Assembly: GCF_963576615.1 (NCBI RefSeq)
Contig: NC_088712.1
Span: forward strand, 27,371,870 to 27,435,869
From: Watersipora subatra
Lineage: Eukaryota; Bryozoa; Gymnolaemata; Cheilostomatida; Watersiporidae
Reading direction: 5' to 3'
DNA: 64,000 nucleotides
Shown: positions 1-64,000 of the stretch, piece by piece
Position numbering within the stretch: the first letter of the stretch is position 1
How the letters are laid out: each line of letters opens with the position of its first letter
Made by a program: the position numbers and the translations under genes
The notes under the pieces: model-generated
What the model was told of the DNA's origin: nothing
Database searches by the model: none
What the model saw: the letters and a program-made list of their open reading frames with translations, nothing else

Positions 1-603
1 TGTCACCCATACCTATTAAAACAAATGCTGCAAAAATTGTGCGGTTTTTGCAGGCTCAGTACAAAGAGTTTCTTTTTGGTAAGTTGTTATACAATTAACA
101 ATTTGTGTCTCTTTTAATCGGAAGAATTCAGTCACTTGTTGGTGTTGAGCCATTAAAAACCCTGTTTCCATTTCACACTGTTGTTAGTTTTGCAATGCAA
201 AAATATATTGGTAAAGTCGAGTTAGTAAATTTTTGAGTTGTAGATGATGAAATTAAGTTAACATAATGTTATTCTGTTTGTATTCAGTACGAGTCACAGT
301 ATATTTAAGCTGGACCCCTTTTAATGGTAAACTATTTTTGCCTTTTTTATTCAGCATAAATGCAGGGATATACAGTACTTATAGGTTTCTTACTTTCAAA
401 TTTTGATGCGCTTGATAGGCTGAAAAAAACAAATCCTAAGTTTTTGAGCAAGTCAAAAGTTTTTTTAAAGCCAATAAAATTCTAATATACAAGTTGTGCT
501 TGGTACTAAGTCTTATTTTTTGTGGGCGTGGCTTACCAAGGAACCTACATATATTAGTAGTTCCCAAAAACTGGTATCTTCATTCTGTGCCAAGCTTCAC
601 AGA
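1..603. other. Upstream flank of the fibrinogen-related gene
   Basis: AT-rich sequence with no recognisable coding exon. It presumably holds the promoter and 5' UTR of the gene whose first in-frame ATG is at 604. An open frame extends upstream to 496 but has no ATG before 604. I could not place a TATA box or transcription start with confidence. Confidence 0.4.
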
Positions 604-3600
604 ATGGCCTTCCTATCTAGTCTTGTATTAATCAGTCTCTTAGTTACTGCTTCAAACACTCGTATCATCGGGCTGAATGAAAAAGGTCAAGAGCTGTTTC
701 AATTGCGACAAAGTATCTACGCAGCTCGTGAACTTTTACAGAATGAGTGTCCAACAATCCTAACACTTAATCATGGAGTTTTCGACGACAGCGCATTTCT
801 GTTTCATCTTGAAGTCACCACCATGTTTCATAGCAAACTGCTTGACAGCTTGGCCAAATGCTTGGCAGGTCGAACTACAGCTGACAACATGACAACCCAG
901 GCTCTATCAAACCAAAGTCCAGCAGCAGACGAAGTGTCTTCAACACCCCCAACAAGTCAACGGTTATTAACAGAGCAGTCTAAAACTGAACGGCCTGTGA
1001 CTAGTGAGATTCCGCTACCTCAAGGTAAAAATGTAATATAAACCTTAATCAAGTGTGTAGAGCAACTGTTTTCTTTTACTGAGAGACTATTATGAACTTG
1101 TTAGTTTGATGCTAGCATCTGATCTAAAGGTTTCATGAAGTCGCCTGTATTGCAGCTATTTTAGATAGGTTTATTTTTGAAAGTTTTTTACCTTCGATGC
1201 ATCAGAAAAAGTAGATGTAATGTTATTTAAGGGTTGTAATCACTTTTGTTGCAATTCTGCTAAGAATGTTGACCTTTTAGAAAAGCAAAGAAATTATTTT
1301 CTGTGAAAATATTTATTATGTTGATATTCTAATCATTAGAAAGCTTTTTGCCAGGGATTTTAACTATCACTCTACCATGAGCCCATAGTTTGGCTCAGCA
1401 AAGAATTTGTGCATGGCCAAGAACCGCTAGGTATAGCTTTAGTAGGAATTCTACCCAATGTTTCTGATTAGTGCGTAGGTAATTAACTAGCCTATAACAT
1501 ACATACTTAAGCAAAAGAAAATAATTATAAGCGTTTTGTGAGCCAATAGAAAATATGTTTACAGCCTATCCATAGCTTAGTTTCATTTTGCACAACTTTA
1601 TTTTTCAATTCATTTTATTTTTAGACCAGATGACGTGAAAGCTTACAACATACTACTGATAGTTGTACTGTTGTTCAATAAAATAACAATTGAAAGTAAT
1701 TATGGAACCTTTTGCTGTAATAATAACTCCGTAAACTCTAACGATATTAATAAATTGTCTGACTCGGGCGCGTTCATGCTCGTAGCATGTAAAAATTGTT
1801 TAAAACTTGATTTTCTTAGTTTTACATTAAAATAACTTATAGAGTGTGCAGTTTAAAAGCTATCACAATTTATACGTGTCTTGTCAAACATTAGGTTTCA
1901 CGTCATATGTAATTATGCACAGGCCAAAAAATTATTCTAACAAAAAATTATTCTAACAAAAAATGTGAATAAAATATAATAGGTTTTTGTTGTTACAGAT
2001 TGTCAAGAACTGTATGACCAAGGAAATAGGTGTTCCGGAGTTTATCAAGTCAACCCACCTCATACAGATGGTGAACCATTTCCTGTCTGGTGTGACTTTT
2101 TTGATGGCCGAGGGTGGACTGTGTTTCAAAGGAGAGTAAATGGATCTGTTGATTTTAATAAAAATTGGACATATTACCAGGCAGGATTTGGTGAGATTGA
2201 TGGAGAATATTGGATGGGTAAGATAAAAAATGGCTTCTGTAGTAAAATTTTGTAACACCTTAAATTTATTTTCACGGTCGAAAATATCTTAGACAAGTTT
2301 ATTATGGTCATATCTACATATTAAATCCTAAGTGCGTCAAATGGAATTTCTTTTTGGAAAATAATCTATATATAATATTTATATTGCTTTCATATTAAAT
2401 AACAGAAAAAAATTGTTTAATTCTGCTTCCACAATAAAACAGTTGTGTCTAAACTGCATCTAAATTCTCAGAAATGAAAATGAAAATTAAATTGCCTCTT
2501 TGGATATTAATTATGTATGAAGTAGTCTAGAGCTGACACTGCAGCAACTTTTTACTGCAGAAGTACTGCCTTACCATATTTACTTGCTTTGTTGCAAGAA
2601 GAAATAGTTAAAAGTTATGTGTTATTTCTTTGTAGCTTCAATAGACTTATAGTTTCTTATGTATTTAACTCTTTTGTTGACAACGGTATGCATTAAAGTT
2701 GTGATGGAAATACTGCAAAATTTGCATAGATTCAGCTGCCTACATGTGACAGCAAAGGTATCAGAAATTGCCAAACCATTAAAATCTGTTTTATTTCATT
2801 ATTGGTATATGTTATGGAACCTTTTCAGGTTTAGATAAAATCCATGCTATGACCAGATCAAACACTAAACTGTCAATTTTCCTCCGAGCAGCTAATGGAA
2901 CTACTGAGTCTGGAGTCTGGCCGAGTTTTTATATAAATGGTTTGGCAGATGGCTACAAGTTAACAGTAAGTATTTACATTGCATTAGATAGGATCAATTT
3001 TACTGATTCAGCCAAACTTTTAAACATTCAGTTTATGTTAATATCGTAAATATTTTATTAAGAAGCTACGAAACTTAATCCGAAATACAATTTTACAAAA
3101 AAATCATTATTAGGGCCTACTAAACTTATTTTTAGAAGCTGATTTTTCATTAAAATACTTATTTCAGCTCGTTTTTACTCAAAGTTCTACAATCTAATAA
3201 TAATACTTATAATATATGTGAATACAAATATTTCTCACATAAAATAATGATGTCACATTAACTTTAGTTTAAAAAGAAAACAAAATTTAATGTGACAAGT
3301 TATATAATTTCATAATAACTGGTCCAGGAGGAGTTGTCTTCTTGTGACATATTTGCACTGACAGTATTTTTTAAGAAATTTGTCAATCAAGTTTCATACA
3401 AAAGGTGCAAAAACATGAAATGATAAGAACTTGCTTTAGAAGTTTGGACTTGGACTAGATATATATAAACCATGATCCCGGTCCCGAATATTGACCCTTA
3501 TTGACATGATGATAGTAGCATGTCTTTAGATTACTACCTCAATTAGAGTTTAGCGATAGTTGAATGTGGTAATCTAAACAAAATTCATGATAGAGAAACA

Positions 3601-5766
3601 GACACCTGTACTTATTTAAGAGACAGTTTTTACTTATGTTCACTAACAGATAAGTGATGATGGATATCGTGGGAGTTTAGATAGCTCTAAATTGGTCTAC
3701 AATAATGGTATGAAGTTCAGTACTCCTGATCGGGATCAAGACACCAACTCAGGCAACTGTGCTCAAAGCCGTAAAGGTGAGTCTGTTTTTGCAAAAGATT
3801 GATCAGTTCTTCACAAACTCTTTTTGTGTCGTATTCATGCATTCGGTGTTGCTTCTAAGGACTCTCTTATTGCTGTTAGCCAACAGAAAATTTTTATGTA
3901 GTTCTTTAACAGAAAACTCAATGATTTTATTAAAGTTTAGTAAAAAGTAGTTTGTAATCATTTATTTGATGTTGAAAAATTATCCACCGTAACTCTTAGA
4001 TACGTAAATCTGCTCTAAGGAGTTTTTCCTCAAAGGACTTTGGTAGCATATCAAATTGGAAGAAGATAACACCACCCCATGAACTTAAGCTTTTGATGTC
4101 CAGAGTCTAGATCTATAGCACGATGTTTCTATTCTCCTGCTATCATATATATGACAAGAGAGTAAGAATACTCAGTTGGTATAGAAGTCAGTCTCTTTAA
4201 TCACCATGTTTGATTACCTAAAGGTTGCTTTTCGGCATGAGACATTTTTTAAGTTCAGAGGGACATTCATTGGAAATTTACATAGATTTTTGCATTTACT
4301 TTAGTAGGTTATTACATAATAAAAAGTTACTCAATTTGAATTATTATGAAAACTATTTTGAAAAAAAGAAACGATTCATACAGAAACTTTACTATTGAAA
4401 AGATTAGAAAAATAATATAATGAAATTTTAAGCACCATAAGAAGTCAACTTAAACATAAAAAACCAAGTCATCAAATTTTACTGGTCAAACCAAAAAAAT
4501 TCATCATCATTATCACTATAACGTGATAACTCATCATTTTCATCGCCATGATATCGTGAATTTTTTTTCATATCCTACTTAATTTTAATTTAACTGCCAT
4601 AAAAATATCCATTCTCTCAGTAAGCGAAATAACCAAAAATTTTCAGTAATTAAAAATAACTCAATTAAAACAGCTCTTTTTACGAATGTTTATTTTTAAC
4701 AAAAGGCCTGTTTGGCAAATGAGTATTTTGCCAACAGATTCTGACAATCTTGTCAATAGGATCCTGAAAAAATTATCCTGGCAAGTTTTTGTAACCAAAA
4801 TCACAGTGATTACATCTAGTGCATGAGGATGTTATCACGATTATATTTTTAGTACAATGGTTTCAGTCCCTAGAATGTTAGTCTAGATAAATACATCTAT
4901 GGGACATATTCATGTCAAAACTGCAAAAAATCTTTGAAGGCTTTATGATTTATGGGTGATTTATGGACATAAAACACATTTGCATTTTTAGACAATTTTG
5001 TCAAATAGAAAGTTATGTTTCGCAAGTTGTCAACTATAGTACATAACCAAAGTTTGACAGCTCCTGTCAGGGTGAACTTTAGGTAGTTTCTATAAGAAAA
5101 CAACTGGGAGACTACAGATTAGAATAAGTTTATCATTGATGAGAAAAATGGTCAGAATTGATTTGCTTTAATACAGAATTTATCCTGTTTACTAAAAAAA
5201 ACATAACAGTATCCTGTTGTTGAACAAAATACATTGACAGGCTTTGTCTGTATGCATGTCTTCAATTAAGGGTTGGTAATAATGTGGTTTGCCAGCTTAA
5301 GTGGCTATATAACCAACATGACCTTTCAACTCTCCATGCTACTGAAGTACATTAAATTGTGCCCAGCAAAGTAAAAGTAGACAAATGATATTTTGCTCAT
5401 TATAGCTCAGTGCGTAGACACAGATAACAGGGATTATAGCAGTTTGTAAAGTGCTACAGGAAGTACCTAGAAGGTTCAATGTAACTACATTTATAATACA
5501 CTGAAAAGTTGAAAAACAACCAACAATGGTAATTTTTTTAAACTTATACTTTTTTTTACATTTTTCAGTTGATAGGCCGATCAGAACTGCAGTGTGTTCT
5601 ATCATAACACATTTTGAATGATAATTCTATATCTATTTATTGTGTTGTAGCTGGATGGTGGTTTAAAACATGCGAATACGTCTTACTGAATGCATTAGAC
5701 TCGAATCGAATCAAGTGGTCTCCCAGATATTTCATTGAATCTGTGATGAGAGTGACCAGAGATTAA
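604..5766 (+). CDS. Secreted fibrinogen-related protein (FReD), five exons
   Basis: Spliced CDS: 604-1024, 1999-2217, 2829-2965, 3650-3776 and 5651-5766, total 1020 nt, giving 339 aa plus TAA. Every intron is GT-AG and the reading phase is kept at each junction (1,1,0,1). The ATG at 604 opens a signal peptide, MAFLSSLVLISLLVTASNT. Residues ~20-140 are a short helical stretch and a Ser/Thr/Pro-rich linker. From ~141 the protein is a fibrinogen C-terminal domain: CQELYDQG, SGVYQVNP, PFPVWCDF, GWTVFQRRVNGSVDFNKNW, GFGEIDGEYWMG, LDKIHAMT, NNGMKFSTPDRDQD (calcium-site pattern), NCAQS and GWWFKTCEY. The paired cysteines of both expected disulfides are present. The family's usual NLNG...Y..G segment is replaced by a shorter LLNALDSNR stretch, so the C-terminal part is compact. 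Proteins of this type are secreted lectins or pattern-recognition factors in invertebrates. That role is inferred from the family, not from this sequence. Confidence 0.9.
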
Positions 5767-5903
5767 ACAATATGTCACCCTTCCGTACAGTAAATAGTTC
5801 AACCTTCAGAGGAGAGTCAATAGCACTGGGCACAGTACATCACAGACCATGAAGTTGGCCTCCTCCAATAAGATTACAGTAATCAAGTGCCATCTGTTAT
5901 TCA

Positions 5904-5909
5904 AATAAA
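5904..5909 (+). promoter_or_regulatory. Probable polyadenylation signal of the FReD gene
   Basis: AATAAA lies 138 bp after the TAA stop at 5764-5766. It is the first canonical signal downstream and is a reasonable 3' end for the transcript. Confidence 0.55.
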
Positions 5910-6269
5910 TACTTATAGATAGTGACACTATTAAAATATCTTTAATTTGTTGATTGTACAATTGTTATGGAAGATGGTTATGCTTATCATGTGAAAATGA
6001 GATAAATTCTTTTTGCTTTCAACCGTTCGATTGATAAAGCAGTTAGCTTATTAACAAGTGACCATTGGTACATCAGATTCATCATGTTGTGGTGTTGTTT
6101 TCAATAACTGAGCTAAATAATATTTTTCCATGTTATTATTCAATGTAAATATAGTTATTAGTGCTGCTATTTGAGTTCCAATGTGCCGTATTATTCTTTG
6201 CTAATCATTTTGTAGAATATCTGGAGATTTTAGCAATTAATCTTATGTTTCAATGTGACTAATCTATTA

Positions 6270-6480
6270 TGAAAGTAGTATGATGTTTTGTTACAAGCAG
6301 CTTACTACAGGTATATAATCAAATACATGTATTTCAATTAACAGTAGAAATTGGAGCTTTATATTAGAGAAATTGGAGCTATTATATTAAGAAAGCATTA
6401 TGATATTCTGTTATAAGCTGCAGACTGAGGTATATGATTAAATACATGTATTTTAAATAATAGTAGAAATTGGAGCATCA
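6270..6480. repeat. Diverged tandem duplication, ~120-bp unit
   Basis: Two copies of an AT-rich segment follow one another. Both run from GAAAG...TATGAT through AAATACATGTATTT to AGTAGAAATTGGAGC. They start near 6270 and 6391. They differ at many positions, so the duplication is not recent. No coding signal. Confidence 0.6.
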
Positions 6481-6756
6481 CTAGTTTTTATATAAATACC
6501 TTAATGGAAATTTGCTCATCCCCTTGCACATATGTTGTCTACTAACCATCAACATGCACATGTATGGTTGAGGAAAATAGCAAGAGGTCACTAGCCAACA
6601 CACGAGTTTCGTCAAAACTTAAAAGCCCACATGCAACCACATAGTCATAAAATATATGCTCACTTTCTCATGTTAATCAAAAGAGCTGAGGAGGCAAATT
6701 CAAATATATATACAATCACGTGTTTTAATAAACTTGTACTATAATAAAGACATTTA

Positions 6757-7338
6757 ACCAGTTATACGGTAAACACCAGTTACACAGTATACACCAGTTA
6801 TACAGTATACACCAGTTATACAGTATACACCAGTTATACAGTATAAACCAATTATACGGTATACTCCAGTTATACGGTATACACCAGTTATACAGTATAC
6901 TCCAGTTATACAGTATACTCCAGTTATACTGTATACACCAGTTATACAGTATATTGTAGTTATATGGTATACACCAGTTATATGGTATACACCAGTTATA
7001 CAATATACGCAATTTATACAGTAAACTCCAGTTATACAGTATACACCAGTTATACAGTGTACACCAGTTATACAGTATTCACCAGTTATACGGTATACAC
7101 CAGTTATACAGTATACACCTGTTATACAGTATACACCTGTTATACAGTATACACCAGTTATAAACCTAGTATACACCAATTATACAGTATACACCTGTTA
7201 TACAGTATAGTATACAATAGTTATAAACCTGGTATACACCTGTTATACAGTATACACTTGTTATACAGTATACACAAGTTATACGGTATACTCCTGTTAT
7301 GCAGTGTACACCTGCTATACAGTATTCCCCAGCCATAC
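6757..7338. repeat. 18-bp minisatellite, about 32 units
   Basis: The unit is close to AGTTATACAGTATACACC and repeats almost without interruption, with scattered substitutions and a few short insertions (for example TAAACCTAG near 7162 and 7225). Because 18 is divisible by 3 and the unit has few stops, long spurious open frames appear on both strands (YTSYTV-type and TGVYCI-type repeats). The unit contains the palindrome GTATAC. I see no sign that it is translated. Confidence 0.95.
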
Positions 7339-7339
7339 A

Positions 7340-8770
7340 AATAAATTTATTTCACAATGAGCATGGCTGTTCTAATCTATTGTTAACTGGCTGTAGTTAT
7401 TATTCTTATTGAACTAACACGAGTCTGTGTTTGGTTCATCTCACAATAATTACATGTAAATATGTACTTATTTGTAGTTGTTCAGACTTTTCGCTCACCC
7501 TATTTTTTGACAATTTTGTTAAATAACATTTTAAAAATTACAAAAGACTCTAAGTTATTATTTTGAATTATTTAAAGGTTGTATTTTTTGTATTTTCCAT
7601 ACTGTATAAGGGTGAATAGTACACACATTTTTGAGAAATCTGACTGATTTTTTCTAGTTTCGTGTTCCTCTTTGAAGTCCTTGCAGTTCCGTTTCATGCT
7701 TTTGCACTCTTCAGGTGCCTAGATGTAAAGTGCCGGTAGTTTTACCTCATTTTGTTTTGTCAAAATTTTTGTACTTTGCCTCTGACTGACTGATATTGGC
7801 TTAAGAGACATTGTTTGGAGTTTATGTAGGTGTTATTTATCTCATTTCTTTTGTTCACAGTGACGATGATTTACAAAGTAGGCAATATTTTTCAGTAAGG
7901 CCAAGTTAAAATTTTCTGTTAGATTTATGTGGAGTTTAACTTTCTGCATAACTTTTATTTAATCAAATGGTTTCTATTGTATTCTTACACTTCTAGATGG
8001 GCTTGCTGAGTTAGGTGTTTTTACTTTGTCAATGTATGTAAATGAGGCTCTAGCGCTATTATATTTAGTTATGAAGTTTGCAGTGCAAAGTGTAGCCTGT
8101 CTTGACAAACTGTTGTTTTTGCAGAGTTGTCCCTTGACGAGCAGGGCGAGCAAAACAACAGCTTGTCACAAGACGCACTGCACCTGATGTATCAGCTGCA
8201 CTGAGAGGGAGTTGTTCTCTTCCGTCTATGCAGCTTGGTAATCATAACAGATTTCGCGCAAAAATTTATGTAGGCAAAAAAAGATAAAACCGTTTAACCA
8301 GAGACCAGTCTTTGCGGTAAACGTCAGTAGAAAAGGGTGAGTGTTTACCGTTTTATGTGTATATAGAAGATTGTGATGCTAAGTTAGTTATAGGGTGCAT
8401 ATGTATTTGTGTCGAGGCCAAAAGCTACATCAAAAACATTTATGAATTTTTTTGCTGGCATCATTGATTAATTTTAAGTTTCTTTTGGTTACATGTGTCT
8501 CATATTAGTTTGTTCTTGTAATACTGTGATTTTTAGCTATAAAAGTTTACCATCTCCTTTTTATTTAGGTAACTTGTTTATTGCCTTTGCTGCCACCATT
8601 CTGCTTATTATTTCATTTGTTTCACTACAGTATCCCATCGAATCTGTTTTTGGACCAAAGTGGTAATTGTATGGCAGCATTGATCACCATCTGCGTGTGT
8701 TGCCATTGTAGCTTGACATATTTGTGCAGTTTAAAAACATGTTGTGTTTTCTTAGATTCCTCACATATAT
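7340..8770. other. Intergenic sequence, nothing recognised
   Basis: About 1.4 kb of unique-looking AT-rich DNA. No exon, RNA gene or transposon end was recognised on either strand. Confidence 0.4.
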
Positions 8771-8930
8771 TGTGAAAAGTTTTGTGCGACCTTCACTTTT
8801 CTCCACTAGTACAATACTCGGTGTATGAGTTAATACATATATTTTTTGCTTAGTTAATAAGTTGTACAATAATGCTCAAGTAGCTGGCAATGAACAGGCC
8901 CAGAACAGCTCTGTTGTCTAGCACAAAAGT
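8771..8930 (-). repeat. 3' LTR remnant of element A
   Basis: About 160 bp aligned with 23806-23970 (shared GTTTTGTGCGACCTTCA, ACTAGTACAA, TACATATATTTTTT and GTTGTACAATAATGCTCAA). The remaining ~230 bp of the LTR are absent. The sequence passes directly into integrase at ~8931, so a deletion removed the LTR start and the integrase C-terminus together. Confidence 0.8.
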
Positions 8931-8935
8931 GAGGA

Positions 8936-10351
8936 AGACTAGCACCCACTTTTTCCCCTTAGGCATGACCGGATATGGCCCCACCAAGTCCATGGCCACC
9001 TCCCGCCAGGGTCAACTGCCGTAGAGACTTTTTATCTTTCTGGCCGCATTTGTTCCTCGATGCTTTGCAGCCTTGTGCCCCTCACAACTTTTGATGAGCC
9101 GTCTGACTGCGGGCGTCAGTTCGCAGACGTGGACGTCAGCTGGAAGCAGCTTGTTGTTCTTCCCACCCCAGAGTGAGCCAGAGCATGCGTTTGCCACACC
9201 GTGGTCTCTCGCATAGCCGGGGGCAGATGGCACACCATCTGACGTGGCCCTAAAGGGCCACACGTGCTTTCAACACGCCGTCCTGTCGTATGCGCAGAGA
9301 GCCTCCCATGTGATGCAGGATATTCAGCTCTCTGCTTCCGACTTCTAGGTGTTACGCTTGCACTTCCTCTCCTGTAGCGATGGCATGGTACATGGTGGCT
9401 GATGGTCCTTGTCTGGTGGGCTGTGTCCTTGCCAGCTTGCCCTTCGGTCATGTCATCCCTGGTGTGGCCAGTAGCCCCTCGGGGAATCTCTGGCACCAAG
9501 GTTAAATCCCGCCACTGTTTCCGCGGGAGCCCCGTGTGAGTTGCTGGCCGTTCTTTGGGGTAGGCGACTGTGCCCAGAGTCGATCCTGCCTTGTCGAGAG
9601 CGGAAGTCCCATTCAAGCAACCGGTCGGTACCCACGCGGTTAGTGGCCTTTGTTCCCTTGACAACTCCTTTTTTGAAAGGCCCCAGTCCCAGTGCTCAAT
9701 GCTCGCGCATTGCTGGCAGTCATCGCCGGTTTGCTTGCTCAACCCATTTGCATTCCCGTGACAAGTCCTTGACCGATGTTCCAGACTGTAGCGGAACTCC
9801 GTCAAAATCTCAAGCAACCGGGCTACCTGGTTCGAGCCACCGAAGTGAAACGTGGTCCGTGAGAAAAACTCCTGACTATACAGATAAGGCCGAAAGTGCT
9901 TAACTGCCTTTACTACCGCAAGCAATTCTCTTCGAGTGATGCAGAAATTGCGTTTCAAAAGAGTGATAGTTTTACTGTAGTAGGCAATGGCACTCTTGCA
10001 GCCCTTCTGTGCTCGGGACAGTACGACCGCCCCTCCACATTCGCTGGCATCCGTGTCCAAGACGTTTTGCCTCCGGGAGTCCGGGTAGCCCAAAATTGAG
10101 GTGGTGCTGATAATACCCTGCAGCTGGTTGAAGGCGGACTGTTCTCTTTCCGTCCATCTTCAGGGCTCTTCTTTTGCAGTCAGCTGGTGCAAGGAATGTG
10201 CTATAGTGGCGAACTCCGGAATATACTGTCGGTAGTAACCGACGGTCTGGAAGAATCTTTAGAGTTCTTTTACTCCGCTCAGGTTCAGCCACTCTGTAAC
10301 TGCCTTTACCTTGTCGGGCTCTGTAGAGACTCCGTCCTGGCTTACTATGTA
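8936..10351 (-). pseudogene. RNase H-integrase fragment of element A
   Basis: Minus-strand pol remnant. From the right: a connection-domain piece (GVSTEPDKVKAVTEW, YYRQYIPEF), then RNase H with LDTDASECGG, AIAYYSKT and RRELLAVVKAVKHF, then degraded integrase zinc-region sequence. It ends with VAMDLVGPYPV, the start of the integrase core holding the first catalytic Asp. Everything after that is deleted up to the LTR remnant. Frames change several times, and no single ORF covers the region. The base composition is GC-richer than the flanks, as for most element DNA here. Confidence 0.8.
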
Positions 10352-10595
10352 TGTAAAGATTTGCCAAAAAATAGAGGCAATCTTTATGTTTTGAATTCGA
10401 CCTGGTTTTTGGAAGTTGTCTTATTTTAATTAGGGTGAAAATTAGTTTGCAAAGAAGTAAATGAGCAAGTGATCTTACACACACCAATCAAAAATAGTTT
10501 ATTTAATTCTAAAATGAAACAATCACAACCTTAAAAACTATTAAAATTGTACAATGGCTGACACTCAAAATCAAACTAAAATACAGTAATACCTG

Positions 10596-10632
<37 letters not shown>

Positions 10633-11073
10633 TGTAGACGTGTAATAACAGTTCAAAAGACAGTTTCATAAAGTGACGGAGCTGTATATATATGAGAATG
10701 TGACGCCACAATTAATTAAGATTAAATACTTAGAAAATGGGTGGTGCTAAAAATATAATAAAGTTAGGAAATGTGCAATAGTTTTGTGGTCAAGTTGGAC
10801 CAATAACTCGGACAACGGATAGCCAAGATGGGTAGAGTTAATTCACTTTGGTTAGCTAATTTTGACATAGTCATGCAACCCTAGGTCGAATATGTAAATG
10901 TTTGTGGGAATTCTTAATGTCCAAGTGTGTCTTCTTTAATATATGTCTTTCTGCTGGTGGAGGGTGTGTCATTCTTCTTTAATATAATTATGTGCGTAAA
11001 TGTTATGATGAATGTTGTAATGAAGTGGAATTAATTCTGATCGTGAGAACCTCCGATCTGTGGGAACCTTACA
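10352..11073 (-). repeat. 3' LTR of element B
   Basis: 722-bp LTR, nearly identical to 19867-20595. It contains a GA microsatellite (10599-10629), TATATATA on the minus strand near 10685-10694 as a candidate promoter, and an AATAAA on the minus strand near 10500, giving a plausible U3-R-U5 order. Confidence 0.9.
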
Positions 11074-11084
11074 CCTCCCTCATC
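11074..11084 (-). other. Candidate polypurine tract of element B
   Basis: Read on the minus strand, GATGAGGGAGG lies directly before the 3' LTR. This is the expected place for the plus-strand primer, though the tract is short. Confidence 0.45.
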
Positions 11085-11144
11085 CGCCAGTCGAACGGTA
11101 CGGGAGACGACTACATAAAATGATATGTCAGTTTGTATTGGGTA

Positions 11145-11146
<2 letters not shown>

Positions 11147-11192
<46 letters not shown>
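11147..11192. repeat. (TA)n microsatellite
   Basis: Uninterrupted TA dinucleotide run inside the 3' non-coding part of element B. Confidence 0.95.
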
Positions 11193-11195
<3 letters not shown>

Positions 11196-11261
11196 ACAAC
11201 GATGATTGCCGGTGATATAATTTTCTCCCGATTCATTCAGTGAAGGTTAGAAGGATGGCTG

Positions 11262-11336
11262 GTAAATAGTCGTAGGGTTGCATGACTCCCAATTTGTTCA
11301 CAATCACGAACTCTACCCGGGTTGGTTATCCGTCCT
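11262..11336 (+). repeat. Inverted, diverged LTR fragment
   Basis: Read in reverse complement, CGGATAACCAACCCGGGTAGAGTT and then AGTCATGCAACCCTA... match the B LTR around 10816-10886 (CGGATAGCCAAGATGGGTAGAGTT, AGTCATGCAACCCTAGG) with the same spacing. It lies opposite in direction to both LTRs and is much more diverged than they are from each other. It may come from a related element. Confidence 0.55.
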
Positions 11337-13141
11337 CCAGAGCAGACCGCCAGGCTAAAACAAAATTACACGAACTACAGGAGTAAAAGTTTCTACAAAA
11401 AAGGAACAGAATGTACGGAACACAAAAAGAAAATTTATATACAAAAAGAAAACTGTAAAAAAATCCATAAAAAAACAAAAAGAAAACAGACACAAACTTT
11501 CATTCACACACAAATCTAATCCATGTTATTTGATTACAGTTTATTTAATCAATGATTACGTGACTATGATTATTCAATTAATGTTTATTTTAATTAATGA
11601 CAACAGTTTATTACACTCGCCTCGATAATACTGTAACTTGTCCTGGGGAGTGATCTTCATTAGTCCGGCAGTGTAGGTAGGATGTGCAGGTAGGACGTGT
11701 AGGTAGGACGTGTAGGTAGGATATAGTTGGTACTTTCCTCATTCTCGTCGCCTACTAGCAAATAAAAACAGGCAGCAGCACCAGTTTTTAAGAGCACTGG
11801 GGCTTGTACTCAATAAGTGCCCAACACATTTTTTTTTTTTTGTGTATGGTGGCTGATCTTGGCTGCATGGGATATTGTCTACTCACTCATTTGGAGGGAG
11901 GCGGGTCAGAGACAGCTGTTCTCATGACTTAGAAGCCTCCCTCAGTGGTAGATCAGGCCTCATAAGGGTATTGTATGTAGTGGTAATGTAGTGCATAGGT
12001 CATCTCCTATCATTTGTATTTGGCCTCCTCCGGGGCAGCTCCTTTCCCCCCTCTGAGGCGTCGTCCGACGGTCACTCGATTTGCCAACAGCCCTGACGAA
12101 GAACTGCACCGGAATATCCACGAGCCTCTCCCGGCTCCCCTTCCTGCAACGATACTGGTCACCTCCCAACACCCACGCAGTAGGGTCATTATGGATCACC
12201 TTTTCACCAAACCATCAGGTCAGTACTGTTAAAATATTCTACATGTACATGTGACAAGGGATTACATGGCATAATATAAAACGCAATGTCATAGAAATTG
12301 GTTCCAGCGTCCCACCAGCTGAGCATTCCGAAGAACATAAGGCGCCAAAGTAAGATTAAATTAAAATTCAGTTAGGACGTGGTTAGAACATACGTGTATA
12401 GAGCACGGCATCGTGCCATGCGTCGCAATATGGATTAGGTTGAACTAGCTAGAGTCAGGATTATTACTAAGGGGTTACTACTAAAATCAACCAAGCGCGA
12501 ATATCCATACACTCTCCTTTATGACTCGAGGCGAGACAGTGCTATAATAAATTTCATGCTTGACAGGTACAACCACATCGGGAATAATAGGCACTGCGGC
12601 TTCTTAGACAGACAAGGCCGCACACACAAAGCACAAAAGTTCATATCGAGACATCAAAAACGGAGGGGACAAAGAGACATAAAAAATAAAGAATAAACAA
12701 AGAGCATAAACTAAGAATAAAAGATAAACAACCACAGAACGTCAGAATTCGACCCCACATACATGGTTCTACAGATTAACCCATCACCTCTTTTTGTCAG
12801 GCGTTTTTATAGTTTCTGATAAGTTTTTACAAGATAAAATAAACCAACATAGTTTTCTTATATACCCATACTTGTGACTTATCACTCACAATAAAATTCA
12901 TTAGTAGGGGCTAGCATTCGAGAATTCAAGAGTTATATGAGAATATTACAAGCGTAAGCAAGCGTAAGCCACGGTCATTGAGCGTGACGGCGGAGCTATA
13001 AGAGACGTGAGTTACTAAGTAAAATTAATCAACCAATAGGAAGAGACTCGGCCATTGTATGCAATTTCCAAAGCGTAGCAGGGCTAGTAAGTACATATAA
13101 GCATAAAATAATATACACCAAAACCATAAGATGAGCGAACG

Positions 13142-15289
13142 TCACAGCGCCCTGGGCCGCAGGTTATAAGTGTGGTTCCTGAGCTTAGGCTGAGGAGCGT
13201 GTGACTGCCTATTCCCGTGTCTGTCCGAAGGGGGATTATTTGTGTGCTTGTCTGGCAAAGGGATTAGTGTTTTGGACACGTAGGCAGGTTTATCAAATTG
13301 TTCAAGTGGGGAGGTAGCTTTCTTAAGGCGTTCTAAGTGGACAACAAACTCCACTCCGGTAGGATTACCGTCTACGTTCATAGCTTTCACACGGGCATTC
13401 AATCCTCTCAAGCCAGTCAAGACGTAAGGGCCGTGGAACTGAGACGTGAATTTCTTCACCTTCTCAGGTAGGGTGCGAGGGACTAAAACATATACTGTAT
13501 CTCCTATCACATATTTATGTTGTTTCGCATGCATATCGTGATAAAACTTGTACGTGCGTTGGGCACTTTCAATGTTGTCACTTGCCAAACGCCAAGCCAC
13601 AGCTAGAAATTCACGAGTGGTTTCGGCAACACTTTTGTCCTCGTTATAGGTCTCAGGCAGAGAAGCAGGAACACATAAGTCAAAGGGAATGTCAATCTCT
13701 CTCCCGCACTGGAGGTAAGTCGGGGTAAAGCCTGTACTGGCATGTTGAGTATTATTGTAGCAGTGCACAATGAAGGGGGTTAATTTATCCCAGTCGTTTT
13801 GGCTGGAACTAACCATGGTTGCCATTAAATTGCTGTATGTTGAGAAAAAACGCTCAATGAGGCCGTTAGTGGCTGCGTGAAATGGGGTAGTTTCTCTTTT
13901 CTCGATTCCCAACATGGAGGTTAGTTCTTGCATGACCCCGTTCACAAATTCGCCACCGTTGTCGCTCAGCAGGACGCCTGGCATGGCCAGTGGCAATATC
14001 ACGTGCTGCACTAAAGCCCCGGCCACCGTGGCCTTGGCCTTGTCAGGCGCTGGTACTGCCACCACGTACTTTGTGAAGCTACACTGAAACGCCAGTATGT
14101 ACCGATTGCCCTGCTGAGTGACAGGTAGTGGCCCAAGCATGTCTGTACTCACCCTAGCGAAGGGGCGTTCGCATCCTAGTGGTTGAAGTGGGTATACAGG
14201 TTTGGAGTGGGTCCGTTTTCTCTGATTGCAGAGCATACAGGCCTCCACGAAGGTAGCAACCGTCTGGTGCATCCCCAGCCAATAATATTTCTGGGCTAGC
14301 CGACCGAGAGTGCGCTTCCTTCCAACATGGCAGTCAAACAGGCCAGAATGGTATGCCTGCAACAAGTCAAGCTGTATAGAAAGAGGCACGCAAAGTAATG
14401 GGCGAGTGCTGCCGGCAGGATGGAAGTAGAGCACTTGATCATGGATGGAGTACTTGTCGCGATGTAATTGGAGGTGTCGCTTTTGGGTCACGTCCAGCTT
14501 GTGTGGAATCGTTCCGCTTTGTAAGAGGTCGAGAATCTGTCCTAGGAAGTGGTCTTCTCTCTGTCTCCTACCAAAATTATCAATCTCAGTTCGAGACGCA
14601 TTCAAGTACAGGGCGGTAGCGCCCACAAACTCTTCAGTTGTGTAAATGGCTCTGGACAAGGCATCAGGAACCACGTGTGTTTTACCAGGTTTGTAAATTA
14701 CTTTCAAGTTGTACTCCTGAAGTTTCAAGGAATATTTAGCCAGTCTAGAGTTCTTATGGTTTGCTGTCATAAGCCACTGTAGGGGCGCATGGTCAGTTAC
14801 GACGGTAAGGGGGTAACCCAGCACTAAATGCCTAAAGTGAGCGCATGCATCCACTATGGCCAAACCTTCTCGCTCAAACGTGCTGTATTTTCGCTCAGCC
14901 TCATTTAGGCTTCTACTGTAGTAGGCCACCGGATGTAACTTCCCCTCGACGTATTGGCACAACAGGGCCCCCAGTGCATAACCCGAGCTGTCAGTATGTA
15001 AGAAAAATGGAAGACTGAAGTCAGGAAAGCGTAAAACCAGAAATTCAACCAGTTTAGCTTTTAGGTAAGCAAAAGCCTCCTTACATTCTTTAGACCACGT
15101 AAAGGCCCTGTCTTTTTTCAACAAGTCTATTAGCGGCTGTGCTTTCTCACTATAGCTACTGATGTATGCTCGATAAAAGCTTAACATGCCTAGCGCGCGG
15201 CGTAAATAGGGTAAATCATGAGGTGAGGGAAATTTTAGGATCTTTTCTACTAAGCCAGGGGCAGGTTTGCTGCCCACCAAAGTAAACAC
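13142..15289 (-). CDS. pol: RNase H and integrase of element B
   Basis: An open frame of 715 codons counted from the first Met after an upstream stop; the true polyprotein continues upstream. Residues ~1-60 are the RT connection region. RNase H follows with D100 in FLHTDSSGYALG, REGLAIVDA and D166 in VVTDHAPLQWL. The integrase zinc domain has H314, H321, C351 and C354. The core carries D383 (STDMLGPLPV), D443 (LSDNGGEF) and E479 (NGLIERFF), which is the DD35E spacing. A C-terminal region (~570-640) resembles the GPY-type module (FTSQFHGPYVLTGL). Its role would be removal of the RNA template and integration of the cDNA. The catalytic residues look intact although the neighbouring RT is not. 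Confidence 0.9.
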   Translation of the reverse strand: MFTLVGSKPAPGLVEKILKFPSPHDLPYLRRALGMLSFYRAYISSYSEKAQPLIDLLKKDRAFTWSKECKEAFAYLKAKLVEFLVLRFPDFSLPFFLHTDSSGYALGALLCQYVEGKLHPVAYYSRSLNEAERKYSTFEREGLAIVDACAHFRHLVLGYPLTVVTDHAPLQWLMTANHKNSRLAKYSLKLQEYNLKVIYKPGKTHVVPDALSRAIYTTEEFVGATALYLNASRTEIDNFGRRQREDHFLGQILDLLQSGTIPHKLDVTQKRHLQLHRDKYSIHDQVLYFHPAGSTRPLLCVPLSIQLDLLQAYHSGLFDCHVGRKRTLGRLAQKYYWLGMHQTVATFVEACMLCNQRKRTHSKPVYPLQPLGCERPFARVSTDMLGPLPVTQQGNRYILAFQCSFTKYVVAVPAPDKAKATVAGALVQHVILPLAMPGVLLSDNGGEFVNGVMQELTSMLGIEKRETTPFHAATNGLIERFFSTYSNLMATMVSSSQNDWDKLTPFIVHCYNNTQHASTGFTPTYLQCGREIDIPFDLCVPASLPETYNEDKSVAETTREFLAVAWRLASDNIESAQRTYKFYHDMHAKQHKYVIGDTVYVLVPRTLPEKVKKFTSQFHGPYVLTGLRGLNARVKAMNVDGNPTGVEFVVHLERLKKATSPLEQFDKPAYVSKTLIPLPDKHTNNPPSDRHGNRQSHAPQPKLRNHTYNLRPRAL

Positions 15290-15442
15290 GTATCCTAGGT
15301 ATTGTACTTCAGCTCATGCCCACACAGACTTCGCAGGATTAATTTTAACTCCATATTGGATAAATTTGTCTAAAACATTGCCAATCCGCCGCTTGTGCTC
15401 AGCATAATTTGGGGGTGAAAATATTAAAATATCATCCAGAAA
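15290..15442 (-). pseudogene. pol: RT remnant of element B (only the FLDD-to-thumb part)
   Basis: A piece of ~150 bp encodes the reverse transcriptase catalytic box (FLDDILIF, GAT GAT at 15431-15436) and the following thumb segment. The fingers and the first palm aspartate are missing: protease-proximal sequence is joined straight to the FLDD box, which implies deletion of several hundred bases. An in-frame TGA (15314-15316) separates it from the RNase H-integrase frame, and it is out of frame with the upstream 1130-codon ORF, which stops at 15432. Reverse transcription by this copy is not possible. Confidence 0.85.
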
Positions 15443-18400
15443 GCACTGACATTCTACCCATAAAAGATTTCCCAGGATAACCATGTAAAATGGCTAGTGG
15501 TTTACTGGTGTGCCAATTGTCCGTCATTAGGACGTCAAGGCCTCGAAGTGTACGTGCTTGGAGCGGATTAAAACACAATCTGAGCCTTCCTGAGGTGTAC
15601 TCAAATCCCACCTGTCTGAACTTTTTCAGGTTGTCAACTCCTATGATAAGGTCATAGGGACAATTTGCCAGTATTAAGAAAGACGCTGTACACCTCACGT
15701 CCGGCTCATATTGTATTGGTGCGTACACTTCGCCTATTCCCTTTACTACATTTCCCGTTACAGAGCGAATAGCCCTGCAGCTGTTACGTACCCACCTGGA
15801 GAGACCGAGCTTTCTGCAGAGCTCTTGGGTCATAGTACTTACCTGGGCTCCAGTATCTATCAGGGCATCCATTGGGGTCCTGCTTACCTTCAAGCGGGTC
15901 AAGGACAGGTGTGCGGAGGAGGAGGCACAGAGGAGGTCATGTATAGTCGGCGCGAACCTAGCAGACCGTCTGGGGCGGCCCTTCATAGATCTCCGAGTTG
16001 GACGAGGGAGCGCTCTCAAAGGACCGTCACTGCGCCGCTCACTAGTCGCTGTAGTGCCCTGGTTTGGAGAAGGATGAGGCGGAGCTACGAGAGCCATCTC
16101 AGAGGGGTCCTCCGCTTCGGATGAGTCCTGGCAGGTTTCCCCAGCGCCCTGTTGGTTGACCTGCACCAAGAGGTTAGTACTTGTTCCCGAGCAATTAGTG
16201 CCACCACCCCACATATGGTTATTTAGCCTCTGCTTGGGTTCCTTCAAAAGAGACTTACAGCGAGTACAAATTCTAACCAACCGCCACAAAGTATTTAGTG
16301 TCACAATTACGCAGCAAATAAATATCCACATCTGTTTTATGTCTACTTCTTTTAAATTGATTAAGAAGGCAAAAGTCCCCTTCTTAACGATGGACCTGGC
16401 CATGGTCCCTGCCTGTTCCTGTGGGTCTGCATGAACTCGAGAAGATATGCCTAGATACTCGAGTACTGCTTTTTGTTTCGCTTTTTCCCCTTGTAAGTCG
16501 TTTAAGCTATACTTCTGACCAAATTCTTTCCAGTCATGTAAGACAAGATTATGAATGATGGTGCCATTAAGTGGGAAGGCTGTCGATGAGTAATTCAGAG
16601 AGACCAAGTTTAATGTGTCAGTTTTACCTATTTCTGTAAGTGTGCCTGTTCGGTGATGATAGAAATAAGCCTTATCGCTCAATACCACAGGTATTTCCAC
16701 ATCTAAGGCACAATCGTCTGAATGAGTGTTTCGGTAGAGTATATGTTTGTGAGTGTCCATGAATAGAGTCATGTTTTCGTCGTTAATTATGACTGTCATA
16801 GGGATTCTGTCACTGCAGGTGTCTGAGGCAATGATATGGTAATCGTCTACAGGCTCACAGGGATAAGCCGTAATGAGATTCCCCGTCAGTCGCGCAAACA
16901 AGTAAGTTTGTTTAGTCAAAAGTCTAGTAGCTAAGGTAGGGTTACCTGCCAATGAAGTGGTCAGTAGTTTGGTCGTAGCTTTCATGTATTGGCAAGTGGC
17001 AGCAAGGGCAGCTCGGAACATGGCAACTAGGTTATCCCTCATCCTCCACTCCACCGCTTGCAAGCGGGCATTCAGCTCCGAACTGACCACCAGACCCCCG
17101 GTATTTGGCTCTGCCTTTGCCTCCCTCCGTCCTCTGGACTGGGGTCTCCTCACGGCGATCTGCTGGTCAGATATTTCGAGCTGTCCGCCACACTGCGCAC
17201 TCATGGAGAAGGTGGTGTTTCGGGTGAAGGTTAGCGCCAGTTCACCATCCTCCGAGAGCCACGTATTAGCTTGCGCTTGTCTGTTGTATTTCCTCTGGAA
17301 AAGAAAGTCACATGTCTCATTTGCGTCCGGGGCCCACATTAAGAAAGACCCGTCTTTAAGGCTGCAGGTACCTTGCTCGTAAATACAGTGTGACACCACC
17401 CCAACCACGCTCTCCATAGCCTCACCATCCCCATGTCTTTTTAAGACCAGGGTCTCGTAGAGGTATGCGTTTGAGGCCGTGAAGGAGTAGGTCTGACAGC
17501 ATTTAAAGCCGGCCAGGTACCTGAAATCTACCTTATTGTCGGTCTTGTAGACTCCATTGGCCTCAGTCAGTGTTCCAAAGTTGCTCGTCTCCTGGTCTCT
17601 CATTCTTACACACGAGTCAAAAGTCACCGGCTGTGTTTTGTAGTCAATGGTCTTTTTCCTATTACCTCCCACAAAATCTGTGTAGGTAGTCACCAAGGTC
17701 TGTACTACTTTGCAAACTATTGCGTTGGTCCGGTACTGGGCATGATTCTGTCTATATAGCTCGATAGTCATGGGGGTTGGCTCGGGTGTCTGGTCAGTAG
17801 AAGGTAGCACGCAAGTAGGGGTCTCAGGTAGTCTAAACCGAGCAATTGGATTGGAAGTCCGACAAATCATAGGAGTAGTGGTCGCACAAGTCGGTATGCA
17901 AAGTAGTATCAGTATCAGTGTGGCGTAAGTCCTTAAGAGTCCACCATTTAGTCGGTACATAATCCCTATCAATCCATTGGTCATTGTAGTCAATACTGAG
18001 TGGGAGTTGTTTCCCCTCTTAAATTTCAGGTAGGCATTTGTCAGGCATGTCATGGTCAGTATAAGCAGAGTCAGCAGAAATGAGTATTGATGCTTACTTG
18101 TTGTAGGTGTTGGAGGAGAGTTTTCCGGTGCCTGTGTTGCCTGCAAGGTTTCTATGCTAGCCTTTACACAACCGACACCACCCTCATCATGCGGCTCGGG
18201 CTGCAGATCTACGAGCTCAATAAAACTAACGTCAAACACAGCACAGTTGTTAGCGGTCCGAGTCCGCCCTGATTGCTGACCAAGAGGAGGTCGGCTGGGT
18301 CTAGCTCCCGGCCCACGCATAGGAGCGCCCGGCGTGTTCGGGTTGCCAAAAGGGGGCGGAGGTCCAGGAACCATGGCCTCCCGAGGGGGATAATACGCCG

Positions 18401-18824
18401 TCCCCTCAAAGTAGGAGTCAGGGGGCCGTACCTGGCGCGGATTTTCCCAATCAGGTTGGTAACCGCGAGATGGCTCCCATTCCCTAGGAGAGTGATTAGT
18501 TAGCGAACTGTTAGAAGGGTTTTGTCTCTCACCATGGTTAAGTTTTTGGGAAGGGCATGTTTTACGGAAATGTTGTAAGCTACCACACTCAAAGCAACCC
18601 TTCTCCCTACGGAGATTTTTATTCTCCGCTCTTTTAGTGGTGAATCTCCGATTCTGGGGTACATCAGCCATGCCCATGCTATCGGAAGATTCATACCCTT
18701 CACCCCGACCTCGCAGGGTGCCGATTGCCCTCTGCCCAGTCTCTACACTGCAGGCCATCTTGACTATCTCATCAATAGCCTTGTCAGAGACAATTAACAG
18801 GTTCTTGCGGATGCTATCTACCAA
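15432..18824 (-). CDS. Gag zinc knuckle - Env-like glycoprotein - aspartic protease polyprotein of element B
   Basis: One open frame of 1130 codons. Residues 1-60 are the end of capsid. Residues 77-90 are a CCHC knuckle (C77, C80, H85, C90). A Pro-rich stretch follows (100-190). Hydrophobic segments at ~247-265 and ~298-314 precede a Cys-rich ectodomain with N-glycosylation sequons (NETC, NTTF, NMTL, NYSS, NGTI). A basic site RRPQSRGRR (559-567) has the form of a furin-like cleavage site. A second hydrophobic anchor, WIFICCVIVTLNTLW (~833-847), is followed by a basic, Cys-containing tail. Residues ~960-1090 are a retropepsin with D990-T-G-A and later LIIGVD. The glycoprotein has surface/transmembrane architecture but I cannot assign it to a known envelope family. 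The usual site of env is 3' of integrase. The end is artificial, caused by the RT deletion. Confidence 0.85.
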   Translation of the reverse strand: MVDSIRKNLLIVSDKAIDEIVKMACSVETGQRAIGTLRGRGEGYESSDSMGMADVPQNRRFTTKRAENKNLRREKGCFECGSLQHFRKTCPSQKLNHGERQNPSNSSLTNHSPREWEPSRGYQPDWENPRQVRPPDSYFEGTAYYPPREAMVPGPPPPFGNPNTPGAPMRGPGARPSRPPLGQQSGRTRTANNCAVFDVSFIELVDLQPEPHDEGGVGCVKASIETLQATQAPENSPPTPTTSKHQYSFLLTLLILTMTCLTNAYLKFKRGNNSHSVLTTMTNGLIGIMYRLNGGLLRTYATLILILLCIPTCATTTPMICRTSNPIARFRLPETPTCVLPSTDQTPEPTPMTIELYRQNHAQYRTNAIVCKVVQTLVTTYTDFVGGNRKKTIDYKTQPVTFDSCVRMRDQETSNFGTLTEANGVYKTDNKVDFRYLAGFKCCQTYSFTASNAYLYETLVLKRHGDGEAMESVVGVVSHCIYEQGTCSLKDGSFLMWAPDANETCDFLFQRKYNRQAQANTWLSEDGELALTFTRNTTFSMSAQCGGQLEISDQQIAVRRPQSRGRREAKAEPNTGGLVVSSELNARLQAVEWRMRDNLVAMFRAALAATCQYMKATTKLLTTSLAGNPTLATRLLTKQTYLFARLTGNLITAYPCEPVDDYHIIASDTCSDRIPMTVIINDENMTLFMDTHKHILYRNTHSDDCALDVEIPVVLSDKAYFYHHRTGTLTEIGKTDTLNLVSLNYSSTAFPLNGTIIHNLVLHDWKEFGQKYSLNDLQGEKAKQKAVLEYLGISSRVHADPQEQAGTMARSIVKKGTFAFLINLKEVDIKQMWIFICCVIVTLNTLWRLVRICTRCKSLLKEPKQRLNNHMWGGGTNCSGTSTNLLVQVNQQGAGETCQDSSEAEDPSEMALVAPPHPSPNQGTTATSERRSDGPLRALPRPTRRSMKGRPRRSARFAPTIHDLLCASSSAHLSLTRLKVSRTPMDALIDTGAQVSTMTQELCRKLGLSRWVRNSCRAIRSVTGNVVKGIGEVYAPIQYEPDVRCTASFLILANCPYDLIIGVDNLKKFRQVGFEYTSGRLRLCFNPLQARTLRGLDVLMTDNWHTSKPLAILHGYPGKSFMGRMSVLSG
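15555..15947 (-). other. pro: Retropepsin domain of element B
   Basis: Aspartic protease domain, residues ~960-1090 of the ORF. It shows the flap-containing single-domain retropepsin pattern: ALIDTGAQVSTM at the active site, then a V-G-I-G segment and YDLIIGVDNL near the end. It would cleave the Gag-Pol precursor. Its position directly downstream of a membrane anchor instead of the nucleocapsid is the odd point. Confidence 0.8.
16215..17978 (-). other. env: Env-like glycoprotein segment within the 1130-codon ORF
   Basis: This marks the part with envelope character (about residues 283-870): signal-like hydrophobic stretch ending LLCIPTCA, Cys-rich first subunit, basic cleavage site at ~17125-17150, second subunit with conserved-looking Cys pairs (PCEPVDDY, DTCSDRIP, DDCALD), membrane anchor near 16283-16330 and short cytoplasmic tail. 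If both ends span the membrane, Gag and Pol parts would both face the cytosol, which is compatible with a membrane-threaded polyprotein. Expression by splicing or a separate start is equally possible. No splice site was proven. Confidence 0.7.
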
Positions 18825-19674
18825 GTTAAGCTTGAAATGTAAAGATACAAAGGGGTCTGACAGGGGGTCCCACTAGCAGTGACAACTTTCCGAAACCGTT
18901 CATAATATTCTTTTACAGATTCGTGGGGAAGTTGTTTGGTCATGGAGATCTCAAGAGCAGCTTGGTCTGACCCTCTACTTGCCCCGAGTTTGACCTTCAT
19001 CTTATTGCACAGCTCTTTGTAAGTAATATTTCTATCTTTCAAAATAATTTCGTCGTAGTATCCTTTTGGTATGCTCAACAAATAAAATCCCAACACTGCT
19101 GTTTTGCTTTTGTCTGGCACTCTATTAAAAGTACAGCAGGTTTCAAATTTTGACAGGAACTCGGGCCAAGTCAGATCACCCGTTTCCCCTGCAAATACCT
19201 TCAACGCAAATTTGAGCCAATCTCTGGGGTTCCCCCCTGCGTCGTCAGACCTTTGAGTAATTTGCCGGGATTCCCCAACACCAAATTCACCACCACCAAT
19301 AGGCATAAAATCACCTTCACCAGTTACCCCAACACCACTAGACAAATTAGAACCTACTTCAGATGGTCCTCCTAGCTGCACCTGCCCATCGGTGACTCCT
19401 CCTGATCGGTGCGGTGCAGGTCGCGAACCTGCCTTACCCGCTCGCGGATATCCCTTGACGTTTTGGTCACGACTCCTGCCAAGGAGTCCACCAGCTCCTT
19501 TGCTCTCTGGCTGGTCTTCTCCTCTGACGCCTGCAGGTCGGCCCTCAGCTCTGTCATCTGCTGTTCCTGTTGGGATGCGGCATGTTGCATCGCATCCTTA
19601 AGCGCTGCCATCATCTCTTCTCGAAAAGCCTGGATGCTCTCCACTACTGCCAGTTTCACTTGTTCGTCAGCCAT
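18818..19674 (-). pseudogene. gag: Gag of element B, frameshifted
   Basis: The start codon at 19674 opens a 100-codon frame with a helical, coiled-coil-like N-terminus rich in Gln/Glu (DAMQHAASQQEQQMTELRA). The frame ends at 19372 and a second open frame (19381-18818) continues with a capsid-like retrotransposon gag domain (DWLKFALKVFAGE, WPEFLSKFE, VKEYYERFRKVV). That frame stops at 18818 while the next (1130-codon) frame carries on in the natural reading. The second shift coincides with a run of five C at ~18865, so a one-base indel is likely. Overlaps are only 10 and 7 bases, and no canonical slippery heptamer was seen. Mutation or assembly error is preferred over programmed shifting. Confidence 0.75.
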
Positions 19675-19847
19675 TGTTATTATTTTATTAGAATATTCAG
19701 TTCAATAATTTTTAACCACTCTTTATACAAGTTAGTTATCTATTTGTCCAATTAATTAATCCAATGATCTATGTTCTTATGAATCCAAATTTTATTTAAT
19801 CCAAAGGAATATTATTATTATATTTACATTTAACAAGATGCGAGAGG

Positions 19848-19865
19848 TCCCGGGTTTCGGCACCA
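19848..19865 (-). promoter_or_regulatory. Primer binding site complementary to tRNA-Phe
   Basis: Minus-strand TGGTGCCGAAACCCGGGA lies one base downstream of the 5' LTR. It is an 18-nt complement of the 3' end of eukaryotic tRNA-Phe including CCA, as recalled from the conserved tRNA sequence. It marks the start of minus-strand DNA synthesis and confirms the element's orientation. Confidence 0.85.
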
Positions 19866-19866
19866 A

Positions 19867-20115
19867 TGTAAAGATTTGCCCAAAAATAGAGGCAATCTTT
19901 ATGTTTTGAATTCGACCTGGTTTTTGGAAGTTGTCTTATTTTAATTAGGGTGAAAATTAGTTTGCAAAGAAGTAAATGAGCAAGTGATCTTACACATACC
20001 AATCAAAAATAGTTTATTTAATTCTAAAATGAAACAATCACAACCTTAAAAACTATTAAAATTGTACAATGGCTGACACTCAAAATCAAACTAAAATACA
20101 GTAATACCTGGCTTC

Positions 20116-20146
<31 letters not shown>

Positions 20147-20595
20147 CGAGAGTAGTGTAGACGTGTAATAACAATTCAAAAGACAGTTTCATAAAGTGAC
20201 GGAGCAGTATATATATGAGAATGTGACGCCACAATTAATTAAGATTAAATACTTAGAAAATGGGTGGTGCTAAAAATATAATAAAGTTAGGAAATGTGCA
20301 ATAGTTTTGTGGTCAAGTTGGACCAATAACTCGGACAACGGATAGCCAAGATGGGTAGAGTTAATTCACTTTGGTTAGCTAATTTTGACATAGTCATGCA
20401 ACCCTAGGTCGAATATGTAAATGTTTGTGGGAAATCTTAATGTCCAGGTGTGTCTTCTTTAATATATGTCTTTCTGCTGGTGGAGGGTGTGTCATTCTTC
20501 TTTAATATAATTATGTGCGTAAATGTTATGATGAATGTTGTAATGAAGTGGAATTAATTTTGATCGTGAGAACCTCCGATCTGTGGGAACCTTAC
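19867..20595 (-). repeat. 5' LTR of element B
   Basis: 729-bp LTR, the partner of 10352-11073. It contains the same TATATATA and AATAAA candidates on the minus strand and a GA microsatellite (20115-20152) interrupted by A and C. Confidence 0.9.
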
Positions 20596-23500
20596 ATGTA
20601 ACCCAAGAAGATGACCTAAGGTTGCAACAGTTTGCATTTAGATGGTTTTTGTTTCAGTCCGGCCTTCTAGAGTCTCTAGAGACCTCCTCTAGCCAATGCA
20701 AGTGCGTATCAAAGTCTGGGGTGATGACTATAATATCCTCAAGATACAGTAGCATCGTTCTTTAGTGGAGGCCATGTAGAATGTGTTCCATGAGCCTTCG
20801 GAAGGTGGCTGGGGTAGATGTCAGTCCAGAAGGCAACACGTTCCACTTCCACAATCTGGACTGTGTTGAGAAGGCCAACTTCTCGTGCACTTTTACATCC
20901 AGGGTTACCTGCCAATACCCGCTCACCAGATTGAGCGTGCTGAAGTAGCAGCTGCTAGACAGGGCGTCTAGGCTATAGTCGATCCTGGGTAGGGGATAGG
21001 TGTCCTGCTCGGTGACGGCGTTCAAATGCTGGTAGTCTATGCAGTAGCGCCACTTCCCGTCTTTTATTTTTTGGATCAACACTGAGGGAAGCTCCAAGCT
21101 TCTACTGCTGGTTCGGTAATCCCCTTCTTAAGTAGATCCTGGATCTGCCTCTCAGCCTTTGCTTCCTTTTCCAATTCAAGTATGTGGTGGGTTGCCGGAT
21201 CGGCCGGATGCACTCCTTAAGCAGAATGGAATGTTCTACCACGAAGGTCCTCCCTACGTTGTCTTCACCCGTGCTGAACACGGTGGCATATTGACTCAAC
21301 AAAGAGGCTAATCTCGCCGTCTGACCTGTTCCCTTACAGTTAGGCCGGGCTGCCTGGAACAACTCCTCAAGGTGAGCCGGCACTCCATTGATTGAAGTTG
21401 GACCGGCTTCATACAATAAGAGGTTGTTCTCTCCAACCTGCACAGTCTCTACCCCCATGTAATTGCCGATAGTAGCTCCGGATCAGAAGGTCATAGGCCA
21501 CTCCGTAACATTCATGCAGCAAATGATGACCTGTACCTTGGGTCCCAGTTGATTCAGGCTACTTGCTACCGAGGGTCCATCAGGGAATCCTTCAATCAGT
21601 CCCATGAGGCAGTAATTCCATGTGGTGATGCGACAGTGTATTGCCATCTCCGTCTGGGTGGGACCCACCACCCCCCTGATCACCTGTACCTGGCTCTGTA
21701 ACCGCCATCCATGCTGATCTGTGCAGACTAGCTGCCTGCCACCTACGCCGACTACCAGTTGCTCAAACTCGAGAGAGAGCACTGATGTGCCACAAAGAAT
21801 GGCATTTCAAGTATGGCATCTTCGCTTAGACGGCTGACCACAAAGACTTCTTCCATTCTTACATCCTTCAGGGGGATGATCAAACGGATTATCCTGTAGA
21901 AGGGAGCCATGATTCGTCAGCCCATAACCCGTGGCTGTCACTCTCTAGAAGTTGGCCCCATATGGCTCCTGGCAATTGGTCAAATACCTGCTCATTGATC
22001 AGGTTTGTGGTGCATCCTGTGTCTAAAAGAAACTTGATGGGCCGCCCCTCCACTTTTTCTGGGAGTAAATAGCTGGTGGAGTGAGGTCAGCTGAGGGATC
22101 ACACCCTAGTGGTGTCTTCCAAGACATCTTCCATGAGGCCTGAGAGACATCCTCTCTGGGTAGCGTGGGGGTCAATCCCTTAGACCGTCCCGCATCTGGG
22201 GTGACCCGCGGCTCCTGTCATTTTTGTCCTCAAGGCAGAGAAAGAATCAGTCTTGCCGCTTTTAAGGCAGGCTTATGACTATCAGGTCTAGTGGGGGTGG
22301 TTCTTAATGTCTAGGGTGGAGGGATTTGGGTGTCATCCTCCTTCGTTTTGAACTACGTCCCTGCCGTTTGAGTGGAGGGGCGTAAGTGGTATCTGGGACA
22401 GTGGGAATGTCCAGACTGGCCTCACTCCAAGACAGGTAGTAGTTTCCTGTCTCCACAGACCTTTCCTTTACACAAATTTTCCTCGGCCTAGTCTTCGCTG
22501 GTTGAGACCAACCACCGACTGTCACCAAATTTTGTGTAGTCCTGTGTTTCCCGGGTTGTTTGGCCTTGGCACAGCCAGTAGTTGGAGCTACTGCTGTGGC
22601 CTATCTTCGACTTCTGAAACCGGTTTTGAATAGCGAGGGCAATTCTTCTATACGTGCCCTGGTTAGCCACAACCCCAGCAATGGGTAGCTAGCTAAGTCC
22701 ATGTCTCGGTTGGAGTGTGGACCTGCTCCTGGAGCCATTTCACCTTTTCCGTGAGAGTTGAGACTAGCCGGGCTAATCGTCCAATGACATCGGTTTTGGC
22801 TGAGTTCACCTGAACAGAAGATCCCCCTTCCAGAGCCCATACGGAAGATTCGGTGGGTTTGCGCTTGTCTTCCTAAATCTAAAGGTAATCATTTCCAGCC
22901 TGTACAGCTTCAGCTAGTATGGGCATATGTACGGCCAACATATGTCGCTGCAGGGCAGGGTTCCTTACTGAGCTGCAAAAGGTCTCTATGGGCATGCTAT
23001 TCTGGTGTCAATTTGGCAGGTCCCCGTATGCAATGCGTACCAGCCTCTCGATCTCCATAGCATGCTCCTGAAGCGTAGTTCCTTCCTTTCGCTTAAGGGT
23101 GTTAAGCTGGCTTAATGCCTGCCTAGCGGATAGCCCGAGTCTTGCCCAGAGGGCATTGAAAATTGCCTCCTGGTTTTTGGCCTGCTCGCAGTCTTTAGCC
23201 CTTTTTGCCCAGTGCTTCTTGGAGGTGCAACATGGTTGCCCCTTCCGTTCAATGGTTGGCGTCGGTTACCTCAATGAAGCAAGCAATGAAGTATTTCACA
23301 TCTCCATTTCCAGTGTACTGAGGAGTCCTGAAACGTGGTGCCGGTTCCTGCGCCATTGGCTGCAGTAACACCCATTTTAGTGCTTCGACTAGTTGGTCTT
23401 GTCCTGGATCAGCGTTTTGTGCTCTCCTATTGGCTATGTTTGACTTTCAATAGGTTTCTGCTCCCTTTCCAGAACAGTGCCTTTACTGAGTCTGTGGCCG

Positions 23501-23805
23501 TCAGCTCTTTTCTGGGTTGCTTCTTGTCACCAGGAAGTTCTTTCAGTAGGAGCAACACTGCTTCCTCAGGCAAGTCCCATAGGAGCCTTCAGTAGGTTTC
23601 TTCTTCTGAAGCAGTGTATCTACTGGGTCCGATACTGAAGGGTTTTCCACAGCTCTCTTTGGGTTTTTCCTGTTGCCAGGAAGTTCCTCCAGTAGGAGCA
23701 GTGTCGCCGTTTTTCAGGCAGCCCAGTTCATCCAGAGTTCGGTGATCCTGATACGAGTCCTGTGGTGGAGTTCTCGGGATTGTCAGAGATCCCACTGCTG
23801 ACCCC
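20596..23805 (-). pseudogene. Gag-protease-RT part of element A
   Basis: Minus-strand remnant. The RT palm is the best-preserved piece (20762-21097: DGKWRYCIDYQHLNAVTEQD, YPLPRIDYSLDAL, STLNLVSGYWQVTL, RRLMEHILHGLH), followed by a YLEDI catalytic box variant before the B insertion. Upstream is the linker with IRPIRQPT (21102-21458). A protease active site KFLLDTGCTTNLI lies near 22010-22055. The region 22300-23800 corresponds to gag but is broken by many stops and frame changes, and no zinc knuckle was recognised. There is no functional product. Confidence 0.75.
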
Positions 23806-24198
23806 AGTGAAAAGGTTTTGTGCGACCTTCAATTTCCCCAACTAGTACAAGACTCAGTGCCTGAGTTTATACATATATTTTTTCCTTAGTTCATAAGTTG
23901 TACAATAATGCTCAATTAACAGGCAATGAACCGAACAGAACAGCACTGCTCTCTAGCACAAATGTTCAGTATTATATAGGGGGTAGGTTCCACCTCTCAT
24001 TCTACTTGGCCGGGCTTGACCCGGCTCGGTTCAGCTTGACTTTGGTTTAGACCTGCTCAGCTCTGCTTGGCTTGGCTGTACTCATATCGGCCGGCTTGGC
24101 TCCCACTGGCTTAACTCTCACCTCGTTATTCTGCCTGACTGAGCACAGTCCATCTCAGCTCAGCCCTAGGCTAAGCTTTAAGTGAATTACATTCCACA
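23806..24198 (-). repeat. 5' LTR of element A
   Basis: About 393 bp ending TTCCACA in plus orientation (TGTGGAA on the minus strand). The first ~160 bp match the left remnant at 8771-8930. The middle carries degenerate GGCTTGG/CGGCTC-type repeats (24000-24170). Boundaries are estimated from the alignment with the left copy. Confidence 0.7.
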
Positions 24199-25574
24199 AT
24201 GACATCTTCACACTACAAGGATGTTTCAGTTTAGCAATTTTCCTACAACTTATTATCTAAACAAAGTTTTATTTTATCAAATCTCTCTTAGAAATGTAGA
24301 AAGAAGTAAATTATTTACTCGCTATTAGCTATATATACAAATATTAAAGTTTGTGTGTCTGTCTGTGTACACTTCAGTATGTCTAGCTATAATTAGTAAA
24401 ATCTTGAAATTAAAAACCCTCATTCTGTTGGATTTGAACTCATGAAGATCACAACCGCAAGTTGCCTCTGTGCATTTACCCTCTAAGCTACGCTGTTCTT
24501 ACAATTTATGGTTCTTATCACACACCCTTTTCTTGATTTCAGTGCTAAATAGCGTATTAATTGAGACTCTATGGACTCTATTTACTCTATGAAACATGAT
24601 GCTTTTTGTTTGAAATTTGTTTTCTGCAAAATGACATCAACAAGCAATTTTCTTGACATGAAATTTGGTGATTTTATGTCAGTTCAACATCATCCATTAC
24701 AGTAAAACAGATTACACAACTTTTAGGTAAAAGTTTACCAAAATGCATACTGAAACTTCTATCAAGTATGTTCTTAAAAAAGCTAAATTCATATAAGTTA
24801 GATTCAGCGTTTATGTTACATTGTCAGTTTTGAAAGTAGGAACTCTTTGCGAAGTACATGGCAATGTTGCATTTTCGTGCAGATCTTAACCTCAAAATGC
24901 ACTAAAGTAATTGTAGGTAAATATAGTTACTAAGGCAAACATATTGTTTTGGTAATATTTTTAATGATGATGATTTTGATTATTTCCCCCAGGTAGTGAT
25001 TGCATTAGATAACTATTATAGGTTTCTATACCACTCTCTAGATCTATACGACATTTTCACCTTATGATGTCAACACTGCAACAAACTAAAATCATATGAC
25101 CATATACTAAATACTTTTTCATTTTAATCGGAGCAAAACTGAATATATTTAGCCCTGACTTGCTAATGATTTTACTTTTACATTCAAACACCTTTACAGT
25201 TTTATTTTTCTTCCCAAGTTGTTTCACTCAAACCCTTTTTTAAGATATGAAAGTAAAGTCATAGTTGTTTGAAAAGTTTGAAAACCTTTTTAGTTGTCTT
25301 ACATTTTCTCTCAATTTGTTTGAACTGCACGTAAACACTTTTATCATGATATCAAGTTTAAAAGTTAGAATGGTAAATGTTGTATATGTTGAATAAATAA
25401 ATTATTTTCGGTCCAAAGACTTGTTTATTTTAATTTAGGTATTTATATAGATTGCTCCAATTTTTTGTTTGCTTGCTTGCTTGTTTGTTTGTTTTATTTG
25501 TTTGCTTTTCTAGCTTTTTACTACCTCCCTATTGTAATGAGTGGTTACTTTTTTGTAGTTTTATTAATGAAAAT
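24199..25574. other. Intergenic AT-rich sequence with one SINE-like piece
   Basis: No exon recognised. Apart from the tRNA-like sequence at 24424-24497 nothing stands out. Confidence 0.4.
24330..24497 (-). mobile_element. tRNA-derived SINE-like element
   Basis: On the minus strand, TAGCTTAGAGGG (24479-24490) fits the pol III A box and AGTTCAAATCC (24430-24440) fits the B box, spaced as in a tRNA. Downstream on the same strand comes an AT-rich body ending in ACAGACAGACACACAAAC and AT-rich tail sequence. The combination fits a tRNA-related SINE. It could also be a decayed tRNA pseudogene, and I cannot assign an isotype. Confidence 0.55.
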
Positions 25575-25804
25575 AGCTGCATTACCTGCCTACAGGAACA
25601 GATTCACTCGCAGCATAAGGTTTATTGAGAGTTGTCTTTCATACTGTATAACAACTCCGAATATGCAGTCTTCTGAAATTGTTGCCCTGATGTAATATTA
25701 TGTAAATTTTCTACTGAAATTGTTGCCCTGAATATGCACACACATACTACATGTCAATAATGTTGGAGAGAATAATGGAAATCTGCAATATGTTTCACAG
25801 CTAG
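25575..25804 (+). repeat. Left copy of a ~200-bp direct duplication
   Basis: Shares CTGCATTACC, GAGAGTTGTCTTTCATACTGTA, AACAACTCC, ATATGCAGTCT and TGTCAATAATGTTG with 26431-26632, in the same order and direction. The copies are clearly diverged and enclose the minisatellite at 25930-26335. No coding signal. Confidence 0.75.
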
Positions 25805-25929
25805 ATGATGGTAAAATCTAGTAAATATTCTAGATTCATGTGTCTAGATTCGTGCGTTAGTCCATACCCGTCTATATTTGCAGTTGATGATCGCGCACTT
25901 CTGCCGCCGAGCCCGGCCTTGGCTGACCA

Positions 25930-26335
25930 GTCTATACCCGCCAAGCAGTTGACAATCACGCTCTTGCACTCGCCTCACAATCAATCGCTTTGCACTCGCA
26001 GTCAATCGGCCCGCACCCGCCTCACAATCAATTGCCTTGCAATCAATCACTCGCAATCGATCGCCTCGCACTCGCAACCGATCGCCTTGCACTCGCAACT
26101 AATCGCCTCGCACTCGCAACCAATCGCCTCAAACTCGCAACCAATCACCTCGCAATCAATTGCCTCGTACTCGCCTTGCAATCACCTCCCACTTGCAACC
26201 AATCATCTCCCACTTGCAACCAATTGTCTTGCAACTAATCGCCTCGCAATCAATCACCTCGCAATCAATCGCCTCGCAATCAATCGCCTAGCACTCAATT
26301 GCGTTGCAACCAATCGTTTTGCACTCGCCAACTCA
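25930..26335. repeat. Irregular minisatellite (CTCGCAACCAATCGCCTCGCA-like)
   Basis: A GC-richer block of degenerate ~20-bp units mixing CAATCGCCTCGCA, CTCGCAACCAATC and CAATCAATCGCCTCGCAAT. The open frame through it (25805-26410) consists of low-complexity Leu/Ala/Asn/Gln/Ser repeats and is most likely spurious. Confidence 0.85.
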
Positions 26336-26430
26336 TTCATCCGGAAAGCCGTGCCTAAATACTCTCGCAGCACTCGGGGCAAAAAAGGTCTCCCGCTCAT
26401 CTTCGAGTGACGCCTCGACCCCAAACCGCT

Positions 26431-26632
26431 AGCTGCATTACCCGTCCATGGGAACAGATTTATGTACAGCAAGAAGTTTATCGAGAGTTGTCTTTCATAC
26501 TGTAAAACAACTCCAAATATGCAGTCTACTGAAATATTTTGCCCCGATCACACTATGCATACACATTTGCAGTCATATATGTCAATAATGTTGTGAGAAC
26601 AATAGAAATCTGCAATATTTTTTACAGCTAGT
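26431..26632 (+). repeat. Right copy of the ~200-bp direct duplication
   Basis: Partner of 25575-25804. It ends in the same TACAGCTAG/CACAGCTAG motif. Together the two copies bracket about 630 bp. Confidence 0.75.
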
Positions 26633-28960
26633 CTACAATGCATCAGTCTCAAACTACTCGAATCGGAGTTGCCCTATTTGTGTAGAGAGAACTGATAATG
26701 AAATTGACATTGCTCGGCAAATTGAAGTTCTTCAAACTGGCAGTATTGAACAGTTTTGCAACTTCTAAAAATTATACAAAATACATCTATTTTGCTATCG
26801 CCAGCATTTATTGAATGGAGATTACGTGCTTAAAACACTAATCATAGCTCACCAGTTTTTCGTCTATAACCTGTGTTTTGACATGGTATATACAAACAGT
26901 AATGAGGTGGTTTCGATAGAATTTATATGTATAACAGCACAAACAGTATGATGTCAAGGCAGATACAGCATTAGCATCTTATAACAATAAAACATAGCGC
27001 CAACATGATAGCCTTTTTATGAGATACAATAAGGATAACGAATGTATGAAAATAAATATATACTAAAAAATATGTTAGAAAACGCTGCATGTGGTATAGC
27101 AGAGCATGAAGAACATAGCATGACATGACAATAACACAATGTTAGTTCAATGCAACACTTGCGGATAGACAACATCTTTTGTTTTTCTTTCGGGTGTATG
27201 AGCAAACAGTTTTCGGTTTGTGCCTACTTTTTAGCACGCGACGTACAGCTGGTCATGGCTAAAGCAGGGTGACAGTAAATCGATACTGGCTGCTCTCTTT
27301 CTTTTCACCATTGCCTATCGCAACCCTCGGAGTACTCGTGCAAGTTTTGTAGTAGTAAGTTACAGTAGGCCTACTCGTAGCTGGAAAAAAATTAGTAACT
27401 CAGCTGCTGAAGGAAATGAACTTGTTCAATTATCACAAACAGTGGCAAATCCAACGTTATTAAGTAGTTGAGGTGTGGCGATTCATAGGCAATACAACAT
27501 TGAATAAAACGTACTAACCTTTTAGATGTAGAAAATTAGTAGGTAAAACGCGGTAGCAGTACCCGTGCAAGTTCTGTAGTAGCTGTAGTTCTGTAGTACT
27601 CGTAGCTGGAAAAAAAGCAAAATTACTTAGAAGGAAATGAACATGTTTACTATCACAAACATTGACAAATCCAACATTTTCATCCCTTTCACCGAAGTAG
27701 ACTCATTTATGCGTTTTCTATGGTCGACCGCCGTAGACACATTTTTGCGACTTTCCCAGCAATTGCTAGTAACTGAATTTTATTATTCGTTGAAAACATG
27801 ACCAACGATCTGTAAGACTTTTATGGTAGTGACAGTGTTGTCCTAAGATTTCTCTATAAAATTAGCCTAAAGTTTAATATTTTAATCTCTGTTTGGGGAT
27901 TTCCAACTTGAAAACGAATATTTTTGTGTAAGTTCATCAAAGGCGTCTGAATTAGAAAACAAATAACTACTTATGTTGATGACTTAATGTATAGTCGATT
28001 CAGATTTTTGTGATTACACAGATAATTAAAAAGCAATATCTACACTGACTCTGATGGCGATGAAAGTAATGGTTTTGTAAGAATAAGGAAAATTGTAGAG
28101 GATCGTTTTGGATTGTAGCTTCACATCGCTTTATCAAAGCACAAAGCATGGATACAACAATTTTTTTGTATAGCAGTGCTTGTTAACATGTTGGCAAAAT
28201 AAAATATGTAACCAAAACAAACGTTCTAGATGGAGTTTGAAGTTGAAAAATATTGTATACAAATTAAGCAATATCGGCAAAATGGCTGGCAATAGGCCGA
28301 TAGCTAAATTTGTACATGGACGCAAGTGAAGGGGTTATGTAGTAAAAATATGGCAATTCATAGACAATACAACATTGAATAAAAAGTTCTTTCCTTTTTT
28401 ATGAAGAAATTTAGTAGGTGAAAACTGCGTTTTTTCCAGTCGCAAGAAACCAACGTTCGCGTGACCTTCTCAGTACACGTTGGCAGTAAATATTAATCAC
28501 ATGTAATATACTATTCATTAATTTATTTTATTTGATGATTAGTACACTTGTATAGCTGTATAGGCTGCAGAACTCAGGACGGTGCTTTTTAAAGCGGCAG
28601 CAACGTTACTGTTTAAAACGGAAAAGTGTCGTTGGGCACCGTAAAGAGGCGCGCTAACCAGAGATCATGTGATAGGTCAATAGTTATTTCATTTCGGTAA
28701 GTAGTTGTTTGCATCCCAATATTCGGGAGTTATCAGCAACTCAATATATCGAACAGACAACTCCTAAAGATAACATATTAGCATATCAGTATTTATCGTC
28801 CGTCTCTAGTAGGGGCGTGTACTAACCTGAGATTCCTGTTAATGCACTCTAGCAGTGAAAGAAAAACCACAGAATAGCCGCACCCTCATATAAGCCGCAT
28901 GGCTCACAAACCGTCAGAAAAAAGTACCGGCTGATAGTCCGAAAAGTACAGTACTCCATA
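26633..28960. other. Intergenic sequence with degenerate internal repeats
   Basis: No gene recognised. Segments near 27330-27540, 27560-27690 and 28348-28440 share short blocks (CGTGCAAGTTNTGTAGTAG, CTCGTAGCTGGAAAAAAA, AGGAAATGAAC, CAATACAACATTGAATAAAA), so a diverged local duplication is likely. Confidence 0.45.
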
Positions 28961-28965
28961 AGGCG

Positions 28966-29036
28966 GACGGACGGACAGACAGACATACAGATAGACAGAT
29001 AGATAGACAGATAGACAGACACCGATTGCTGTTTAT
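28966..29036. repeat. GACA/GATA tetranucleotide microsatellite
   Basis: A run of GGAC, GACA and GATA tetramers, followed by GTTTATATAGTAGATAAATA. A tetranucleotide run before an AT-rich end also occurs at 39730-39785 and near 24360. It could be the 3' tail of a SINE or RTE-type repeat. Confidence 0.85.
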
Positions 29037-29433
29037 ATAGTAGATAAATAACCATGTATAAAAAATAATCAAAGCTATCGTAGAAGTAAGACAACTTTAC
29101 TTTCCACCCAAAGTACAGTTACATTGTAGTCTTTCAGTTATCTGTTTACTAGCTGTGCTGTTGGATAGTCTATCATCTCATCCATAATATGATGTTCTTT
29201 ATGAAATTGTATTTTTCAACTCAATCGAAGTGACCTATGATTACATAAAATAGCTATTTAGTAGGAGTTGTCCAAAGAACTTTTGCCGTTATGGATTGAT
29301 GTGGAGTTTTCAGCAGGCATGATTATTTGTTTATCGTGAGTAGTGATATACAATTGTTTGCTTGCAAAGTCCGTTGATTGTTTGAGTGAATCTTTTGTAA
29401 TAGAAAAATAGATTTTATCATTCTATTTATTGA

Positions 29434-29488
29434 CATGGTAGACTTTTGAAGTTTACCATGACATGGTAGACTTCAGAAGTCTACCATG
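29434..29488. repeat. Two adjacent 27-bp palindromes
   Basis: 29434-29460 and 29462-29488 are each near-perfect palindromes of the form CATGGTAGACTT...AAGT(C/T)TACCATG, repeated with a 28-bp period. Each could form a 13-bp hairpin. No function is evident. Confidence 0.8.
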
Positions 29489-31852
29489 CCCAAAGTTAGA
29501 AAGGTATTAGTGATTGTTTATTTATCATAATTTTAACCCCTTTGATCATGTCTGTTGTTTAAGGCCAACGTTTAGCATTGATTTTATAGACAGGCTTTTG
29601 TCGAGTTTTTCGACATTTTTTCTTATTTATTTTGCCACTTTCTAGTTTGATTGAAATTATCAGCCTGAATGTTTAGTCGCTTTGGAAATTTAGGATAAGA
29701 TTTTTTATAGCGGTAAAGGCGGATTCTTCTGCTAACTCTCCTACTGTGATATCTAAGTCAAATGAGGTGGCAGTGTCTTTATCCATATTTATTATGTTGA
29801 CAGTGTAGCTTTTTGGTGCTAGCTAGTAGGATTTTGTTGATTTTTTGGGTGTGAGTGAGTTGTACTGGCCCAGTGTAAATCAGTAGTAGGTAATAGTTTT
29901 GTTGGCTTTAACAAATAAGTTGATACATTTCTTGGTTATATTGATGTTTTTTTTTAGTTTAGGCCAGAGTTCTTTGCTGTAATGTGTTTTTATTATGTCT
30001 GTTGATCTATTTATTTGCAAAGTCAGGTAGTATGTGCATGCGAAGGGTGCTTTAGCAGACCTAAAATCATAGGTCTCACCAGTGTTAGCCTTAGTTGCCA
30101 GATTAAGGTAGAAGAAAGCATACCATTCCATCATCTTGATGATTTTCTCAGTCAATTCTTGAAGTTAAAGCTGGTACTGGCTGCTGCTAGCTAGAGATAA
30201 ACATTTTGTGGAGTAGTTTAACCCAAGGTAATCTGTTCTATGGACAGTGTGATGGATGTGAATGGATGTGATGGAATAATGGAGGAAGTATAATGGATAA
30301 GTGGTGTTCGTTATGAGTGCAATTAGCCTACTTCTAACAGCATTCTGTTATCTAAAAATTCTAGAGTGTTAAAGATAGCAAGTGTGTTGCAAAAAAATTA
30401 ACTGTACTTATTTTCTCTTAGCTTGATGTTTCACGATCGATCAAAAGCAGCTGTTTTCATGTTTCTGGTCTCTTCAGATAGCTGGCGGAAGGCTGGTGGT
30501 AATAATTCTTCCGGTAATTTTGATATTACTAGTGATAGAGCTACTGGCTTCTTATTTCTGAGAAGACAAGTTTAATTTATGTTTTCTGCTTTTTGTAAAC
30601 CGTCAAACCTTTAATACTTTGATTAAAATGAAACTAAAGCATTAAACCTTTTTTATTTCCCAAAGTTTTGCATTAAACACTTCATGAGTTGCTAGTAGCA
30701 ATGTTTTATGACAGATAGAAGCAGTTGTTTAAAAAAAATCAAACAGCAACAATAAGAACCAGTTTAATTTAAAATGGCAAAGAGTCTATCATCGGCAAAA
30801 TTTGCAGAAATTTTCAGATATTTTTAAAAGTCTACAGTAACAACACTTCAAAGCTGCCAATTTTTTAAAAGAATTTTACTGATGTGGGTGGGTTTGAATA
30901 ATATATAATCATTAGCAATGCTTTTTAAAATTGTATAGAATGTCATGATTGTTAGTTCAAAATTATACACTGGTATGAAACACTTAATTTCAGGAAAAAT
31001 ATATTTCCCTTTCTAAGTAAATTATTCAGTAGTTTTTTCTGCTACATTGTTAACTCAACCATGTTATCCCATAAGTCAAATATGTAAATTATAAAGTATA
31101 GTTTGTGTGTACATGGTTTCAAGCTATGGAATCTAACTTGAAAACCTGACGCTCATAAATAATTTTTATTCATGTCAGATTTGCATAGTTAAAATCCGGC
31201 AAAAATTTGGCATTTATTTTCTGTGTGAGTTGCAGCGTGAATAACAAAAATAATAGTACTAATAATAAGTGGTTCAACTTTAAGTGGTTAACTTTAATAC
31301 AGCAAACCACATTCTACATGTAGGAGAGTCAGGTGATAACTACATTTACCAGAATTATTAAATTAAACATTTTTCCTTTATCCACGAGCAAAGAAATTGT
31401 TGGCTTTGGTTAATTTTCCAATGATAAAAAAGAACTATACTAATCAAGGGATTTTGGTGCAGATAGTTTTGAGATAAAATTAGTGTTTGTATCAGCACTG
31501 GCAAATGGCGCAGGAAGAACTTTATTACTAAATTCGTTCTACTCAAATGTACTAACCATTGTGATTTATAACATACGCGGATACCCTTGCATGATATGCA
31601 TAATAGATATGATAAGCTTCTGATTAAAAATAAAAGTTTTTGTTTGCAAGATTAATACTTTGTAATTTAGATAATTAATTGCATGACAACAGACTAAAAG
31701 TGACAAACCAAATGTCCTCTAGACAACTTTCAACTTATTTTTATATGTTAGAACATTCTAAATAACCACTTGACACAGTTGTTAAGATATTTTCTTATAT
31801 GTAGTTGTTGGGTGTTATAAACAATGTAAAGAATATGTAATTCAAGCAAATT
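29489..31852. other. Intergenic AT-rich sequence, nothing recognised
   Basis: About 2.4 kb with only short chance open frames. No family resemblance or RNA gene seen. Confidence 0.4.
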
Positions 31853-32083
31853 TCAGTATCTCTATTAATGGACACAGTGGTGAGTATCTCTATTACTAGA
31901 TGTAGCGGTGGGTATCTATAATATTAATAGACATAGTGGTGGGTATTTCTATTAATAGACACAGTCTTGGGTATCTCTATTAATAGATATAGTGGTGGGT
32001 ATCTCTATTAATAGACATGGTGGTGGGTATCTCTACGAATATACATAGTGGTGGGAATCTATATTAATATATATAGTGGTAGG
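31853..32083. repeat. 28-bp minisatellite, about 8 units
   Basis: The unit is close to GGTGGGTATCTCTATTAATAGACATAGT, repeated with substitutions and one short insertion near 31918. It contains the palindrome-like TATTAATA. No ORF. Confidence 0.9.
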
Positions 32084-33292
32084 TATCTATATTTTACGAT
32101 AGGATCAGCTTACCTGAGCAGCTGTGAGGTTCAATGAACCTAAGAGTGTATTATTGCATGTTGTCAACATATTTATACAGCTTGACCTCTATAATCTTTG
32201 ACCTCTTTTAATCTCTATAATAGTTCATAAGTCTTGTGAATGTTAATAACTTCTGACAGCTGTTATAGACCACAGATGTTCATCTAGCCTTAGTTCTAAA
32301 AACTTCAATTTCTCTACATGTATAAGCCTTTTCATGAGAAATATTATTTTTGTCCAACAACATATGTGTAAAACTTTTGTTCTCACAAAAATAAACTAAT
32401 TCTCAGGCTACAACAGTTGTTTAGTCAAAACTGGAAGCATCTTGATATGCTCAGTTTGTTTCCAGTTTAGTTTTAGCCAATACTTTTGCTTAGAATAAAA
32501 AAAAACTAAAAAAACTTTGTCTTCTCAATTTGCAAATAAATAAAAACTATATCATGTTTTACTGCATGAGCCTAAATTAGCAAAAATATTGTACTTTGCA
32601 ATCTCAGTAATACCTCTAACCTGACCCTAAAACTCAAAACATGTCATACTGAAGAGCTTTTTAAAATGGAATGCTAGCGTTGATGTCTGCTTAACGCAAT
32701 CAAACTTGGATTGGGTAAGATATGCTGTACTATAACCCAAATGAAAAATATGTACTATGTACTATAACCGAATGAAAAATTCAAAGCTTTAATCGACGTA
32801 GCGTAAAATGCAATGCACACCCTATCATAGCATAAATTTCTAATATAAATTATATTATGTGTGGAAACATTTAGAAACTTTTCTTAGTTTCCTAATTTGC
32901 CAATGGTTACAGAGAAATATACTAAAATTTGTGTAGTTGCCAGTTTGCCTGTTTTTCTACATCTTCAGTCAACATGGTTTACTCACTTCCAAATTGTCAG
33001 TTTCCAGAGAGTAGCCCATATCTCTGTATGCGTCTTTGATATCCTTTCAGATCCAGTACAGAAGGCATCTGTGAGTCTGTCTGATAGGCCTACCTTATTT
33101 ACTTGATGGAACTTGGTTCTCCTTTGAAGATTGGTCATGTGACGCCATTAAATTCCTACTCTTTTTTAGTTTCCTTAAAGTAAAAAAGATTATTTCAGGA
33201 CAATTTAAATTACTGTATCGTTTTACAAAATTATTTCAGAAATAAACGCTCACTAATTTGCTTATGGAGAGCTAGAGAGGAAATTTAGTTAT
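32084..33292. other. Intergenic AT-rich sequence, nothing recognised
   Basis: No exon, transposon end or RNA gene recognised on either strand. Confidence 0.4.
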
Positions 33293-33338
33293 CTAATTAA
33301 TTTTAATTTTTTTTTTAATTAAAATTAATTAGAATTAA
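33293..33338. repeat. Perfect 17-bp inverted repeat, T-loop
   Basis: TCTAATTAATTTTAATT, a short T-rich spacer, then AATTAAAATTAATTAGA. A perfect hairpin within very AT-rich DNA. It could be chance given the composition. Confidence 0.7.
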
Positions 33339-33687
33339 AGTTTAAATTTAATATGCTTGTGGACGTTTAAAGGAAAAAACTAATTATTCAATAATTTTAA
33401 TTTCAATTTTAGATTTAATTTATGCATAAACTCCTTTGCTTATGAACAGTTAAGTAGAAACCTATTTAAATAGTTTTAAATGTAAATTTATTACAAGGTC
33501 ATGTTTACCTTGAAATTAAATTATTTAAGTTGAACCTTAATTTAATTTAAATTTAGTTCAAAGTTATTTAAAGTTATACATTAACATAAGTTTAATCAAA
33601 TATTGAGTCTTTAGTCTCAGGCAATCGAAATATTAAAATACTACAGACAGCTAAAATAGAAATTTAATTCCTCAATTAAATCAAACC

Positions 33688-34799
33688 AATGATATACAGC
33701 CCTCAAGGATAACCGACGGCTATCATATTGACAAGGTTTAATGATCGTGCTCTGTCGGGATGAACCCGAAGACGGCACCCAAACAAACAAATATGCTGAA
33801 TAAAGCCCCTTGTAAATTTACAAATATTATGAACAATAGTGGCAATAGTGGTTATTTTACTAATCTGCAGGTTTCATTTTGTTGTCAAATAAATATACCG
33901 TAAGTCCTCATGCCCAAGCCGCACGACTTGTGCTCAAAAACAAATGACTCACGAAAGAAAAATCATTAAACGATCATTAAACTCAGCCCATATGATAGCC
34001 GACGGCTATCATATGGACGAGGTTTAATGATCGTGCTCTGTTGGGATGAACCCGAACGTGGCACCCAAACAAACAAATATGCTGATTAAAGCCCCTTGTA
34101 AATTTACAAATATTATGAACAATAGTGGTTATTTTACTAATCTGCAGGTTTCATTTTGTTGTCAAATAAATATAGTTGCCCAATATGTCACTGTTATGAC
34201 CAGTCAGTTGCCATTCACAAGCATTCACGATATTAATAGTCGCAATCGTAAAACAGCCCAAATTCGGTTTTATATTTAGATTTTGAGTATGAAAACTACA
34301 CTCCACAGCTTTCTCTCCTGTCCCATCTTATTGGCCATGTAAAACAATGTGACAAAGATGAAAGACTTTGTCATTTTATATTAAGGGTGGCAAAATATTA
34401 ATCAAAAACTAGGAAAAAATGGCCATTGTTTGGGTGATTTTGGGTAAATTATATTTAACTTTAAGCATATACTACGACACCTAAAACTTTCACAATTAGG
34501 AAAAGTAAATAATTTGAAATGTTTTATTTGCCATGGATCCTTTTTTTTTAGTTAGGTGTTGTCCCTAGATGGTAGAAACTCAAGGTTTGCTATTGCGAAT
34601 TGCGGGTTCTACTGACTGGATGAGCTAATGAAACGAGAACAACGAGTCATGTTTTCTAAAACCTAACAAGGCAATGCGACCGTCCGGCGAGAAATGTGTT
34701 AGCTCCGAAACTCAGGCTAGCACAATCCTAACAGAGCACGATCATTAAACCCCGCTCATATGATAGCTGTCGGCTATCCTTATGGGGCTGTATATCATT
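33688..34799. mobile_element. Non-autonomous element with ~65-bp terminal inverted repeats
   Basis: The left end (AATGATATACAGCCC, then GATAACCGACGGCTATCATAT and GGTTTAATGATCGTGCTCTG) is repeated inverted at the right end (CAGAGCACGATCATTAAACC ... GGGGCTGTATATCATT). Inside, about 185 bp are directly duplicated (33711-33898 and 33998-34173), and a MITE end is lodged between the two copies. There is no transposase ORF. The flanks show no clear target duplication, so the superfamily is unknown. Confidence 0.7.
33896..33964 (-). mobile_element. Solo end fragment of the 49-kb MITE family
   Basis: TACCGTAAGTCCTCATGC, CAAGCCGCACGACTTG, GACTCACGAAAGAAAAATC match the reverse complement of the right end of the MITE at 49273-49932. 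Only ~70 bp are present, and they are missing from the second copy of the surrounding duplication. Confidence 0.7.
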
Positions 34800-35033
34800 A
34801 ACTAATCTGAATTTTAAGTTTTACTTCAATTTAAATTTAAAATTAAATTTATTATTTAGATTAATTTTATTTAAATTTAAAAATTGAGTATTTAGTCACA
34901 AGCGATTAAAATATTAAAAACTACTTGGAATTTATATTTTCATCGGGTGGCACCCTATAACCAGACTACCCATATTTAGGTATCTTCCTAATATTACTAT
35001 TTTTCGCACCTGCAATTAGCTCTATTTTACACA

Positions 35034-36089
35034 TCATGAAAATAAAGTCATGAAAAACATTTTTACTGCATTCTTGGATTTGATGAAAAGTTTATCACAA
35101 CGACATGTATTGTGTAGTCTGATGTTGCCTTTCTTGCAGAGATCTTTAGCTGACTCTATAAGCTCCTTTGCTTCTTGCTCACTACTGACTGATATCAATC
35201 CGTCATCTACATATAGAGATTGTTGAATGAAGTCTGCAGCTTTTGGATGTGTGCTCTGGTGTTTCTGTGCCAGATATCTCAATCCGAATGTGGCGCAACC
35301 AGGTGAAGATGTAGCGCCGAAAAGGTGCACAACCATTCTGTATACCTTGACTGTCTCCATTTTGTCATCCCACCACAGGAATCTGAAGTAGTCTCTGTCA
35401 TGCTCCGCCACCCGAAACTGATGAAACATTTTCTCGATGTCACACATGATGGCAATTTTCTTTGCTCTGAATCTCAGAAGCACTCCTAATAATCCGTTCA
35501 GGAGATTGGGACCTTGCAGTAAGTGGTCGTTGATGGACTGTTGTCTGAACTTCGCACTGCCATCAAATACTACTCTGATCTTGTCAGGTTTCTTTGAGTG
35601 AAAAACTGCGAAGTGTGGTAAAAACCAACACTCTCCTTTCTTTCCAGGTGTAGTGACCTCTTCTGCATGACCCTGATCCAGTAAGTTGGTCATAAACTCT
35701 GTGTACTGCTGTCTGAACATAGGTTTGCTTTGGAGTTTTTTTCCTAGTAGATGGAGTCGTTTCTCGGCCATCTTTTGGTTGTCTGGTAGATCGGTAGGTC
35801 TCTCACGAAACGGCAGTGGCATGGTGACAAAGTCCTCAGAATCCTGGTGGATGTTCTTGCTCAGGTGTTGCAGAAATGATCTATCTTCCATAGAGATTGC
35901 TTTGCTATGGTCTTTAATGTCTGTGAAATCTGTCTGCATGATCTTTGTAATCTCGTTTGAAAAACTATTTTCCTTTATCGTTGTTTTGCATTCAAAAGCT
36001 AGCTGATTTCCAGCCTCTGACTCTTTCATGATTACTCTGTGACTGATTCCTAATCTATCTGCACTTTCTCTCTGGTCTACTGTACCCAC
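35034..36089 (-). pseudogene. BEL/Pao reverse transcriptase, truncated
   Basis: 351 codons. The Pao RT pattern is clear: WFLPHFAVFHSKKPDKIRVV, FDGSAKF, NDHLLQGPNLLNGLLGVL, CDIEKMFHQFRV with the first catalytic Asp, FLWWDD, HLFGATSSP and the catalytic box QSLYVDDGL. The frame ends shortly after the thumb (HNTCRCDKL). Upstream, PLPFRERPTDLPDN is the typical Pao linker. It would copy RNA into cDNA if complete. Here the C-terminal domains are gone. Confidence 0.85.
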
Positions 36090-36187
36090 GATGCTCTATC
36101 CCAATTCCGTCTTGACAGCGTAAGGAACATTACCCTCTGCTCTGATGGTCTCTATTGTTGCTAAGGCACTCATGCAATCATATCCTA

Positions 36188-37009
36188 TCAGCAGACCAGC
36201 ATCACACTCAAAGAGTTTTTTAGCTCATTCTCCACCTGTTGGAGATGAGGCCAGGAAGTAGTTTTGCTTCTTGTAGGAACATGATCTTTGTCAAATGGAA
36301 TAAACTGTCTTGTGTATGTTGGTGGAAGGTTCAGTTTCTTAGACTGCCTGTATCCTCTTACTTGAAGGTTACTGATCTTCATACTTTCTGCTGTTTCTTT
36401 CTTGGAAGTGAGGGTAGTGATTGTCAGGTTTGTTTTAGTTGCTGGGCATTTGAGCTTGTCAAACAGGTTGTCTAACATGAAGGTAGAGCTGCTCTGGGTA
36501 TCGAGCATGGCATAGGTAAGTAGTTCCTGATGAGGTTTATTCTTGTGTGACACCCAAACAGGTACAATCATTGCTGATGTAAATCCGTCTGTTGTGCTCT
36601 GTACTTTGCCGCAGGTTTGAACAGTTTCAATATTTTCTTTCTTCTTTTCTTCAGGTTTCTCCTCGGTATGTAGGCAGTCAGGGTGGCGTCTGGAGCATTT
36701 GGTACACTGCGCTCTATTCTGACACATTTTGTACGAGTGACCAGGCTGCAGGCAACCAAAGCATAGCCGCTTCTCTTTGATCAGTTTTATCACCTCTGCG
36801 TGAGGCTTCCTGCGTAGATGGCCACAGTCAACACTCATATGATTGGTCATTTCACAGTTGTAGCAAAAATTATGGGAAGGCCGACTTGAAGTTTTCTTCT
36901 CGGTAAGTGTCTTCTCTGTTGATTTGACAGTTAGTGTAGCTGTCTTTTTGGGTTTGTTGTTTATAGCTGGCTTCACCATTGCAGTAGCACCACGACCTTC
37001 TGTTGTCAC
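36188..37009 (-). pseudogene. BEL/Pao Gag nucleocapsid and protease
   Basis: 273 codons. Zinc knuckles CYNCEMTNHMSVDC, CFGCLQPGHSYKMC and CTKCSRRHPDCLH lie in residues ~48-117. The protease active site has the form YAMLDTQSSSTFM, with the DTQ variant common in BEL/Pao. In frame with the gag ORF to the right across a single TAG. A frameshift before RT breaks the polyprotein. Confidence 0.8.
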
Positions 37010-37111
37010 CTCTGTCCCATTAACTTCTACTTCATCTTGTAGAAATTCCGTCAGGTCTTTCAGCTTTGGATATATTTTGTGTTTGCGTTTGTACGACGTG
37101 ACTTTTCTCTT

Positions 37112-37900
37112 CTATTGATTGACTAGCCAGTCTGGTAGCTTATCGACTACCTTTCGTATCTCACTCCAATCATTTAGTGAGCACAAAGCTGGAACGTCAT
37201 CCATGGTAATTAGGCACTGATGCAGAAATTCTGAATAGTCGATGAGTGCATTGTGGTCTTTACCACCAATCTTTGGCCAGCTGTCCAATTCTTTCTTGTA
37301 GGCATCGCATATCTTGAAGTCATCGCCAAACTTCTCTCTCGAAGCCTGTCGAGCTTGTTTGGTAGCATTAGGTGACTTCAATCTGAAGTAGCGCTGTATC
37401 GTTTTTCTAGCTGGACCTGCTACGCTTCTCTGCAGATGTCTCATCTTTTCCTCTTCAGATATTCCACTTTTGTCGACTACTGCTGAAAATGCCATCTCCC
37501 AGTCAGCATACTCCAGAGGATCTCCATTGAACACGTACAGGCTGGTTACTGGTACTCTTTGCAGCTCCATGCTCTGCGCAAAACTTGTAGCAATCGCCTG
37601 TGCGAACTCCTTGGCTAGTGCTATACCTCCATGCGTGTCTTGACTAGAGCAGCTTAGAAGGTCTGTTTCTTTACTGCTAGTTTCCCTTTTCATTGCCTCA
37701 ACCAAAGCTCGTGTTTTGGAAACAGCTGACTTAACAGATTGATTGTGAACGGATGGTGTGGTGTGTATACTGGATTTTTGTTCTACCACACTGTCCTCTT
37801 CTTCAGAGTTTGCCCCTTCGTCATTACATTCTTCTGCAGCGAAGAGTAGCTGATTTGCTTTCCGAGTGAGGCTTCTGATATCCTGGCTAATCTTGTCCAT
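37112..37900 (-). pseudogene. BEL/Pao Gag (DUF1759-like)
   Basis: 262 codons. The conserved part is VTSLYVFNGDPLEYADWEMAF, EEKMRHLQRSVAGPA, REKFGDDFKICDAYK and CSLNDWSEIRKVVDKLPDW, the pattern of the DUF1759-type gag of BEL elements. The N-terminus is acidic and Ser-rich. The natural frame continues beyond the TAG at 37112-37114 into the nucleocapsid. Confidence 0.8.
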
Positions 37901-38010
37901 GTCCTGTTGAGTACTGCCATACAGCTTTCCATCTGATCATCTGCGTAAATCTTCGTATACTTGGATTATTTCCTGATCCACTTTTGCTAGGGTGCTGATC
38001 CAGGTCTCCA

Positions 38011-39536
38011 GCTTTGTGGTGAAATAAATGTTCAAAACAGTCTACAAATCTTTTACTAGTTAACTTATGGCAAGCTTCCTATTGATCATCTTTTATCTAA
38101 AGAAGTACAATTCATAATAAATGCTTTAGCAACTGAGTAACTCTGATCTTTTTGCAACTATTCAATTTTTTTCATGTGGACCTAGTAAAAAATTCATAAA
38201 AAACTTGGTTCATACTTGAATTTCATCTCACATCTTGGTTGATTACTGAAAGATTTTTCTGACAGACTTTTAAATATTCCACCTATAGTTCTCTGTTGTT
38301 TCTAAAACTTTTAAACCTATATTGTTGCAGTACTCAGTGCCATTCGTTTTAAGAAGTTTTAAGAAAACAGCACTTGTACAAGACAAACTAGAGCCTCGAG
38401 AGTTTTTTTTTTTTATTAAATAATACAATTTTTCTGTTATTCAGCATTGTAGCTGTACCAGGTTATGTCTAAGGGTGTGCGTCTACGGGTGCAATAGGAC
38501 TAGACACAATTCTTTGAGGTTGAATAGGTTATTTTATTATGCGTGCCAGTTCTTGGTATGCACCGTGAAAGCTAAAATAAAAGTCGTAATGTTAAGAGCA
38601 AAATACGTAAAATCGGCAAGAATGCGATAGGAAATACGTTTATAAAAAAAAAGATTAGTAATTACCTTTTGCCCTTTAATGTTCTGGTACGGCTAGGTTT
38701 GTGTTAGTTTATAATCATATATGAGTTGTCTCGCCGTAGTGGTTTCTAACTAATAAAGAAAACAGATTTTAAGAAATATTAATACGCAAATAATTCAAGT
38801 TGGTTAAAAAGAAAAACGACAAAATCAGAAATTGGATAAATATTAAATGGTAAATACCTTGTACTTAAGAATAGAGTGGTATAGTTCTCCAATACACGGT
38901 ATATTAACTCAACCAAACTACAGAGACCGGTGTGACCAACTGATCTGCACTAGATGAAAAGCGTAGGTAATCCTAAGCCGTTCTGCATGACTAACTGAGA
39001 AAACGGCACTAAAACTATCGGCCGATACCGCCCCGTGACCGGACGCATCGCAACGGCGAAAACGCACCCCAGCCAAATAGTTTCACTGCACCACTCACAC
39101 GCATTGACTCAGCATTGTTAGTTTCGTTAAGGCATAAATTAACTAAGTTAAATATAAGGGTTAGTCCAATATAAAAGGCTTTCCTTTACAAGCATAATAT
39201 GGTTTCCTATAGAGTCACCCAAATCAAGTACTATTGGTCATACTTAGTTTTTTACAAAATGCTAATAATATATTATTAGTTCTTTATAACTGGAATTTCT
39301 GTAATAGTAGTTTTTAGTTATACTGAAGTATACCTCTTAAAATACGCAAGTAATTGCAGGTGTCTAGTAGAATGATTTTAGATTGACCATCTGTCCGATA
39401 CCAAGTTTTACAGATACTTGATTGACACTTATTGATATGAATAAGAAGCACGCACCGACCTAAGAGTTGTATGTTTTCAAAAACTTTTGTATCCAGTGCT
39501 TTGTAATTCATGACTGAGCTCTTTTATAATTAATAA
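38011..39536. other. Intergenic, possible 5' flank of the BEL element
   Basis: No ORF of interest. A 5' LTR for the BEL element would be expected here but I found no direct repeat partner. Confidence 0.35.
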
Positions 39537-39785
39537 ATGAATGCCCGGCGTTGCTCGAGCTATAAAATGTTTTTGCACAAAAAATCTATTTTCAATCAAC
39601 ATACATTATACATGTACAACGTTTACTATTGTAATTTTTTATTGAAAGCGTTTCTTTATTTCTGCATAACGCATTTAAACTAGCTTGTTGCAGATTTTTA
39701 ATTCCTAAAACTTTAGCGTTGAGAGTGGAAAGATGGACAGACAGAAGACAGACAAACATTGAGATTTACATATATAGATGAATAA
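39537..39785 (+). repeat. SINE/RTE-like repeat tail
   Basis: Begins with ATGCCCGGCGTTGCTCGAG, a GC-rich motif standing out from AT-rich flanks, and ends with GACAGACAGAAGACAGAC followed by ACATATATAGATGAATAAA. This GC-rich start and tetranucleotide-plus-AT end resemble short interspersed repeats seen in invertebrates. The family is not assigned. Confidence 0.4.
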
Positions 39786-42700
39786 ACAAGAAGAACAACA
39801 ACAAAGACTTATAGTAATCGATTGACCAAACTTGTGACCCGTTTTGGATTATCCAATAAAAGGCGGGTCAGTGGAAAAGATCAAGCGCATGCCTATTAGC
39901 GAACAATAGCAAAAAATGAAGTGAACACACAAGCTAACAATCTTATGTGTACTGCTTATTCATTGTGAAGGAACTTAGAGTTGAATGATCAGCGTCTAGC
40001 AGCAACTCCACAAACTAATTAAAGGCTATATACAAATTAGGCCGGGAGATCGAGGTTATTATAACAAAATTGTGTGACTATTTTTAAAAGCAAACAACTA
40101 GACCTTCTACTTCATTGCTATCTAGCAAATATCTAAACTGAACTGCAGAACCAGTTCTGGCTAGTGAGATGACTTGCATGTAACAAGCTGAATTTTAAGA
40201 TTTTATATTGCAATGAAAAAGCGCAAACTCATTGGTATGTCTGACATACTTCCCGGTGTTTTTTTTGCAGAAATTTCTAAGAAATTCCGCACAATACCGT
40301 ATTGCTGGATGCATATGTTGCTCCCTTTTGATGTACGCTTTGCACACTCTTGTCATCTCAAAAACAAACTCTAGCACAAATTCAGGTGAAATCGCATACA
40401 CTTCTTTAAAAGTCACATTTTTAATATAATATAATTTTGTTTCTTTATAAACTCTTGAACATGATGAATGCTACTCATAGACTGGCATTTCTGTTTACGT
40501 CAATTTAACTTGTTGGGTAATAATGTAAATGACTGATTCCGGTAGCTGCGTCAGCTTTACTTCACTAACAAGGGAGACGCAACCTGAGCTACTGGTCTGC
40601 CTTATCCAAGGCCTTATTGACACGCCAAGAGTGGTCAAGTCAGTCCAAAATAAACACCTGGTAGTCAGGCTTACTCCGAAACTAATACTGGCCTGCCCTC
40701 TAGGTCCCTATGTTAGGCTAGTCTAGATCCGACTAGCGGCTTGCCCTAGAACTTGATTTCTTATGCCATGGCACACCCAATCAAGTCTAGACAAAGCCGT
40801 GGATCAATCCCTTGCCTTATAGAGCCACCCTGGCAGTTCCGTCTAATGGTTACAATGAGCCTGCTTGTGCAATCGTTGAGCCAACCAGGCAAGCGTCAAT
40901 ATAATCAGTCATGCGAGTATAGTAGTTTTATTTATGATAGCTTTAGCAACATGCATATACAAGACTGAGTGATATCAAGCACCCTAGTGCACTCGTGCTG
41001 GCTTTGTATAGCGGTCTAACTACGCCCACCAGTCTACTTACAACACAAAGAATGATCTGGATATAATAGGATTTGCACACAGGATAAGCATAAGATTATA
41101 TAATTGAAATGGAAGTTCAGGAAATTCAGGCAAGTGCTAATAAGGATATAATACGTGTAAATAGTTGGTGTGTAAATAGTATACGTCCCAGTCCTCCACA
41201 ATTACTTTAGTTGAGTTTTACCACTACTTGAGGTTCACAACTGAGTTTGTGAGTTTTGTTACTTACCTGATAAATTCAAATTGAGGAAAATAATGTCGAA
41301 TTATCATAACAATGGAAAATCATAAACAGCCTGACCTACCAGTAATTACATTGACAGATTTGAGCCTGTTCAAAGGACTGATTATTTAGAGCCTCAGCAT
41401 TAGCATCATAAAAGATTTTTCAGTTGACTGGTAAAAAGAGTTAAAACAGCGGCGTAGCTATATGCTTAAATATTACTTCTGTACAACATTGAAGGGCACA
41501 CCACAAAAACCTTGGTTTCCTCAAGGTGTAATCAAATGCATGACATACAATGTTTGTGGCCACTTTGCACCTTTTTTGGTTCACAATTTCATTGCCCTTC
41601 GGCTGAGAGAACTTGCATTCTATTTACTCTGATTCAGAAGCCGTTGCATTATTATAGCAGGAACCAATTGGATAAATAATTACTTTTGGAGTTGGCAAAT
41701 GGCTAGACATATCGAGTGGTTTGTTATAAACAGTTTGTGGCCAGAAAGTAATTGGACTATACCAAACTAAAGTAAATATCTAAAAAATCTTAGACTGATC
41801 ATAAACTGAAGGTTATCAGCAGAAAGGCATTGAGATGTAAACAGCTGTCGGCATTTACATGTTTCCATGTCCTAAAATAAATAATAACTTTGTTGTGTTA
41901 ACAGGTGAGCAAAATTTTTTATAGCTAAACTAGCCAATGTACTGATATATTTCAAAATCACCAATAAAACGTTATACATGTACCTACTTCTAGAGCTTTC
42001 AATTCGTATGAATTCCAAAATTTTAGTAAATTTTCCGCTAAACAACACAACCGACATGTGTTAATGTGCAAAGGGACAGAAGCACCAAAGAGCCTGAAAC
42101 AACTTACCGGTATGTCTACTCATCGATAGTTTGCTGCGCATGCTCAAAGAACTTTCCGCGCAACTTAACCATTGGTTTTGTCGTTTGCAACACAAAACGC
42201 ATAAATTTGAAGATATGAAATAAAAAATTATGATGATAAAATTAAAGGTTTAGTATAACATTACAATTTAGCTTTAAGTGTCTGTTTAATAAACTGAATT
42301 CATTTAAATTAAATTCAAAGTTTCTGTTACACAGCATCACAAAAGTTCACTGTACCAAACATGTTGCTGTGAGACTGGGCATAGCTCTCTTGGGGGTGGG
42401 GAAGGAGAGAGAGGAGACTTAAATAAATTTTGAAACTTTAATGCTTCAATTAAAAATAAATTTTCTATTGTGTTAATATTTATAGTGTTGCCATTTTTTG
42501 TTGCATCTAGTAAAATATTGATAGTTTGGTTTGCGTGAGCCGATCTAACTAAACTAACTTTACGATACTAACGATACTACTAACGATAAACTAAGGATAC
42601 TAACTTTAAACTCTTGAAATTGGGTTTAAATGAAGCTGTGAAATTCTTCCAGCTCTTGTCTGTGTTCAAGGGATTGCCAGTTTCTACTTAAAATTTTGAC

Positions 42701-42907
42701 AGAAATATAATTTAGTCTACTAAAGCCATATATGTTCATATAAAAACCTTATGATTATTTTTTTCTAATAATCTAATTAACTAAGTATTTTAGATCGGGT
42801 ACCATATCTTTCACGTGTATTCATTATAAGCAAGCAAATATCAAATAAGCAGTTCACTTAGCTAGAGAGGAAGCGTTTTTGAAGGTCAAAAGGGGTGGCA
42901 TTTAATC
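39786..42907. other. Intergenic sequence
   Basis: No convincing exon. The block 40529-41030 is GC-richer than its surroundings and has short open frames on the plus strand, but no recognisable protein pattern. Confidence 0.4.
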
Positions 42908-42912
42908 CCGAG

Positions 42913-43083
42913 TGTAGTGTTGTGGTAAAGTGTTTGTTTATATAAACACTATGTCATCCTAGGTGGCCTTATTGTTAGCTCATTATCCATCCTATGCTAT
43001 CTTATCTTATGGTAATAAAGCAGTCTAGATTTGCACACCAAAGCAGAGAGTCTAATACTATATACGCAGAACACAACTCTACA
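42913..43083 (+). repeat. 5' LTR of element C
   Basis: 171 bp, TGTAGTG...CTCTACA. TATATAAA (42939-42946) is a candidate TATA box and AATAAA (43014-43019) a polyadenylation signal, giving a compact U3-R-U5. Confidence 0.95.
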
Positions 43084-43084
43084 A

Positions 43085-43098
43085 TGGCGACGAGAATA
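43085..43098 (+). promoter_or_regulatory. Primer binding site of element C
   Basis: TGGCGACGAGAAT one base after the LTR. The first ten bases complement the 3' end of a serine tRNA with the CCA tail, as recalled from conserved tRNA-Ser sequences. Later bases match less well. Confidence 0.55.
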
Positions 43099-43125
43099 AT
43101 TTAAGAGTATAATTTCGACGTGGCA

Positions 43126-44267
43126 ATGGCAAGTAATGTGCCAGTACTTAGCGGCAAGGCAGAGGCCTTTGTTGAAAGACTGGAAAGTTATTTCATTATC
43201 CAGGGAACTGCGGATGACAAGAAAAAGCATATACTTATCATGGGTCTACAGGAAAGCCAGTATGAGACGCTGTCGGATCTTACGGCACCGGATAAACCAA
43301 AGGATAAGTCGTTCGACCAGTTGAAAGCCCTTCTTGTGCCTCACTTTGGTGTGTCTAAAACAAGATGGTGGAGAGGGCGAAGTTTTGCAAGGTGAGAAGA
43401 GGTAACGAAGAGTCAATGAGTGACTTTGTTGTCAGGTTGAGAGCTCAGGCTAAAACATGTGAATTTGCTGCAACGTTAGAAGAGAATATTGTGGAACAAT
43501 TCCGTATAGGAGTAAACAGCAGATCGGTTAGAGACAGAATTGGAGCTATGCCAAATGAAAAACAGTCAGATTTGAAGGAATTGATAACGGTGGCACAGCA
43601 AGTGGAGATAGATGAAAAGATGGATAAAATGTCAGTTAGCGAGCCAGAGACTGTTTCCGCTGTGGGTGGTGCAAGGCACAGAGAATACAACAACAAGAAC
43701 AAAGTGAACGGTGATCCTATGAATGAGAGAACGTGCTTCAGGTGCAATAGGAAAGGACATCTCAGTACCAGCAAACTATGCCCAGCTACAAGTCGTAGGT
43801 GTAACAGCTGTAGACAGTTCGGACATTTCTCTGGTAGCAAGTATTGTAAAAGAAAGGCAATACGGTCTACAGTAGAAGTAGAGGAGGCAGAACAGCAAGA
43901 CGACCTGTTCAGCATAAACCAGATTCGTTCTAAAATGCCTCGATGTACTGTTACAATCATGGGGGAGGCAGTGCCATTCATTCTTGATACAGGGGCTTGT
44001 AGTAATATTATTGACAGGCAGACTTATGAGAAGATACAAAACAAAGTTCATCTTCAACCAGCGGTCAGTGAACTGTTTGCATATGGCAGTGATAAGCAGT
44101 TGGAAATTTTGGGAAGATTTGACACTAGAGTAGAATGTAACAATAGATTTGCTGATGCAGTTTTTATGTTTTTGAAGGCTCTGCTAAATGTCTTCTTAGT
44201 GGCAAAACTGCTAGTGATTTGCTATTGTTATCGTACAGTGATGATGTGCACATGCTTTCAAATGTAA
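43126..44267 (+). pseudogene. gag: Gag and protease of element C, frameshifted
   Basis: First ATG after the LTR is at 43126. The first frame (to 43395) encodes a gag N-terminal domain (SGKAEAFVERLESYF, ILIMGLQESQYETLSDL). A one-base-type shift near 43365-43395 moves to the frame 43365-44267, with RLRAQAKTCEF, two zinc knuckles (CFRCNRKGHLSTSKLC and CNSCRQFGHFSGSKYC) and a protease active site FILDTGACSNII. Near 44160 the frame shifts again into RT. Each break looks like a simple indel. Confidence 0.85.
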
Positions 44268-45358
44268 TGCCTGAATCTTATGATATTGTGAAGTGTTTTC
44301 CAGAAGTATTTAGAGGGGTGGGAAAACTAAAGGGTTACAGCGCAAAATTTCATATTGACGCTAGTGTAACTCCAGTGGCTCAACCAGTGCGTAGGCTACC
44401 GCTAGGTATTCGTTCTAAAGTGAAAGCAAAACTTGACGAGTTGTTAGCAAATGACATCATAGAGCCTGTTGCGGGGGTTGGTACTTCATGGATGAGTCCT
44501 TTGGTCGTGGTTATGCAGGACAACGGCGATGTCAGGCAAACGGTTGACATGCGGAGGGCAAATGAAGCAATTATGCGTGAAAGGCACCCAATACCTATTA
44601 CTAAAGAAATCCTGGCTAATCTTGAAGGAAGTAAGGTTTTTTCAAAGTTAGATCTCAAACAAGGGTTTCATCAAGTGGAACTAGAGGAGGGGTCGAGGGA
44701 GATAACAACCTTTGTCTCACCCTTTGGTATCTACAGGTATAAAAGATTGACTATGGGGGTCAATGCTAGTCCGGAGCATTTTCAATATGTGATGCAGCAA
44801 GCCTTAGCAGGTCTTGAGGGGGTACAAAACTTGGAAGATGATATTCTGCTACATGCAAGTAGTCTGCAAGAACACGACAAGAGATTACATGCTTTGTTGA
44901 AGAGGCTCAGTGATGTAGGGCTAACACTAAATCCTCGCAAGTGTAGGTTTAGGACATCCTCTGCGAAATTCTTAGGCTATGTTGTGTCAGATAAGGGCGT
45001 GTCACCTGACCCAGACAAAATAAGGTCCATTATTAACTTCCGAGCACCTACTAATGCTACTGATTGTAGAAGCTTTATGGGACTAGTAAATTTTGTTGGA
45101 AAATTCATACCAGATTTGGCTACAATATCTGAACCAATACGTCGACTTATGGTTAAAGGTGCTTGCTTTTCATGGGGCACCACACAAAATGCTGCATTTT
45201 GTAAAATCAAAGAACTGATGTCTAATAGTGAAACTTTGGCCCACTTTGACCCTAAGTGTAGCACTCAACTTATTGCCGATGCATCACCATTTGGTATAGG
45301 CGCTGTATTGGTTCAGGTACAAAATGGAAATGATAGGGTTATAGCTTATGGCCACTGA
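44219..45358 (+). pseudogene. pol: Reverse transcriptase and start of RNase H, element C
   Basis: 379 codons. RT motifs in order: DELLANDIIEPV, WMSPLVVV, RQTVDMRRANEAI, FSKLDLKQGFHQVEL with the first catalytic Asp (D145), LTMGVNASPEHFQ, the catalytic pair at NLEDDIL (D207, D208) and KFLGYVVSDKGVS. RNase H starts with LIADASPFGIGAVL. The frame ends at TGA 45356-45358, and coding continues in the same frame, so it is a single nonsense change. Confidence 0.9.
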
Positions 45359-47047
45359 TCACTTTCTCCTACAGAGCGGAAGTACAGTCAAACAGAGCGA
45401 GAAGCCCTGGCTCTAGTATGGTCATGCGAACACTTCAGACTCTACCTTTTGGGCACAGAATTTCAGTTAGTGACAGATCATAAGCCACTAGAGTTTATTT
45501 TCAACAATTCTAGTTCAAAGCCTGTACCTAGAATTGATAGGTGGTCATTGAGATTACAAACTTTTCGGTTTAGGGTTACTTATAAACCAGGGTCAGGCAA
45601 CATTGCTGACCCATTGTCTAGACTGGTAGCTACTGTTAAGGATAGTGTTTTATCTTGTACAGCAGCCAAGTTTGGCGACCAATATGCCAAGGAAAGAGCA
45701 ATGGCCTCAGTTCCTGTAGCTCTCAAGTGGGCTGAGATCGTTCAGCACTCAAAGGAATGTCCTGAAATACAAGCTGTGGTAAAGGCTTTAACTGAAAATA
45801 AATACAAGGCATGTGGCATGGCGTATCAGTCTATTATCACAGAGCTGTCTGAGGTGGACAATGTGTTGCTTAGGGGTAATAAAATAGTAATACCAGTTAG
45901 CCTGAGAGATCAATTAGTTAGACTGGCACATGAAGGACATATGGGTTTGGTCAAAACAAAACAGCGCTTGAGGTCAAAAGTATGGTGGCCAGGTATGGAT
46001 AAGCAAGCTGAGCAACTTTGTAAGAGCTGTATGGATGGTATGACTGTCAGTCAGCCAACTGCTCCCCAACCACTAAGCATGACACAGCTTCTAAGTAAGC
46101 CATGGTCTTTCCTTAGTGCTGACTTTCTGGGCCCATTGCCAAATGGTCAGTCAGTTATTGTCCTAGTGGATTACTATAGTAGATATTTCGAGTGTGCTTT
46201 TCTAAGATCAACAAGGACAGAAAACATAGTTGAATTTCTGGACACTGTATTTACTAGATTTGGCTACTGTGAAGCACTCAGAACAGATAATGGGCCACAG
46301 TTTGTGTCAGAAGTGTTTCAGAGGTACCTGAATGATCATGACATTAGGTGGGTTTCCACAACGCCTTTGTGGCCTTCTGCCAATGGTGAGGTCGAGAGAT
46401 GCAACCGGACATTACTGAAAGCTCTCAAAATAGCTCATGAGAATGGTCAAGATCTAGGTAGGGAACTCAGAAAGTTTTTACAAGCTTACAGGTCTACACC
46501 TCATAGCAGTACAGGGGTAGCTCCATTTACATTGCTGTGTGGTAGGGAAATGAGAACAAAACTTCCTGCACTAGACGTTGAACATGATCCCACCATTTAT
46601 GATAAGGCGAAAGATAATGACGCTCTTTCTAAGACCAAGAACAAAATTTATGCTGATGACTGTAGACAAGCAAAAGATAGTGACATTGAAGTAGGAGATA
46701 AGGTTATTGTTAGGAAAGAAAAGAAAGGAAAGCTAGATGCAAACTATGAGAAAGAAAGCCATACAGTGATAGGGAAGCAAGGTTCGGATATAGTTTGTGA
46801 AAATAGTAGAGGAAAGACAGTGCGACGCAACTCCACCTTTGTAAAAGTCTTGCCTTTGGGCACAAGTGCTTCTGAACAAAAAGCATGTCAACCTAACACG
46901 TCTGGCAACAGCGGCGGGTCTGCTGGCATTGCTGTGGGTTCTCCAGGAGGGTCAATGCCTCCGCGACGGTCTTCGCGATGCGTTAAACCTCCGGATAGAT
47001 ATGGCGACTACGTGGTCCATGCACTGGTTGGGACAAGGGAATACTAG
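45359..47047 (+). CDS. pol: RNase H and integrase of element C
   Basis: Same frame as RT, open after the TGA. The first internal Met is at 45449. RNase H continues with YSQTEREALALVWSCEHFR and VTDHKPLEFI. The integrase zinc domain has HEGHMG and CKSC. The core has LSADFLGPLP, LRTDNGPQFVSE and ANGEVERCNRT for the three acidic residues. The C-terminus is basic with a Pro/Arg-rich end (PPRRSSRCVKPPDRYGDYV), a common tail of Mag-like integrases. Stop TAG at 47045-47047. Confidence 0.9.
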   Translation, partial: SLSPTERKYSQTEREALALVWSCEHFRLYLLGTEFQLVTDHKPLEFIFNNSSSKPVPRIDRWSLRLQTFRFRVTYKPGSGNIADPLSRLVATVKDSVLSCTAAKFGDQYAKERAMASVPVALKWAEIVQHSKECPEIQAVVKALTENKYKACGMAYQSIITELSEVDNVLLRGNKIVIPVSLRDQLVRLAHEGHMGLVKTKQRLRSKVWWPGMDKQAEQLCKSCMDGMTVSQPTAPQPLSMTQLLSKPWSFLSADFLGPLPNGQSVIVLVDYYSRYFECAFLRSTRTENIVEFLDTVFTRFGYCEALRTDNGPQFVSEVFQRYLNDHDIRWVSTTPLWPSANGEVERCNRTLLKALKIAHENGQDLGRELRKFLQAYRSTPHSSTGVAPFTLLCGREMRTKLPALDVEHDPTIYDKAKDNDALSKTKNKIYADDCRQAKDSDIEVGDKVIVRKEKKGKLDANYEKESHTVIGKQGSDIVCENSRGKTVRRNSTFVKVLPLGTSASEQKACQPNTSGNSGGSAGIAVGSPGGSMPPRRSSRCVKPPDRYGDYVVHALVGTREY

Positions 47048-47250
47048 CCTATAAGGCCTAGGTGGATATAACTACTTACACTAATTTGTCACATTTCCAA
47101 ATTTTGAGCTTTACAGTAAAGGATTGTGGCGCTTACATAATATATACATATATTGTCTATAATATTTCTGAATGTCCCTAGATAGCTTAACTTAGCAACC
47201 ATTGTTAGTCTTTCACAACATTTTCTAAATTCAGTAAAATGGATAAGAGA

Positions 47251-47421
47251 TGTAGTGTTGTGGTAAAGTGTTTGTTTATATAAACACTATGTCATCCTAG
47301 GTGGCCTTATTGTTAGCTCATTATCCATCCTATGCTATCTTATCTTATGGTAATAAAGCAGTCTAGAGTTGCACACCAAAGCAGAGAGTCTAATACTATA
47401 TACGCAGAACACAACTCTACA
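47251..47421 (+). repeat. 3' LTR of element C
   Basis: 171 bp, identical to the 5' LTR except one T/G difference in CTAGA(T/G)TTGC. Confidence 0.95.
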
Positions 47422-47426
47422 CCGAG

Positions 47427-49190
47427 CAGTATTGTATATAAACCCAGTAAAGTCTAAAAATATAGCTTGATATGGTATGCTTAATATAACAATCAATCAG
47501 CTGACAGTGTTATTGTTTACAAAAATGTTTGGCTTATGTGGGAACTACATTTATTATTATATCTCCTAAAAAAGTGTGCAGCAAACTTGTAAACAACCAG
47601 TTTTATCCTAAAACTCTCTTCTATACTAGTTGAGCACATTTGTAAATTTTCAAAGACATCAAACGGTTTGTGGGAGTAGTTTGTCGTGAGGTAAAAGAGA
47701 ATGCAACATTCTGTTGAGGGTATAATTTATAGTTATCCATTTTGAATTTGCTTTCAAGGGGGTCATAGACTATAGGTCAGACGGGTTAGAGTCTAAACTA
47801 TCAGTGACAAGTCAACGTGTCGTTGTATAAATCATAGTAAATAATCACAGCACGCATTTGATGACATAAGCACAGCCCTTGGTCAAAGTGGCGCTTTTCA
47901 TAAAAAACAACGCGAGACTGAAAGGACTATCTATTTTGCAAGATTTCTCCTTACTACTTCTTCTCTGGAAGAGGCTAGATTTCTGTTAACAAGTTTGCCT
48001 TTTCTCAGTTTCTTCCATTGTTTGCATGTCCTACACCTCACAATGACATCCATTTGGAAACACTAAATGGAGAGGTTATTGATAGTGGTTCATAGGCTAT
48101 ATGCCTGGTTTGTGGTAGGTTCACTCTCTATCACTGGCCATACAACAAGCATCAGCTTGAGAATGACTATCATAGAATAGCATATCTATGGTTCAGTGGA
48201 GCACTTGTGAAAAGTGATACCACAAGATATGCATAACTCTCGAGCCAACAAATATCATCCCTTTTTTTGCTAACAAATTAACTGATGATTATTCAAGGAC
48301 AGGTGCTTGCAGTTGTTGTTTTCATTTCATTTGTAACATTTCTTGCCGTTATTTTTAATATATACTTTTATGCCTGTCTTGTTGTTGAAACAGATTACAT
48401 ATACTCAGTCTTATATACCCACTGATAAAAAGTTTCCATTGTGTTTTATGTCTACTGTAAATGGATATGACATAGTCTGTGTTGTGCATGCACACCTATT
48501 GTGAACAGGTATCAGATACCCTGTGTTGTAGACATACTGTCAATTGCTACAAGTATTACTTTGCATTACACATACAGTGTTACTTTGCGTTGTACACGGA
48601 CAATGAACATACATCACATACCATGTTTTGTTGTTCGCCCGGTTATTAATGAGTATAACATAGTCTTTTTGCGTTGCAAAATGTTGTTTTCGTGGGTTAA
48701 AACAAAATTGTGAATAGTTATCACATACTTTGTATTGTTTTACACCTCCTACTGTTTAGAAATAGGTTACCAACTACTGCAGTAAGTATAACATACATAG
48801 TAGTTTTGTGTTACAAAATAAAAGGAGCTCCTTTACTTTCAGAAACCTGTTAAACTTATTGTTGAGCCAGTACATAGAGCCAGGCACTCCCTTTTGGTTT
48901 ATTTTTCACAGATCTTTTTTTTAAATAAGAAATTGTAACAAGAGTCGATTCCACTATACGAAAAACGACAATCAGTTAACACCATAAGAGGCCATAAGAC
49001 AATATTAGTAACAGTGAATTTCAATTCAACTCACGTTTTTGCAGTGATAGCGTTTACAGTTATCTACATGTATAACAACTAGGATGACCAGCACGTCAAA
49101 GGGAGAAACAGTAGACAGGAATACAGGAAACGTACGTTGTAACAGGATATATTAAATATTGTATCATTATAATATATAATATTCAACATT
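47427..49190. other. Intergenic sequence with a degenerate repeat
   Basis: No exon recognised. Between ~48380 and 48810 short phrases such as GTGTTGTAGACA, GTATAACATAGT and TATCACATAC recur loosely, suggesting an old decayed tandem repeat. Confidence 0.4.
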
Positions 49191-49272
49191 ATATATAGAA
49201 TGTTGTATATTATACATATATATAATATTGTATATTATATATATTGTATATTATATATATACATGTATATAT
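49190..49272. repeat. AT-rich (TATA)n tract
   Basis: Repeated ATATTGTATATTATATATA phrases directly before the MITE. Confidence 0.8.
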
Positions 49273-49932
49273 ATACCGTAAGCCTTATGCTCAAGCCGTG
49301 CGGCTTGTCGTTGGTGCGGCTTCTGGTTCAAGATCATAGGCCGCGGCTAAAACCAAGTTTTTAAAACTTACGTGAGGCTTCTCGATGAATGCGGTCTCTG
49401 CTCAGTTCCGCGCTATGACCATAGAATTGCAGTCATGATACAGTTTTATGTACGGGATTTTGGCGACCTACTCGTTTATTTTCAAGGTCATTTTTATGGA
49501 ATACTTTAGACTAAAGAAGAATTTATCGCTAATGTTTAACTCACCACAGTCATAGGTTATTAAAACCGTTTCATTCTTGACCGGCATCTTTCCATAAACA
49601 TGAAGCCCTCTAACAGCGCAATAAAAATCTAGCTGAGACATGGCAAGTAAGTTCTTGATGCAAGGGTTTAGAAATTTTAATTCGAACTTAGAAGTAAAAG
49701 AAAACTCTTTTCGCATGTACTGATGTAGCCTGTTTTCTTACTCAAGATGACAGGGTGTAGCGAAACCCTTCTCAACACTCTCGCTCCTGAAGGGGTCAAG
49801 GTTGACAAAACCTCAGTCATTAGCCGCGGTCTGTGGGCATACGCAGCTGGTTGGAGGATTATTTTTCTTTCGTGAGTCATCTGGTTTTGAGAACAAGCCG
49901 CGCAGCTTGAGCATGAGGACTTACGGTATATA
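49273..49932. mobile_element. MITE with ~36-bp terminal inverted repeats
   Basis: The left end reads TACCGTAAGCCTTATGCTC then AAGCCGTGCGGCTTGT. The right end is the inverse (ACAAGCCGCGCAGCTTGAGC, ATGAGGACTTACGGTA). Both ends are embedded in TA repeats, so a TA target is plausible. About 660 bp with no transposase. A ~70-bp fragment of the same family lies at 33896-33964. The superfamily is uncertain (TA target would suit Tc1/mariner-like elements). Confidence 0.75.
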
Positions 49933-49937
49933 TATAC

Positions 49938-49968
<31 letters not shown>

Positions 49969-50017
49969 AACACATACAGTACACATATATACGTATACAT
50001 ACATATATACATATACA
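49929..50017. repeat. (TA)n/(CA) tract at the 5' end of LINE copy 1
   Basis: ACATATATATATA-type repeats between the MITE and the tRNA-like start of the LINE. Confidence 0.85.
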
Positions 50018-50090
50018 GGACAGATAGCGCAGTTGGTAAGGTATCGGGACCATGATCATTAGGTCCTCGGTTCAAACCCCAACAACTGCA
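50018..50090 (+). ncRNA. tRNA-like 5' end of the LINE (pol III A and B boxes)
   Basis: TAGCGCAGTTGG (50025-50036) matches the A box and GGTTCAAACCC (50069-50079) the B box. Between them GGACC...GGTCC could form the anticodon stem. The same sequence is present at the 5' end of copy 2 (near 57710-57788), so it is part of the element and not a neighbouring gene. The acceptor stem is not convincing, so it is unlikely to be a working tRNA. It may act as an internal promoter or derive from a captured SINE. Confidence 0.7.
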
Positions 50091-53000
50091 CTTTTCTGGT
50101 GGTCCTTAGACAAGACCTTTGCTTGTATAACGTCTACAACCTCTATGATGAGTGCAATAACCAAAGCCATGCCGGCTCGGACGTCGCCCAGTCAAACAAG
50201 GTCCGCGCTGCCTGTAGCTGAACCAGGACAAGGCAGTGAAAAATGGGCTACTGGTTCGAAACGGATGAAATGGACTCGGACTGATAACACGGACCTCATG
50301 CAGTGCTACTTTATGAGTGAACCTCAAAAGTGGGGCTACATGGGAAGGATGCGTCAACTGTGGATAAACATGCGCCCTGAATTGCCACTAAGCGCTAAGC
50401 AACTTGTAGCTCAGAGGAGTAACATAATCAAGCGGCACCTCATATCACAACTTGAGGTAGATGAAATTAGGGAAAAGTTCACCCAAGTAACCTCAACCAA
50501 CGAGGAGTGCATATCAACACACACTGTCATGGATACACGATCATGTGTTGACTCACGGGCTGAAGAGGACATGCACTTGGACCTTGACCCAAGGGTGAAA
50601 GAGCTTGCGGAAAATATCATCAACAAGATGTCAGCTGCTAATGATTATGGAAGCAGGGTACCACTACGAAGAGTTAGCAAGGCCATACCTAAGAAGCTGT
50701 TAGAAGACATTAATATGGCACTGGAGTCGATCTCAACTGGATCAATCAGTGAGACTAATGCCTTAATCTACAGTACAGTAACCGTCATCTTGGAGGAGAT
50801 GGATATTAAGCCAATGCCAGCAAGGCTTCAAGCCATTCCATCCTGGCAGCTTAGGCTACAAAATAAGATCAAGGACTTGCGCAAGAAAGTTAGTAGGCTC
50901 AGTGAGAGATCTAACCACAGTTTGGAGCGTCCAAAAAGGGAAGCCACAATAGAAGCTCTAGAATCTGCCAAACAGCGGCTAGTAGCACTCTCGGCACGAC
51001 TGAAGCGGTACACCAAAGAACGAGATAACAAGAGAATGAACGAACTGTTCATCAATAATCCATCTAGAGTGTATTCCCAGTTCAAAGGTGAACTGCAGAG
51101 GCCAATGTCTGAGCCTCCCCGATCTAGCGCTTCAAAGTTCTGGAAGGACATCTGGGAGAAAGAGACCACTCATAACACCACTGCAAATTGGCTGAAGAGG
51201 CTTAAAGAGAACCATCAACACACTGTGGCTCAGCAAGGACTCACCATCAGCAAAGATGACATCAAGTGCAGAGTGCAGCGTATGAAGAACTGGGCAGCAC
51301 CTGGCCATGACATGATTCAAGCCTTCTGGTTAAAGAAATTGACATCACTTCACACTAGAATGGCTAAGCAGATGGAATACCTAATAGAACAAGGTGACCA
51401 TCCAAAATGGCTGACCAAAGGACGAACTGTGCTTCTGATAAAAGATCCAAAGCAGGGGCCGATTCCCAAAAACTATCGACCAATAACGTGCTTGCCCACC
51501 ACTTGGAAACTGCTCTCAGGAATAGTTGCAGACAAACTGGAAGAGCACATGAGTCACTATATGAGCAGTGCTCAGAAAGGAATTGGGCGCAACACCCGAG
51601 GAGCTAAACATCAGTTACTGGTGGATCGGACGGTCTGTCAAGACAGCAGGAGAAGGCAAACCAATCTTGCCATGGCTTGGATTGACTACAGAAAGGCCCA
51701 TGACTCAATTCTCCATAGTTGGATACTTGAGTGCCTCAGTATGTACAATGTTCACCCTGCTCTTGTGGCATTCATCAAGATGTCAATGATCAAATGGAAG
51801 ACGGAACTGGAGGCTAATGGCAAAAAGCTGGCGAGTGTACAAATTAAGCGAGGCATCTATCAAGGTGACTCCTTATCACCGCTGCTCTTCTGCATATGCC
51901 TAAACCCTCTAAGCAATATGCTGGAGGAGACTCAATATGGGTACCAGTTTAAGAGTTGCACCAAGATAAACCACCTCTTCTACATGGATGACATCAAGCT
52001 GTACGCTAACAAAGAAAGGGACATTGATTCGCTAATACACCTCACTCAGGTATACAGCAAGGACATCGGAATGACCTTCGGTATTGAGAAATGTGGAAGG
52101 CTAATTCTTAAGAAAGGCCATTCTATGCTCACAGATAGCCTAAGAATGCCAAATGGTACCATCAAAGATATAGAAGAAGGGTACAAGTACTTGGGGATTA
52201 TGCAAAGCAACATCAACCACGAAGCCGAGGTACGTCACAAAGCCATTACCGAATACAAGAAACGCCTTCGGCAGGTCTTACGGAGCCAGCTCAATGCCAA
52301 GAACCAAATCATGGCAATAAATACCTACGCACTGCCAGTAATAAGATATCCAGCAGGCATAATAAAGTGGACAGAGGAAGCCATCAAAGAAACAGATATA
52401 GCAACTCGTAAACTGCTGACCATGCATGGAGCACTCCACCCAAAATCTGATACTATTAGATTGTATCTTGATAGGAAAGATGGCGGTAGGGGACTCAAAA
52501 GTGTACAGCAGACAGTGAAAGAGGAGGAGCAAAGCATCAAAGCATATGCAGCCTCCATGGCCATCTCAGATAATTTGCTAGCAGAATTTCAATCGGCTGC
52601 TCTCACAACAGACCTACGCCCTGATGGTGAGGAAATTGACTGGCACACGAAACCTCTTCATGGTGCTTACCACCAACAAATATCTAAGGTTGGCGATCTT
52701 CACCAGACATATATGTGGCTGAACAAAGGAAACCTAACGGCCAATACAGAGTCGCTAATCATGGCAGCCCAGGAGCAAGTGCTCCCAACAAGGCAACTCC
52801 AAACGAAAATCTATCACACTAGAGACGATCCTAGATGCAGACTGTGCAAAGATGCACCTGAGACCATCCAACACATCATCAGTGGATGCAGACAGCTAGC
52901 AGGGAACGCATACACTGAGCGGCATAATCATGTCGCAGGTATTGTGTATAGAAGTCTATGTGATGAGTATGGCCTTAATAAACCACAACACTGGTGGGAA

Positions 53001-53411
53001 GCTCCTGGTAAGGTCAATGAAAATGACCGCGCTAAGATCCTCTGGGACTTCTACATCCAAACTGACAAGCATGTCCTAGCAAACCAACCAGATATAGTGG
53101 TGGTAGACAAGGAGAACAAGAGGGCTACTATAATAGATATAGCAGTACCCAATGACTACAATATAGCCAGCAAAGAAAAAGAAAAGGTAGAAAAATATCT
53201 CCCTCTTGGAGAAGAAATTGAAAAATGCTGGAATGTAAGAACAACCGTAATCCCAGTAGTCATTGGGGCACTGGGCGCAATAACACCGGCGCATAAAATG
53301 TGGCTTGCCCAAATACCAACAACAATCAACTCAGGTGAGTTGCAGAAAAGTGCGCTATTGGGAACAGCTAAGATCTTGAGACGAGTGCTCAAACTCCCAG
53401 GTCTCTGGTAG
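50052..53411 (+). CDS. LINE polyprotein: DNA-binding region, RT, CCHC knuckle, restriction-like endonuclease
   Basis: 1119 codons. The ATG at 50052 lies inside the tRNA-like sequence. The ATG at 50145 (MMSAITKAM) is a more likely start. Residues ~60-130 (RMKWTRTDNTDLMQCYF ... RSNIIKRHL) look like a Myb/SANT-type DNA-binding helix set. A coiled, basic stretch follows at 265-330. RT spans ~400-760: NYRPITCLPTTWKLL, AWIDYRKAHDSI, QGDSLSPLLF and the catalytic YMDD at 644-647. A C929-C932-H941-C946 knuckle and a PD-(D/E)XK endonuclease (QPDIVVVD, P1013-D1014; IIDIAVP, D1029) complete the protein. The enzyme would nick target DNA and prime reverse transcription there. No stop or frameshift was seen, so this copy could be active. 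Confidence 0.9.
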   Translation: MIIRSSVQTPTTALFWWSLDKTFACITSTTSMMSAITKAMPARTSPSQTRSALPVAEPGQGSEKWATGSKRMKWTRTDNTDLMQCYFMSEPQKWGYMGRMRQLWINMRPELPLSAKQLVAQRSNIIKRHLISQLEVDEIREKFTQVTSTNEECISTHTVMDTRSCVDSRAEEDMHLDLDPRVKELAENIINKMSAANDYGSRVPLRRVSKAIPKKLLEDINMALESISTGSISETNALIYSTVTVILEEMDIKPMPARLQAIPSWQLRLQNKIKDLRKKVSRLSERSNHSLERPKREATIEALESAKQRLVALSARLKRYTKERDNKRMNELFINNPSRVYSQFKGELQRPMSEPPRSSASKFWKDIWEKETTHNTTANWLKRLKENHQHTVAQQGLTISKDDIKCRVQRMKNWAAPGHDMIQAFWLKKLTSLHTRMAKQMEYLIEQGDHPKWLTKGRTVLLIKDPKQGPIPKNYRPITCLPTTWKLLSGIVADKLEEHMSHYMSSAQKGIGRNTRGAKHQLLVDRTVCQDSRRRQTNLAMAWIDYRKAHDSILHSWILECLSMYNVHPALVAFIKMSMIKWKTELEANGKKLASVQIKRGIYQGDSLSPLLFCICLNPLSNMLEETQYGYQFKSCTKINHLFYMDDIKLYANKERDIDSLIHLTQVYSKDIGMTFGIEKCGRLILKKGHSMLTDSLRMPNGTIKDIEEGYKYLGIMQSNINHEAEVRHKAITEYKKRLRQVLRSQLNAKNQIMAINTYALPVIRYPAGIIKWTEEAIKETDIATRKLLTMHGALHPKSDTIRLYLDRKDGGRGLKSVQQTVKEEEQSIKAYAASMAISDNLLAEFQSAALTTDLRPDGEEIDWHTKPLHGAYHQQISKVGDLHQTYMWLNKGNLTANTESLIMAAQEQVLPTRQLQTKIYHTRDDPRCRLCKDAPETIQHIISGCRQLAGNAYTERHNHVAGIVYRSLCDEYGLNKPQHWWEAPGKVNENDRAKILWDFYIQTDKHVLANQPDIVVVDKENKRATIIDIAVPNDYNIASKEKEKVEKYLPLGEEIEKCWNVRTTVIPVVIGALGAITPAHKMWLAQIPTTINSGELQKSALLGTAKILRRVLKLPGLW

Positions 53412-53471
53412 GAGACCCGAGTTAGAGCAGAATTTACCACCCATACGGGGTATCCGGGGTGAGGAAACAAT

Positions 53472-53510
<39 letters not shown>
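53472..53510. repeat. (TA)n tract at 3' end of LINE copy 1
   Basis: Pure TA run joining the LINE tail to the 259-bp repeat array. Confidence 0.95.
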
Positions 53511-53511
<1 letters not shown>

Positions 53512-53515
53512 TCAT

Positions 53516-53561
53516 GCTACAGACAGTACTGTTTCGGCTATTGAAGCATCATCAGTGCAGC
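53516..53561 (-). ncRNA. Hammerhead ribozyme motif, unit 1 (helix II altered)
   Basis: Same layout as unit 2, but the base after CUGAUGA is U instead of G, which removes the closing pair of helix II. Activity is probably reduced. Confidence 0.7.
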
Positions 53562-53774
53562 TCAGAGCTTAGGCAAGGGACACAAATCCCATTACCAATG
53601 AGAGTTGACTTCCTGCCATGAAACCACTAGGTTGCCTCACAGACTTTAAGAAAGTCAATGTGCTGGCACCAGAGTGCTCAAATCACAAAAGTGATGAGCT
53701 TTGCACAAAGGCTAATAGTGCCGCACCTTTCACAGAGTGCTCAACCAAACCGAAGTGAGGGAGCATATACTCAT

Positions 53775-53820
53775 GCTACAGACAGTACTGTTTCGGCTAT
53801 TGAAGCCTCATCAGTGCAGC
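53775..53820 (-). ncRNA. Hammerhead ribozyme type I, unit 2 (full consensus)
   Basis: Read on the minus strand: GCUGCA (helix I), CUGAUGA core, GGCU-UCAAU-AGCC (helix II), GAAA core, CAG-UA-CUG (short helix III), then GUC and UGUAGC, which pairs with GCUGCA to close helix I (one G-U pair). Cleavage would follow the C of GUC, between complement positions 53781 and 53780. All core bases are present. The very short helix III is typical of the minimal hammerheads in animal tandem repeats and Penelope-like elements, which may act as dimers. Confidence 0.85.
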
Positions 53821-54033
53821 TCAGAGCTTAGTCAAGAGACACAAACCCCATTACCAATGAGAGTTGACTTCCTGCCACGAAACCACTAGGTTGCCTCACA
53901 GACTTTAAGAAAGTCAATGTGCTGGCACCAGAGTGCTCAAATCACAAAAGTGATGAGCTTTGCACAAAGGCTAATAGTGCCGCACCTCTCACAGAGTGCT
54001 CAACCAAACCGAAGTGAGGGAGCATATACTAAT

Positions 54034-54079
54034 GCTACAGACAGTACTGTTTTGGCTATTGACGCCTCATCAGTGCAGC
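54034..54079 (-). ncRNA. Hammerhead ribozyme motif, unit 3 (core G lost)
   Basis: Helix I, CUGAUGA, helix II and GUC are kept, but the GAAA core reads AAAA. Loss of the invariant G should abolish cleavage. Confidence 0.7.
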
Positions 54080-54191
54080 TCAGAGCTTAGGCAAAAGACA
54101 CAAATCCCATTACCAATGAGAGTTGACTTCCTGCCATGAAACCACTAGGTTGCCTCACAGACTTTAAGAAAGTCAATGTGCTGGCACCAGA

Positions 54192-54210
54192 TATATATAT
54201 ATATATATAT
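54192..54210. repeat. (TA)n tract at the 3' end of LINE copy 2
   Basis: TA run between the truncated third repeat unit and the A-rich start of copy 2 in plus orientation. Confidence 0.9.
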
Positions 54211-54278
54211 AAAAAAAAATTGTTTCCTCACCCCGGATACCCCGTATGGGTGGTAAATTCTGCTCTAACTCGGGTCTC

Positions 54279-55772
54279 CTACCAGAGACCTGAGAGTTTG
54301 AGCACTCGCCTCAAGATCTTAGCTGTTCCCAATAGCGCACTTTTCTGCAACTCACCTGAGTTGATTGTTGTTGATATTTGGGCAAGCCACATTTTATGCG
54401 CCGCTGTTATTGCGCCCAGTGCCCCAATGACTACTGGGATTACAGTTGTTCTTACATTCCAGCATTTTTCAATTTCTTCCCCAAGAGGGAGATATTTCTC
54501 TACCTTTTCTTTTTCCTTGCTGGCTATATTGTAGTCATTGGGTACTGCTATATCTATTATAGTAGCCCTCTTGTTCTCCTTGTCTACCACCACTATATCT
54601 GGTTGGTTTGCTAGGACATGCTTGTCAGTTTGGATGTAGAAGTCCCAGAGGATCTTAGCGCGGTCATTTTCATTGACCTTACCAGGAGCTTCCCACCAGT
54701 GTTGTGGTTTATTAAGGCCATACTCATCACATAGACTTCTATACACAATACCTGCAACATGATTATGCCGGTCAGTGTATGCGTTCCCTGCTAGCTGCCT
54801 GCATCCACTGATGATGTGTTGGATGGTCTCAGGTGCATCTTTGCACAGTCTGCATCTAGGATCGTCTCTAGTGTGATAGATTTTCGTTTGGAGTTGCCTT
54901 GTTGGGAGCACTTGCTCCTGGGCTGCCATGATTAGCGACTCTGTATTGGCCGTTAGGTTTCCTTTGTTCAGCCACATATATGTCTGGTGAAGATCGCCAA
55001 CCTTAGATATTTGTTGGTGGTAAGCACCATGAAGAGGTTTCGTGTGCCAGTCAATTTCCTCATCATCAGGGCGTAGGTCCGTTGTAAGAGCAGCCGATTG
55101 AAATTCAGCTAGCAACTTATCTGAGATGGCCATGGAGGCTGCATATGCTTTGATGCTTTGCTCCTCCTCTTTCACTGTCTGCTGTACACTTTTGAGTCCC
55201 CTACCGCCATTTTTCCTATCAAAATACAATCTAGTAGTATCAGATTTTGGGTGGAGTGCTCCATGCATGGTCAGCAGTTTACGAGTTGCTATATCTGTTT
55301 CTTTGATGGCTTCCTCAGTCCACTTTATTATGCCTGCTGGATATCTTATTACTGGCAGTGCGTAGGTATTTATTGCCATGATTTGGTTCTTGGCATTGAG
55401 CTGGCTCCGTAAGACCTGCCGAAGGCGTTTCTTGTATTCGGTAATGGCTTTGTGACGTACCTCGGCTTCGTGGTTGATGTTGCTTTGCATAATCCCCAAG
55501 TACTTGTGCCCTTCTTCTATATCTTTGATGGTACCATTTGGCATTCTTAGGCCATCTGTGAGCATAGAATGGCTTTTCTTAAGAATTAGCTTTCCACATT
55601 TCTCAATACCGAAGGTCATTCCGATGTCCTTGCTGTATACCTGAGTGAGGTGTATTAGCGAATCAATGTCCCTTTCTTTGTTAGCGTACAGCTTGATGTC
55701 ATCCATGTAGAAGAGGTGGTTTATCTTGGTGCCACTCTTAAACTGGTACCCATATTGAGTCTCCTCTAGCAT
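54279..55772 (-). pseudogene. C-terminal RT, knuckle and endonuclease of LINE copy 2
   Basis: 497 codons matching residues ~623-1119 of copy 1, including YMDDIKLYA, the CCHC knuckle and QPDIVVVD. The RT N-terminal half lies in other frames upstream (56049-56465 and beyond), so no complete protein can be made. Confidence 0.85.
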
Positions 55773-56048
55773 ATGGCTTAGAGGGTTTAGGCATATGCAG
55801 AAGAGCAGCGGTGATAAGGAGTCACCTTGATAGATGCCTCGCTTAATTTGTACACTCGCCAGCTTTTTGCCATTAGCCTCCAGTTCCGTCTTCTATTTGG
55901 TCATTGACATCTTGATGAATGCCACAAGAGCAGGGTGAACATTGTACATACTGAGGCACTCAAGTATCCAACTATGGAGAATTGAGTCATAGGCCTTTTT
56001 GTAGTCAATCCAAGCCATGGCAAGATTGGTTTGCCTTCTCCTGCTGTC

Positions 56049-57750
56049 TTAACAGACCGTCCGATCCACCAGTAACTGATGTTTAGCTCCTCGGGTGTTG
56101 CAGCCAATTCCTTTCTGAGCACTGGTCATATAGTGACTCATGTGCTCTTCCAGTTTGTCTGCAACTATTCCTGAGAGCAGTTTCCAAGTGGTGGGCAAGC
56201 ACGTTATTGGTCGATAGTTTTTGGGAATCGGCCCCTGCTTTGGATCTTTTATCAGAAGTACAGTTCGTCCTTTGGTCAGCCATTCTGGATGGTCACCTTG
56301 TTCTATAAGGCATTCCATCTGCTTAGCCATTCTAGTGTGAAGTGATGTCAATTTCTTTAACCAGAAGGCTTGAATCATGTCATGGCCAGGTGCTGCCCAG
56401 TTCTTCATACGCTGCACTCTGCACTTGATGTCCTCTTTGCTGATGGTGAGTCCTTGCTGAGCCACAGTGTGTTGATGGTTCTCTTTAAGCCTCTTCAGCC
56501 AATTTGCGGTGGTGTTATGAGTAGTCTTTTTCTCCCAGATGAGTAGTCTTTTTCTCCCTTCCAGAACTTTGAAGCGCTAGATCAGGGAGGCTCAGACATT
56601 GGCCTCTGCAGTTCACCTTTGAACTGGGAATACACTCTAGATGGATTATTGATGAACAGTTTGTTCATTCTCTTGTTATCCCGCTCTTTGGTGTACCGCT
56701 TCAGTCGTGCCGAGAGTGCTACTAGCTGCTGTTTGGCAGATTCTAAAGCTTTTATTGTGGCTTCCTTTTTGGACGCTCCAAACTGTGGTTAGATCTCTCA
56801 CTGAGCCTACTAACTTTCTTGCGCAAGTCCTTGATCTTATTTTGTAGCCTCAGCTGCCAGGATGGAATGGCTTGAAGCCTTAATGGCATTGGCTTAATAT
56901 CCATCTCCTCCAAGATGGATATTAACCAGTGAGTCTCCCATTCTTCAACCCGTGAGTCAACACATGATCATTTATGCGTGACAGTGTGTGTTGATATGCA
57001 CTCCTCATTGGTTGCTGTACTGTAGATTAAGGCATTAGTCTCACTGATTGATCCAGTTGAGATCGACTCCAGTGCCATGTTAATGTCTTCTAACAGCTTC
57101 TTAGGTATGGCCTTGCTAACTCTTCGCAGTGGTACCCTGCTTCCATAATCATTAGCAGCTGACATCTTGTTGATGATATTTTCCGCAAGCTCTCTCACAA
57201 ATCTCACCCTTGGGTCAAGGTCCAAGTGCATGTCTTCTTCAACCCGTGAGTCAACACATGATCGTGTATGCGTGACAGTGTGTGTTGATATGCACTCCTC
57301 ATTGGTTGAGGTTACTTGGGTGAACAGTTCACTAATTTCATCTACCTCAAGTTCCGATATGAGGTGCCGCTTGATTATGTTACTCCTCTGAGCTACAAGT
57401 TGCTTAGCGGTTAGTGGCATTTTAGGGCGCATGTTTATCCACAGTTGCCGCATCCTTCCCATATAGCCCCACTTTTGAGGTTCGCTCATAAAGTAGCACT
57501 GCATGAGGTCCGTGTTATCAGTCCGAGTCCATTTCATCCGTTTTGAACCAGTAGCCCATTTTTCACTGCCTTGTCCTGGTTCAGCTACAGGCAGCGCGGA
57601 CCTTGTTTGACTGGGCAACGTCCGAGCCGGCATGGCTTTGATTATTGCACTCATCTTAGAGGTTGTAGACGTTATACAAGCAAGGGTCTTGTCCAAGGAC
57701 CACCAGAAAAGTGCAGTTGTTGGGGTTTGAACCGAGGACCTAATGATCAC
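56049..57750 (-). pseudogene. N-terminal and early RT parts of LINE copy 2
   Basis: Two open pieces correspond to copy 1 residues ~1-245 (57750-56968, with the RMKWTRTDNT helix region) and ~392-529 (56465-56049, with NYRPITCLP). They are separated by indels and internal duplications around 56518-57014. Confidence 0.8.
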
Positions 57751-57755
57751 GGTCC

Positions 57756-57812
57756 TGACACCTTACCAACTGCGCTATCTGTCCTGTTCAGACAGGACAG
57801 ATAGCACAGTTG
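57756..57812. repeat. Foldback of the tRNA-like LINE 5' end
   Basis: ACCAACTGCGCTATCTGTCCTGT and, after TCA, GACAGGACAGATAGCACAGTTGGT form an inverted repeat with one mismatch. The right arm is a second, 30-bp copy of the LINE start followed directly by (TA)n. Confidence 0.85.
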
Positions 57813-58416
57813 GTATATATATATATATATATATATATGTACATATATATATATGTAATTTTTATTGTGGTAATCAATAGTCATACTTTACAATATGCTT
57901 TCCACAAGGTACAATTTTGAGAATTACTTTGACCTTGTAAGTTGTAGATTGACAGATTTGCAGCAGAAATAGCAACCATGACATTATTTTATTAATTGTT
58001 GATAATAATAATAATAATAATAATAAATGTGATAATAGACACAATATTAACAGTATGATAAAAAACCCGAGACACTTTCTACTTTTTAGACTATGGCACT
58101 TTTAATGCTCATGGCACATCTATCAAACTCATGATATAGTATACAAGTATTACATTATAAATATGCACTGTACAATATCTAATTTACAAATGTTTTGCAT
58201 ATTTAGTGGTAAAACCAAAAACTCAGTTTTTAGATACAGACGCACATCTAAAAACTACAAACAAAATACGCATAAAGTTACAAAACATAAAAAAATATAA
58301 CATTTTAGTTACTAAGGCAAATATAGCAAATCTACAACATTTAAACATAGACATAAACAAAGCAAATGTAGCCTACAATACTGAAATGATGAAATTACAG
58401 AACTTTTTTCACCAGA
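57813..58416. repeat. (TA)n and (AAT)n microsatellites in AT-rich DNA
   Basis: TA run at 57813-57855 with interruptions, and an AAT trinucleotide run at 57995-58028. A short open frame (58206-58505) has no recognisable pattern. Confidence 0.7.
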
Positions 58417-59870
58417 TTACGCATAGCCATATATTTCGAAACCGTGTGTTTGAGATTTTCTCACAGCTAACTGGTTATTTTCTTTACAATAAATGTGAAG
58501 CTTAAATCGTAGGAATGTCTTAATGATAAGTTCCATCGTGTTGTGCTTACAGGCTGCTCCTTTCTCAAAGCTTGCGCGTGTCAACTCGTTCCACAAAAAG
58601 TCAATCAGTAAACCTTGGGTTTCATTTAATGTGGGAGCCCACTGTCTGAAGACTTTCTCTACAGACTCTAAAGCCATGAATACTTGTCATGCTGGGTGCT
58701 TAAGTGCTCCTTCGTAACACTCTTTTCTAATGATGTGTAAGGCCACCTCTCTAAGGGCTGCAACAGGTTCCTTTAGTGTCGTTGTCATGCAACAAACTGT
58801 ACACGATTCAATGCTCAGCCAGGCAGATAGCAAAGGAAAGAATTGTCCACCATGATGAGCTCATTGACTGGCTCACCATTTATAATCATTTCGGTACACT
58901 CAGACTCGTCAAGATGTTCATCCATATCATCTTGCTGGCTTCGCACTATGTGACTATAAGGTTAGATAGTCAGCCAGATAACTAGAATCGTCTCCCTCAT
59001 AGGAAGAATGAGTATAAGTTCTCAAGTATTGACTAGTGGCCACAATCTTTAGCAGCCGACAAAATTCTATTGGTGATGGTGTTGAATTCTTTAATCTCAG
59101 TGTGCTAAATAGATTTTCAAGGCAGTCCTGAGTAAGTCTACCTGTCATAAGATATTGCTTGTCAGTAGATAAGACCTCGTCTTTTAACTCCAGAACTGTC
59201 TGGGTACAAACAGTATGCCTGCTTGGACAGGCATCTATCTCCTGTAGTACACTTTACTTTGTTCTGGACATCCTTCAGAAAGGAAATAATGTCTCCAGAT
59301 ACTTTGGGACGTTGAACTTCGATAAGGCCATTCCAGCATGTCTACTGGCCATCAAATCAAACCATTTGTTAAACATGGCAACAAATGCAGAGGTAGCCTT
59401 AGCTGTAGGAGTGAGCTCTGAAGGCATAGTATCTTGCTCAACCATTGTGGTTAACCCACAAGCCATGCTGTTGGAAATGACATGGTTAGGGCTGAAGACC
59501 TTTATCTTATCGAAGTGAGAAGTGACCAAACATTCCTTACAAATCTTTGGAGCTTCAGAACACTTTTCCCATCAAGTTCGGCTAGTTTAATAATGGGTTT
59601 AGAACTAACAACTTGCCCAACGCAAATAATGTCATTTCTAACCAGAGCTGATTTCGAGTTCTTGATAATGTGTGGAACATCAGCTAAGAATTAAAGTGTC
59701 TTATGACTCACTACATGATGGGTGCATGAAGCGACTGTTTCGGCTTGTATGGTAACTACTCCAAAGGTCCCCCACATCACCCTATTGGCCCTATCCATGT
59801 CCGAAGTAACTGAGATTACATGTAGTCCAATTTCATGTGCTCTTTTATAATTGATATTATAATATCATGG
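58417..59870 (-). pseudogene. P-element/THAP-type transposase fossil, catalytic and C-terminal parts
   Basis: Read right to left the pieces appear in transposase order. EIGLHVISVTSDMDRANRV (59770-59830) holds a catalytic-type Asp. LADVPHIIKNSKSAL (59640-59690) follows. HFDKIKVFSPNHVISNSMA with MFNKWFDLMASRH (59275-59529) comes next. GRLTQDCLENLFSTLR (58954-59148) is the motif family members share near the C-terminus. The last piece, ELIIKTFLRFKLHIYCKE, lies in 58417-58677. At least two frame changes and several stops separate them, so the gene is dead. The THAP DNA-binding exon is probably at 62350-62550. Confidence 0.75.
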
Positions 59871-61380
59871 ATGACCTGTCTCTTCACACTATCACCTGTA
59901 AAACAGTAAATTGATTTTATCAGCTTTTTTGGCAAAAGATACAAGATGCATTAAATTCATCAATGAACAAAACAATATATTTAGATTTTAATATGATTAT
60001 TTTTTGTCATAGTACAGTATGGGGGTTGTTTTGCAAAATTTTGTTTTCTTCTTACATAAACCTCTGAAGTTGTAATCAGAAATCTATTGACAACCATGCC
60101 GTGTGTATGGTCTAGATAGAACAATCATCTGTTATCCGCAAGGACTCGGCTTCGAGGCTCACTTTTACACCAATGAAGATTCCTCTGTTCGCTCTACAAG
60201 AAAACCATTTAAATAGAGAAGCAATCGTACTCTGAATGAACAAACTGCTAAAGATGAAGTTTAAAGCAGAAAGGAAAGCAAGCAGTAAACATTTTGAACG
60301 AATAGCTGTAAAAGCAGACATTTTAAAGCTGTAACAATACCAAATAAAACTGGTTTTAATACAACAAGCTGCATCAGCAAATTATAACCTGTATAATAGT
60401 AAGGAACTGTTTGCTTCTGTCATTCACGTAAACCTTTTAAGGCTGTCATGAGGATTATGGTTAGTAGTTGTGTCATGAGAACTGCTGCAAGGAATTGACT
60501 CTTGTAGGTGGCTGTCACTGTTAGTACTGGAGGAGACATCTGTAAAGCAACTTATAACATAGGCCAGAAATATCTTATTAATGTTAGAGCACTCCATAGC
60601 ATAGAATTAGGCTATGACGTGTTAATCCAAACCATAGCCTACACATAGGCTATACAATGCCATCAAAATTTAGTGAATATAATAAATAATTAACTACTCG
60701 AAAATACTTACATATAGATATGTAAATATGGTCAATATGCAGGGCTACAGATGCACTCTCACTCTTATCGCTAGCTACAGGCACTTGTTCTGTAATGACA
60801 ACATCTACATGCACTTGTTCCGTAATGACAACATCAAGTAAAGAGGGTAAAATTGCCCACCGGATATTTCAATGCTGCAAAAAGGCCTAACATGTTTTCG
60901 TCTTGTCATTCAACAGCTTGTTCATGTTACTGCAAATTAAACTAGGTAGGAACAATGTTATTATAATTACCAGATTAATTTGCTAAATCAAATTGCGCTC
61001 TTCTCCTTGGCTGTGATTTTACAGTTGCGAAATTAAACATTGTAGGAGCTGCCTCTTTCTTCAAGACCTTTACACCTCTCACTTCTGAATAGCAGTTATC
61101 AGTAAAGTGCGCCTGGAATAAAAATCAAACCAGAAGTATACATAATAAGTAACATTAACAGAAGTAATACTTACAAATTTTCATAACAATAGACCCAGCT
61201 AGAAAAGTTTGTACAATGTGCTGAAAATATAGCAGTGCACAAAGATGATAAAACTAACCAACCAAAAAGCAATCAGACCAGTTTAAGCGGCACAATGGGT
61301 GATGACATGAGTTTCTTACAAAAACTAAGATTTTCTTCAAGCTTATGAATTCTTAGTCCTGTAGAAGATTTCTTTACATT
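59871..61380. other. Intervening sequence of the P-like fossil
   Basis: No clear transposase exon recognised here. A 30-bp direct duplication (GCACTTGTTCTGTAATGACAACATC) lies at 60779-60837. Confidence 0.4.
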
Positions 61381-61383
61381 AAG

Positions 61384-61460
61384 CCAGAGGTGTCCAACCT
61401 TTTTAGAATGGGGGGCCATTATGTAAAGTCAAGCCTAGGCTGGGGGCTACACAGCTGCTG
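61384..61460 (+). mobile_element. hAT-like terminal fragment
   Basis: CAGAGGTGTCCAACCTTTTT followed by GGGGGGCCAT resembles the common hAT transposon/MITE end (CAGNGGTGTCCAAACTTTTT). The other end was not found. Confidence 0.5.
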
Positions 61461-61509
61461 CATGTACATCTGTTAACACATTTAACTACTCGTCAAACAC
61501 ACATAAACC

Positions 61510-61658
61510 TAAAAATACTATTGTTTAAATCAAGAGCTGGTCCATGTTGTTTGGATTATCAGGAGTCATTGCTATGGAATCTACAACCGGTTACACTGCG
61601 TAAAATTGTAAATGCTAATTCTTTCAAAAATGAACTGAAGCGCTACCTCAGACAATGA
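61510..61658 (+). pseudogene. C-terminal end of a LINE ORF2 (CR1/L2/Jockey type)
   Basis: The plus frame ending at TGA 61656-61658 reads ...LLWNLQPVTLRKIVN and NSFKNELKRYLRQ. The pattern WN.LP..LR......FK..LK.YL is the usual end of these LINE reverse transcriptase ORFs. Only ~50 codons are present. Confidence 0.6.
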
Positions 61659-62017
61659 GACAACACTAAACTAACTAGACAGAGTTCTGCTGGCTTTACT
61701 TTCAGGTTCTGCTCCTTGATTAGCCTTGCTACTGCGCACAGGCACTTCATCATCACCTTCCCTGAAGTGACATTTTTTTTCTATTTTTTGTGTTTTTGTA
61801 TACTGTGAGAAACACTCTTCATATTATTTTTTGTAGCCATATTATAGATGAATATTAACAAACAAACATATATCACAAATAATTGAATTACCATAATTTT
61901 ATATATTGCAAAAGATGATTCCATCCATCACGTGTAATTCTCATTTTCCATAGTCAATATATTTATTTTACCAACATGTAATTACAAAAAAAACCAAATA
62001 CATCAATATATTGGCTT

Positions 62018-62112
62018 TAACTACTGTAACAGTAGACCCTCGGATCTTGAACATTATTCATTCCAGAAGGATATTCGCAAACCGAGTTGTTCGAGATCTG
62101 AAGCACGTTTTC
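62018..62112 (+). repeat. Possible mariner/pogo-like MITE end
   Basis: CAGTAGACCCTCGGATCTTGAAC, TTCATTCCAGAAGG and CGAGTTGTTCGAGATCTGAAG resemble the ends of pogo/Tigger-like MITEs. No matching inverted end was found nearby. Confidence 0.35.
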
Positions 62113-62349
62113 CCATTAAAATTAATATATGTAAGTTTTAATCTGTTCAAAGTATATTTAACAATTTCGGTAAGCTATTTTCTAACAGTTTACACCATAA
62201 ACTGCTATAAACACCATAAAGCCCCAGAGCCACCTGTTGGAAATGTCTGCACCAAGCAACAGCTCCTACTTTTACTAGCAGCAATATCATTAAGACTCAT
62301 TAAATACCTGGTAGGCGGTCTTTTGTACTTAGTAATAAATTTAATCTCT

Positions 62350-62550
62350 TTATAAAATGTTACAACCTTCTGAACATAAACGTGATGAGCAGGTGGGCTG
62401 CCACAGTTTATCCCCTTTACAAGAGTTGAAAGAGAAGCGTTTCATATTCACCAGCCACTGGGTCCGTAGTAAGCTGGTCTTTGTAGACCGATGGAAAGTA
62501 AACCCCAAGCCTCGATTAGTGCAAAGATGTGCTGCACAACTGCTTGGCAC
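62350..62550 (-). pseudogene. THAP zinc-finger exon
   Basis: 66 codons starting MPSSCAAHLCTNRG: C5 and C10 are the first zinc ligands, FHRSTK and W32 fit the THAP core, and RLCS fits the last part. The final His of the C2CH set is missing in this frame. A GT at AGAAG/GTTGTA could be a splice donor, with the His supplied by another exon. It is the expected N-terminal DNA-binding domain of the P-like transposase read on the same strand. Confidence 0.65.
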
Positions 62551-63931
62551 TAGAACTAATTTAAAAGGTCAGCCTGATGTAGATTAGATGTACATGTAAA
62601 ACTTCTAAGGGTACATTGAGGTTAATCTTGGCAGGCCTGTAGTAGTAGATTGTTGTTTGCTTGGTGGGATTGGAGGTGAGGAAAGCAGCATTTTATGACT
62701 TAGAAAACTGATACTATATTTTGAGTAGGTCTATGTTAAAATTACTAATAATTTGAAAATCGCTGATGCACAACCAGTCTTTGGAAAAAAGTTCTTGGAT
62801 GGTGGTGCGTGCATGGTGTATTATTGAACCATAACTGTCACGTACAACTTTTATCGTATTTTTTAAGTAAATTAGACACGCTGATTCAGATTTTTTACTC
62901 CAAATAAAGATTGGTTCACTAAACTTCAAAGTCATAAGGCTATTTTAAAGCGTTTCAATATCCGTCTCGAAAACAACACAATTGGCCCAACAAGCTCCGC
63001 CCATAAAATTTGACGTAGCGTAACTATCTAGGAATGAAAGTTAGGGATGTTTAGTCCGATTTAGAATGATAGAAGTAGGTAGAAAAGTAGATAAACTGTT
63101 TAAAATTGCTCACAGCTTGTCCCGTAATGTTTAATAGGCTGAACGCCAAAAAAATTAGCACAAAGAAGAGCGATTTTATCACATGTTAGAGTCATTATTA
63201 CACCTGATAATTATTAGTCATTATTAAACTTTGTTCTGAACCTTAAGTTCCATCTGATCAGTTGATGTTTAAAGTTGTTGAACAGCAACTGCTGCATCTA
63301 GTGATCCTATCACTGTTAATAGCCTGGTCATGCTTATGGCTTTGGGCATAATAATGAAGTCATCCACATAACTAAACAATCAACACAGGAATGTTGAGTG
63401 AAAAGATGTCTGAAAAAGGTTGAATAACCACCACCTTACATAAAAAGAAACTTGGTTATGTTGTTGGCCAATATTGCTGAACCCTACTTTACTAGTAATA
63501 CATGAAAACCTTGATACAATTATTTGATTTGTTGCAGCAATAAAAGTTTCTTTGCTTATATAGCCAGTATCTACAGCTTGTCTCTGCAGTTCTAGCAGTA
63601 TTTATATCAGCATCTACAGTAGTATCTATAGCTTGTCTATACAATTGATTAGTGACGCCAGTACCATATTTCTACATATTTGTCAAGCGACACCTACATG
63701 TACAAGGCTTATGTATAATTGCTGGTAGCACACACACACAGCTTGCCAAAACGTTTGCCTAAAGGCACTTGTAAAGGTTGTCTGTGTGCATCACTAGTAA
63801 CACCTGTAAAGCTTGTCTGTATGTCTGACTAGCTAGAGAGCAGCCAGTACACAATTTTTTCACTGTTCTGTTTCACGAAAGATGTTCAGGCGTAGTAACT
63901 ACATACTGTATACAGTTACTCAAAAAACCCG
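62551..63931. other. Intergenic sequence
   Basis: No exon recognised. From ~63540 to 63830 phrases like AGCTTGTCTGTNTG and CAGTATCTACAGCTTGTCT recur loosely. Confidence 0.4.
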
Positions 63932-63994
63932 GCATTTGATTGATTGGTGCAGGTGATAACAAGCATTTGATTGGTTGGTGCAGGTGTTAACAAG
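63932..63994. repeat. 31-bp direct repeat, two copies
   Basis: GCATTTGATTGATTGGTGC...GATAACAA is followed at once by a copy with three differences. The array may continue past the window edge. Confidence 0.8.
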
Positions 63995-64000
63995 TTAGTA

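What the first reader, a model, noticed from the sequence alone, without database searches (positions are those of the whole stretch)
15432..18824. Envelope-like glycoprotein located between Gag zinc knuckle and protease in one frame
Seen: one 1130-codon frame holds a CCHC knuckle (77-90), hydrophobic segments, a Cys-rich ectodomain with glycosylation sequons, a furin-like basic site (559-567), a membrane anchor (~833-847) and then a DTGA protease (990-993). Known: retroviruses and env-bearing Gypsy elements place env 3' of integrase. Inference: this element uses a Gag-Env-PR-Pol order. Topology would allow it, because the two membrane crossings leave Gag and Pol on the same side. I do not know a described family with this order.
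Basis: partly seen in the sequence, partly recalled or inferred. Interest (0 to 1): 0.88.

Follow-up and report, generated by a model that had tools for sequence, protein, structure and literature searches.

The report
Envelope gene inside a Gag-Pol reading frame
In this genome, probably an animal's, virus-like mobile elements carry a captured viral fusion (envelope) protein in the middle of their main polyprotein, between the coat protein and the enzymes, instead of at the far end where such genes normally sit, and dozens of copies keep this order.

Summary
The 1130-codon frame is part of a 10.2-kb Ty3/Gypsy element with LTRs, TSD, PBS and PPT. Its ectodomain matches Pfam PF24664, Monjiviricetes fusion glycoprotein (48 bits, cut-off 27). 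The window copy is broken: two frame changes in gag, most of RT deleted, one stop in RT. In the window's own genome an Env row lies upstream of RNase H-integrase, same strand, in 32 of 54 related pol loci, and none within 8 kb downstream. Of 20 of the other 22 loci, 17 also have Env before protease. In 15 copies one open frame of 2,424-2,609 codons holds Env and integrase. In a deeper lineage gag and Env share a frame in the one copy read, and a same-frame TGA precedes Pol in 6 of 6 copies. All 13 ectodomain cysteines are kept in 18 of 18 aligned rows; ectodomain dN/dS is 0.08-0.09 in the three unsaturated, well-separated pairs. ICTV's description of Metaviridae puts Env downstream of integrase. 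How Env is separated from Gag and Pol (polyprotein or in-frame splicing) is inferred.

The parts
19867..20596 (-). 5' LTR (TG...CA, 730 bp)
   Evidence: 714 of 731 aligned columns identical to the other LTR, 8 of the rest are gaps
10352..11073 (-). 3' LTR (722 bp)
10348..10351 (.). target-site duplication TGTA, lower copy
   Evidence: sequence read directly
20597..20600 (.). target-site duplication TGTA, upper copy
   Evidence: sequence read directly
19848..19865 (-). primer binding site TGGTGCCGAAACCCGGGA, complementary to the 3' end of tRNA-Phe (tRNA recalled, from no call)
   Evidence: one base after the 5' LTR
11074..11085 (-). purine-rich tract abutting the 3' LTR
19372..19674 (-). Gag N-terminal part (100 aa, ATG start), own frame here
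   Evidence: in L002-L005 the same segment is in one frame with the rest
18818..19381 (-). Gag capsid part, second frame, PF03732 26.3 bits (cut-off 24.1)
18555..18596 (-). CCHC zinc knuckle (residues 77-90)
   Evidence: zf-CCHC 14 bits, below cut-off; pattern C-x2-C-x4-H-x4-C found
15432..18824 (-). NC-Env-PR open frame (1130 codons)
17886..17951 (-). signal-peptide-like segment before the ectodomain (residues 292-313)
   Evidence: judged by hydrophobicity only
16332..17885 (-). Env ectodomain (residues 314-831), PF24664 Monjiviricetes_fusion at 478-706
17124..17135 (-). furin-type site RGRR (564-567)
   Evidence: R-x-[K/R]-R at this place in 18 of 18 aligned rows
16269..16331 (-). Env membrane anchor (about 832-852)
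15483..15986 (-). aspartic protease region (residues 947-1114; DTGA 990-993)
   Evidence: 92% identical to P0003
15317..15490 (-). remnant of RT with FLDD motif; the rest of RT is deleted; in-frame stop at 15314-15316
13142..15313 (-). RT end, RNase H, integrase with a GPY motif (motif read directly)

Best explanation
The element belongs to a clade of Ty3/Gypsy LTR elements in which a fusion glycoprotein related to those of Monjiviricetes (mononegaviruses, chuviruses) sits in the Gag-Pol gene between nucleocapsid and protease, and has been inherited there since before the clade's main lineages split. Shown: the order, the single frame, its presence in many copies and lineages, purifying selection on the ectodomain, and agreement of Env and protease distances. 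Inferred: translation starts at gag; the internal signal brings the chain into the ER in mid-protein, signal peptidase frees Gag, a furin-type protease cuts the ectodomain, the anchor returns the chain to the cytosol, and the element's own protease frees Env's tail from Pol. In the deepest lineage a leaky UGA before Pol would set the amount of Pol. The glycoprotein would let particles leave and enter cells.
For: Order: (49 of 52 examined loci). One frame of 2,424-2,609 codons covering both Env and integrase: 15 copies. Env identity: PF24664 above cut-off in the window frame, in P0002 and in 7 of 7 further Env regions tested. Constraint: 13 of 13 cysteines and the furin-type site in 18 of 18 rows; ectodomain dN/dS 0.08, 0.08, 0.09 in the three lineage-A pairs. 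Co-inheritance: Mantel r 0.94 between Env and PR distances, 0 of 2000 permutations as high. Youth: of six copies compared, matching LTR-like stretches were found in four: 390/390, 391 columns with 1 mismatch and 2 gaps, 147/147 and 75/75. Polyprotein rather than own start: no methionine position before the signal is conserved across lineages, and L009 and L010 have none within 60 residues (lineage E not tested). Readthrough: a same-frame TGA at the same place in 6 of 6 lineage-E copies, followed by C in 5 of 6 and by T in L051, with the in-frame peptide GQSPN kept behind it before the first ATG in 6 of 6.
Against: No RNA or protein data. A chain that puts Env into every Gag molecule is hard to square with capsid assembly unless cleavage is efficient. 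Only 7 of 18 rows show just a signal and an anchor; 9 rows have an extra hydrophobic stretch before the signal and 2 show the anchor only. Models of the ectodomain were unusable (pLDDT 32.5 and 30.6), so the fold was not tested; searches of solved structures gave nothing significant. Lineage E scores 26.3 bits on PF24664, just under the cut-off of 27. L038 has protease and RT but no Env or gag in the stretch fetched; L042 has gag but no Env or protease; L043 has Env but no protease. The whole-frame protein search found no relative.
Confidence: 0.58

Rival explanations
1. Same anatomy, but Env is made from a spliced subgenomic RNA: a donor near the gag start is joined in frame to an acceptor just before the signal, so the start codon comes from the upstream exon; the full-length RNA makes Gag-Env-Pol in small amount or is translated differently.
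For: In insect endogenous retroviruses Env comes from spliced RNA, with the main env exon joined to a small upstream exon, an AU dinucleotide, or from within gag (PMC12992720, passages). The missing conserved methionine fits this as well. In the window copy an AG lies shortly before Met281 (sequence).
Against: Gag, Env and Pol share one frame in 15 copies, so unspliced RNA must still make the fusion; in lineage E the stop lies between Env and Pol, not after Gag (gag read in one copy). Conservation of splice sites was not tested.
Confidence: 0.31
2. The Env block is spliced out as an intron to make Gag-Pol, and the unspliced RNA makes Gag-Env.
Against: The frame is open across both borders of Env in most rows, which an intron does not need. 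Splice sites were not tested.
Confidence: 0.08
3. One-off insertion or assembly artefact: an Env fragment landed in one gag-pol copy.
For: The window copy is damaged.
Against: The order recurs in 49 of 52 examined loci on many contigs and in lineages 40-49% identical to the window frame, under purifying selection.
Confidence: 0.01
4. The block is not an envelope glycoprotein but a Gag spacer with chance membrane features.
For: AlphaFold models were uninformative.
Against: PF24664 E-values from 3e-8 to 2e-14 in the window frame, P0002 and 7 of 7 other Env regions; conserved cysteines, furin-type site and anchor.
Confidence: 0.01

Closest known systems
Errantivirus / insect Ty3-Gypsy endogenous retroviruses (gypsy, ZAM)
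   Same: Ty3/Gypsy Gag-PR-RT-RH-IN, LTRs, tRNA primer site, Env with signal, furin site and anchor.
   Different: There Env is encoded downstream of integrase (ICTV profile PMC7879559, passages) and typically translated from spliced RNA (PMC12992720, passages); here Env is between NC and PR in the same frame. Env-F in PMC12992720 is another type.
Anakin BEL/Pao elements with chuvirus-like glycoprotein (PMC7642597)
   Same: An LTR element that captured a glycoprotein of the same broad viral group.
   Different: BEL/Pao, not Gypsy. The passages I saw say that earlier known BEL-Pao Env proteins lie downstream of the polyprotein; Anakin's own gene order I did not read.
Jingchuvirales glycoproteins near Gypsy elements in arthropods (PMC10084718)
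   Same: Chuvirus-type glycoproteins and Gypsy elements together.
   Different: That paper found no clear evidence of glycoprotein capture by Gypsy (passages).
Lokiretroviruses
   Same: Env resembles Mononegavirales fusion glycoproteins (stated in PMC9040795, passages).
   Different: They have a tether plus a second RNase H; here RNase H follows the RT end directly. For the RT of the relative P0003 the nearest solved chain is Ty3 (158 bits), then 134, 108 and 83 bits for other enzymes.
Bdelloid TelKA elements (PMC5408684)
   Same: LTR element with Env from negative-strand RNA viruses.
   Different: Paramyxovirus-type F as an ORF3, which the paper describes as usually downstream of pol (passages).
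Murine leukaemia virus gag-pol readthrough (recalled)
   Same: Same-frame stop read through to make Pol.
   Different: There the stop follows Gag; in lineage E it lies between Env and Pol. Readthrough here is inferred.

Membership tests
Ty3/Gypsy (Metaviridae) | LTRs with TG...CA, 4-6 bp target duplication, PBS and PPT | tested here: met
   (TSD TGTA, 4 bp)
Ty3/Gypsy (Metaviridae) | Pol order PR-RT-RH-IN | tested here: met
   RT-RH-IN in six downstream pieces L023-L028, PR-RT in L002-L004, PR-RT-RH in P0003
Ty3/Gypsy (Metaviridae) | RT/RH/IN nearest Ty3 among solved structures | tested here: met
   P0003; window RH-IN
Ty3/Gypsy (Metaviridae) | Env, if present, downstream of integrase | tested here: not met
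   Env upstream of PR; 0 of 41 Env rows lie within 8 kb downstream of an RH-IN row on the same strand
Ty3/Gypsy (Metaviridae) | Position in an RT phylogeny with named reference elements | not tested
   no reference set was at hand
Monjiviricetes-type fusion glycoprotein (PF24664) | Score above Pfam gathering cut-off | tested here: met
   48 bits window, 52 bits P0002, 33-53 bits in 7 of 7 other Env regions; lineage E below it, 26.3 against 27
Monjiviricetes-type fusion glycoprotein (PF24664) | Class III fold | tested here: inconclusive
   models pLDDT 30-33; two gB profile hits of 15 bits, cut-off 43
Errantivirus | Spliced env RNA | not testable with these tools
   no RNA data
Lokiretrovirus / retrovirus | Dual RNase H (tether) | tested here: not met
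   one RNase H match directly after the RT end, then integrase; judged by domain spacing only

The most novel reading that the evidence does not exclude
A deep clade of Ty3/Gypsy elements makes its envelope protein as an obligate inner domain of the Gag-Pol polyprotein, so that Gag and Env start out covalently joined and the chain crosses the membrane in mid-protein; one lineage regulates Pol by UGA readthrough after a Gag-Env unit. This would be a genome organisation not described for reverse-transcribing elements in anything I saw.
Probability: 0.47. Interest if true: 0.93.

Novelty: new variant of a known kind. Interest (0 to 1): 0.88.

Why it matters
Env downstream of integrase is the stated rule for env-bearing Gypsy elements (ICTV profile). 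A stably inherited Gag-Env-Pol order breaks it and places a glycoprotein of negative-strand-virus type in the middle of a polyprotein. It makes testable how a protein that must enter the secretory pathway can be made from the same frame as cytosolic Gag and Pol. It also suggests a practical blind spot: tools that look for env only after integrase would miss such elements.

Tried and rejected
Env as a chance frame or Gag linker: rejected by profile, cysteine and selection evidence. One-off insertion: rejected by other copies. Own start codon before the signal: favoured at first from Met281/Met289 in the window copy, dropped when neither was conserved across lineages. Programmed frameshift at the gag overlap 18818-18872: no X-XXY-YYZ heptamer found there, and in L002-L005 gag, Env and PR are in one frame, so I take the window's gag shifts as private lesions. 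Lineage E was first taken as an Env-less outgroup from its shorter frames; one search showed Env in the one copy read.

Led nowhere: whole-frame protein search; viral-contig scans and genome-contig scans; Rfam and tRNA scans; NCBIfam; two structure predictions, both spent before the deeper alignment existed. Ten paper searches showed no Gag-Env-Pol order in the listings and in the passages I opened. Chary and Hayashi 2025 (eLife 108449, on envelope-carrying retrotransposons in metazoans) is not held, so I could not check whether it describes this order.

Rows dropped and limits: L006, L007, L008 and L017 (4 of 22) were left out of the 18-row alignment because their frames are interrupted; L005 was left out of the trees and the Mantel test (17 rows) because its protease is truncated. 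Two of the 22 loci without an Env row (both on C4) were not fetched. In L048 only 246 bases of Env remain, and L033, L044 and L045 hold part of Env. The genome searches scored 41 of 952 and 62 of 8285 candidates, so counts are lower bounds. Lineage E: gag and Env were read in one copy, the TGA junction in six; its gag rests on a CCHC motif and weak NC matches (E 2e-4 to 1e-3).
Full report
The element. On the minus strand, 10352-20596 is an LTR retroelement of 10.2 kb: LTRs 10352-11073 and 19867-20596 (714 of 731 columns identical, 8 of the rest gaps), TSD TGTA on both sides, a PBS one base after the 5' LTR and a purine-rich tract at the 3' LTR. RT and RNase H pieces of another Gypsy element flank it, so it is inserted there. 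The frame 15432-18824 carries CCHC, the Env block and protease. RNase H and integrase follow in 13142-15313.

Damage in this copy. Gag lies in three frames. Compared with P0003, a protein from a public ENA contig that is 92% identical over protease and 93% over the start of RNase H, most of RT is missing, and one stop lies in the RT remnant. P0003 begins at the protease and says nothing on Env. In L002-L005 gag, Env and PR lie in one frame, so I take the lesions as private to the window copy.

What the Env block is. PF24664 (Monjiviricetes fusion glycoprotein) is the only family above its cut-off in the frame apart from protease families: 48 bits in the frame, 49 in the isolated block, 52 in P0002, a JGI metagenome protein 50% identical over 400 residues. 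All 13 cysteines of the shared ectodomain are kept in P0002. Seven Env regions from other copies score 33-53 bits, 7 of 7 above cut-off. Matches of 15 bits to herpesvirus gB (P0002 and L009) are far below its cut-off of 43 and only hint at class III. Structure prediction failed.

Is the order conserved? The search of the window's own genome (783.7 Mb, 239 contigs) gave 61 rows, 41 of them Env rows. Forty of 41 run into protease in the same row (L005 only to its start) or have a protease row on the same strand within 277 bases; the exception, on C11, lies 1.9 kb from an opposite-strand row with the other half. The RNase H-integrase search gave 54 loci of at least 47% identity after merging split rows; 32 have an Env row upstream on the same strand and none has one within 8 kb downstream. 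I fetched the stretch upstream of 20 of the other 22: 17 have Env before protease; L043 has Env but no protease, L042 gag only, L038 protease and RT only. In 15 copies the same open frame, 2,424-2,609 codons, holds Env and integrase. In six downstream pieces the pol frame ends after integrase and the window's Env finds no match there.

Depth. Other lineages are 40-49% identical to the window frame in their Env rows. Capsid matches, then Env, then PR lie in this order in 18 of the 22 loci L001-L022; L007 has no capsid in its piece, L008 no PR, and L006 and L017 have the order with a frame change; CCHC was found in 17 of 18 aligned rows, L011 starting after it. Env and PR distances agree (Mantel r 0.94, 0 of 2000 permutations). 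The FastTree trees agree on the groups L001-L004, L009-L011, L012/L013/L016 and L014/L015/L022 with L019; they differ in that Env joins L018 and L020 (0.999) while PR joins L018 and L021 (0.662). A further lineage, six listed loci with pol 32-33% identical, was read in one copy: a CCHC motif and the Env start share a frame, Env follows (27-29% identical, E down to 3e-64) in the matching frame of the next piece, then a TGA, then protease and RT in the same frame (the codon on the border of the two pieces was not read). The TGA is at the same place in 6 of 6 copies, followed by C in 5 and by T in L051, and the in-frame peptide GQSPN is kept behind it before the first ATG in 6 of 6. That pattern suggests readthrough; it was not measured.

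Selection and age. NG86 dN/dS for the ectodomain, 13 pairs: 0.08, 0.08 and 0.09 in three lineage-A pairs; 0.04 and 0.06 in two pairs whose dS is above 2 and so unreliable; 0.11-0.35 in four very close pairs with few changes, the highest involving L011, whose longer frame has a stop; four pairs saturated. NC ratios are 0.16-0.41 where computable and PR ratios 0-0.29. Of six copies compared, LTR-like stretches were found in four, 99-100% identical; in two none was found, perhaps because the pieces do not reach the LTR. So at least some copies moved recently.

How it may work. No methionine position before the signal is conserved across lineages; L009 and L010 have none within 60 residues (lineage E not included). 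So Env does not start at a conserved AUG of its own. Outside lineage A the signal ends at a kept boundary (A, S, C or G, then Q-x-PM[I/L]C), and in all 18 rows an anchor follows at about residues 504-536 counted from that point. Lineage A (5 rows) has an extra hydrophobic segment close before the signal, 4 rows have one 105-168 residues before it, and in L012 and L013 the signal falls under the threshold used. A tail motif [N/S/D]-T-x-[I/L/V]-x-[I/V]-x-[L/V]-[N/H/T]-Q recurs between anchor and protease and may be a cleavage or sorting site; that is inference. I favour a polyprotein cut by signal peptidase, a furin-type protease and the element's own protease; in-frame splicing as in insect endogenous retroviruses is the main rival.

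Known or not. ICTV states that Env of Metaviridae is encoded downstream of integrase (PMC7879559, passages). Chuvirus-type glycoproteins are known in BEL/Pao (PMC7642597, passages), and a survey found no clear capture by Gypsy (PMC10084718, passages). Ten paper searches showed no Gag-Env-Pol order in what I saw, but the most relevant recent paper is not held. I therefore call it a new variant of a known kind. No tool names the host; that it is an animal is inference from the retroelements.

Noticed in passing
L049-L055; six loci on C3, C5, C6, C10: Deeper lineage with a same-frame TGA before Pol in 6 of 6 copies; gag and Env upstream read in one copy.
   Followed up: partly
8772-10351 and 20601-23965: Another Gypsy element interrupted by this one; possible LTRs 8772-8930 and 23807-23965 (137 of 160 columns identical).
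   Followed up: partly
50015-57787: Near-palindromic pair of LINE-like copies (arms 2351, 584 and 214 nt, 96-98% complementary) around a 259-nt tandem repeat at 53506-54282.
   Followed up: no
35034-37900 (-): BEL/Pao-like fragments: RVT_1 above cut-off, DUF1759 below cut-off.
   Followed up: no
43365-47047 (+): A further Gypsy-like element with CCHC, RT, RNase H and integrase over several frames.
   Followed up: no
11074-13141: About 2 kb without a listed frame of 100 codons between integrase and the 3' LTR, where env normally sits.
   Followed up: partly
residues about 880-895 of the frame (16140-16187): Conserved motif in the Env tail across lineages, such as NTNISIALNQ.
   Followed up: no
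6754-7344: Overlapping frames on both strands made of a short repeat, simple tandem DNA.
   Followed up: no
P0002, P0003: Relatives of Env (50%) and of PR-RT-RH (92-93%) occur in public JGI and ENA assemblies.
   Followed up: partly
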